Assembly: GCA_025463515.1 (NCBI GenBank)
Contig: JAODAQ010000017.1
Location: 1-36,905 of the forward strand
Length of the DNA stretch: 36,905 bases
From: Rhodoglobus sp.
Lineage (GTDB): Bacteria; Actinomycetota; Actinomycetes; Actinomycetales; Microbacteriaceae
Reading direction: 5' to 3'
Shown here: positions 1-36,905 of the stretch, one piece after another
Layout of the letters: every line of letters begins with the position of its first letter
Position numbering within the stretch: position 1 is the stretch's first letter
The notes under the pieces: model-generated
Seen by the model: only the letters and a program-made list of their open reading frames with translations
Told to the model about the DNA's origin: nothing
The model's database searches: none
Program-made: the position numbers and the translations under genes

Positions 1-2
1 TC

Positions 3-1637
3 GACAGGCTCGATCGGCGGGTCTCGGAGTTCGACCGGGCCAACCGCGCACTGAGAAAGGAGCTCGCACAGCTCGAGGAGCGCACCCGCCGCCGCGACAT
101 CCTGTTCGACGACGAGGCGATCTTCGAGTTCTACAACCGCCGCATCCCGGCGGAGGTCGCGAGCACGCGCGACTTCGAGGGCTGGTGGAAGAAGGCGCGC
201 GTCGACACGCCCGACCTGCTCACCATGACGACCGAGAACCTCGCCCCCGAGGATGCCGTCGAGGTCGATGAGGATGCACTGCCGAACAGCTGGCGCCAGG
301 GCGACCAGACTCTCGGTCTCAGCTACCGGTTCGAGCCCGGCGCCGAGGACGACGGCGTGACCGTCGCCGTGCCGCTGCCCCTGCTCGCCGGGCTGCGGGC
401 TGACGGGTTCGACTGGCAGGTGCCGGGCCTGCGCGAGGAGCTCGTGACCGCGCTCATCAAGTCGCTGCCGAAGCAGATCCGCCGCAACGTCGTGCCCGCG
501 GGCGACTGGGCGCGCAAGCTGCTGGCCGGGGCACCGGCCGAGCCCGCGGGCTCGCTCACCGCGTACCTCGCCCGCGAGATCGCGGCCCAGACCTACACGC
601 CAGTGACCGAGAAGGACTTCGACCTCGACCGCATTCCGCCGCACCTGCGCGTCACCTTCGCGGTGATGGATGAACGGGGCAAGCGCCTCGCGTCGGGCAA
701 GACCCTGAGCGCGCTCCAGGCATCGCTCAAGCCCGCGGCCAGGGCGAGCGTGGCGAAGGTCGTCGAGACGCCTCGGGATACTCTCGAGCGCGCGGGCCTC
801 ACCACCTGGGACTTCGACGCCCTCGACCGCTCGCGCGACGTGAAGCACGGCGGCAACACGATCCGCGCGTACCCGGCACTCGTCGACGAGGGCACGAGCG
901 TCGCCATCCGGCTCATGAGCACTGCGGAGGACCAGGCCGCGGCCCACCACTTAGGGGTGCGGCGGCTCCTGCAGCTCGCGATCCCGTCGCCGATCGGGTA
1001 CGTGCAGGAGCACCTCACGACGCAGGAGAAGCTCGTCCTCGCGCAGTCGCCGTACCGCAACAATGCCGAGCTGTTCGAGGACTGCATGGCGGCGTGCATC
1101 GACGATGTCGTGGGCGGGGCCGAGATCTACACGAGGGCCGAGTTCGAGGCCGCGCGGGACGCGGTGTCGGCGGCGATCGTGGACTCGCTGTTCCAGACCG
1201 TGGCGCTCGTGTCGAAGATCGTCGCCAAGAGCCGCGACGCGGACAAGGCCATCAAGCAGGCCACGAGCCTCGCGCTCCTCGCGCCGCTCGGCGACGCCCG
1301 CGCTCAACTCGATGCCCTCATCTACCCCGGCTTCGTCGGGGTCGCGGGGCTCGAGCGCCTGCGACGCATCCCGGCCTACCTCGACGGCATCGTGCACCGG
1401 GTGGCGAAGCTGCCCGAGAATCCGGCCCGCGATCGCGTGTGGATGTCGGAGGTGGAGCTCGCAACCAACCGGTACCGCGACGCCGGCGGCGAGCTGCCGC
1501 TCCGAGCGGGATCGGAGCCCCGCCTCATCCGTGCGCGCTGGATGCTCGAAGAGCTCAGGCTCAGCCTGTTCGCGCAGCACATCCCGACCGCGGAGCCGGT
1601 CAGCCTGCAGCGGATCACGAAGGTCCTCGCGGCCTGA
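3..1637 (+). CDS. hrpA: ATP-dependent RNA helicase HrpA, C-terminal part (5' truncated by window edge)
   Basis: The frame is open from the first bases of the window and 544 codons are visible. They match the C-terminal DUF3418 region of bacterial HrpA: an acidic DDEAIFEFYNRRIP block, then a WWKKARVDTPDLL block about 25 residues on, then a long helical tail ending in a leucine-rich segment. HrpA is a DEAH-box RNA helicase of about 1300 residues; the family is linked to RNA processing and, in E. coli, to rescue of collided ribosomes. The helicase core (Walker A, DEAH box) would lie upstream of the window. An internal ATG at 225 is not the start, because homologous sequence continues upstream in frame. 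There is no functional link to the catabolic genes; this marks the housekeeping border of the island. Confidence 0.9.
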   Translation, partial: DRLDRRVSEFDRANRALRKELAQLEERTRRRDILFDDEAIFEFYNRRIPAEVASTRDFEGWWKKARVDTPDLLTMTTENLAPEDAVEVDEDALPNSWRQGDQTLGLSYRFEPGAEDDGVTVAVPLPLLAGLRADGFDWQVPGLREELVTALIKSLPKQIRRNVVPAGDWARKLLAGAPAEPAGSLTAYLAREIAAQTYTPVTEKDFDLDRIPPHLRVTFAVMDERGKRLASGKTLSALQASLKPAARASVAKVVETPRDTLERAGLTTWDFDALDRSRDVKHGGNTIRAYPALVDEGTSVAIRLMSTAEDQAAAHHLGVRRLLQLAIPSPIGYVQEHLTTQEKLVLAQSPYRNNAELFEDCMAACIDDVVGGAEIYTRAEFEAARDAVSAAIVDSLFQTVALVSKIVAKSRDADKAIKQATSLALLAPLGDARAQLDALIYPGFVGVAGLERLRRIPAYLDGIVHRVAKLPENPARDRVWMSEVELATNRYRDAGGELPLRAGSEPRLIRARWMLEELRLSLFAQHIPTAEPVSLQRITKVLAA

Positions 1638-1647
1638 GTGTCGAGGT

Positions 1648-1657
1648 ATCGTATATC
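1648..1657. promoter_or_regulatory. Operator-like word ATCGTATATC upstream of the CitE-like gene
   Basis: The AT-rich ten-mer ATCGTATATC lies in the short gap between hrpA and the CitE-like gene. Exactly the same word occurs at 7866-7875 over the -10 box of the hpa operon. Its centre resembles the GTATAC core of operators bound by FCD-type GntR regulators, and such a regulator is encoded at 9291-9959. The downstream TAGCCT at 1685-1690 could be a -10 box. Binding is inference. Confidence 0.35.
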
Positions 1658-1735
1658 GTGACGGCGAGCGCCACCCCGGACGACTAGCCTGTCGGAGGCG
1701 CACAGTTGCGCCCGCCCTGGCAGAGAGGCCCCGTA

Positions 1736-2572
1736 GTGCAGCACGCTCCCCGCACAGTTTCCGCTGAGATCGCCCGTTCCTGGCTGCTCGTCGCCGCCAC
1801 CCGGCCCGCCGACTTCGACGCCGCCGAGGCGTCGCGCGCCGACCAGATCATCCTCGACGTCGAAGACGCCGTCGACCCCGGGCTCAAAGGGAAGGCCCGC
1901 GACGACGTCGCCCAGTGGCTGAGCAGCGGCGGCAGCGGCTGGGTGCGCATCAACGACCGCACGAGCGACTTCTGGTCGGACGACGTCGACGCGCTCGTCG
2001 GCCTGCCCGGCCTCCTGGGCGTCATGCTCGCCAAGGCCGAATCGCCCGCGCACGTCACCGAGACCTTCGACCGCCTGCACGGGCAGACCCCCGTCATCGC
2101 GCTCGTCGAGTCGGCGCTCGGCATCGAGGAGGCCGCGAACATCGCGCGCGCCCGCGGCGCCTACCGCCTCGCGTTCGGCAGCGGCGACTACCGCCGCGAC
2201 ACCGGTACCGCGGCCGACGACATGGCCATGGCGTACCCGCGCTCCCGGCTCGTCATCGCGTCGCGCGTCGGCAACCTGCCCGGCCCCATCGACGGGCCGA
2301 CCGTCGGGTCGAACCACCCCGTGCTGCGCGAGCAGGGCGGCATCGCGGTCGCACTCGGCATGACCGGCAAGCTCTGCCTCGATGTCGAGCAGCTGCCGAT
2401 CATCAACGAGGTGATCTCCCCCACCCGCTCCGACGTGGCCTGGGCGCGCGACTTCCTCGACGACTTCGAGGCCCGTGGCCGCGTGATCCGCGACGGCAGC
2501 GACCTGCCGCGCCTGGGCCGCGCGCAGAAGATCGACAAGCTCGCACGGGCGTTCGGGGTGGAGCCCGCGTAA
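1736..2572 (+). CDS. HpcH/HpaI aldolase / citrate lyase beta-like (CitE-like) protein
   Basis: This 278-residue protein belongs to the HpcH/HpaI-CitE superfamily of Mg-dependent C-C lyases acting on CoA esters or 2-oxo acids. Visible family blocks are an N-terminal RSWLLVAATRP segment, the ILDVEDAV metal/CoA-site block near residue 40, VRIN near 66, ALVESALGIEEA near 125 and the FGSGDYR acid block near 145. I chose GTG at 1736 because GAGAGG sits about seven bases upstream; a TTG at 1706 lacks such a site. Its length suits short CitE-like lyases (malyl-, citramalyl- or hydroxymethylglutaryl-CoA type) rather than true citrate lyase. It is followed by an IclR gene and pcaHGBDC, and preceded by a word shared with the hpa promoter. 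The substrate is unknown; cleavage of a pathway intermediate to pyruvate or acetyl-CoA is the natural guess. Confidence 0.75.
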   Translation: MQHAPRTVSAEIARSWLLVAATRPADFDAAEASRADQIILDVEDAVDPGLKGKARDDVAQWLSSGGSGWVRINDRTSDFWSDDVDALVGLPGLLGVMLAKAESPAHVTETFDRLHGQTPVIALVESALGIEEAANIARARGAYRLAFGSGDYRRDTGTAADDMAMAYPRSRLVIASRVGNLPGPIDGPTVGSNHPVLREQGGIAVALGMTGKLCLDVEQLPIINEVISPTRSDVAWARDFLDDFEARGRVIRDGSDLPRLGRAQKIDKLARAFGVEPA

Positions 2573-2574
2573 CG

Positions 2575-3336
2575 ATGGCGGGCCGCACGAACGTCCCGGG
2601 CGAGTCCGTGCTCGTGCGGGCATCCCGGATACTGCGCGCCTTCAGCGAGGACGAGCCCGAGCTCGATCTCGGGTCCCTGAGCGCCCGCTCGGGATTGCCG
2701 CGGTCGACGGCGCACCGGCTCGCCGCAGAGCTAGTGGCGCTGGGGATGCTCGACCGCACGGCCTCGGGATACGTGATCGGCACCGCGCTGTGGGAGGTCG
2801 GCGAGCTCTCCCCCGTCAGCCTCCGCCTGCGCGAGACCGCCCTGCCGCACCTGCTCGAGCTGTACGCGGCCACGGGCGAGAACGTGCACCTCGCGATGCT
2901 CGCCGGCACCGAGGCGCTGTACGTCGCGCGCCTGAGCGGGCCCGGGTCGGTGCCCACCCTGAGCCGCATGGGCGGGCGGCTGCCGCTGCACACCACGGGG
3001 GTCGGCAAGGCACTCCTCGCAACGCGGGACGAAGACTGGCTCGACGCGTACTTCGTGCTGCCGCGCGAGAAGGAGACCCTGCACTCGGTCACGGACGAGG
3101 CGGCACTGCGCGACGAGGTCGCGCGAGTCCGGGCATCCGGCTACGCCACCACCCGCCAGGAGATGACGCTCGGGAACGTGTCGATCGCGGCGGCGCTGCC
3201 GGCGGTCGACGGCCTGCCCGTCGCGGCCGTGGGCGTGGTCACGCACCTCGGCCGCGCTGACGAGGGGCGGCTCGCGCCGCTCGTGATGCGCACGGCCCTG
3301 GAGATCGGCAACTCACTGAGTGGGACGCACCGCTAG
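2575..3336 (+). CDS. IclR-family transcriptional regulator
   Basis: A 253-residue IclR-type regulator. The winged helix-turn-helix occupies roughly residues 10-60 (RASRILRAF, then SGLPRSTAHRLAAEL as recognition region). The C-terminal GAF-like effector domain follows, with the family LHTTGVGKALLA block near 140 and a SGYATTRQE block near 185. The ATG at 2575 lies two bases after the stop of the CitE-like gene, so the two are co-transcribed. pcaH follows after 32 bases. IclR proteins such as PcaR and PcaU control protocatechuate genes in many bacteria, so control of pcaHGBDC is likely. A second IclR gene (30832) sits with pobA/pcaIJF, so which of them is the PcaR equivalent is open. Confidence 0.88.
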   Translation: MAGRTNVPGESVLVRASRILRAFSEDEPELDLGSLSARSGLPRSTAHRLAAELVALGMLDRTASGYVIGTALWEVGELSPVSLRLRETALPHLLELYAATGENVHLAMLAGTEALYVARLSGPGSVPTLSRMGGRLPLHTTGVGKALLATRDEDWLDAYFVLPREKETLHSVTDEAALRDEVARVRASGYATTRQEMTLGNVSIAAALPAVDGLPVAAVGVVTHLGRADEGRLAPLVMRTALEIGNSLSGTHR

Positions 3337-3368
3337 ACCCGCTCCGCGGCCGCCGCGAGGCTTGCCGC

Positions 3369-4142
3369 GTGACCGAGACGACCCAGGCGACCATCAGCGC
3401 GGAGATCGCCGCCCTGCACTCCGACTACGACAAGCGGCGAGCAGCCGGGATGCCGCCCCTCGACTCCCCCCTGGTCGACTTCGCCCCGTACCGGTCGAGC
3501 GTGCTGCGGCACCCGACGAAGAATCCGAAGCTCGTGGATCCGGAGAGCATCGAGCTCGCGTCTCCCGCCTTCGGGCACCGCGACGTCGCGGCGGTGGAGA
3601 GCGACCTCACCGTGCAGCACGCGGGCGAGCCGCTCGGCGAGCGCATGGTCGTGACCGGGCGCGTGCTCGACGGCGAGGGCAGGCCCGTGCGGCACCAGCT
3701 CGTCGAGGTGTGGCAGGCGAACGCGTCGGGTCGGTACATCCACCAGCGCGACCAGCACCCCGCGCCGCTCGACCCGAACTTCACGGGCGCGGGCCGGTGC
3801 ATCACGGATGCCGACGGCCGGTACAGTTTCACGACGATCAAGCCGGGCGCCTACCCGTGGAAGAACCACGTGAACGCCTGGCGGCCCGCGCACATCCACT
3901 TCTCCGTGTTCGGGAGCGCCTTCACGCAGCGGCTCGTGACGCAGATGTACTTCCCGGTCGACCCGCTGTTCCCGCTCGACCCGATCTACCAGTCGATCCC
4001 GGACCAGGCGGCCCGCGACCGCCTCGTCGCCGCCTACGACCACGACCTCTCCAGCCCGGAATGGTCGCTGGGGTACCGTTGGGACATCGTGCTGACCGGG
4101 CCGAGGGCGACCTGGATCGAACCCGAGGGGAGCGACGCGTGA
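3369..4142 (+). CDS. pcaH: Protocatechuate 3,4-dioxygenase, beta subunit
   Basis: This is the iron-binding subunit of the enzyme that cleaves protocatechuate between the two hydroxyls to 3-carboxy-cis,cis-muconate. All four non-heme Fe(III) ligands of the family are visible with correct spacing: Tyr123 (SGRY), Tyr162 (GAYPWKN), His175 and His177 (RPAHIHF), matching Tyr408, Tyr447, His460 and His462 of the Pseudomonas putida enzyme. It has 257 residues, normal for PcaH. The start is GTG at 3369. Its stop overlaps the GTG of pcaG (GTGA), so the subunits are translationally coupled. It is the first gene of pcaHGBDC. Confidence 0.97.
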   Translation: MTETTQATISAEIAALHSDYDKRRAAGMPPLDSPLVDFAPYRSSVLRHPTKNPKLVDPESIELASPAFGHRDVAAVESDLTVQHAGEPLGERMVVTGRVLDGEGRPVRHQLVEVWQANASGRYIHQRDQHPAPLDPNFTGAGRCITDADGRYSFTTIKPGAYPWKNHVNAWRPAHIHFSVFGSAFTQRLVTQMYFPVDPLFPLDPIYQSIPDQAARDRLVAAYDHDLSSPEWSLGYRWDIVLTGPRATWIEPEGSDA

Positions 4143-4645
4143 GAGGCACTCCGGGGCAGACCGTCGGGCCGTTCTTCCGCTACGGGCTCGAGGTCGAGGG
4201 CGGCGGCCTGCTCGTCTCGCCGGGCAGCCCGGGAGCGATCCGGCTCAGCGGCACCGTGTACGACGGCTCGGGCGCCGCCATCCCCGACGCCCTCGTCGAG
4301 ATCTGGCAGGCGGACGGCGCGGGCGTCATTCCGACGGCGGAGGGCTCGTTCCACCGGGACGGCACCTTCACCGGCTTCGGGCGCGTGCACGTCACCGACG
4401 CGGGCGAGTACGAGTTCTGGACCGTGCTGCCCGACGCCGACTTCATCGCCGTGATCGTGTTCGCGCGCGGCCTCATGGACCGCCTGCACTCGCGCATCTA
4501 CCTGCCCGGCCGCAGCGACGCCTTCCTCGAGTCACTCGACCCCGCGGAGCGCGCGACCCTCGTGGCCATCGAGACCGGTGACGGCCTGCGCCACGACCTG
4601 CGCCTGCAGGGCGAGAATGAGACGGTGTTCCTTGCCTACCCGTGA
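4139..4645 (+). CDS. pcaG: Protocatechuate 3,4-dioxygenase, alpha subunit
   Basis: The 168-residue alpha subunit pairs with PcaH. It begins with the typical TPGQTVGPFFRYGL block and shares the intradiol dioxygenase beta-sandwich (ALVEIWQADGAG; GFGRVHVTDAGEYEF). It lacks the Tyr/Tyr/His/His iron set, as expected for PcaG, which contributes to the substrate pocket only. The start is GTG at 4139, overlapping the pcaH stop by four bases; no better start exists. A slightly short length is normal because alpha subunits lack the N-terminal extension of beta. Its 3' end overlaps the start of pcaB by 29 bases. Confidence 0.95.
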   Translation: MRGTPGQTVGPFFRYGLEVEGGGLLVSPGSPGAIRLSGTVYDGSGAAIPDALVEIWQADGAGVIPTAEGSFHRDGTFTGFGRVHVTDAGEYEFWTVLPDADFIAVIVFARGLMDRLHSRIYLPGRSDAFLESLDPAERATLVAIETGDGLRHDLRLQGENETVFLAYP

Positions 4646-5831
4646 GGAAGGCTTCGACTACGGGCTGCTGTCACCCGCGACGGCGGGCTTTGACCAAGAA
4701 GCCTCGGACCTGGCAGTGCTCAGGGCCCTGTACGACACCGAGGTCGCGTACCTGCGAGCGCTCGTGTCAACTGGGATCGCGCCCGTCGAGGTTCTCGAAC
4801 CCTTCGAAGAGCATCCGGGCCTCACGACCAGAGCGTCGATATCGGACTTTGCCCGCCAAGCGCGCGATGGCGGCAACCCGGTGATCCCGCTCATCGCAGA
4901 CCTCCGGACGACCTCGGGCCCGGTCACAGCGCATTGGATCCACAAGGGTGCGACAAGCCAGGACATCCTCGACACCGCCCTCATGCTGCTAGCCCAGCGG
5001 GTCCGCGAGACCCTGCTCCTTCGGATCGACGCCGCGGTGTCCTCGCTTGCCCGCCTCAGCGACGAGCACCGCGGCACTGCTGCGGCCGCCCGGACGCTCA
5101 CCCAGCACGCCGTCCCCACGACGTACGGGCTTCGTTTCGCCACCTGGCTCACGACTCTGCTCGACGCGCGCGACGACCTCCGCGCACTGGTTCTCCCTGC
5201 TCAGCTCGGCGGTGCGGCCGGCACGCTGGCCTCGCTCGTCGAGCTCGCCGGGAACAGGGCCGCCGACATGCCCGCGGCGTTCGCGAGCGCGGTCGGCCTT
5301 GCGGAGTCGAGCCCGTGGCACGTGTCCCGTGCGCCGGTCACCAGGCTCGGCGACGCACTCACGCGCCTCACCGACGTCTTCGGCACGATCGGGGCGAACG
5401 TCGCGACGCTCTCCCGCACCGAGATCGGCGAGCTGTCGGAGCCGGCAGCAGAGGGGCGAGGTGGCTCGTCGGCGATGCCGCAGAAGCAGAACCCGGTAGT
5501 GAGCGTGCTGTTGCGATCGGTCTCCCTGCGAGCCCCGGGCCTCGCGTCGGCCCTGCACGTGGCCGCGGCTTCCTTCGTCGACGAGCGGCCCGATGGTGCC
5601 TGGCACTCGGAGTGGCCGGCACTGCGCGAACTGCAGCGCCTGGCACTCGGCGGCAGCGCCCTCCTCCAGGACCTGCTCGGGGGCCTCACCGTCAACCTCG
5701 ACGCGGTCGCGCGCAACCTCGCGCTCGACGACCTGCGGGCCGAGCAGCGCAGTCTCGGGGGTTCCAGCGGGGACTACACAGGATTGTCGGACCACTTCAT
5801 CGACGCCGCGATCGCCAGGGCCCGCGCATGA
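4617..5831 (+). CDS. pcaB: 3-carboxy-cis,cis-muconate cycloisomerase
   Basis: This enzyme converts 3-carboxy-cis,cis-muconate to 4-carboxymuconolactone. It is a member of the fumarase/aspartase/adenylosuccinate lyase superfamily. Diagnostic blocks are HKGATSQDILDTA near residue 100, where the conserved His/Ser/Thr bind substrate, and the mobile signature loop GSSAMPQKQNP near 285, matching GSSxMPxKxNP. It has 404 residues; some PcaB proteins are longer at the C-terminus. I chose ATG at 4617, which has AGGGCGAG upstream, over GTG 4578 (deep inside pcaG) and TTG 4632. The 5' end overlaps pcaG and the 3' end overlaps pcaD by four bases. Confidence 0.95.
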   Translation: MRRCSLPTREEGFDYGLLSPATAGFDQEASDLAVLRALYDTEVAYLRALVSTGIAPVEVLEPFEEHPGLTTRASISDFARQARDGGNPVIPLIADLRTTSGPVTAHWIHKGATSQDILDTALMLLAQRVRETLLLRIDAAVSSLARLSDEHRGTAAAARTLTQHAVPTTYGLRFATWLTTLLDARDDLRALVLPAQLGGAAGTLASLVELAGNRAADMPAAFASAVGLAESSPWHVSRAPVTRLGDALTRLTDVFGTIGANVATLSRTEIGELSEPAAEGRGGSSAMPQKQNPVVSVLLRSVSLRAPGLASALHVAAASFVDERPDGAWHSEWPALRELQRLALGGSALLQDLLGGLTVNLDAVARNLALDDLRAEQRSLGGSSGDYTGLSDHFIDAAIARARA

Positions 5832-6586
5832 TCCCCCGCATCGCGGTGTCCGAGGCCTCCGGGGCGGGTGAGCTGCTCGTCCTCGGCCCCTCCCTCGGCA
5901 CCTCGTCGATCCTCTGGGACTCGACGGCGGCGATCCTGCGGCAGCACTACCGGGTGGTCACGTGGGACCTCCCGGGCCACGGCACCTCCCCCGCTGCGCG
6001 CGAGCCCTTCACGGTCGGCGAGATCGCGCTCGGCCTGCTCGACGCTCTCGGCGACGAGCGGTTCCGGTACGCGGGCGTCTCCCTCGGCGGCGCCACCGGG
6101 CTCGAGCTGCTGCTGCACGCCCAGGAGCGCGTGGATGCCGCCGCCGTGATCTGCTCGGGCGCGAAGATCGGCACCACCGAGGGCTGGGTCGAGCGCGCGA
6201 TCACGACGCGGACGCTCGGCACGGCGTCGCTCGTGGGCCCGTCGGCGGGCAGGTGGTTCGCGCCCGGCTCGATCGAGCGCCACCCCGATGCCACCGGCCG
6301 CCTGCTGCACTCGCTGCGGGACGCCGACGATGAGAGCTACGCGCTGTGCGCGGAGGCACTGGCCACCTACGACGTCCGCGCGCTGCTCGGGAACATCGAG
6401 GTCCCCGTGCTCGCACTGTGGGGCGAGCACGACGCGGTGGTGGGCGAGCGGGAGTCCGCCGAGATCGCGGCGGGCGTGCGGCGGGGCAGCAGCGGCAAGG
6501 TGGCGGGGGCGGCGCACCTGCCGCCGGTCGAGCAGCCGGAGGCCGTGGCATCCCGGCTCACGGAGTTCTTCGAAGGAGTGGGATGA
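5828..6586 (+). CDS. pcaD: 3-oxoadipate enol-lactone hydrolase (alpha/beta hydrolase)
   Basis: A 252-residue alpha/beta hydrolase that would open 3-oxoadipate enol-lactone to 3-oxoadipate. The nucleophile elbow GVSLGG places Ser85 as nucleophile. The acid is in LALWGEHDAVVGE near residue 200 and the catalytic His in AGAAHLPPVE near 230, completing a Ser-Asp-His triad. The oxyanion region LGPSLGTSS near 20 fits the family. The start ATG at 5828 overlaps pcaB and its TGA overlaps pcaC (ATGA). In many actinobacteria PcaD and PcaC are fused as PcaL; here they are separate adjacent genes in the same order as the fusion. Confidence 0.94.
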   Translation: MIPRIAVSEASGAGELLVLGPSLGTSSILWDSTAAILRQHYRVVTWDLPGHGTSPAAREPFTVGEIALGLLDALGDERFRYAGVSLGGATGLELLLHAQERVDAAAVICSGAKIGTTEGWVERAITTRTLGTASLVGPSAGRWFAPGSIERHPDATGRLLHSLRDADDESYALCAEALATYDVRALLGNIEVPVLALWGEHDAVVGERESAEIAAGVRRGSSGKVAGAAHLPPVEQPEAVASRLTEFFEGVG

Positions 6587-6957
6587 GCGACAGCTACGAC
6601 GAGGGCCTGAGGGTGCGCCGCGAGGTGCTCGGCGACGCGCACGTCGACCGCGCGGTCGAGGGGACGACGGAGGAGACCCGGGAGTTCCAAGAGCTCATCA
6701 CCCGCTACGCGTGGGGCGAGATCTGGACCCGGCCCGGCCTCGCCCGCCGAGACCGCAGCATCGCCGTGCTGAGCTCGCTCGTCGCGCTGCACCACTGGGA
6801 GGAGCTGCCGATGCACCTGCGCGCCGCGGAGACGAACGGGCTGACGCGCGCGGAGGTCGTGGAGGTGCTGCTGCAGTCCGCCGTCTACGCGGGCGTGCCG
6901 GCGGCGAACCGCGCGTTCGCGATCGCTAAGGACGTGTGGGCAGAACAGCCTCGATAG
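6583..6957 (+). CDS. pcaC: 4-carboxymuconolactone decarboxylase
   Basis: A 124-residue member of the carboxymuconolactone decarboxylase/AhpD-like fold family, which decarboxylates 4-carboxymuconolactone to 3-oxoadipate enol-lactone, the substrate of PcaD. Recognisable blocks are the N-terminal GLRVRREVLGDAHVDRA, YAWGEIWTRPGL near residue 45, the core SLVALHHWEELPMHLRAA, and QSAVYAGVPAANRAF near the end. The ATG at 6583 overlaps the pcaD stop by four bases. It is the last gene of the pca operon, and its final 32 bases overlap the 3' end of the convergent peroxidase gene, so no separate terminator fits between them. Confidence 0.95.
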   Translation: MSDSYDEGLRVRREVLGDAHVDRAVEGTTEETREFQELITRYAWGEIWTRPGLARRDRSIAVLSSLVALHHWEELPMHLRAAETNGLTRAEVVEVLLQSAVYAGVPAANRAFAIAKDVWAEQPR

Positions 6958-7426
6958 CCGCGACGACCTCGGGCGCGTCCGGCAGGGTCTTCGGGCGGAA
7001 GCGGCCGACGACCTCGCCGGTCGGAGCGATGAGGAACTTCTCGAAGTTCCACTGGATGTCGCCGGCCTCGCCGTCGGCGTCCGTCGCCTCGACGAGCGAG
7101 TCGTACACCTCGTGGCGGCCCTCGCCGTTGACCTCGATCTTGCCGAAGATCGGGAAGGTGGTGCCGTAGGTCGCGGAGCAGAAGTCCGCCATCTCCTGGT
7201 TGCCCTCGGGAGACTGGCCGGCGAACTGGTTGCACGGGAAGCCGATGACGGTGAGGCCCCGCTCGGCGTACCTCTTCTGCAGCTGCTCGAGCTGCTCGAA
7301 CTGCGGCGTGAGGCCGCAGCGCGACGCGACGTTCACCACGAGAACGACCTTGCCCTTGAGCTCGGCGAGGGAGGTCGTGGTGCCGTCGACGGCGTCGATG
7401 GCGGCGTCGTACGGGAGGGAAGTCAT
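6926..7426 (-). CDS. Glutathione peroxidase-family thiol peroxidase (Cys type)
   Basis: A 166-residue GPx-fold peroxidase. The catalytic tetrad is visible: Cys37 in NVASRCGLT (cysteine where animal GPx has selenocysteine), Gln67 in FPCNQFAGQ, and Trp126-Asn127 in QWNFEKFL. Cys83 in DFCSATYG sits where 2-Cys GPx proteins keep the resolving cysteine, which suggests thioredoxin or mycothiol-linked reduction rather than glutathione; this is inference. It reduces peroxides in the cytoplasm, plausibly useful beside oxygenase genes. The ATG at 7426 is only 14 bases from the ATG of the divergent thioesterase. No ribosome-binding site fits, so the transcript may be leaderless. Confidence 0.93.
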   Translation of the reverse strand: MTSLPYDAAIDAVDGTTTSLAELKGKVVLVVNVASRCGLTPQFEQLEQLQKRYAERGLTVIGFPCNQFAGQSPEGNQEMADFCSATYGTTFPIFGKIEVNGEGRHEVYDSLVEATDADGEAGDIQWNFEKFLIAPTGEVVGRFRPKTLPDAPEVVAAIEAVLPTRP

Positions 7427-7440
7427 GGTTCAATCGTGCC

Positions 7441-7836
7441 ATGCCCACAGCACTCGAGCTTGTCAACGCCCTCCTCGACGACGACGCGGTCGCCCGCTCG
7501 CTCGGCATCACGCTCGGCGCGGTCGAGGCCGGCCGGGTCGAGATCCGGATGCCCGTCGCCGCCGCCATGGTCAACGGCCACGGCCTCGTGCACGGCGGCT
7601 ACCTCTTCCTGCTCGCCGACACCGCCCTCGCCTTCTGCTGCGCGTCCCTGGACAAGCCGTCCGTCACCCGCGCTGCGGACATTGCGTTCCTCGCCCCCGC
7701 GCGGGAGCACGACACCCTCGTCGCCACGGCGGCGGTGCGGGCGGACGCGGGACGCGCCACGATCATCGACGTGCGAATCACCTCGGGCGAGACCGTGCTC
7801 GCGGAGTTCCGGGGCCATGGGGCAGCCACGCGCTGA
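7441..7836 (+). CDS. PaaI-family hotdog-fold acyl-CoA thioesterase
   Basis: A 131-residue hotdog thioesterase. The PaaI signature is clear: NGHGLVHGGYLFLLADTALAF at residues 45-65, with His51-Gly-Gly and the catalytic Asp60 on the central helix. PaaI hydrolyses ring-hydroxylated phenylacetyl-CoA in E. coli, and related hotdog enzymes hydrolyse 4-hydroxybenzoyl-CoA. With an acyl-CoA ligase, hydratase/dehydrogenase and thiolase nearby and pobA needing free 4-hydroxybenzoate, releasing an aryl-CoA product is a plausible role, but the specificity is inference. The start ATG at 7441 lies 14 bases from the divergent peroxidase start; TTCAAT at 7429-7434, six bases upstream, is a weak -10 candidate for a leaderless message. 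Confidence 0.88.
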   Translation: MPTALELVNALLDDDAVARSLGITLGAVEAGRVEIRMPVAAAMVNGHGLVHGGYLFLLADTALAFCCASLDKPSVTRAADIAFLAPAREHDTLVATAAVRADAGRATIIDVRITSGETVLAEFRGHGAATR

Positions 7837-7849
7837 GTTCCCGCAGGGG

Positions 7850-7877
7850 TTGACGCTGCACACAGATCGTATATCAT
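7850..7877 (+). promoter_or_regulatory. Promoter of the hpa operon with overlapping operator-like word
   Basis: TTGACG (7850-7855) and TATCAT (7872-7877) are separated by 16 bases, close to sigma-70 consensus in an otherwise GC-rich setting. The -10 box ends seven bases before the ATG at 7885, so the start site should fall on or next to the start codon (leaderless). The word ATCGTATATC at 7866-7875 covers the -10 box and is repeated at 1648-1657. The GntR product of the second gene of the operon is the natural candidate repressor. Confidence 0.65.
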
Positions 7878-7884
7878 TTCCAAT

Positions 7885-9300
7885 ATGACGATCCCAGCGC
7901 CGGGCAAGGTCATCGCCCTGCACCTCAACTACCCGTCGCGCATCGCGCAGCGCGGCCGCACCCCCGCGCAGCCGTCGTACTTCATCAAGCCGAGCACGTC
8001 GGTGAGCGAGTCCGGCACGCCGATCGAGCGGCCGGCGGGCACCGAGCTGCTCGCGTTCGAGGGCGAGGTCGCGCTCGTGATCGGGACGGCGGCCCGCCGG
8101 GTCTCGCCCGCCGAGGGCTGGTCGCACGTGGCATCCGTCACCGCCGCCAACGACTTCGGCGTCTACGACCTGCGCACCGCGGACAAGGGCTCGAACCTCA
8201 AGTCGAAGGGCGGCGACGGCTTCACCCCGCTCGGCCCGGCACTCATCGCGGCGGCCGACGTCGACCCGGCAGCGCTTCGCGTGCGCACCTGGGTGAACGG
8301 CGAGCTCGTCCAGGACGACACGACCGAGCGCCTCGTGTTCGACTTCGGCCGGCTCGTCGCAGACCTCTCCCAGCTCATGACCCTCGAGCCCGGCGACGTG
8401 ATCCTCACCGGCACTCCTGCCGGATCGTCTGTCGTCGTGCCCGGCGACGTCGTCGAGGTCGAGGTCGACGCCCCGACCGCCCCCGGCGCCCCCACGAGCG
8501 GCCGCCTGATCACGCCCGTGGTCGAGGGCACCGTGCCGCTCGCCGAGTACGGCGCGCAGCCCGTCGTGGACGACGTCCAGCGGGCCGAGGCGTGGGGCAC
8601 GCCGGTGCCGAGCATCCTCACGTCGGAGCTCAAGCAGCGCATCAACGCCGTCGGCACCGCGACCCTGAGCGCCCAGCTGCGAAAGCTCGGCTACAACGAC
8701 GTGTCCATCGACGGCCTGCACTCAACGCGTCCGGATGCCCGCCTCCTCGGCCTCGCGCGAACGCTGCGGTTCATCCCCCACCGCGAGGACCTCTTCGAGT
8801 CGCACGGCGGCGGATTCAACGCCCAGAAGCGCGCGTTCGACACCCTGAACCCCGACGACGTGCTCGTGATCGAGGCCCGCGGCGAGACCGGCACCGGAAC
8901 CGTCGGCGACATCCTCGCCCTGCGCGCGCAAGTGCGCGGGGCCGCGGGCATCGTCACCGACGGGGGCGTTCGGGATGTCGCGGCGGTCGCCGCACTCGAC
9001 ATTCCGACGTACTTCGCCGGCGCGCATCCGGCAGTACTGGGCCGCCGCCACGTGCCGTGGGACTCCGACCTGACGATCGCGTGCGGGGGCGCGGCCGTGC
9101 AGCCGGGGGACGTGATCGTCGGCGACGCGGACGGGCTGCTCGTCATCCCGCCGTCGCTCATCGAGCAGGTTGTCGAGGGCGCGATCGAGCAGGAGCGCCA
9201 GGAGCGCTTCATCGCCGAGATGGTCGCTGCGGGCGAGAGCGTGAACGGGCTGTACCCGCTCGCGGGCGACTGGAAGGCGCGGTACGAGGCATGGCTGTGA
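7885..9300 (+). CDS. Fumarylacetoacetate hydrolase-family domain fused to RraA-like domain
   Basis: A 471-residue two-domain protein. Residues 1 to about 240 are a FAH-fold enzyme: metal ligands in FEGEVALVIG (near 58), ANDFGVYDLR (near 88), and TGTPAGSS (near 172). In homoprotocatechuate pathways the FAH protein HpaG is the OPET decarboxylase/isomerase. Residues from about 240 are an RraA-like domain: GTVGDIL, then DGGVRD, with the Asp of GD and the Arg-Asp of VRD spaced as D-X20-R-D, which I recall as the metal-site motif of RraA-type aldolases and decarboxylases. The acidic residue expected three positions after that Asp is Ala here. First gene of hpa operon; probably leaderless. Its end overlaps the GntR gene by ten bases. 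The exact reactions of the two halves are inference. Confidence 0.85.
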   Translation: MTIPAPGKVIALHLNYPSRIAQRGRTPAQPSYFIKPSTSVSESGTPIERPAGTELLAFEGEVALVIGTAARRVSPAEGWSHVASVTAANDFGVYDLRTADKGSNLKSKGGDGFTPLGPALIAAADVDPAALRVRTWVNGELVQDDTTERLVFDFGRLVADLSQLMTLEPGDVILTGTPAGSSVVVPGDVVEVEVDAPTAPGAPTSGRLITPVVEGTVPLAEYGAQPVVDDVQRAEAWGTPVPSILTSELKQRINAVGTATLSAQLRKLGYNDVSIDGLHSTRPDARLLGLARTLRFIPHREDLFESHGGGFNAQKRAFDTLNPDDVLVIEARGETGTGTVGDILALRAQVRGAAGIVTDGGVRDVAAVAALDIPTYFAGAHPAVLGRRHVPWDSDLTIACGGAAVQPGDVIVGDADGLLVIPPSLIEQVVEGAIEQERQERFIAEMVAAGESVNGLYPLAGDWKARYEAWL

Positions 9301-9959
9301 CCACCCTCAGCAAGGCCCAGCTCTCCTACGAGTGGATCAAGGAGCGCATCTCCGACGGCACCTTCGTGCCCGGCTACCGGCTCGTGCTCGGCCAGATCGC
9401 CAAGGAGCTCGACGTGAGCGCCGTGCCGGTGCGCGAAGCGGTCCGGATGCTCGAGGCCGAGGGCCTCGTCACGTTCGAGCGCAACGTGGGAGCCCAGGTC
9501 GCCCTCATCAAGGAGACCGAGTACCTCCACACCATGCAGACGCTCGCGATCGTGGAGGGTGCGGCGACCGCCCTCTCCGCACCCTTCGTCAGCGCGGCGG
9601 ACATCGCGCGCGCCCGCGCCATCAACGCCGAGATGATCGCGTGCCTCGAGCACTTCGACCCGCCGCGCTTCACCCAGCTCAACCTCGACTTCCACTCGGT
9701 GCTGTTCGAGAACTGCCCGAACCCGCACATCCTCGACCTCGTGCACCGCGGCTGGAACCGCATGCGGGTGCTGCGCGACTCCACCTTCAGCTTCGTGCCC
9801 GGCCGTGCTCGCGAGTCGGTAGAGGAGCACGAGGCGCTGCTGCAGCTTCTCGAGCGCGGTGCCGACGACCTCGAGATCGAGCTCGCTGCGCGGGCCCACC
9901 GCACGGCGACGCTCGACGCGTTCCTCGCCTACCAGTCGCACAAGAAAGGACCAGCGTGA
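9291..9959 (+). CDS. GntR-family (FCD type) transcriptional regulator
   Basis: A 222-residue regulator. The N-terminal winged helix covers about residues 10-75 (YEWIKERISDGTFVPGYRL, then LDVSAVPVREAVRMLEAEGL as helix-turn-helix). The remaining residues form a helical FCD ligand domain: Asp/His residues in LDFHSVLFENCPNPHI and in the EEHEALLQLLERG/RAHRTATLDAFL helices are those that bind a metal and carboxylate effector in this family. ATG at 9291 was chosen; GTG at 9297 is an alternative. Placement inside the operon between catabolic genes, and an FCD-like operator word at the operon promoter, point to autoregulated repression relieved by a pathway carboxylate. Confidence 0.9.
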   Translation: MAVTTLSKAQLSYEWIKERISDGTFVPGYRLVLGQIAKELDVSAVPVREAVRMLEAEGLVTFERNVGAQVALIKETEYLHTMQTLAIVEGAATALSAPFVSAADIARARAINAEMIACLEHFDPPRFTQLNLDFHSVLFENCPNPHILDLVHRGWNRMRVLRDSTFSFVPGRARESVEEHEALLQLLERGADDLEIELAARAHRTATLDAFLAYQSHKKGPA

Positions 9960-10891
9960 AATTCCGCTCAGACCCGAGCCAGATCAAGGGCTCGATCGCC
10001 CCGCTCATGACCCCGTTCCTGCCCACGGGCGAGGTCGACCACGACAGCCTCACGAACCTTGTGAACTGGCAGCTCGCCAACGGCACGCACGGCATCTCGC
10101 TCGGGGGCTCCACGGGCGAGCCGAGCTCGCAGTCGATCGCGGAGCGCGCCGCCGCGATCCGCACGGTCGCCACCGCGATCGACGACCGCGTGCCGTTCAT
10201 GCCCGGCACGGGCACCGAGAAGCTCGAGGAGACCCTCGAGCTCACCGCGGCAGCCCAGGATGCCGGCGCCGACGCCGTGCTGATCATCACGCCGTACTAC
10301 GCCCGCCCCACCCAGGAGGCGCTGTACGTCTGGTACACGACGGTCGCGAAGGAGTTCCCCGATCTGCCGATCGTGGCGTACAACGTGCCGAGCCGCACGG
10401 CCGTGGACATCGCTCCGGAGACAGTCGCGCGCCTGTACCGCGACGTCGACAACTTCGTCGGCGTCAAGGAGACCACGAAGGACTTCGAGCACTTCTCCCG
10501 CGTCCTGCAGCTGTGCGGCAAAGACCTGCTCGTGTGGAGCGGCATCGAGCTACTGTGCCTGCCGCTACTCGCCCTCGGCGGCATCGGCTTCATCAGCGCG
10601 ACCTCCAACATTGCACCGCGAGCGCACGCCGACCTGTACGAGGCGTGGATGGCCGGAGACCTCGAGCGCGCGCGGGAGATCCACTACGGCCTCCACCCCC
10701 TCGTCGACCTGCTCTTCGTGGAGACGAACCCGGCGCCCGGCAAGTGGGTGCTCGAGCAGCGGGGGCTCGTGGCATCCGGCTTCGTGCGCCCGCCGCTCAT
10801 CACGCCCACTGACGCCGGCCTCGTGACAATGAAGGCCCTGCTCGCCGAGGGCGAGCAGTGGCTCACCAGCACGGAAGGGTTCACCCGATGA
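9956..10891 (+). CDS. DapA/NAL-family pyruvate aldolase, candidate HpaI replacement
   Basis: A 311-residue class I (Schiff-base) aldolase of the dihydrodipicolinate synthase/N-acetylneuraminate lyase family. Key residues are visible: GGSTGE at 50-55, ITPYYARP at 111-118, Tyr142 and Arg147 in YNVPSRT, and Schiff-base Lys171 in VGVKETT. These match Thr44/Thr45 (first one Ser here), Tyr107, Tyr133, Arg138 and Lys161 of E. coli DapA. Arg138 holds the carboxylate of aspartate semialdehyde, and succinate semialdehyde is the same molecule without the amino group. The gene sits in the hpa operon, where cleavage of 4-hydroxy-2-oxoheptanedioate to pyruvate and succinate semialdehyde is required and no HpaI is present. 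The start GTG at 9956 has AAAGGA five bases upstream and overlaps the GntR stop. A true lysine enzyme is possible but unlikely in this context. Confidence 0.85.
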   Translation: MKFRSDPSQIKGSIAPLMTPFLPTGEVDHDSLTNLVNWQLANGTHGISLGGSTGEPSSQSIAERAAAIRTVATAIDDRVPFMPGTGTEKLEETLELTAAAQDAGADAVLIITPYYARPTQEALYVWYTTVAKEFPDLPIVAYNVPSRTAVDIAPETVARLYRDVDNFVGVKETTKDFEHFSRVLQLCGKDLLVWSGIELLCLPLLALGGIGFISATSNIAPRAHADLYEAWMAGDLERAREIHYGLHPLVDLLFVETNPAPGKWVLEQRGLVASGFVRPPLITPTDAGLVTMKALLAEGEQWLTSTEGFTR

Positions 10892-12381
10892 CGCACATCC
10901 CGGCGGGGCTGCCCAGCACGATCCAGCACTACATCGGCGGCGCCTTCGTCGACAGCGTCTCGGGCGCGACCTTCGACGTGCTCGAGCCCGCGGGCAACAC
11001 CGTCTACGCGACGGCCGCCGCGGGCCAGCAGGAGGACATCGACCTCGCGGTCGCCGCCGCCACCGAGGCGTTCACCAACGGGCCCTGGCCGCGCATGCTG
11101 CCGCGCGCCCGCTCGCGCATCCTGAACAGGATCGCCGACCTGGTCGAGGCGCAGGATGCCCGGCTCGCCGAGCTCGAGACCTTCGACACCGGGCTGCCGA
11201 TCACCCAGGCGCTCGGGCAGGCCCAGCGGGCGGCGGAGAACTTCCGGTTCTTCGCCGACCTGATCGTCGCCCAGGCCGACGACACCTACAAGGTGCCCGG
11301 CCGCCAGGTGAACTACGTCAACCGCAAGCCTGTCGGGGTCGCCGGCCTGATAACGCCGTGGAACACCCCGTTCATGCTCGAGAGCTGGAAGCTCGCGCCC
11401 GCCCTCGCCTCCGGCTGCACGGTCGTGCTCAAGCCGGCCGAGTTCACCCCGCTCTCGGCGAGCCTGTGGGCCCAGATCTTCGAGGATGCCGGGCTGCCGA
11501 AGGGCGTCTTCAACCTCGTCAACGGCCTCGGCGAGGAGGCCGGCGACGCCCTCGTCAAGCACCCCGGGGTACCGCTGATCTCCTTCACCGGGGAGACCAC
11601 CACCGGCCAGACGATCTACCGCAACTGCGCCGCGAACCTCAAGGGCATGTCGATGGAGCTCGGCGGCAAGTCACCGGCCGTGGTCTTCGCCGACGCCGAC
11701 CTCGACGCGGCGATCGACTCCACGCTGTTCGGCGTCTTCTCGCTCAACGGAGAGCGCTGCACCGCGGGCTCGCGCATCCTCGTCGAGCGCGGCATCTACG
11801 ACGAGTTCGTCTCCCGCTTCGCCGCGAGGGCTCGCGCCATTGTGGTCGGCGACCCGAACGACCCGAAGACCGAGGTCGGCGCGCTCGTGCATCCGGAGCA
11901 CTTCGCGAAGGTCATGAGCTACGTCGAGCTCGGCAAGGGCGAGGGCCGCCTGCTGGCCGGCGGTGGCCGCCCGGAGGCCTTTCCCGAGGGCAACTACGTG
12001 CAGCCGACCGTGTTCGCCGACGTCGCCTCGGACGCCCGCATCTTCCAGGAGGAGATCTTCGGCCCGGTGGTCGCGATCACCCCGTTCGACACCGACGAGG
12101 AGGCCCTCGAGCTCGCCAACGGCGTGAAGTACGGCCTCGCCGCCTACATCTGGACCAGCAACCTCGAGCGCGCGCACACCTTCGCGCACGCCGTCGAGTC
12201 GGGCATGGTGTGGCTCAACTCGCACAACGTGCGCGACCTGCGCACCCCGTTCGGCGGCGTCAAGGCCTCCGGCCTCGGCCACGAGGGCGGCTACCGCTCG
12301 ATCGACTTCTACACCGACCAGCAGGCTGTGCACATCACGATCGGCGAAGTGCACACGGCACGATTCGGAGCATCAGCATGA
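10888..12381 (+). CDS. hpaE: 5-carboxymethyl-2-hydroxymuconate semialdehyde dehydrogenase
   Basis: A 497-residue NAD-dependent aldehyde dehydrogenase. Visible blocks: ITPWNTPFMLESWKLAPALA near residue 155, the nucleotide-binding SFTGETTTGQTI near 230, general base Glu257 in MELGGKSPAV, and catalytic Cys291 in NGERCTAGSR. Family and location directly upstream of hpaD identify it as the enzyme oxidising the ring-cleavage product of 3,4-dihydroxyphenylacetate. The ATG at 10888 overlaps the stop of the DapA-family gene, and its stop overlaps hpaD (ATGA), so the last three genes are translationally coupled. By family alone it could be another 2-hydroxymuconate semialdehyde dehydrogenase; the neighbour decides. 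Confidence 0.9.
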   Translation: MTHIPAGLPSTIQHYIGGAFVDSVSGATFDVLEPAGNTVYATAAAGQQEDIDLAVAAATEAFTNGPWPRMLPRARSRILNRIADLVEAQDARLAELETFDTGLPITQALGQAQRAAENFRFFADLIVAQADDTYKVPGRQVNYVNRKPVGVAGLITPWNTPFMLESWKLAPALASGCTVVLKPAEFTPLSASLWAQIFEDAGLPKGVFNLVNGLGEEAGDALVKHPGVPLISFTGETTTGQTIYRNCAANLKGMSMELGGKSPAVVFADADLDAAIDSTLFGVFSLNGERCTAGSRILVERGIYDEFVSRFAARARAIVVGDPNDPKTEVGALVHPEHFAKVMSYVELGKGEGRLLAGGGRPEAFPEGNYVQPTVFADVASDARIFQEEIFGPVVAITPFDTDEEALELANGVKYGLAAYIWTSNLERAHTFAHAVESGMVWLNSHNVRDLRTPFGGVKASGLGHEGGYRSIDFYTDQQAVHITIGEVHTARFGASA

Positions 12382-13454
12382 GCGCCACTCCCATCCCCAC
12401 GCCCGACCTCACTCCCCCGGACATCGTGCGCTGCGCGTTCATGGAGGTCGTCGTGACCGACCTCGCAGCATCGCGCGCCTTCTACGTCGATGTGCTCGGC
12501 CTCGTCGTCACGGAGGAGAGCGACACCGAGGTCTACCTGCGCACGTTCGAGGAGTTCATCCACCACAACCTCGTGCTGCGGCAGGGGCCCGTCGCGGCCG
12601 TGGCATCCCTCGCCTACCGCGTTCGTACGCCCGAGGACGTCGACCGCGCCCAGGCCTACTACGAGGCGATGGGATGCCGCACCGAGCGGCGCGCGACCGG
12701 GTTCGTCCGCGGGGTGGGCGACTCCGTGCGCGTCGAGGACCCGCTGGGGTTCCCGTACGAGTTCTTCTACGAGGTGGACCACGTCGAGCGCCTCGCCTGG
12801 CGCTACGACCTCTACAACCCCGGCGCGCTCGTGCGCCTCGACCACTTCAACCAGGTGACCCCGGATGTTCCGCGCGGGCTCGCCTACATGGAGGCCCTGG
12901 GCTTCCGGGTGACCGAGGACATCGAGGACTCGGACGGCATCGTCTACGCCGCCTGGATGCGCCGCAAGGACACCGTGCACGACACGGCGCTGACGGGCGG
13001 CAACGGACCGCGCGTGCACCACATCGCCTTCGCGACGCACGAGAAGCACAACATCATCCACATCTGCGACAAGCTCGGGGCGCTGCGCCTGTCTGACCGC
13101 ATCGAGCGCGGGCCGGGGCGCCACGGCGTCTCCAACGCGTTCTACCTCTACCTGCTCGACCCCGACGGCCACCGCGTCGAGATCTACACGCAGGACTACT
13201 ACACGGGCGACCCCGACAACCCCGTCGTGAAGTGGGACGTGCACGACAACCAGCGCCGCGACTGGTGGGGCAACCCGGTGGTTCCGAGCTGGTACACCGA
13301 GGCCTCCCTCGTGCTCGACCTCGACGGCAATGTCAGGGCCGTCGAGGTGCGCGAGGAGCCGACGGAGCTCGCCGTGACCGTGGGCGCAGACGGATTCTCG
13401 TACACGCGCGAGGGCGACATGGAGAAGGGCTTCAAGTTGGGCAATACGCTGTAG
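12378..13454 (+). CDS. hpaD: 3,4-dihydroxyphenylacetate 2,3-dioxygenase (homoprotocatechuate dioxygenase)
   Basis: A 358-residue type I extradiol dioxygenase of two vicinal-oxygen-chelate modules plus a C-terminal lid. It matches the structurally studied Brevibacterium fuscum enzyme with every active-site residue shifted by one: metal ligands His156 (LDHFNQ), His215 (VHHIAF), Glu268 (HRVEIY); acid catalyst His201; Tyr258; Asn158; Trp193; Arg244; His249. The metal may be Fe(II), or Mn(II) as in the Arthrobacter homologue; sequence alone does not say. It opens the ring of homoprotocatechuate to 5-carboxymethyl-2-hydroxymuconate semialdehyde, the HpaE substrate. It is the last gene of the operon and is followed by a strong hairpin. 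Confidence 0.96.
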   Translation: MSATPIPTPDLTPPDIVRCAFMEVVVTDLAASRAFYVDVLGLVVTEESDTEVYLRTFEEFIHHNLVLRQGPVAAVASLAYRVRTPEDVDRAQAYYEAMGCRTERRATGFVRGVGDSVRVEDPLGFPYEFFYEVDHVERLAWRYDLYNPGALVRLDHFNQVTPDVPRGLAYMEALGFRVTEDIEDSDGIVYAAWMRRKDTVHDTALTGGNGPRVHHIAFATHEKHNIIHICDKLGALRLSDRIERGPGRHGVSNAFYLYLLDPDGHRVEIYTQDYYTGDPDNPVVKWDVHDNQRRDWWGNPVVPSWYTEASLVLDLDGNVRAVEVREEPTELAVTVGADGFSYTREGDMEKGFKLGNTL

Positions 13455-13461
13455 CTGGTCG

Positions 13462-13498
13462 GCGGAGTCGAGGTCCCTTGGCGGAATCTCGACTCCGC
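13462..13498. terminator. Bidirectional hairpin terminator between hpaD and the minus-strand cluster
   Basis: GCGGAGTCGAG at 13462-13472 and CTCGACTCCGC at 13488-13498 form a perfect 11-bp stem around a 15-base loop. It fills the 48-base gap between the stop of hpaD and the stop of the convergent YciI-like gene. There is no T tract, which is common for hairpins in high-GC actinobacteria, so efficiency is uncertain. Confidence 0.7.
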
Positions 13499-13502
13499 TC
13501 GA

Positions 13503-13847
13503 TCACCGGCGGTCGAGCGGTGTCGAGATCGTGCGAACGAGCTCCGGCGTGACGAACCGCTCATCCAGGTGGGTCGCCAGCACGCGCACGGCGAACGGCG
13601 CGACGTCGTGCCGGATGGCGCCCGCCAAGTGGAACGGCTCGGAGTCGAGGATCGCGAGTGCAGCCTCGCGGCTCTCGGCCTCCATGACGGCGAGCGCCCC
13701 CGGCGGCCGGTCCCCCACCGCGTCGACGCCGCCGGAGAGCAGAAATGCCCCGGCCTCGAACTGCGCGGCGAGCCACGCGATGTGGGCCTCGAGCAACCCG
13801 GGCTCGGGCTCGCCGACGAACTCGCCGGTCATGACGAACAGGGGCAT
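13503..13847 (-). CDS. YciI-like protein (dimeric alpha/beta-barrel fold)
   Basis: A 114-residue protein of the YciI/YCII family. It shows the family layout: N-terminal strand MPLFVMTGEF, a helix carrying His22 in LLEAHIAWLAAQFEAG, the FLLSGGV turn, and ALAVMEAESREAALAILDSEPFHLAG in the second half. YciI-fold proteins are usually of unknown function; some act on chlorinated or hydroxylated aromatics, and His22 aligns with the residue proposed as catalytic. Its ATG follows directly on the TAG of the SnoaL-like gene upstream, so it is the last gene of the minus-strand transcript. No reaction can be assigned. Confidence 0.75.
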   Translation of the reverse strand: MPLFVMTGEFVGEPEPGLLEAHIAWLAAQFEAGAFLLSGGVDAVGDRPPGALAVMEAESREAALAILDSEPFHLAGAIRHDVAPFAVRVLATHLDERFVTPELVRTISTPLDRR

Positions 13848-14342
13848 CTAGTCCTCCAACGGTCGCGCCCAGTTCTCGGGCATTCTCAGCCTCGAGATGG
13901 TGTTCTCGGGGAATCCGGAGAGCACCTCGCCTTCCCACTTCGCGGGCTTGCGGTACTTGAAAAGCCAGTCGCCATCGACCTTCGCGAGGATGTCGTCGTA
14001 CCAGCCGGTCCAGAACAGGGTCGCGCCCGTGTCCCGCAGGGCCACCACGTGCGCGAAGGAGCGCATGCGCCAGTGCCCGCGGCGGCCCTCCGGGTCCGCA
14101 GAGAACAGCGACTGCCCGATGAGGTGCTGCCGGCCGGCGAAGAGGGCGTTGTCGTGGAATACCTGCTTGACCGCGCGCCTGATCTGGTCGCGCCCGCGGG
14201 CGAAGACGATCTCGTCGAACACCGCGTCCTCGGTGAAACAGGCAACGAATCCGTCGGTGTCGCCGGTGTCGAGCGCCCACGAGTAGCGGGCGCAGAGGTC
14301 GGCTATCGCGAAGCGGTCCTCAACCGACGGTGTCGCGCTCAC
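13848..14342 (-). CDS. SnoaL/NTF2-like protein (first copy)
   Basis: A 164-residue SnoaL-like (NTF2 fold) protein. Typical blocks: an N-terminal helix pair RFAIADLCARYSWALDTGD, the FVACFTEDAVFDE strand region near residue 35, the RGRDQIRRAVKQVF helix, GRQHLIGQ with a pocket His near 72, and HWRMRSFAHVVAL plus FWTGWYDDILAKVDGDWLFKYRK strands. Members include dehydratases, isomerases and ring-hydroxylating dioxygenase small subunits, so the fold does not give the reaction. The start GTG at 14342 overlaps the stop of the VOC gene (GTGA). A second, different SnoaL-like protein is encoded at 20828. Confidence 0.78.
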   Translation of the reverse strand: MSATPSVEDRFAIADLCARYSWALDTGDTDGFVACFTEDAVFDEIVFARGRDQIRRAVKQVFHDNALFAGRQHLIGQSLFSADPEGRRGHWRMRSFAHVVALRDTGATLFWTGWYDDILAKVDGDWLFKYRKPAKWEGEVLSGFPENTISRLRMPENWARPLED

Positions 14343-14761
14343 GCTGGCTCGACGACGTCGGGCGACGGCTTCACATAGAAGCTCACGAGATTGCCGTCCG
14401 GGTCTTCCACGAACGGGAGCTTCACGTCGACGAACGCGCCCTGCACTCCGCCATGGCGGATGCCGCGCGAATCCAGCTCGGCGGCGAGCGCCTCGACCGC
14501 CTCGCCCGAGGGCAGCCCGATGCCGAACGAGACGAACTGGCCGCGGGGCTCTCGCGACCTCGGCTCGAGCCACAGCACGAGGTTCGGGCCGCCACGGCCG
14601 TGCCGGAGCGCCGTCGCGGCGGGGCCGTCGGCGCCGGGGAAGTCGAACTCCCACTCGTATCCGAAGATGTCTTCCCAGAAGCGGCGCGACCGGGCGAGGT
14701 CGGTCACCGCCAGGCGCACGTGGTGGATGCCCGTGAGGGGGCCCGCCGGATTCCAGATCAC
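14339..14761 (-). CDS. Vicinal oxygen chelate (glyoxalase/bleomycin resistance-like) protein
   Basis: A 140-residue single VOC protein with two beta-alpha-beta-beta-beta modules: IHHVRLAVTDLARSRRFWED at the start and FVDVKLPFVEDPDGNLVSFY near the end. The first metal ligand His is present, but the Glu that normally follows DPDGN as last ligand is Ser here, so a classical metal site is doubtful. The start GTG at 14761 overlaps the stop of the ABC ATPase gene (GTGA), so it is coupled to the transporter. No substrate can be assigned; a lyase, epimerase or binding role in the same pathway is possible. Confidence 0.75.
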   Translation of the reverse strand: MIWNPAGPLTGIHHVRLAVTDLARSRRFWEDIFGYEWEFDFPGADGPAATALRHGRGGPNLVLWLEPRSREPRGQFVSFGIGLPSGEAVEALAAELDSRGIRHGGVQGAFVDVKLPFVEDPDGNLVSFYVKPSPDVVEPA

Positions 14762-15597
14762 TCCCGCGCCTCCGTCGCATCCGCCGACCCGCGAGAGCCG
14801 CGGATGAGGGCGTGCACACGGCCGCGAAGCGCGGCGAACTCGGCTGTGCTCTTGGTGCCCACCTGGTCGCGCTCGGCCCCGAGCGGGATCTCGACGATGT
14901 CGGCGACGCTCGCCGGGGAGCCGTTGAGGGCGATCACCCGATCGGACAGGTACACGGACTCGTCGATGTCGTGCGTCACGAGGACCACGGTGAGCGAGAG
15001 CTCGCGCTGCAGACGGAGCATGAGGTCCTCGAGGTCGGCGCGGGTGTACGCGTCGACCGAGGCGAACGGCTCGTCCATGAGCAGCAGAGCGGGGTTGTAC
15101 GCGAGCGCCCGGGCGATCGCCACGCGCTGCTGCATGCCGCCCGAGAGCTGCCAGGGGTACATCCCGGCCGCCACGTCGTCGAGGCCGACCAGTGTGAGCG
15201 CCCTGAGGCCCTCCTCGCGGGCTGCAGCCCGGCTCGTGCCGTTCGCCCGCAGCGGCAGGGTGACGTTGTGCAGCACCGAGGCCCACGGCATGAGCGAGCG
15301 GCTGTAGTCCTGGAAGACCAGGGCGACGCCGGGCACCGGCTCGGTGACCGGCTCGCCGGCGATCATGACGGTGCCGCTCGTGGAGGCCTGAAGGCCGGCG
15401 AGACAGCGCAGCAGGGTGGTCTTGCCCACCCCCGACGGCCCGACTATGCAGACGAACTCGCCCCGCCGGACCTCGAAGTCGATCGAGGAGAGCACGTTCC
15501 TGCCGTGGTACGCGTGCCCGAGGCCGCGGGCCGCGAGGGCGACATCCGTGTTCCCGCCCGCTGCCTGCTGCAGTTTCTTCGACCCGGTGATGGTCAT
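14758..15597 (-). CDS. ABC importer ATPase, NitT/TauT (SsuB/TauB-like) family
   Basis: A 279-residue ATPase. Walker A is GPSGVGKTT near residue 53, the Q-loop is FQDYSRSLMPW, the ABC signature is LSGGMQQR, Walker B is LLLMDEPFASVDA and the switch His is in THDIDE. The Q-loop and overall sequence resemble importers for nitrate, sulfonates, taurine and aromatic acids. The ATG at 15597 overlaps the upstream permease stop (ATGA). It should energise uptake through the two permeases encoded just upstream, with the lipoprotein at 17253-18251 as binding component. The ligand is not evident; neighbours suggest an aromatic or unsaturated carboxylate. Confidence 0.93.
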   Translation of the reverse strand: MTITGSKKLQQAAGGNTDVALAARGLGHAYHGRNVLSSIDFEVRRGEFVCIVGPSGVGKTTLLRCLAGLQASTSGTVMIAGEPVTEPVPGVALVFQDYSRSLMPWASVLHNVTLPLRANGTSRAAAREEGLRALTLVGLDDVAAGMYPWQLSGGMQQRVAIARALAYNPALLLMDEPFASVDAYTRADLEDLMLRLQRELSLTVVLVTHDIDESVYLSDRVIALNGSPASVADIVEIPLGAERDQVGTKSTAEFAALRGRVHALIRGSRGSADATEARE

Positions 15598-16388
15598 GGC
15601 TGACTCTCCAATCGTGCTTGCTGAAGCCTGTGCCAGCGCAGCACCGAGCGCTCGATGATGCGCAGGACGATGTTGAGCAGGTAGCCGAGAATTCCGAGGG
15701 CGAGGATGGCGCCCCACATGGAGCTGATCGCGAAGTTTCGCTGCGCGTTCAGGAGGAAGTAGCCGACGCCGCCGTTGCCGCCGATGGTCTCGCTCACCAC
15801 CATGATGATGAGCGCGATCGCGAGGGCGGTGCGCGCGCCGGCGAAGATCTGCGGGCTCGCACCGGGGAGCACGATCGACACAAGCCGGCGCATCCGGCCG
15901 ACGCGGAACACCCGTGAGACGTCGAGCAGGACGGGCTCGATGCCGCGCACCCCGTCGATCGTGTTGAGCAGCACCGGCCAGAACGCGCCGAACGCGATCA
16001 GAAGCACCTTCATCTGCAGGTCGATGCCGAAGAGCACGATGAAGATCGGCAGCAGGGCAACCCCCGGGATCGCCCGCAGCACCTCTAGCAAGGGACGGGT
16101 TGCCCGCTCCAGCGGCGCGACCAGCCCGAGGACGAGGCCGAGCACGATGCCGGTCACCACGGCGAGCAGATAGCCGAGAGCCAGCAGCTGGAGGCTGGGC
16201 ACCAGGTTCTTCGGCAGGGCCGCGGGGTCCAGCCAGTCGTGGGCGAAGGACCCGAGGATCGACGAGAGCGGCGGGAAGTACACGGAGGTGCTGTTGGCGC
16301 TGGCGAACCACCAGACGACGACCAGCACTATGGGGAGCCAGATCTCGAGGCCGATGGTGCGCGCGACTCGCGCTGTCGAGGGGGTCAT
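15594..16388 (-). CDS. ABC importer permease (SsuC/TauC-like), second permease
   Basis: A 264-residue inner-membrane permease with about six membrane segments (LEIWLPIVLVVVWWF first). The cytoplasmic EAA loop that contacts the ATPase is visible as VFRVGRMRRLVSIVLPGASPQ followed by GARTALAIAL. Its ATG at 16388 overlaps the stop of the upstream permease gene, and its stop overlaps the ATPase start. Two different permease genes suggest a heterodimeric channel rather than the homodimer of SsuC. It belongs to the same cluster as the ligase and MaoC hydratase. Confidence 0.92.
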   Translation of the reverse strand: MTPSTARVARTIGLEIWLPIVLVVVWWFASANSTSVYFPPLSSILGSFAHDWLDPAALPKNLVPSLQLLALGYLLAVVTGIVLGLVLGLVAPLERATRPLLEVLRAIPGVALLPIFIVLFGIDLQMKVLLIAFGAFWPVLLNTIDGVRGIEPVLLDVSRVFRVGRMRRLVSIVLPGASPQIFAGARTALAIALIIMVVSETIGGNGGVGYFLLNAQRNFAISSMWGAILALGILGYLLNIVLRIIERSVLRWHRLQQARLESQP

Positions 16389-17218
16389 CGTGCACTCTCC
16401 TTGCGGTTGGAGGCGTGCCAGCGCAGGAGATAGCGCTGCGCCGACCAGAATCCGCCGTTGACCAGCAGGCCGAGCACCGCGGAGACGAGCACGTACGCGT
16501 ACATCCGCGGGGTGTCGAGCGAGAGCTGGGCATCCTGAATCTGGAAGCCGATGCCGGGAGCACCGCTGAGAAGCTCCCCGGTGATCGTGAGGAGCAGGCA
16601 GATCGTCGTGCCCACCCGTAGGCCGGTCATGACGAACGGGAGGGATCCGGGGAAGAACACGTGGGTGACGAACCATCGACGGGGTACCCGGAACGACGCT
16701 GACATCTCCGCCAACAGCGACTCCCCCTGTCGGGCCGCGTAGACCGATTGGATGAGGATCGGCCAGATCGCTCCGAGCACGACGACGACGAGCACCATCT
16801 CGAAAGTCGGGCCGTAGATCAGCAGCACCAGGGGGAGGATCGCGATCGGCGGGATCGTGCGGAGGAAGTCGAACACCAGCCGGGTGCTCTGGGTGGCGAT
16901 CCTGCTCCACCCGATCGCGAGGCCGACGGGAACGCCCACCACCGTGCAGATCAGCAGGCCGGCGGCGAACGTGAGCAGGGTCTGGCCGACGGCATCCCAG
17001 AAGCCTCCGGTGAGGGCCAGCTGGCCCATGCGCGCGAGGGTCTCGACGGGGCTCGGCATCGTGGCCTCGGGCAGGGTCGCCGAGGCGAACCACCACAGCA
17101 GGAGGGCGAGCACGATGACGCCCGCCTGCGTGGCGAGTCTCAGGAGGCGCCCGGTGCGCTGTGGCACCGGGCGCGGCAGCGCGCCAGTCGTGCTCGTCGA
17201 GAGCGTGTTGCTCGTCAT
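16385..17218 (-). CDS. ABC importer permease (SsuC/TauC-like), first permease
   Basis: A 277-residue permease. Membrane segments begin at AGVIVLALLLWWFASATL (residues 33-50). The EAA loop reads SFRVPRRWFVTHVFFPGSLP then VMTGLRVGTTICLLL. It differs clearly from the second permease, so the pair is not a recent duplication. A strong ribosome-binding site GGAGGAGG lies about nine bases before the ATG at 17218. The gap to the binding-protein gene upstream is 34 bases, consistent with one transcript. Confidence 0.92.
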   Translation of the reverse strand: MTSNTLSTSTTGALPRPVPQRTGRLLRLATQAGVIVLALLLWWFASATLPEATMPSPVETLARMGQLALTGGFWDAVGQTLLTFAAGLLICTVVGVPVGLAIGWSRIATQSTRLVFDFLRTIPPIAILPLVLLIYGPTFEMVLVVVVLGAIWPILIQSVYAARQGESLLAEMSASFRVPRRWFVTHVFFPGSLPFVMTGLRVGTTICLLLTITGELLSGAPGIGFQIQDAQLSLDTPRMYAYVLVSAVLGLLVNGGFWSAQRYLLRWHASNRKESAR

Positions 17219-17252
17219 GGCTCGCTACCTCCTCCTGTGGACCGGCTGGTTG

Positions 17253-18251
17253 TTACGGGGCGTACAGGACGTCCGCGCCCTTCGGCGCCTGCGCCTTGTC
17301 GAGCGAGCCGTACTTCTCCAAGAGGGCGATGAACGTGTCGATCTCGTCGGCAGTGATCGCCGTCTCTCCGAAGAGCGGCAGCGCCGACTTCTCAAGAAGG
17401 GCCGGATCGACCGTGGTCGACGTCTTGGCAGTCTCCCGCACGGCATCCGGGTTCGCGTTCGCGAAGGCGTTCGCCTTCAGGATCGCGCTCGTGAACTGGG
17501 CGACGACCTCGGGGTTCGCGTCGGCGAAGGTCTTCGACGCCACGAAGACGAATGTCGGAAGGCCCGGCACCGTGGTCTCCTCCGGATTGAAGATGTACTT
17601 GAATCCCATTCCCTTGGCGATGCTGACCAGGGGCTCGCCGAGCACTGCTGCGTCGATCTGCCCGGACTGCAGGGCGGGGATCGCCTCGGGCGGTGCGATC
17701 TCGACGAACTGGACCTTGTCGACGTCGCCGCCGTCCTTGATGATCGACGCGCGCGTCAGCACCTCGGCGGTGCCGCCCAGCTGGTTGACCTGCACCTTCT
17801 TTCCCTCGAGGTCCTTCGGGCGCGTGATGCCGGAGTCGGCGCCGGCCACGATGCCCGCGTAGCCCACCGCGTCGCCTATACCGGCGGTGTTGGGGGCGAT
17901 CGTGACGATTCCCACATTCTGCTGGGTCGCGCTGATGGCGGTCGCCATGTCGACAGTCGCGAAGGTGAGGTCGCCCTTGAGCAGCAGCGGGATCGCGTCA
18001 GACCCTGCCGTCAGGATCGAGGTCGTGGCGGTGAGGCTCTCCTCGTCGAAGAACCCCTCGGAGATTCCGAGGAAGATGTCGGCGTTCGAGAGCTGGCCGC
18101 CGGTGCCGATGACGATGTCGGCGGCAACAGGGCCGGACGACACGGGGTCGGTGGTGGCAGCGGGTTCGGGCGTACTGCAGCCGGCCAGTGTTGCGCCGGC
18201 GAGGGCGAGGCCGGCGACGATGCCGGATGCTCGGATGATGGCCTTGCTCAT
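17253..18251 (-). CDS. ABC importer substrate-binding lipoprotein (NMT1/SsuA-like)
   Basis: A 332-residue secreted lipoprotein. The signal peptide ends in the lipobox LAGC with Cys25 as the lipidated residue, followed by a low-complexity linker of Pro, Ala, Thr and Ser. The mature part has the NMT1/SsuA layout: early strand IVIGTGGQLSNADIFLGISEGFF, hinge region LEGKKVQVNQLGGTAEVL, and AIPALQSGQIDAAVLGEPLV typical of this class. It would capture the ligand outside the membrane and deliver it to the two permeases. AAAGGAG lies about nine bases before the ATG. Position between the MaoC gene and permeases ties uptake to CoA-dependent breakdown. Confidence 0.93.
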   Translation of the reverse strand: MSKAIIRASGIVAGLALAGATLAGCSTPEPAATTDPVSSGPVAADIVIGTGGQLSNADIFLGISEGFFDEESLTATTSILTAGSDAIPLLLKGDLTFATVDMATAISATQQNVGIVTIAPNTAGIGDAVGYAGIVAGADSGITRPKDLEGKKVQVNQLGGTAEVLTRASIIKDGGDVDKVQFVEIAPPEAIPALQSGQIDAAVLGEPLVSIAKGMGFKYIFNPEETTVPGLPTFVFVASKTFADANPEVVAQFTSAILKANAFANANPDAVRETAKTSTTVDPALLEKSALPLFGETAITADEIDTFIALLEKYGSLDKAQAPKGADVLYAP

Positions 18252-18309
18252 GACAGAAGCACTCCTTTGGGTTCGATTGTCGGTGCGAGGTGGTGCGTGT
18301 GTCGAGGAA

Positions 18310-19179
18310 TCATTCCGCGACTTCTACGAGCCCGTCCGACAGGCACAGGGTGCCGTCGGCGAGAGCGGTCTCGAAGCTGTAGAGGGAATGCCCGTTCTCG
18401 GACGTTCCTGCGCGATAGACGCGCGTGGTGATGGTGTCGTAGGGGGTCACCCAGCGGCTGAAGCGGATGGCGAGGCGCTTGAGGCGCCGGCTGTCGTTGT
18501 CGGCGGTGTGCGCGAGCACAGTGCGGGTCGCGAAGGCGAAAGTGCAGTTGCCGTGCAGGATGATGCCCGGGAACCCGAACTGGCGCGCGAACGTGTTGTC
18601 GGAGTGCAGCGGCATCGTGTCGCCCGAGGCGCCCATGTAGCGGAAGCTCTGGTCGGGATCGAAGGTCTCGGTGATCTCGATGAGCGGCTCGGCGTCGCGC
18701 ACGTACTCGCGGGTGGGCGGCTCCTCGCCCAAGGCCTCGGGCGCAATGGCGGTACGGATGAACACCGTCACGTACTGGTCGACGACGGGCTCGCCCTCCT
18801 TCGTCGTCGTCTCCCCGCGGACAGTGATGAGCGAGCCCGTCGAGCGCGGAGTGATGCCCACGGGCATGGCGCGCGTGACGAGCGTCATGCCCGCCTCGAT
18901 CGGCCGGTGGAACCGGAAGTCCTGCTCGCCGTGCAGGCCCATCATCCGCTTCTGCGCCGGCGGCATGTCCATCGTGAGCGGGGCGATCACCTGGAAGGCG
19001 GGCACCACGTTGAACACGGGGCTCGCGAAGTCTCCCGACAGGTGGGATGCCACGGAGTCGTTGGTCGCTCGCGCGTACGCCTGCAGGCGCTCACGGTCGA
19101 CGACGAACTCGACAGGCTCGCTCCACTTGCCCAGGGGCTCCGTATCGAACTCGTCGGGCACGGTGTCGGTGATGGTCAT
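18310..19179 (-). CDS. MaoC-like double-hotdog dehydratase/enoyl-CoA hydratase
   Basis: A 289-residue protein with two hotdog modules. The N-terminal module carries VDRERLQAYARATND. The C-terminal module carries the hydratase-2 motif GASGDTMPLHSD...FARQFGFPGIILHG, in which the Asp and the two His regions form the catalytic site for reversible hydration of trans-2-enoyl-CoA to an R-3-hydroxyacyl-CoA. It has its own promoter with a TetR-like palindrome (19195-19222) and GGAG before the ATG. It heads the transcript for the ABC importer, VOC, SnoaL and YciI genes. The natural substrate would be a CoA ester made by the ligase encoded just upstream. Confidence 0.86.
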   Translation of the reverse strand: MTITDTVPDEFDTEPLGKWSEPVEFVVDRERLQAYARATNDSVASHLSGDFASPVFNVVPAFQVIAPLTMDMPPAQKRMMGLHGEQDFRFHRPIEAGMTLVTRAMPVGITPRSTGSLITVRGETTTKEGEPVVDQYVTVFIRTAIAPEALGEEPPTREYVRDAEPLIEITETFDPDQSFRYMGASGDTMPLHSDNTFARQFGFPGIILHGNCTFAFATRTVLAHTADNDSRRLKRLAIRFSRWVTPYDTITTRVYRAGTSENGHSLYSFETALADGTLCLSDGLVEVAE

Positions 19180-19194
19180 ATTCTCTTCTCCAAC

Positions 19195-19222
19195 TTGATA
19201 ACGATCGTTAGTTTTTTGTCAC
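19195..19222 (-). promoter_or_regulatory. Promoter of the MaoC-ABC transcript with a TetR-type palindrome
   Basis: On the minus strand GTGACA (19217-19222) and TATCAA (19195-19200) are 16 bases apart. Between and touching the -10 box lies the perfect 12-bp palindrome TAACGATCGTTA (19199-19210), the style of operator bound by TetR-family repressors. A protein bound there would block the promoter. No TetR gene lies in the window. The 80-base gap around it, 19180-19259, is otherwise empty. Confidence 0.55.
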
Positions 19223-19259
19223 ACGTTGTGAGCAGCGCTCAGCGCCGCGGTGCCCACGA

Positions 19260-20831
19260 TCAGGCCCCGCTGACCTCGCGCTCGCGGTCTCCCTGCGGCC
19301 AGTAGGCCTCCCGGAGCACGCGACGCGGCAGCTTGCCGAGCTCGTTGCGGGGCAGTGCATCCACCCGGAACACGATGTCGGTGGGCTTCTTCATCGAGCC
19401 GATCTCGGTGCGGCACAGTTCCATGAGCTCCTGCGCGCCGACGGTCTGGCCCGCTCGCAGCACCACGACAGCGTGAGGGGTCTCGCCCCACTTCGCATGC
19501 GCCACGCCCACGACCGCGGCATCAGCCACCGCCGGATGCTTGAGGAGCGCGTTCTCGATCTCCGCGGGCCAGATGTTGAACCCGCCCGAGATGATCATGT
19601 CGTCCTTGCGGTCGACCACGAACAGGAACCCGTCGTCGTCGAGGTAGCCGATGTCGTTGCTGCGCACGAAGCCGTCCGGCGTGATCCGCTGGGCAGTGGC
19701 GGCCTCGTCGCGGTAGATGCCGCGCATCCGTCCCTCTGTCGAGATCAGGATCTCGCCGACGCTGCCCGCGGGCAGGGCCGAGCCGTCCTCGCCCTCGATC
19801 CGTACGCGCGCATTGAGGCAGACCCGGCCGGCCGACTGCAGGACGCGGTAGTCGCCGGCAGCACCGCGCGCATGATCCTCCGGCGTGAGGCAGGTCACCG
19901 GCAGGCACTCGCTCTGGCCGTAGGTCTGGAACAGCACGTCGCCGAACACCCCCTGCGCCAACCGCGCGGTAGCCACCGAGATCGGGGCGCTCGCGTACAC
20001 GATCGCCCGCAGGCTGGAGAGATCGAAGGATGCAGCATCGGGATGATCGGCGAGGGCCTGGAGCATCGTCGGCACGACGAACGTGATGGTGCAGCGCTCG
20101 GACTCGATGAGCTGCAGTGCGGCGCGGGCGTCGAAGTGATCGAGGATCCGGATGCTCGCCCCACGGCCCACGAGGAGGTAGAGCACGGTCGACGCCGCGT
20201 GGGTGAGCGGGGCCGCCGCAAGATAGACGTCGCTCGAGGTGATCCGCGGCAGGAACATGGCGTGGTCGGCGGTGACTATCGACCAGCTGTGCTGCGTGTG
20301 CACCGAGGCGCGCGGCAGGCCGCTCGACCCCGAGGAGAAGGCGAGGTGCACGATGTCGTCGGCTGCGACCGGGACACGCGCGTCGGTCGGCTCCGCCGCG
20401 GCCAGCATCGTCTCGTAGTCGACGAGCGCCGCCTCGTCCGGGGCGCCCTGCACTATGACGAGCTCTAGGCTCGCAACCGCGGCGAGCTCGGCGCGGAACC
20501 GGTCGTAGAACTCGCCGGTCGTGATGAGCACGCGGGCACCCGCCGCATCGAGTACCTGTCGGTGGGTGTCGCCGGTGCCCATGCCGTGCAGTGCGGTGCG
20601 GTTGTAGCCGCCGAGGGCGAGCCCCAGCATTAGTTCGAGCGTCGTCGCGTCGTTGTGGGCGAGTGTCGCGACCCGGTCGCCCACCACGATGCCCCGCTCG
20701 CGCAGCGCGTTGACGAGTCGGAAGGAGCGATCGGCGACCTGGTCGTAGGTCCAGCGGCGGTCGCCGTGGACTATCGCGAGCTTCGACCCGTGGTCGGCGA
20801 AAGCGCGGCGGACGAGCTCGGCGATGATCAT
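19260..20831 (-). CDS. AMP-dependent acyl/aryl-CoA ligase
   Basis: A 523-residue member of the ANL superfamily that would activate a carboxylic acid to its CoA thioester through an acyl-AMP. Visible core motifs: A3 phosphate loop AFSSGSSGLPRASVHT near residue 170 (Arg where Lys is usual), A5 QTYGQSE near 310, A7/A8 NDIGYLDDDGFLFVVDRKDDMIISGGFNIWP near 400-430, and the catalytic Lys in NELGKLPRRVLRE near 505. Closest in style to short/medium-chain or aromatic acid ligases (cinnamate, benzoate or cyclohexane carboxylate types). The ATG at 20831 overlaps the stop of the SnoaL gene (ATGA). It may make the CoA ester sensed by the PaaX-type regulator nearby; substrate unknown. Confidence 0.9.
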   Translation of the reverse strand: MIIAELVRRAFADHGSKLAIVHGDRRWTYDQVADRSFRLVNALRERGIVVGDRVATLAHNDATTLELMLGLALGGYNRTALHGMGTGDTHRQVLDAAGARVLITTGEFYDRFRAELAAVASLELVIVQGAPDEAALVDYETMLAAAEPTDARVPVAADDIVHLAFSSGSSGLPRASVHTQHSWSIVTADHAMFLPRITSSDVYLAAAPLTHAASTVLYLLVGRGASIRILDHFDARAALQLIESERCTITFVVPTMLQALADHPDAASFDLSSLRAIVYASAPISVATARLAQGVFGDVLFQTYGQSECLPVTCLTPEDHARGAAGDYRVLQSAGRVCLNARVRIEGEDGSALPAGSVGEILISTEGRMRGIYRDEAATAQRITPDGFVRSNDIGYLDDDGFLFVVDRKDDMIISGGFNIWPAEIENALLKHPAVADAAVVGVAHAKWGETPHAVVVLRAGQTVGAQELMELCRTEIGSMKKPTDIVFRVDALPRNELGKLPRRVLREAYWPQGDREREVSGA

Positions 20832-21295
20832 GAGGCGGCGCTCCCCTTGTCATCGTCGTGAACAGGGCGCACCACGCGGAATTTCATTCTGGAGAACTTC
20901 CAGCTGCCATCGGAGTCGCGGCGGTAGGTGCAGTCATAGCGCCCCTCCTCCCAGACTCCCGCCTCCGGTACGGCACTGTTGAGGCGATGCCACGTCCACA
21001 CTCCGGTCGCCTCATCGCCGACGACGGTGATCACCGGCGCCGTGACGAGATAGCTTGCGCCGTCGAGCGGGGCGTCGACCATGTGGGAGAAGTGCTCCGA
21101 GATCGCGGCCTTGCCGGTCTTGACCCCGTGGGAGCGCATGTCGATCACGGCGTCGTCGGTGAAGTAGTCCGCCAGTGAGTCGAACTGGCGCGACGTGAGG
21201 ACTCGCACGTAGACGTTGTGCATCCGCTCGATGTCGTCGCGCGATTCGAGTGCGGCGACCCTGCGCTCGAGTGCGTCGAACTGCTGCTCGTCCAC
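20828..21295 (-). CDS. SnoaL/NTF2-like protein (second copy)
   Basis: A 155-residue SnoaL-like protein, first gene of the ligase transcript. Blocks: a predicted N-terminal coiled helix DALERRVAALESRDDIERM, then MHNVYVRVLTSRQFDSLADYFTDDAVIDM, the TGKAAISEHFSHMV helix, and the strands ATGVWTWHRL and YDCTYRRDSDGSWKFSRMKFRVV. I chose GTG at 21295, five bases after AAAGGAG; a directly preceding GTG at 21298 is too close and an ATG far upstream at 21385 would run through the promoter. The fold includes dehydratases and isomerases such as scytalone dehydratase, BaiE and LinA. Coupled translation with the ligase suggests action on the same compound. Confidence 0.78.
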   Translation of the reverse strand: MDEQQFDALERRVAALESRDDIERMHNVYVRVLTSRQFDSLADYFTDDAVIDMRSHGVKTGKAAISEHFSHMVDAPLDGASYLVTAPVITVVGDEATGVWTWHRLNSAVPEAGVWEEGRYDCTYRRDSDGSWKFSRMKFRVVRPVHDDDKGSAAS

Positions 21296-21369
21296 CACGG
21301 CTCCTTTGCCTGAGATCCCCGTACGACCGGGGTGCCTCGACGATACGCCGTCAAGGCTGAAGTGCTGCC

Positions 21370-21399
21370 AACGTACTACAACCACACCACGATCGTCAA
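21370..21399 (-). promoter_or_regulatory. Candidate promoter of the SnoaL-ligase transcript
   Basis: On the minus strand TTGACG (21394-21399) and TACGTT (21370-21375) are 18 bases apart, giving a leader of roughly 65-70 bases to GTG 21295. The operator-like GTGCGTATTAC word at 21402-21412 lies just upstream of the -35 box, so a regulator there could affect both this promoter and that of the divergent PaaX gene. Confidence 0.45.
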
Positions 21400-21401
21400 A
21401 T

Positions 21402-21413
21402 GTGCGTATTACG
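21402..21413. promoter_or_regulatory. Operator-like word GTGCGTATTAC in the PaaX divergent region
   Basis: GTGCGTATTAC at 21402-21412 contains the odd-centred palindrome CGTA-T-TACG (21405-21413). A near-identical word, GTGTGTAATAC, overlaps the -10 box of the hydratase/dehydrogenase operon at 22333-22343. The two agree in nine of eleven positions and flank the PaaX-family gene. The rest of the 160-base divergent gap 21296-21455 holds the minus-strand promoter and a possible -10 box TAATCT (21443-21448) seven bases before the PaaX ATG. Confidence 0.45.
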
Positions 21414-21455
21414 TTTTTCTACCCTCGATTTCTCCCTGCGTGTAATCTTCGGATC

Positions 21456-22292
21456 ATGACCACGTCGAACGCAGCGAGCCCGGCCGCCACCCGGCGGACG
21501 AAGACGCTCCTGCTCACCGTGCTCGGCGATGCGGTAATCCCGCTCGGCGGGTCGGTCTGGCAGGAGACGCTCGTGCGGGCGCTCACCACACTCGGGGCGA
21601 GCGTGCCCGCAGCCCGTCAGGCCGTGGCCCGGGCCGTCGGCGACGGCTGGCTCACGAGCGTGCGCACCGGGCGGCGCGCGCGCATGACGATGACCGACGA
21701 GACCATCCGCGGCATTCGCGAAGGGCGGGAGCGCACCCTGGCGTTCGGGCAGTCGCGCGAGTGGCACGGCGACTGGCTGTTCGTCGCGCTCACCGTCCCG
21801 GAGGAGAGCCGCGCACTGCGCTACCACTTCCGTACCGAGTTGGCGTGGCTTGGATTCGGCTCGCTCGGCAACGGTCTCTGGATCTCCCCGCACCCCGAGA
21901 ACGAGGCGGCGACGCAGCGCCTTCTGCGGTCGTCCGACAGCCCTGGGGATGCGTACGTGTTCACTGGCGCCCGCCCGGCCAGTCACACCCCGGAGCAGAT
22001 CGCATCGGCCGCCTGGGACATGGAGAGCCTGCGCGAGCGGTACACCGACTTCCTCTCCCGGTTCGAGAGTGCCGTACCCCGAGACCCCGCCCAGTACTTC
22101 ACGAGCTGGGTCGAGCTCGTCACGAGCTGGCGGCACTTCCCGCTCTTCGACCCCGAGCTGCCCGAGCGCCTGCTTCCCGCCGACTGGCCGCGCGTCGAGG
22201 CGTACCGGCTGTACCACCAACTGACCAGCGAGTGGACGGCCCCTGCTCTCGAGTTCTTCCGCGCCCTCGAGGTCGAGGTGACCACGAACTGA
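21456..22292 (+). CDS. PaaX-family transcriptional regulator
   Basis: A 278-residue regulator of the PaaX family. The N-terminal winged helix (TKTLLLTVLGDAVIPLGG, then VPAARQAVARAVGDGWLTSVRTGRRARMTM) occupies about residues 15-75. The central Cas2-like ferredoxin domain has WHGDWLFVALTVPEESRALRYHFRTELAWLGFGSLGNGLWISPHP, and the C-terminal helical part ends in the LPERLLPADWPRVEAYRLYHQL block typical of the family. PaaX proteins repress until an aryl-CoA such as phenylacetyl-CoA binds. I chose ATG at 21456; TAATCT seven bases upstream suggests a leaderless message. Position between the ligase transcript and the beta-oxidation operon points to control of both by the CoA ester formed by the ligase. 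Confidence 0.92.
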   Translation: MTTSNAASPAATRRTKTLLLTVLGDAVIPLGGSVWQETLVRALTTLGASVPAARQAVARAVGDGWLTSVRTGRRARMTMTDETIRGIREGRERTLAFGQSREWHGDWLFVALTVPEESRALRYHFRTELAWLGFGSLGNGLWISPHPENEAATQRLLRSSDSPGDAYVFTGARPASHTPEQIASAAWDMESLRERYTDFLSRFESAVPRDPAQYFTSWVELVTSWRHFPLFDPELPERLLPADWPRVEAYRLYHQLTSEWTAPALEFFRALEVEVTTN

Positions 22293-22312
22293 CAGCGCTT
22301 GATGTTTGACAC

Positions 22313-22344
22313 TTGCGTGATGATCGCAATGAGTGTGTAATACA
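22313..22344 (+). promoter_or_regulatory. Candidate promoter and operator of the hydratase-thiolase-ALDH operon
   Basis: TTGCGT (22313-22318) and TGTAAT (22336-22341) are 17 bases apart. The -10 box lies inside the word GTGTGTAATAC (22333-22343), related to the one at 21402, and inside the odd-centred palindrome TGTA-A-TACA (22336-22344). A PaaX-type repressor bound here would block the promoter. The start at 22379 has GAGGAG seven bases upstream, so the leader is about 30 bases. Confidence 0.5.
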
Positions 22345-22378
22345 TCTCGACAACGTCCGTCAGCTCGAGGAGTCTCGC

Positions 22379-24376
22379 ATGCCCACTGGGTCGCCCGTCA
22401 GCACCGACCGCATCGGCGACGTCGTCGTGCTCATCCTGCAGAACCCACCGGTGAACACCCTCGCGCAGCCCGTGCGCGAGGCCCTCTACCGGGAGCTCGA
22501 AGCCGCAGACCTCGACGGCTCCGTCGCCGCCGTCGTCATCGCCGGCGGGAAGCAGTTCAGCGCAGGGGCCGATCTCGCCGAGTTCGACTCCGGGCAGGCC
22601 CTCGCGCATCCCACCCTCCACGGCGAGCTCGCCGGCCTGCTCGACTCACTCCGTGTGCCCTCGGTCGCCGCGATCACGGGAGTCGCTCTGGGCGGCGGGC
22701 TCGAACTGGCGCTCGCCTGCAGCGCTCGCGTCGCCTCGCCCACCGCGACCGTCGGCCTGCCCGAGACGACGCTCGGCTTCATGCCCGGCGCAGGCGGAAC
22801 GCAGCGGCTCCCCCGCGCGGTCGGGATCGAGCGCGCCGTGAACCTGATCGCGTCGGGCAGGAGCATCGACGCCACGACTGCCGCAGAGTGGGGACTCGTC
22901 GACGAGGTCGCCGACGATCCGATCGCGGCAGCTGTGCGACACGCAGAGCGGCTCGCCACCGCGGGCGAGCGGCCACGTCTGCGCGATCTCCCGGTCTCCG
23001 ACTCCGCGGCCGCAGCCTTCGTCGACATTGCGCTGCGGGATGCCCGTCGCGCACGCCGCGCACCGGGCGTCCTCTTCGCCCTCGAAGCAGTCGGAGCCTC
23101 GGCGACGCTGCCCTTCGACGAGGGCATGGCTCTCGAGTTCACACTCTTCGAGCGACTCGCGCGGACGCCCGAGGCGAAGGCCGCGCGCTATCGCTTCCTG
23201 TCCGACCGGGCCGGGGGCAAGCCGAGTACGACGGTCGCCATGCCCGCGAGTGTCGCCGTCGTCGGGGCCGGGACGATGGGGCGCGGGATCGCGCAGGCAT
23301 TCCTCGCGGCGGGCATCCCGACGACCCTCATCGACACGGATCGCGGGAGGGTCGACGCCGGCGCCGGCGCAATCCGCTCCTCGCTCGACGACTCCGTCGC
23401 CCGCGGGCGACTGGCGCCCGACCAGCGCGACGCTCGGTCTGCGCTGCTGAGTGCCGCCGTGGGCCTGGACTCTGCGGCCGGAGCAGACCTCGTGATCGAG
23501 GCGGTGTTCGAGAACCTCGCGGTGAAGCTCGAGGTGTTCCGCGAGCTGGACCGCGTGGCCGGGCCCGACGCCGTGCTGGCCTCGAACACCTCCTCGCTCG
23601 ACGTGGATGTGATCGCCGGCGCGACGAGCCGCCCCGGGTCGGTCGTCGGCATGCACTTCTTCAGCCCTGCGCACATCATGAAGCTCGTCGAGGTGGTCGA
23701 TGGTGCTGCGACGACCACGCGCAGCCTCGACACGGCCATCGCCGTGGCCCGGAAACTCGGGAAGACGCCCGTCGTCTCGAGAGTCGGCCCCGGCTTCATC
23801 GGCAACCGCATCTTCGACCAGTACCTGCGGCAGGCGGTGCTCCTCCTCCAGTCCGGATGCACTCCGCTCCAGGTCGACGAGGCCATGCAGGCTTGGGGCA
23901 TGGCCATGGGCCCGTTCGCCGTGCTCGACCTCGTCGGCAACGACGTCGCCTGGGCGGCCCGCAAGGAGCGCGGTGAGACGGATGCCGCGTGGGCGCCGGC
24001 CGACGCGTTGTGCGAGCTCGGGTGGTTCGGCCGCAAGACGGGCAAGGGCTGGTACGACTATCCGGCCGGATCCCCCAATACCGACCTCGCCCTGCCGGAC
24101 GGCCCCGGCCTCGCCGCCGACGATATCGCGCTGCGCTGCATCCTCGCCATGGTGAACGAGGCCGCTGCCGTGCTCGCGGACGGCATCGCCGCCTCGACCC
24201 GCGACATCGACACGGTCATCACCAAGGGCTACGGCTTCCCGGGCGCCCGCGGCGGGCCGTGGTTCTTCGCCGAACAACTCGGGTGGGGTCGCGTGACCGC
24301 GATCATGCGCAGGTTCGCCGAGGAGACCGGCGACGCGTTCTGGCAGCCGAGCACCGCTCTGGGGGCACAGTCATGA
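22379..24376 (+). CDS. Bifunctional enoyl-CoA hydratase / 3-hydroxyacyl-CoA dehydrogenase
   Basis: A 665-residue multifunctional beta-oxidation enzyme. The N-terminal crotonase domain (to about 190) has the oxyanion region [24 protein letters not shown] and [20 protein letters not shown], with both catalytic Glu residues kept. The dehydrogenase part from about 285 has the Rossmann motif [28 protein letters not shown], catalytic His in [17 protein letters not shown], and two C-terminal 3HCDH helical repeats. Architecture resembles peroxisomal-type or FadB/FadJ-like enzymes without a thiolase subunit. I chose ATG 22379 with GAGGAG upstream over an earlier ATG at 22313, which would lie inside the promoter. 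The stop overlaps the thiolase start (ATGA). Expected role: hydrate and oxidise an acyl-CoA made by the nearby ligase. Confidence 0.93.
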
Positions 24377-25551
24377 GATCTGCAGTCATCGTCTCAACGG
24401 CGCGCACGCCGCTCACCCCGTCGTGGTCGGGAGGCCTCAACCTCACCCACCCGGCGACGATGGCGGGCCACGTCATCTCGGCGGCCATCGAGCGCGCTGG
24501 GGTCGACCCCGGCCGCATCGACGATGTGATCCTCGGCTGCGCCAACGGCGAGGGCGCCAACGGCAGCAACATCGCGCGGCTCGGCGCCCTGCGCGCGGGG
24601 CTCCCGGTCTCGACCGCGGGGACGACAGTCAATAGGTTCTGCGCCTCGGGCCTCGAAGCGATCGCCCTCGCCGCCCAGCGCGTCATGACCGGTCAGTACG
24701 AGGTCGCGGTCGCGGGCGGCGTGGAGTCGATCGGGCTCGTGCAGGAGCACCTCAACGGCTTCATGGCCGAGGACCCGTGGCTGCGCGCGAACGTGCCCTC
24801 GATCTACCTGCCGATGCTGCAGACCGCGGAGGTCGTCGCCGACCGGTACTCGATCTCTCGTGAGCGGCAGGACGAGTACGGCCTCCAGAGCCAGTTGCGC
24901 TCGGCCGCCGCCGCCGAGGCAGGGCGGTTCGACCGCGAGCTCGCGCCGCTCTCCACCCGCGCGGCCCTGCTCGACCGGGCGTCAGGTGACCGGTCGATAG
25001 TGGATGTCACGGTGTCGGCTGATGAGGGCATCCGGGCCGATTCGACCCTCGAGGGGCTCGCGCGCATCCGTCCGGCGCTTCCGGGCGGAACGGTCTCGGC
25101 GGGGAACGCGAGCGGATTCTCCGACGGCGCCTCGGCCTGCGTCGTGATGAGCGAGGAGGAGGCCGAGCGCCAGGGACTCGAGATCCTCGGCAGGTTCGTG
25201 TCCTATGCGGTCTCGGGCTGCGAGCCCGACGAGATGGGGATCGGCCCGGTCTTCGCGGTGCCGAAGCTCCTCGAGCGCGCCGGGCTCGGCGTCGACGACA
25301 TCGACCTCTGGGAGCTCAACGAGGCCTACGCCGTGCAGGTGCTGTACTGCCGTGACCGCCTCGGCATCGACAACTCTGTCCTCAATGTCGACGGCGGCTC
25401 GATCGCCATGGGCCACCCGTACGGCATGTCCGGGGCGCGGCTCGCGGGGCACGCCCTCGTCGAGGGCCAGCGCCGCGGCGCCCGACGGGTGGTCATCACG
25501 ATGTGCATCGGCGGCGGCCAGGGTGCCGCCGCACTCTTCGAAGTCAACTAG
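24373..25551 (+). CDS. Thiolase (acetyl-CoA C-acyltransferase), substrate unassigned
   Basis: A 392-residue thiolase. Catalytic elements are complete: acyl-accepting Cys90 in [18 protein letters not shown] near 315, catalytic His in [17 protein letters not shown], and the C-terminal CIGGGQG with the proton-shuttling Cys. The usual GGxExMS block reads GGVESIG, and the loop region is divergent from PcaF and from standard FadA, suggesting a bulky or unusual 3-oxoacyl-CoA. Its start overlaps the hydratase/dehydrogenase stop, so the two act in sequence: oxidation to a 3-oxoacyl-CoA, then cleavage to acetyl-CoA and a shortened acyl- or aroyl-CoA. Confidence 0.92.
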
Positions 25552-25564
25552 AAGGAGACAGACG

Positions 25565-27019
25565 ATGACGTTTCTCACCGATACCTGGAGCGGCTCCCTC
25601 TACTCGGGCACCTGGAAGGCCGGGTCCGCCGGCGTCGCTGACGTGATCGAGCCCGCGACCGGCGGCACACTCGGCTCGATCGGCGTCGCGGGTGTCGAGG
25701 ATGTGCACGCGGCAGCGGTCGCCGCATCCCGCGCCCAGCGGGACTGGGCCCGCCGTCTGCCTGAGGAGCGCGCGGCAGTTCTTCGCAGAGCGGGGCTGCT
25801 CTTCCAAGAGCACGCCGCCGAGATCGAGGGCTGGATCATCCGGGAGACCGGTGCGATCGGCGGCAAGGCCGCGCTCGAGACCCACATTGCCGCGAACGAG
25901 TGCTTCGAGGCGTCCGCCCTGCCCTCGTTCCCGCACGGGGACGTGCTGCCGTCGAATGAGGCGCGCTGGTCGTTCGCCCGCAGGATGCCCGCCGGCGTGG
26001 TGGGCGTCATCGCCCCGTTCAACTTTCCGCTGATCCTCGCCATCAGGGCCGTGGCTCCGGCGCTCGCTCTCGGAAACGCCGTACTGCTCAAGCCCGACCT
26101 CCGCACGGCGGTCTCGGGCGGGGTGGCCATCGCGCGGATCTTCGTGGAGGCCGGGCTGCCTGACGGCCTGCTTCATCTCCTGCCCGGCGGAGTAGACGTC
26201 GGGGAGGCCGTAGTCTCGGCGCCCGAGGTACGCATCATCGCCTTCACGGGATCGACCGGAGCCGGCCGCGCCGTAGGCGCGCTCGCCGCGCAGCACCTCA
26301 AGCGCGTGCACCTCGAACTCGGCGGCAACAACGCACTCGTCGTGCTGCCCGGGGCCGACCTCGCGCTCGCGGCATCGGCGGGAGCGTTCGGCTCGTTCAT
26401 GCACCAGGGCCAGATCTGCATGTCGACCGGCCGCCACCTCGTGCACGAGAGCCTGTTCGAGAGCTACGTCGACGCGCTCGCGGAGAAGGCCGCGCACCTC
26501 CCCGTGGGCGACCCGGCGAGCGGCCAGGTCGCCATCGGCCCGATCATCGACCAGCGCCAGCTCGACCGCATCGAGTCGATCGTGCAGCGCACGGTGCAGC
26601 AGGGCGGGCGGCTTGCGGCGGGCGGGACATCCACGGGGCTCTTCTACGCGCCTACGGTGATGACCGGTCTCGATTCGACGATGCCGGCCTGGGCAGAGGA
26701 GGTCTTCGGGCCGGTCGCGCCGGTGCGCCCGTTCTCGAGCGTGAGCGAGGCCGCGAGCCTCGCCGCGGAGAACGACTACGGCCTCTCCCTCGGCATCCTC
26801 GGCGACGTCGGCCTCGCGATGGACCTCGCGGACCTGGTGCCGAGCGGCAAGATCCACATCAACGAGCAGACGGTGTCAGACGAGGCCAACGCGCCCTTCG
26901 GGGGCGTCGGGTGGTCGGGCAACGGATCGCGCATCGGCGGCCTCGAGACGAACCTCGACGCGTTCACGGACGTCCAGTGGCTCACGATGAGATCGACCAT
27001 CGCACCGTACCCGTTCTGA
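25565..27019 (+). CDS. Aldehyde dehydrogenase, benzaldehyde/vanillin dehydrogenase-like
   Basis: A 484-residue NAD(P)-dependent aldehyde dehydrogenase. Motifs: GVIAPFNFPLILAIRAVAPALALGNAVLLKPD near residue 145, FTGSTGAGRAVG near 225, general base Glu251 in LELGGNNALV and catalytic Cys285 in HQGQICMSTGR. The HQGQICM context is typical of benzaldehyde, vanillin and salicylaldehyde dehydrogenases (XylC/Vdh-like). A clear AAGGAG precedes the ATG at 25565, and the thiolase stop is 13 bases upstream, so it closes the operon. An aryl aldehyde would arise if the side chain is removed by retro-aldol cleavage instead of thiolysis. Its stop abuts the convergent pcaJ stop with no base between. Confidence 0.9.
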   Translation: MTFLTDTWSGSLYSGTWKAGSAGVADVIEPATGGTLGSIGVAGVEDVHAAAVAASRAQRDWARRLPEERAAVLRRAGLLFQEHAAEIEGWIIRETGAIGGKAALETHIAANECFEASALPSFPHGDVLPSNEARWSFARRMPAGVVGVIAPFNFPLILAIRAVAPALALGNAVLLKPDLRTAVSGGVAIARIFVEAGLPDGLLHLLPGGVDVGEAVVSAPEVRIIAFTGSTGAGRAVGALAAQHLKRVHLELGGNNALVVLPGADLALAASAGAFGSFMHQGQICMSTGRHLVHESLFESYVDALAEKAAHLPVGDPASGQVAIGPIIDQRQLDRIESIVQRTVQQGGRLAAGGTSTGLFYAPTVMTGLDSTMPAWAEEVFGPVAPVRPFSSVSEAASLAAENDYGLSLGILGDVGLAMDLADLVPSGKIHINEQTVSDEANAPFGGVGWSGNGSRIGGLETNLDAFTDVQWLTMRSTIAPYPF

Positions 27020-27646
27020 TCAGACAGTGATCTCCGCGTCCGTCGCCGCGAGCACCTGCTCGACGGTGACCCCGGGCGCGAGCTCGACGAGCACGAGGCC
27101 GTCGGGGGTGACATCCAGCACGCACAGGTCGGTGATGATCCGGTCGACGCACGCCCGCCCGGTCAGCGGCAGCGTGCACTCCGCCACGACCTTGGCCGAG
27201 CCGTCCTTCGCGACGTGCTCCATGACCACGATCACGCGGTCGGCGCCCGTCACGAGGTCCATCGCGCCGCCCATGCCCTTGATGAGCTTGCCCGGCACCG
27301 CCCAGTTGGCGATGTCGCCGGCGGCGGAGACCTGCATCGCCCCGAGGATCGCCGTCGCGATACGGCCGCCGCGGATCATCCCGAACGAGGTGGCCGAGTC
27401 GAAGTAGGAGGCGCCCGGCAGAACAGTCACTGTCTCCTTGCCGGCGTTGATGAGCTTGGGGTCGGCCTCGCCCGCCCAGGGGTAGGGGCCCACCCCGAGG
27501 ACGCCGTTCTCCGAGTGCAGCACGACGGTCATCCCCTCTCGCAGGTAGTTCGGGATGAGCGTGGGCAGCCCGATGCCGAGGTTCACGTAGGTGCCGTCGA
27601 CGAGCTCGAGGGCGGCGCGGGCGGCGAGCTCGTCACGGGTGAGCAT
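27020..27646 (-). CDS. pcaJ: 3-oxoadipate CoA-transferase, beta subunit
   Basis: The 208-residue second subunit of succinyl-CoA:3-oxoadipate CoA-transferase. CoA-transferase signature 2 is present as LHSENG, with Glu as the residue that forms the CoA thioester intermediate; other family blocks are [14 protein letters not shown] near residue 22 and [19 protein letters not shown] near 130. The start ATG at 27646 overlaps the end of pcaI by 14 bases. It is the last gene of the pobA-pcaI-pcaJ transcript. The family also includes acetoacetate CoA-transferases (ScoB/AtoA), but the pobA/pcaF neighbourhood decides. Confidence 0.92.
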
Positions 27647-28397
27647 GGCGCACGGTCTCCTTCTCGATGGGCAGGTCGGCGGCCTGCTCGGGCGTGAGCT
27701 GCACGATGCGGTCCACGTAGATGCCGGGCAGGTGAATGCTGTCGGGGTCGAGCGTGCCGGCCGGGACGATCTCGTCGACCTCGGCGATCGTCGTGCGCCC
27801 CGACATCGCGGCGAGCGGGTTGAAGTTGCGCGCCGACTTCTCGAACACGAGGTTGCCGTGGGTGTCGCCGACGGCCGCGCGCACGAGTCCGTAGTCCGCG
27901 CGGATCGCGTGCTCGAGCACGTACTCGCGCCCGTCGAAGACCTGCGTCTGCTTCGCCGGCGAGGTGATCGACACCGAGCCGTCGGGGGCGTGCCGCCAGG
28001 GCATCCCGCCCTCGGAGACGACGGTGCCGACGCCCGTCGCGGTGAAGAACGCCGGGATGCCCACTCCGCCCGCTCGCAGCCGCTCCGCCAGGGTGCCCTG
28101 CGGCGTGAGCTCGACCTCCACCTCGCCGCCGAGGTACTGGCGCGCGAACTCCTTGTTCTCGCCGATGTAGCTCGCAATGATGCGCCGGATCCGGCCCTCC
28201 GAGAGCAGGAGCCCCAGGCCCCAGCCGTCCACGCCGCAGTTGTTGGAGACGATCTCGAGGCCGGATGCCCCCTGCTCGAGCAGCGCGCCGATGAGCGAGA
28301 TCGGCACCCCGACCAGGCCGAAGCCGCCCACGGCGAGGGTGGAGCCGTCGGGGATGTCGGCGATCGCGGCGGCCGCTGAGGCGTACGTCTTATCCAT
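27633..28397 (-). CDS. pcaI: 3-oxoadipate CoA-transferase, alpha subunit
   Basis: The 254-residue first subunit, which activates 3-oxoadipate with CoA from succinyl-CoA. CoA-transferase signature 1 is visible near residues 15-30 as [16 protein letters not shown], and [33 protein letters not shown] is characteristic of the alpha subunits. ATG at 28397 gives the conserved MDKTYASA start; an upstream start would run into pobA. It overlaps the 3' end of pobA by eight bases and pcaJ by 14, so all three are co-translated. Confidence 0.93.
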
Positions 28398-29571
28398 GGA
28401 TCGGCAGCCCCGTGTAGAACTCCGCGAGGTGGGCCTTCGCATGGTCGCTCGACACCAGCTGCGCGAGCTGGCCCAGTTGCACGTTGTGGTCGAACTCCGC
28501 GTCGGGCCCGCTGAAGCTGTGCAGCATGCGGGTCATCCAGGTGGAGAAGTACTGCGTCTGCCACGCCCGGGAGAGCTGCGTGTCGGAGTAGGCGTCGAGG
28601 GTAGCGTCATCGCCTGCGTAGTGCTCGACGAGTCCGCGGCGCAGCAGCGCGACATCGGCGATCGCCGAGTTGAGGCCCTTGGCCCCCGTCGGCGGAACGA
28701 TGTGCGCGGCATCCCCGGCGAGGAACAGGCTGCCGTGCCGCATGGGCGCGCTGACGAAGCTGCGCATGGGCGTGACGGACTTGTCGAAGATCTCACCGCG
28801 CTCGAGCGTCCAGCCCGGAAGCCCCAGGCGCACGTCGAGCTCGTCCCAGATGCGCTCGTCAGGCCAGTCGGCGATGTCCTCGTCGGGCGGAACCTGCAGG
28901 TAGAGGCGGCTGATCTCCGGCGAGCGCATGCTCAGCAGGGCGAAACCGCGCTCGTGCAGCGCGTAGACGAGCTCGTCGGAGGACGGCGCAGCGTGGGCGA
29001 GGATGCCGAGCCAGCCGAAGTCGTACTCGCGCTCGTAGGCCACGCGGTCCGCCGGGGGGATCGCGAGCCGCGAGATGCCGTGGAAGCCGTCGGCGCCCAC
29101 GACGAAGTCGCACCGCAGCTCGTACTGCTCGTCGCCCTCGGTGAAGAGCACGCGCGGGTGGTCGGTCTCGAGGTCGACGGGCCGCGCATCCGCGATCTCG
29201 TACCGGGCCGGCGTGCCGTTGGCCTCGTGCGCCGCGATGAGGTCTTTCACCACCTCCTGCTGGCCGTAGATCCACACGTGCCGCCCGATGAGCGCCTCGA
29301 AGTCGAGGTGGTGGCGCTCCCCCGCGAACTGCAGATGGATGCCGCCGTGCCGCAGCCCTTCGCGGTGCAGCCGCTCGCCGAGGCCGTTCGCGGCGAGGAG
29401 CTCCACCGCGTCGTGCTCGAGGACTCCGGCCCGCACGCGCTGGACGGTGTAGTCGCGGTCGCGCAGCTCGAGCACGACGTTGTCGATACCCGAGCCGTGC
29501 AGAAGGTGAGAGAGCAGCAGGCCGGCGGGGCCGCCGCCGATGATGCCCACCTGCGTGGTGATGGTCTTCAC
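28390..29571 (-). CDS. pobA: 4-hydroxybenzoate 3-monooxygenase
   Basis: A 393-residue FAD monooxygenase, the length of classical p-hydroxybenzoate hydroxylase. FAD motifs: GGGPAG near residues 12-17, [12 protein letters not shown] near 160 and [22 protein letters not shown] near 285. The C-terminal AEFYTGLPI carries the Tyr that matches active-site Tyr385 of the Pseudomonas enzyme. It turns 4-hydroxybenzoate into protocatechuate for PcaHG. The start is GTG at 29571, preceded by GGAGGA. It is first in the pobA-pcaI-pcaJ transcript, divergent from pcaF with a shared operator between them. Confidence 0.96.
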
Positions 29572-29603
29572 TGGTCCTCCCGGGCGGCGGTGCTACGATC
29601 ACG

Positions 29604-29634
29604 ATTAGAACAGTTGTTCGTATCGCGCACAACT
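29604..29634. promoter_or_regulatory. pobA promoter with IclR/PcaR-like operator in the pobA-pcaF gap
   Basis: On the minus strand TTGTGC (29627-29632) and TCTAAT (29604-29609) are 17 bases apart, giving a leader of about 25 bases to the pobA GTG. Over the -35 box and spacer lies an inverted repeat: arms AGTTGTTCG (29612-29620) and CGCACAACT (29626-29634), eight of nine pairs matching, five bases apart. Its core GTTCGTATCGCGCAC (29616-29630) agrees in 11 of 15 positions with the PcaR site I recall from Pseudomonas, GTTCGATAATCGCAC. The IclR protein encoded at 30832 is the likely binder. Confidence 0.6.
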
Positions 29635-29662
29635 AGCGCAGCCTACTGAGTGGGATGGAACC

Positions 29663-30832
29663 ATGACCGCGAGCTTCGTCTACGACGCGATCCGCACGCC
29701 GTTCGGGCGGCACGGCAAGGCCCTGGCCGGCGTGCGCCCCGACGATCTCGCCGCACACACGATCGGGGCGCTGCTCGCCCGGCATCCAGCGCTCGATCCG
29801 GCCGCCATTGACGACGTCATCCTCGGCGATGCGAACCAGGCCGGGGAGGACAACCGCAACGTCGCCCGCTTCGCCGCCCTGCTCGCGGGGCTGCCGTCAT
29901 CGATCCCGGGCGTCACCGTGAACCGCCTGTGCGGCTCGAGCGTCGAGAGCGTCATCCAGGCCAGCCGCGCCGTCGAGGCCGGGGACGCCGACCTCGTGCT
30001 CGCGGGCGGCGTCGAGTCGATGAGCCGCGCGCCGTGGGTCATGCTCAAGCCCGACAGGCCCTACGCCTCCGGCTCCGAGACCATGCACTCGACGACCATG
30101 GGCTGGCGGATGACCAACCCCCGCCTCCGCACGGACTGGACGATCTCCAACGGCCAGAGCGCAGAGCTGCTCGCCGAGCGCTACGGCATCACGCGCGAGG
30201 AGCAGGACGCCTTCGCGGTCCGCAGCCACCTTCGCGCCGCAGCCGCGTGGGACGCCGGGCTCTACGCCGAGGTGGTCGCCGTGCCGGGCACTGACCTCGT
30301 GCGCGACGAGGGGATCCGGCCGGATGCCTCGGTCGAGTCGCTGGCCGCCCTCAAGCCCGCCTTCGCTCCCGGCGGAAGCGTCACCGCCGGCAACTCCTCG
30401 CCGCTCAACGACGGCGCCTCGATGCTGCTCATCGGCGGCGAGAAGACCGCGCTCGACGCGGAGCCGCTCGCCCGCATCATCGGGCGCGCGTCGTTCGGCA
30501 ACGACCCCGACGTGTTCGGCATCGCGCCCGTCGAGGCCGCGAACCGCGCCCTCGCCCGCGCGGGCAAGAGCTGGGCCGACGTCGACCTGGTCGAGCTCAA
30601 CGAGGCGTTCGCGTCGCAGTCCCTCGCCTGCCTGAAGCTGTGGCCGGAGCTCGACCCCGAGCTCGTGAACGTGCACGGCGGCGCACTCGCGATCGGGCAT
30701 CCTCTCGGCGCCTCGGGCGGGCGGATCATCGGCCACCTCGCCCACGAGCTGAAGCGGCGCGGCGGGGGCGTCGGCGTCGCCGCGATCTGCATCGGCGTGG
30801 GCCAGGGGCTCGCCGTGGTGCTGGAGCGCTGA
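29663..30832 (+). CDS. pcaF: 3-oxoadipyl-CoA thiolase
   Basis: A 389-residue thiolase completing the beta-ketoadipate pathway: 3-oxoadipyl-CoA plus CoA to succinyl-CoA and acetyl-CoA. PcaF/PaaJ-type features: Cys90 in VNRLCGSSVES, GGVESMSRAPWVM near 115, WTISNGQSAELLAERYGI near 155, NEAFASQ near 315, GGALAIGHPLGASGGR near 345 and CIGVGQG at the end. It is divergent from pobA-pcaIJ and overlaps the IclR start by one base (TGATG). Together with pobA, pcaHG, pcaB, pcaC, pcaD and pcaIJ it gives the full route from 4-hydroxybenzoate to central metabolism. Confidence 0.93.
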   Translation: MTASFVYDAIRTPFGRHGKALAGVRPDDLAAHTIGALLARHPALDPAAIDDVILGDANQAGEDNRNVARFAALLAGLPSSIPGVTVNRLCGSSVESVIQASRAVEAGDADLVLAGGVESMSRAPWVMLKPDRPYASGSETMHSTTMGWRMTNPRLRTDWTISNGQSAELLAERYGITREEQDAFAVRSHLRAAAAWDAGLYAEVVAVPGTDLVRDEGIRPDASVESLAALKPAFAPGGSVTAGNSSPLNDGASMLLIGGEKTALDAEPLARIIGRASFGNDPDVFGIAPVEAANRALARAGKSWADVDLVELNEAFASQSLACLKLWPELDPELVNVHGGALAIGHPLGASGGRIIGHLAHELKRRGGGVGVAAICIGVGQGLAVVLER

Positions 30833-31563
30833 TGGAGCCGGAGCCGAGCGGCCAGTACGTGCAGTCCCTCGCGCGGGGGCTGGCGGTCATCCGCGCGTTC
30901 GACGGCGAGAACCCGCGCATGACGCTGAGCGAGCTCGCCGCCCGCACCGGCCTCACGCGCGCCACGGCCCGCCGCTTCCTGCTCACCCTCGCCGAGCTCG
31001 GCTACGTCGCGACCGACGGAAAGCTCTTCGCGCTCACCCCGCGCGTGCTCGAGCTCGGCTTCTCGTACCTCTCGGGCCTCTCCCTCCCCGAGCTGGCCCA
31101 GCCGCACCTGGAGGCCCTCTCCCGCGAGCTCGACGAGTCGACCTCGGCCTCGGTCCTCGACGGCGACGCCATCGTCTACGTCGCGCGGGTGCCCACCCGG
31201 CGCATCATGAACGTGGGCATCACGATCGGCACGCGATTCCCCGCCAACCTGACCTCGATGGGCCGCCTGCTCCTGGCCGCGGGGCCGGAGAACAACTGGC
31301 CGGATGCCCTCCGCCCCGCACTCGCGGAGGTCCGCCGCCAGGGCTGGGCCCTCGTCGACCAGGAGCTCGAGCAGGGCCTGCGGTCGATCGCCGCTCCCCT
31401 GCACTCGGCCGACGGAACGGTCATCGCCGCCATCAACGTCTCGAGCACGACGTCGAGCGCGACGCTCGAGCGTATCGCTGACGACTTCCGGCCTGCTCTA
31501 CTGCGCACGGCGGCGCTCATCGACGAGGCGCTGCGCCAGGTCAGCCCCGGCCGCGCGACCTGA
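30832..31563 (+). CDS. pcaR: IclR-family regulator, PcaR-like
   Basis: A 243-residue IclR-type regulator. The helix-turn-helix lies near residues 12-62 (SLARGLAVIRAF; TGLTRATARRFLLTLAELGYV). The effector domain contains SLPELAQPHLEALSRELDESTSASVLDG, MNVGITIGTRFPANLTSMGRLLLA, and ends in DDFRPALLRTAALID, all close to PcaR/PcaU/CatR-type regulators of protocatechuate and beta-ketoadipate genes. It is translationally coupled to pcaF, and a PcaR-like site lies in the pobA-pcaF gap. Activation by beta-ketoadipate or protocatechuate is known for relatives. The gene name is by similarity and position. Confidence 0.82.
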   Translation: MEPEPSGQYVQSLARGLAVIRAFDGENPRMTLSELAARTGLTRATARRFLLTLAELGYVATDGKLFALTPRVLELGFSYLSGLSLPELAQPHLEALSRELDESTSASVLDGDAIVYVARVPTRRIMNVGITIGTRFPANLTSMGRLLLAAGPENNWPDALRPALAEVRRQGWALVDQELEQGLRSIAAPLHSADGTVIAAINVSSTTSSATLERIADDFRPALLRTAALIDEALRQVSPGRAT

Positions 31564-32314
31564 TCGCGCGCACGCTGAGCTGGATCGCGGTGAGGACGAG
31601 CAGCACCGCGAACAGCACTGTCGAGAGCTTCGCGGGCAGGGCGAGGCCGAGGTACGCTCCGCCCACGGCAGCGACCGCCGCGACGCCGCCCACGATGAGC
31701 GCCGTGCGCACGTCGACCAGGCCGGTGCGGCGGTTCGCGAGCGTGCCCGTCACGCTCGTCGCCACGATCACCGCGAGCGTCGTGCCCTTCGCGATGAGGT
31801 CGCTGATGCCGAGCCCCGCGACGAGGGCGGGCACCGCGATGACCGCGCCCCCGACGCCGAACAGCCCCGACGTGATGCCCATGACGAGGCCGATCGCGAG
31901 GTAGGCGATCGCGACCCCGAAGGAGAACTCGAGAGGCTCCCCGCGAACAGGCTCGACGAACAGGAGCCGCGCGGCGACGATCACGAGCAGCGCGATGAAG
32001 CCCCAGGTGAGCGCGGGCAGCGGCAGGCGCTTGAGCAGCGCCGAGCCGATGAGCGAGCCGGCCACCGCCCCGACGGCGATGACGCCCGCCGCGAGCAGGT
32101 CGACCTCGCCGTTCGCGAGGTACGTGATGCCCCCGGCGACCGAGCTCGGCAGTATCGCGAGCAACGAGGTGGCTGACGCCCGGCGCTGGTCCAGCCCCGC
32201 GAAAGTGACGAGCAGGGGCACGAGGATGATCCCGCCGCCGGCCCCGAAGGTACCGCTGAACACCCCGCCGACCAGACCGAGGAGGACGAGGATCCAGACG
32301 CGCGGTCGGAGCAC
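31541..32314 (-). CDS. TauE/SafE-family membrane permease
   Basis: A 257-residue membrane protein of the sulfite exporter TauE/SafE family (DUF81) with about eight predicted helices in two related halves. Each half opens with the family's glycine-rich signature: GGVFSGTFGAGGGIILVPLL near residue 15 and MGITSGLFGVGGAVIAVPAL near 145. Members move sulfite, sulfoacetate or other organic anions. I chose GTG at 32314; TACGCT six bases upstream suggests a leaderless message. Its 3' end overlaps the IclR gene by 23 bases on the opposite strand. The link to aromatic catabolism is only positional. Confidence 0.88.
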   Translation of the reverse strand: MLRPRVWILVLLGLVGGVFSGTFGAGGGIILVPLLVTFAGLDQRRASATSLLAILPSSVAGGITYLANGEVDLLAAGVIAVGAVAGSLIGSALLKRLPLPALTWGFIALLVIVAARLLFVEPVRGEPLEFSFGVAIAYLAIGLVMGITSGLFGVGGAVIAVPALVAGLGISDLIAKGTTLAVIVATSVTGTLANRRTGLVDVRTALIVGGVAAVAAVGGAYLGLALPAKLSTVLFAVLLVLTAIQLSVRAIRSRGRG

Positions 32315-32320
32315 CGCTCC

Positions 32321-32326
32321 AGCGTA
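32321..32326 (-). promoter_or_regulatory. -10 box of a probable leaderless TauE/SafE transcript
   Basis: TACGCT on the minus strand ends six bases before GTG 32314. This TANNNT-six-bases-start layout recurs at 32354 and 32960, and would place transcription start at the start codon. No good -35 box is visible. Confidence 0.4.
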
Positions 32327-32353
32327 GCCTTTCGGCGGAAGCCCCCTCCGCGC

Positions 32354-32359
32354 TACCGT
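32354..32359 (+). promoter_or_regulatory. -10 box of a probable leaderless HdeD-like transcript
   Basis: TACCGT ends six bases before the ATG at 32366. It faces away from the TACGCT box at 32321 in a 51-base divergent gap. No ribosome-binding site is seen upstream of the ATG and no strong -35 box is recognised. Confidence 0.4.
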
Positions 32360-32365
32360 GGGCGC

Positions 32366-32962
32366 ATGACTGACACTGGGACTCTCGACAACCCGCTCGC
32401 CTCTCTCGCCAAGGGAGTGTGGTGGCTCCTGCTGCTGCGCGGCATCCTCGCGGTGATCTTCGGCATCGTCGCCCTCATCGCGCCCGGCGCCGCGCTCACC
32501 GCGATCGCCTTCGTCGTGGGCGCCTACGCGGTCGTGGACGGCATCGCCGCGATCGTGCACTCCTTCCAGCTGCGCGCCTCCAACCCGCGCTGGGGGTGGC
32601 TGCTCACCAGCGGCATCCTCACCGTCCTTGCCGGTCTTGCTGCCCTGATCCTCCCCGGGGTCGCGGCACTCTTCGGCGGCCTGTTCGTGCTCTGGACCAT
32701 CGTGTTCTGGACGATCATGACCGGCGCCCTCGGCCTCCGCTCCGCAGCGGGCGCGCCCGCGGGCCGCGGAAAGACGTTCGGCATCCTCGCCGGCGTGGTG
32801 AGCCTCGTGTTCGGCGTCATCCTCGCGATCTCGCTCTTCGTCGCACCCGGCTCCACCGTGATCGGCCTGATCTGGACTGTCGGCATCTGGGCGATCGTGT
32901 TCGGCGTCATGCTCATCGGCGCCGCGATCGCGACACGTGCAGGGGTGAAGACCGCCGCCTAG
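32366..32962 (+). CDS. HdeD-like (DUF308) membrane protein
   Basis: A 198-residue membrane protein with six predicted helices arranged as three hairpins, the HdeD/DUF308 layout: WWLLLLRGILAVIFGIVALIAPG near residue 18, WGWLLTSGILTVLAGLAALILPG near 75, and TFGILAGVVSLVFGVILAISLFVAPG near 135, three similar repeats each ending in a PG turn. HdeD is linked to acid resistance in E. coli, but actinobacterial members are uncharacterised. The stop TAG also forms the start of the TAGGCT -10 candidate for the next gene. Confidence 0.85.
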   Translation: MTDTGTLDNPLASLAKGVWWLLLLRGILAVIFGIVALIAPGAALTAIAFVVGAYAVVDGIAAIVHSFQLRASNPRWGWLLTSGILTVLAGLAALILPGVAALFGGLFVLWTIVFWTIMTGALGLRSAAGAPAGRGKTFGILAGVVSLVFGVILAISLFVAPGSTVIGLIWTVGIWAIVFGVMLIGAAIATRAGVKTAA

Positions 32963-32965
32963 GCT
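32960..32965 (+). promoter_or_regulatory. -10 box of a probable leaderless thiolase transcript, made from the preceding stop codon
   Basis: TAGGCT begins with the TAG stop of the HdeD-like gene and ends six bases before the ATG at 32972, the same spacing as at 32321 and 32354. Read-through from the HdeD-like gene is also possible. Confidence 0.35.
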
Positions 32966-32971
32966 GGCGGT

Positions 32972-34126
32972 ATGGCTACCGCTGTCATCGTCGACGCCCT
33001 CCGCACCCCGTCAGGCAAGGGGAAGGCGGGTGGTGCGCTCGCGCAGTGGCATCCGGTCGACCTGCTCGGCACCGTGCTCCACGAGCTTGTCGCGCGCAAC
33101 GACCTGGACCCGGCGCTCATCGACGACGTGATCGGCGGGTGCCTCTCGCAGGTCGGCGAGCAGGCCGTGAACATCACGCGCAATGCGGTGCTCGCGGCCG
33201 GCTTCCCGGTGTCCGTTCCGGGCACGACGGTCGACCGGCAGTGCGGGTCGAGCCAGCAGGCCGCGCACTTCGCGGCGCAGGGCGTCATCGCGGGCGCGTA
33301 CGACATCGTCATCGCGTGCGGTGTCGAGCTCATGAGCAAGAACCCGATCAACGCCGCGACCCTCGGGCAGGACAACTGGGGGCCGCTGGTGCGCGAGCGC
33401 TACCCCGAGGGGCTAGTCGGGCAGGGCATCTCCGCGGAACTCATCTCCTCCCGCTGGAAGCTCTCCCGCGAGGCGCTCGACACCTTCGCCGAGCGCTCGC
33501 ACCGGCTGGCGGGCGCATCCGACTTCACGAGCGAGATCCTGCCGTTCGGCGACTTCACGACGGATGAGACCATCCGCCCCGGCACGACCGTTGCGGGACT
33601 CCACGAGCTCAAGCCCGCCTTCTTCGACGAGTCGCTGGCGGAGCGCTTCCCCGAGATCCACTGGAAGATCACGGCCGGAAACTCCTCGCCCTACACCGAC
33701 GGCGCCTCGGCGGTGCTCATCATGAGCGAGGAGCGGGCGCTGGAACTGGGCCTCACTCCTCGGGCGCGGTTCCACTCGTTCGCCGTCGTCGGCTCCGACC
33801 CGATCGAGATGCTCACCGGGGTGATGCCCGCGACGCAGCGCATCCTCGATCGCAGCGGGCTCGGGATCGACGACATCGACACGTTCGAGGTCAACGAGGC
33901 CTTCGCCGCCGTGCCGCTCGCCTGGCAGCACGAGTTCGGCGTCGACCCCGACCTGGTCAACCCGCGCGGCGGCGCCATTGCGCTCGGGCACGCGCTCGGG
34001 TCATCCGGAACCCGCCTGCTGACCACGATGGTCAACCAGCTCGAGCGCACCGGCGGCCGCTACGGGCTGCAGGTCATGTGCGAGGGCGCGGGCATGGCGA
34101 ACGCGACGATCGTCGAGCGGCTGTAG
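32972..34126 (+). CDS. Thiolase, FadA5/FadI-like acetyl-CoA C-acyltransferase
   Basis: A 384-residue thiolase. Catalytic Cys91 is in VDRQCGSSQQA, NEAFAAV near 310, catalytic His in GGAIALGHALGSSGTRLL near 340, and the second Cys in MCEGAGMANA at the end. The CEGAGMANA block and VDRQCGSSQQA are typical of actinobacterial lipid and steroid side-chain thiolases such as FadA5, not of PcaF. It is a third thiolase in the window. It stands alone between HdeD and an intergenic repeat region, so a general fatty-acid or steroid-chain role is as likely as a role in the aromatic pathways. Confidence 0.9.
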   Translation: MATAVIVDALRTPSGKGKAGGALAQWHPVDLLGTVLHELVARNDLDPALIDDVIGGCLSQVGEQAVNITRNAVLAAGFPVSVPGTTVDRQCGSSQQAAHFAAQGVIAGAYDIVIACGVELMSKNPINAATLGQDNWGPLVRERYPEGLVGQGISAELISSRWKLSREALDTFAERSHRLAGASDFTSEILPFGDFTTDETIRPGTTVAGLHELKPAFFDESLAERFPEIHWKITAGNSSPYTDGASAVLIMSEERALELGLTPRARFHSFAVVGSDPIEMLTGVMPATQRILDRSGLGIDDIDTFEVNEAFAAVPLAWQHEFGVDPDLVNPRGGAIALGHALGSSGTRLLTTMVNQLERTGGRYGLQVMCEGAGMANATIVERL

Positions 34127-34162
34127 CGGGTTCTGGGGCACTGCGCCCGGCTCAGCCCTCAG

Positions 34163-34188
34163 CACGCCCCCTCGGCACGCCCCCTCGG
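34163..34188. repeat. Tandem repeat, two exact 13-bp units
   Basis: CACGCCCCCTCGG occurs twice head-to-tail at 34163-34175 and 34176-34188, in the 198-base gap between the thiolase and the frameshifted exporter. No function is apparent; it may be a replication-slippage product. Confidence 0.85.
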
Positions 34189-34216
34189 CGCGGACAGGGT
34201 GCCCGACACTGAACCC

Positions 34217-34270
34217 CTAGCCGAACTAAGGACAGGATGATCGCCGCCAGAATGTCCTTAGTTCCGCTAG
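34217..34270. repeat. 18-bp inverted repeat with 18-base spacer
   Basis: CTAGCCGAACTAAGGACA (34217-34234) and TGTCCTTAGTTCCGCTAG (34253-34270) pair at 17 of 18 positions, with one C-C mismatch at 34222/34265. The arms are much more AT-rich than the surroundings. The element lies between convergent genes and could be a bidirectional terminator, a dispersed intergenic repeat or a protein-binding site. There is no T tract and no target-site duplication that I can see. Confidence 0.8.
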
Positions 34271-34324
34271 TGCTGCGGTTCACGACGGCCGGCGGGCAGC
34301 GGGCCGGCGGCGGCGCAGGGAGGG

Positions 34325-36072
34325 CTAGAACGCCTGCGCCTCGTGCAGCCGCGCGTAGCGCGCCCCGCGGGCGAGAAGTTCGGCGTGCGTCCCGATCTCG
34401 GCGATGCGGCCCTTGTCGAGCACCACGATGCGGTCCGCCGCCCTGATCGTCGACAGCCGGTGCGCGACCACGAGCGTCGTGCGCCCGGCCATGAGCCGCT
34501 CGAGCGCCTGCTGCACGAGCCTCTCCGACTCGCCGTCGAGCGCGGACGTCGCCTCGTCCAGCAGGAGGACCTTGGGGTTCCGGATGAGGGCGCGCGCGAT
34601 CGCGATCCGCTGCCGCTGCCCGCCCGAGAGCCGCGCTCACCGACCACAGTGTCCGACCCGTCCGGCAGGGCCTCCACGATCTCGAGGGCGTTCGCGTCCC
34701 GCAGCGCCGCGAGCACCCGGTCGTCGTCGGCCTCCGCGAGGCCGTACGCGACGTTGTCGCGGATCGAGCCCTCGAAGAGCACCGACTCCTGCGGCACCAC
34801 CGAGACACTCGAGCGGAACGTGCGCAGGTCGAGCGACTGCATGTCGACGCCGTCGAGCAGCAGCCGGCCCGAGGTCGGCCGCAGGAACCCGAGCACGACG
34901 TTGAGCAAGGTCGACTTACCGGAGCCCGAGGGACCGACGAACGCGACCGTCTCCCCGGGCGAGAGCGCGAGGTCGAGGCCCCGGAGGGCGTCGGCGGGGG
35001 CATCCGGGTACCGGAAGGAGAGCGCCTCGAAGGTCAGGGCTCCGGAGACGGCGGCCACGGCATCCTTGCCCGCATTGACCTCGATGTCGGGCTCCTGCAT
35101 GACCTCCGCGATCGAGCGCATCGACTCGCGCGCCTTCGTGATGACCGGCAGCAGGTTGAGGATCGCGACGACGCTGCCGGTGAGGATCGTGAAGTAGCCG
35201 CTCAGGAGGACGACCTCGCCGGCCGTGATCGGGAGGAAGCCCGTGAGGGCGGCAAGGGCCGCGGCCACGAGGCAGAAGACGCCGAGGGCCTGGTAGGTGA
35301 TCCACGTGATCGAGCCGAACCGGCCGTTGAACCGGTCGAGGGCGAGAGCCGCGGTACGCACGCCCTCGACGCTCGAGCTCACCCGCTCGAGCGCGACCTC
35401 CTCGAGGGCGTGGGCCCGGGTGATCGGCATGAGCGCTGCCATCTCGCCGACCCGCGCCGAGAAGTGCTCGATCTCGCGTCGCAGCTCCTCGTTGCGGCGG
35501 CCGGAGTTCTTGCGCAGCGCGAGCACGAGCGCCGCCGCGATCGGCACGGTCAGCGCGAACACCACGACGAACTGGGGCACCCGGATCGCGGTGAGCACGA
35601 GCGACCCGATGAGCACGCACACTGCGGAGAGACCGATGCCGTACGACTGCTGCAGCGCGAGCTCGACGTTCTCGGCGTCCCGCACGACCTTCGACTGGAT
35701 GACCGATGCGCTCATCCTCGAGTGGAACCCGATCGACAGCTGCTGCAGTCGGGCGCTCATCCCGGTGCGCAGGTCGGCGGCCACCCGCCGGATTGCTCCG
35801 CTGAAGAGGTTCACGTACAGCACGTTGAGCGGGAAGTTGATAACGAGGATGCCCACCGCCACGCCCGCGTTGATCCACAGCTGCTCGACCGGCTTGTGCT
35901 GCACGACGACGTCGATGATGTTGCCGGTGAGCACCGGCAGGATCCAGATCGGGCTGTCCTTGATGACGAACACCACGGTGGCGAGCAGCATCGAACCCCG
36001 GTAGGGGCGGAACAGCCGCACCAGTGAGCCGAGCGGGCGGGACTTGTCTACGAGGAGGACTGCGTCAGGCAC
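34325..36072 (-). pseudogene. ABC exporter (fused permease-ATPase), frameshifted in the ATPase domain
   Basis: The first part is a normal exporter half-transporter: six predicted membrane helices over residues 1-300, then an ATPase domain with Walker A GPSGSGKST near 375 and Q-loop VPQES near 425. After GERG at about 34631 the frame shifts: the correct continuation [15 protein letters not shown], Walker [13 protein letters not shown] and the switch His in VAHRLS are all present but in another frame, ending at TAG 34325. Relative to a usual GERG-two residues-LSGG layout seven bases are missing. Read in the original frame the protein runs on into Ser/Arg-rich nonsense ending at 34267. The start is GTG 36072. 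If real, the ATPase is dead; a sequence error cannot be excluded. The substrate is unknown (multidrug or lipid exporter type). Confidence 0.85.
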
Positions 36073-36080
36073 GACTCAGT

Positions 36081-36108
36081 ATTGCAAATTCTGGACTTAT
36101 CTACGCAA
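36081..36108 (-). promoter_or_regulatory. Weak promoter candidate before the ABC exporter
   Basis: On the minus strand TTGCGT (36103-36108) and TGCAAT (36081-36086) are 16 bases apart, eight bases before GTG 36072. The 28-base gap between this gene and the GNAT gene is AT-rich compared with its surroundings. Confidence 0.3.
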
Positions 36109-36550
36109 GAATCTTCTCGAAGCAGAGGGTGGCCGGGATGACCCCGTAGCCGCCGTAAGGCGGGATCGCGCGGTAGCCGATCGCCTCGTACAGCGAGACG
36201 GCCTCGGTCTGGAGGTTGCCCGTCTGCAGCACGAGTCGCGTGGCACCACGCCCCAGGGCGATCGCCTCGAGCTCGCTCATGAGCAGCTTCGAGACTCCTC
36301 GACCGCGGAATTGCACCGGGACAAATACCTTCTTCACCTCGAGCGTGCCCTCGGGCTCGCCCGGCGCCGGCCTCAGCGCCGCGTGCCCGGCCGGGGCATC
36401 CCCGTCGAATGCGACGACCGTCGCCACGAACTCGTCGTCGCGCGTTGCAAGAACTTCGTCCACCGCGGCGCGCTGCTCGGCGTCGAGTTCTGCCGTCCGC
36501 GGCGCGTAGAGCGCCGACGTCTCAGCGTTCATCGCGTCGCGCAGCGCCAC
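36101..36550 (-). CDS. GNAT-family N-acetyltransferase
   Basis: A 149-residue GNAT protein as called from GTG 36550. The acetyl-CoA binding core is clear: LEVKKVFVPVQFRGRGVSKLLMSELEAIA (motif A with the Q/RxxGxG/A loop, FRGRG) near residues 70-100, and LQTGNLQTEAVSLYEAIGYRAI near 108-130 as the C-terminal motif B. The substrate is unknown. GTG 36550 is the only canonical start: upstream in the same frame the sequence still looks coding (VVLGTVEWLDPRA) and is open back into the upstream gene, but holds no ATG, GTG or TTG. The true start may therefore be non-canonical, or the N-terminus is shortened. Confidence 0.85.
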   Translation of the reverse strand: MALRDAMNAETSALYAPRTAELDAEQRAAVDEVLATRDDEFVATVVAFDGDAPAGHAALRPAPGEPEGTLEVKKVFVPVQFRGRGVSKLLMSELEAIALGRGATRLVLQTGNLQTEAVSLYEAIGYRAIPPYGGYGVIPATLCFEKILA

Positions 36551-36608
36551 GGCACGAGGATCGAGCCACTCGACTGTGCCGAGTACGACAGGGCGGCGTT
36601 CGATCGCG

Positions 36609-36905
36609 CTACTCGCTCTTCTTGGCCGAGGTCGCGCTCGCGTTCGACTCGTACGACGTGTTCGTCGACTCGAAGAAGTTCACGAGCTGCAGGGTGTCAT
36701 TGGCCGCGGCCATCCACTTCGCCGGGTTCGAGACGTTGTAGTGCGCCTCGAAGCCGAGCTCCTCGAGCCGGCGGTCGGCCAGGTACTTGACGTACTGGTT
36801 GATGTAGGTGGCGTTGAGGCCGAGGATGCCGCCGGGCAGCAGGTCCTGGTTGTACTCCTCCTCCATCTCCACCGCATCGAGGATCATCTGCTTGATCTCG
36901 GTAGC
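36609..36905 (-). CDS. nrdB: Ribonucleotide reductase class I beta subunit, C-terminal part (5' truncated by window edge)
   Basis: Ninety-eight C-terminal residues are visible and the frame is open to the window edge; the ATG at 36887 is internal. The segment GLNATYINQYVKYLADRRLEELGF is the family helix that follows the last metal-ligand helices, and NVSNPAKWMAAANDTLQLVNFFES plus TNTSY lead to the tail that docks on the alpha subunit. The protein would hold the di-metal centre that generates the radical for dNTP synthesis. The tail differs from typical class Ib NrdF ends, so I prefer NrdB-type, with moderate certainty. It is a housekeeping gene marking the right border of the catabolic region. 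Confidence 0.85.
   Translation of the reverse strand, partial: ATEIKQMILDAVEMEEEYNQDLLPGGILGLNATYINQYVKYLADRRLEELGFEAHYNVSNPAKWMAAANDTLQLVNFFESTNTSYESNASATSAKKSE

Follow-up and report, generated by a model that had tools for sequence, protein, structure and literature searches.

The window, a stretch of 36,905 nucleotides from Rhodoglobus sp. (Microbacteriaceae), contains a module of 14 genes at positions 13503..27019, all of which were confirmed with intact reading frames. Ten genes form an operon on the minus strand, encoding a SnoaL-type protein, a CoA ligase, a MaoC hydratase, a lipoprotein-type binding protein, two permeases, an ATPase, a VOC protein, a second SnoaL-type protein and a YciI-like protein. 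The plus strand carries the other four, paaX-fadB-thiolase-ALDH (ALDH, aldehyde dehydrogenase). Neighbouring genes overlap by 4 bases in 6 of the 13 pairs, and the mechanically called starts were too long for several reading frames. No acyl-CoA dehydrogenase was found among the 14 genes.

All parts of an NMT1/SsuA-type ABC importer are present: a substrate-binding lipoprotein with a lipobox-like LAGC (17253..18251, minus strand; NMT1, 2e-27), two permeases (15594..16388 and 16385..17218, both minus strand; BPD_transp_1, 1.7e-23 and 6.3e-19) and an ATPase (14758..15597, minus strand; Pfam ABC_tran, 5.2e-29). The specific NCBIfam models scored below their cut-offs, both SsuA_fam for the binding protein (103.8 bits, cut-off 163.5) and the nitrate, taurine and sulfonate types nearest to the ATPase. 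CoA activation, proposed in an earlier sequence-only reading of this DNA, was borne out by an AMP-forming acyl/aryl-CoA ligase (523 aa, 19260..20831, minus strand; AMP-binding, 5.3e-61), whose nearest solved structures were FadD8 first, then fatty-acyl/feruloyl-CoA synthetases and 4-coumarate:CoA ligase. The same reading had listed two hydratases and a hydroxyacyl-CoA dehydrogenase. These activities are all represented, but the dehydrogenase and one hydratase belong to a single fused protein, a FadB-like enoyl-CoA hydratase/3-hydroxyacyl-CoA dehydrogenase (665 aa, 22379..24376, plus strand; ECH_1, 3HCDH_N, 3HCDH) for which the FadJ/FadB models score below cut-off. The separate hydratase is a two-domain MaoC enoyl-CoA hydratase of hydratase-2 type (289 aa, 18310..19179, minus strand; FAS1_DH and MaoC), with D187 and H192 invariant in an alignment of eight sequences. 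The MaoC hydratase and the ECH-3HCDH fusion would provide the hydratase and 3-hydroxyacyl-CoA dehydrogenase steps of a cou, phd or pip type of beta-oxidation (see below). Terminal cleavage in such systems falls to a thiolase or a CouO-type amidohydrolase, and here a thiolase is present (acyl-CoA C-acetyltransferase, 392 aa, 24373..25551, plus strand; NF005494, 636.2 bits, cut-off 615); an amidohydrolase gene lies beside the module only in L051 among seven loci.

The regulator (278 aa, 21456..22292, plus strand, with its start at ATG 21456) belongs to the three-domain PaaX family, since PaaX, PaaX_M and PaaX_C (PF07848, PF20803 and PF08223) were all over their cut-offs; against the equivalog TIGR02277 of the phenylacetate paa pathway it scored 152 bits, below the cut-off of 264.55. 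The PaaX-type regulators of Arthrobacter Rue61a reportedly use the operator TGACGNNCGTcA, with anthraniloyl-CoA as the effector of MeqR2. We take TGACGNNCGT to be a PaaX-type operator motif, which was brought in only after a conserved TTGACGATCGT block had been noticed. Operator-like sites were found in the divergent control region at 21371..21414 (GTAGTACGT on the minus strand, TGACGATCGT on the minus strand at 21389-21398 and GTATTACGT on the plus strand) and in the fadB promoter region at 22337..22362 (GTAATACAT on the plus strand and TGACGGACGT on the minus strand at 22353-22362). A palindrome between the ligase and hydratase genes, TAACGATCGTTA (19199..19210), is a possible third operator; in relatives this gap contains exact TGACGNNCGT in L008 and L009 and none in L010.

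Both control regions of the window contain exact TGACGNNCGT, as do six gaps among the related loci. The motif was present in 8 of 18 gaps (2,685 bases) where 0.16 would be expected from a mostly coding background, the gaps being hand-picked, several of them mutually homologous, one from another PaaX system and one a contig end. The other 10 gaps, including the PaaX-ligase gap of L049, the fadB gap of L009 and the PaaX-fadB gap of G113, lack the exact operator. Across the whole window the motif is not enriched (4 found against 2.83 expected; at least 4 in 33 of 100 shuffles), and the coding sequence of the hydratase itself holds two exact matches that overlap (18876-18887). The pattern GTRNTACRT provides no test, because it was built from the very sites that it then found. 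The ligase product, presumably an aryl-CoA ester, is the likely signal that would free the promoters from PaaX, as the sequence-only reading had suggested.

Related gene sets were identified in six further loci (seven with the window) and are jointly present in the same family genomes, which indicates that the module is more than a chance assembly. Separation of the two strand blocks in relatives would have refuted the module as the sequence-only reading proposed it; instead, the blocks adjoin in all three loci with enough sequence on both sides (L009, L049 and L051), although their order is rearranged in two of these. The minus- and plus-strand blocks make up one unit, and a single control unit for both strands is supported. 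The set paaX-fadB-thiolase-ALDH is also present on a short contig of G113. Among 299 family genomes, ligase and hydratase were found in the same three, and FadB (at least 55% identity) in those three and G113. The co-occurrence value is 9e-07 with FadB taken as present in four genomes and about 4.5e-06 with the addition of G141 and G276, whose FadB at 42% identity had been set aside; neither is a clean probability, because of this choice of count and because G042 and G170 share one genus. The named isolate Galbitalea soli NBRC 108727 has 13 of the 14 genes (second SnoaL not seen), which makes the module practical to study. In L051, residue 263 of FadB meets residue 414 of the ligase within the contig, a deletion or an assembly collapse.

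From 316 hydratase relatives 80 loci were kept, 75 of them outside the close group, with 52% identity in Frankia QA3 (L054) and 41-48% in the other 74. At the threshold applied, hydratase and ALDH were the only module genes that the Frankia locus shares. In the three distant loci inspected by eye (L061, L094 and L101) the hydratase has another context, beside thiolase/lipid-transfer-like, SRPBCC, SDR and acyl-CoA dehydrogenase genes. Plasmid searches within set E-value limits returned one record for the hydratase, four for the ligase and two each for the binding protein and the second SnoaL, and no copy of the module was found in the four annotated plasmid regions examined. The FadB, thiolase and FadD8-like ligase families would also suit standard beta-oxidation of fatty acids or aryl-fatty acids, by a gene set that has borrowed its importer. 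We regard this as very unlikely given the PaaX regulator, the aryl-type ALDH, the rarity of the set (3 of 299 family genomes) and its setting in an aromatic island.

Our preferred reading, to which we give a probability of about 0.5, is that the module is a PaaX-regulated, ABC-fed system for side-chain shortening of an unsaturated aromatic acid (hydroxycinnamate-like or a longer aryl-alkenoic acid), similar to cou, phd and pip. The acid would be taken up by the lipoprotein-permease-ATPase set and converted by the ligase to its CoA ester, which would also displace PaaX from the promoters it controls. With each turn, the hydratase, the FadB-type fusion and the thiolase would then remove two carbons from the side chain. 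Having no acyl-CoA dehydrogenase gene, the module suits a substrate whose double bond is present from the start. According to the available text on the cou system of Rhodococcus jostii RHA1, a CoA ligase and side-chain beta-oxidation convert p-hydroxycinnamates to hydroxybenzoates, which pass through protocatechuate and beta-ketoadipate, and an aryl-CoA ester releases the regulator (PMC4737184). The module resembles cou in having a CoA ligase and, on the preferred reading, in beta-oxidation to hydroxybenzoates and in a regulator that an aryl-CoA ester would release. In the same text cou has the MarR regulator CouR and the amidohydrolase CouO (PMC4737184), whereas the module has PaaX, a FadB-type fusion, a thiolase, an ABC importer and NTF2, VOC and YciI proteins. 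The pip system of Rhodococcus ruber No. 14, as far as its available description goes, uses a ligase and three enzymes to turn piperic acid into piperonylic acid, with 3,4-methylenedioxycinnamic acid as an intermediate, and its PipV, W and X show no significant similarity to the trifunctional fatty-acid complex (PMC12753220), whereas the module uses FadB and thiolase families. The phd system of Corynebacterium glutamicum is, in the available text, likewise CoA-dependent and degrades phenylpropanoids by beta-oxidative deacetylation (PMC12125101). Quinaldine catabolism in Arthrobacter Rue61a, an aromatic-CoA pathway, shares PaaX-related regulators with the module, but its substrate and enzymes, in the part of the account available, are different (PMC3534580). 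What was first proposed as an undescribed pathway comes down to a variation on CoA-dependent shortening of side chains, a chemistry already known. Among the papers listed by literature searches, which mostly did not reach subscription journals, none was seen to describe a cluster of this kind.

The ALDH (484 aa, 25565..27019, plus strand; Aldedh, 6.2e-132) is by sequence a member of the aryl-aldehyde clade. Its nearest solved structures are 4-hydroxybenzaldehyde (the nearest, 4.9e-97), benzaldehyde, salicylaldehyde and vanillin dehydrogenases, in agreement with the aryl type first assigned to it. Relatives of this ALDH adjoin pobA (L164, L173), pca genes (L164, L179), a benzoylformate decarboxylase-like gene (L167), a lignostilbene dioxygenase-like gene (L177) and an SDR-amidohydrolase-MaoC-ligase set (L168). 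In the window pobA and pcaIJ adjoin the module, and the same neighbours recur in L051 (by eye), so that the earlier suggestion of a feed into pobA/pca is plausible: the ALDH would oxidize an aryl aldehyde to a hydroxybenzoate, to be degraded by pobA and pca via protocatechuate. A split PaaZ (MaoC plus ALDH) was considered and dropped, since the ALDH is nearest to benzaldehyde-type enzymes; no PaaZ model was among the 25 of 40 NCBIfam matches listed for it. The PaaA epoxidase of the phenylacetate hybrid pathway is not in the module and was over its cut-off only on contig C21.

Because the thiolase product is an aroyl-CoA and not an aldehyde, the ALDH requires another source of aldehyde, which may be C-C cleavage or arrival with the substrate. 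Hydroxycinnamoyl-CoA hydratase-lyase (HCHL), the enzyme looked for as a sign of the Fcs/Ech non-beta-oxidative hydroxycinnamate route, was not recognized in the module's own genome (about 95% complete), where NF006588 had five matches, the best at 148 bits (cut-off 276). MaoC and FadB-type hydratases belong to classes of opposite stereochemistry, so one linear beta-oxidation does not account for both. These points count against the preferred reading, as do FadD8 as the first match of the ligase and the gaps that lack an exact operator. An aryl aldehyde might be released without a cofactor by the ligase, (R)-hydration by MaoC and a retro-aldol step by the first SnoaL (SnoaL1), followed by the aryl-ALDH and thus replacing HCHL, with FadB and thiolase first shortening longer chains; we consider this route highly doubtful. 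The SnoaL1 and ligase genes overlap by 4 bases.

SnoaL1 (20828..21295, minus strand; SnoaL_4, 1.4e-19) is encoded by the first gene of the minus-strand operon, its start being inferred, and looks like the only core member among the four small proteins. Across the seven loci the second SnoaL (SnoaL2; 164 aa, 13848..14342, minus strand; Pfam SnoaL_4, 5e-21) was found in two (the window and L049), the VOC protein (140 aa, 14339..14761, minus strand; Pfam Glyoxalase, 1.1e-09, with alignment and fold search) in four and the YciI-like protein (114 aa, 13503..13847, minus strand; Pfam YCII, 1.3e-07) in five. The small proteins had been taken as a sign of extra ring or side-chain chemistry, a view that is weakened because the presence of these three varies between loci. 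The VOC protein kept the first His and lost the other two metal-ligand positions, which we assign by reference to FosA, in four aligned sequences; a methylmalonyl-CoA-type epimerase linking R and S branches was rejected on this ground. A TftG-like dehydrochlorinase was likewise discarded for YciI, TftG being its nearest solved structure at only E = 0.045.

The predicted model of SnoaL1 has an NTF2 fold, and its profile search placed BaiE first (E = 1.6e-06). In Foldseek, entries of the NTF2 lyase LdpA took ranks 3-7 and 10, and none was among the 50 matches listed by VIA-align. The BaiE match, together with DTGD and QHLIG in SnoaL2, presumably the stretches expected of SnoaL_4 (Asp/His) dehydratases, and the three NTF2 genes and one CaiB/BaiF gene that come after a Variovorax SRS16 ligase (42% identity), would fit a hydroxylated alicyclic or terpenoid-like acid, whose CoA ester the SnoaLs would dehydrate as BaiE does with bile acids, with MaoC hydrating and FadB and thiolase degrading the opened chain. 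We hold this to be unlikely: the Asp and His that we take to be the residues of BaiE/LinA-type NTF2 dehydratases did not align in SnoaL1 (alignment with BaiE), SnoaL2 was seen in two of the seven loci, and the aryl-ALDH and pobA/pca neighbours favour an aromatic product.

An hpa cluster lies within 7 kb of the module in the window, with HpaD and HpaE over their cut-offs, and hpa genes were seen by eye in L010, L053 and Galbitalea (L046, beside L009) and, beside the hydratase-ALDH pair, in Frankia QA3 (L054). Since more loci have adjoining hpa (window, L010, L053, L046/L009) than pob/pca (window, L051), a C6-C2 product is possible: hydroxyphenylacetyl-CoA or homoprotocatechuate would feed hpa meta-cleavage, a PaaI-like thioesterase would free the acid and PaaX would sense an arylacetyl-CoA. 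A hot-dog thioesterase of PaaI type, a possible helper outside the module (7441..7836, plus strand; 4HBT, 1.7e-10; TIGR02286, 101 bits, cut-off 118.9), is present in the window and L049 and, by eye, in L009 and L010. However, hpa was also near the same ALDH where the genome lacks the module (L167, L168, L172, L174), so it may belong to a general aromatic island, and its value as a pointer to the product is weakened by these control neighbourhoods. The ALDH is nearest to C6-C1 enzymes, and the substrate would need a side chain of four carbons, which plants do not commonly make. We judge a C6-C2 product distinctly unlikely.

If side-chain shortening of an unsaturated aromatic acid is the correct reading, the bacterial breakdown of plant phenylpropenoid acids would gain a branch regulated by PaaX and supplied by an ABC importer. 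The module would also hint at how such acids could be handled by a Microbacteriaceae genome in which no HCHL is recognisable. Its importer, ligase, two hydratases and one NTF2 protein would form a compact set for testing a possible new C-C lyase.

All fourteen genes that the sequence-only reading had placed at 13503-27019 were found there, intact, and six of the thirteen adjacent gene pairs of this module overlap by 4 bases. In transcription order, the minus strand encodes a SnoaL_4/NTF2-like protein (SnoaL1), a CoA ligase and a two-domain MaoC hydratase, followed by an NMT1/SsuA-like binding lipoprotein, permease 2, permease 1 and the ATPase of an importer, and then by a VOC protein, a second SnoaL_4/NTF2-like protein (SnoaL2) and a YciI protein. 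The plus strand carries paaX and the genes for a FadB-type hydratase/dehydrogenase fusion, a thiolase and an aldehyde dehydrogenase (ALDH). The window is an entire contig (C12) of a 3.3 Mb assembly in 78 contigs. Left of the module lie pca genes (recognized by eye), a PaaI-like thioesterase gene and a homoprotocatechuate meta-cleavage (hpa) set, in which HpaD and HpaE exceed their cut-offs; on the right are pcaJI and pobA, above their subfamily cut-offs, and a pcaF-like thiolase gene, below its own.

Among 299 Microbacteriaceae genomes, the hydratase (E 1e-30) and the ligase (E 1e-110) were detected in the same three, and FadB (E 1e-90) in six. Four of these six reach at least 55% identity, namely the same three and G113, a 77% complete genome with paaX-fadB-thiolase-ALDH on a short contig. 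The hydratase was present in 1 of 297 genomes of an order-wide sample, the window's own, and in 35 of 396 of a phylum-wide sample, where all except the own genome showed at most 46% identity. When named genomes were scanned and the best 80 of 316 hydratase relatives kept, five of the 80, at 74-81% identity, formed a close group. Its members come from a Subtercola MAG (L049), from Galbitalea soli (L050, which is L009) and from three actinobacterial MAGs (L051, L052, which is L010, and L053). Hydratases of this family, unexpected for the genus, were also seen in two records titled Bifidobacterium breve MAG (L055 and L092), which are possibly mislabelled.

The five close-group loci were compared with the window and with L008, a locus on contig C22 of the same genome. 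The hydratase and the complete importer (binding protein, two permeases, ATPase) occur in all seven loci, as does the ligase (only fragments in L051 and L053). SnoaL1 is present in all five loci in which its position is not interrupted by a gap or the end of a contig, relocated in L049, while YciI was seen in 5/7, VOC in 4/7 and SnoaL2 in 2/7; contig ends may account for some absences (L051, L010). The minus- and plus-strand blocks are adjacent in all three assessable loci (L009, L049 and L051; the sequence ends too early in L008, L010 and L053), so the separation in relatives that would have spoken against one unit was looked for and found in none of them, and the earlier view of the module as one unit stands. 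YciI is relocated beside fadB in L009, in L049 the fadB block is placed on the far side of the importer genes, and L051 lacks the central portion, comprising SnoaL1, paaX and parts of both ligase and fadB. At 8379-9965 of L051, FadB residue 263 joins ligase residue 414 directly, which is a deletion or an assembly collapse. The genome to which L010 belongs, G170, carries fadB-thiolase-ALDH on a separate 4-kb contig.

The genome itself holds a diverged second importer-ligase-hydratase block (L008, 1216-9724; hydratase 86%, ligase 68% identity) with two SnoaL1-like genes, and contig C22 terminates within its PaaX. Since there are two ligases and two hydratases and a single FadB of the module kind, the second copy either shares this FadB or stems from another strain; assembly contamination is 4%. 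In Galbitalea soli, a second PaaX-ligase-enoyl-hydratase-SnoaL set (L009 14835-19806 and L047 1-6058), accompanied by an acyl-CoA dehydrogenase and, as judged by eye, a LIV-type ABC transporter, adjoins the first module. On a Variovorax sp. SRS16 plasmid (L129, 8986-13071), three NTF2-like genes and one for a CaiB/BaiF CoA-transferase come after a ligase gene whose product is 42% identical to that of the module.

The SnoaL1-ligase promoter is conserved: in the window, L008 and L009, TTGACGATCGT precedes a GTAGTAC-like element, and L010 and L049 have variants. The conserved block matches TGACGNNCGTcA, which we take to be the operator of MeqR2, a PaaX-type regulator of Arthrobacter Rue61a. An account of quinaldine degradation in this strain describes two PaaX-related regulators as taking part in control (PMC3534580). 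Exact TGACGNNCGT was found once each in 8 of 18 hand-chosen gaps. The 18 gaps span 2,685 bases, in which 0.16 occurrences are expected from its frequency in other fetched loci (106 in 1.77 Mb). The eight are both control regions of the window, the divergent and the ligase-hydratase gap of each of L008 and L009, the divergent gap of L010, and the gap between SnoaL and fadB in L049. The other ten gaps, including L049 PaaX-ligase, L009 fadB, L053 upstream of the binding protein and G113 PaaX-fadB, have no exact TGACGNNCGT. Because E. coli PaaX is stated to be released by phenylacetyl-CoA (PMC9493321) and CouR by p-coumaroyl-CoA (PMC4737184), the inducer of the module is likely, by analogy, an aryl-CoA.

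No acyl-CoA dehydrogenase is encoded among the fourteen genes, so the acid substrate is probably already unsaturated. The MaoC hydratase retains in alignment the Asp and His that presumably form its motif. Hydratase-2 enzymes should yield (R)-hydroxyacyl-CoA, whereas FadB acts on the (S) form; thus, each of the two probably acts at a step of its own. FadB and thiolase would shorten the chain down to aroyl-CoA, and an aryl aldehyde would come from C-C cleavage or be brought in with the substrate. A profile search of the genome found no hydroxycinnamoyl-CoA hydratase-lyase above cut-off, and SnoaL1 may be considered a candidate C-C lyase on the basis of its model, an NTF2 fold built from five sequences (mean pLDDT 79.6). 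With Foldseek, LdpA, described as a C-C cleaving deformylase (PMC12997858), ranked 3-7 and 10, the fold being generic; it was not among the 50 matches listed in a second structural alignment (VIA-align).

The nearest solved structures to the ALDH are 4-hydroxybenzaldehyde, benzaldehyde, salicylaldehyde and vanillin dehydrogenases. The enzyme is common (44/299 family genomes, E 1e-110), and 20 of its neighbourhoods were fetched, 17 of them viewed whole. Its neighbours include both pobA and pca genes in L164, pobA in L173, pca genes in L179 and, in L167, a benzoylformate decarboxylase-like gene (491.7 bits, cut-off 493). In L177 (G080, 1968-9444), it is adjoined by a lignostilbene dioxygenase-like gene (563.3 bits, cut-off 800) and a related importer. 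In L168 (3991-9617), consecutive SDR, amidohydrolase, MaoC, ligase and aryl-ALDH genes look like a cou-type hydroxycinnamate cluster in another genome of the family (G234). Several neighbourhoods (e.g., L161-L163, L165, L166, L169, L175) lack such hints. Structures and neighbourhoods together give reasonable support for an aromatic aldehyde as the predicted substrate.

The module putatively resembles the cou, phd and pip pathways of Rhodococcus jostii RHA1, Corynebacterium glutamicum and Rhodococcus ruber No. 14 in CoA-dependent side-chain shortening, hydroxycinnamates being the substrates of those actinobacterial systems, but it differs from them in its regulator and in having its own cleavage enzymes. 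While its enzymes are mostly familiar, the module is coherent, rare and testable.
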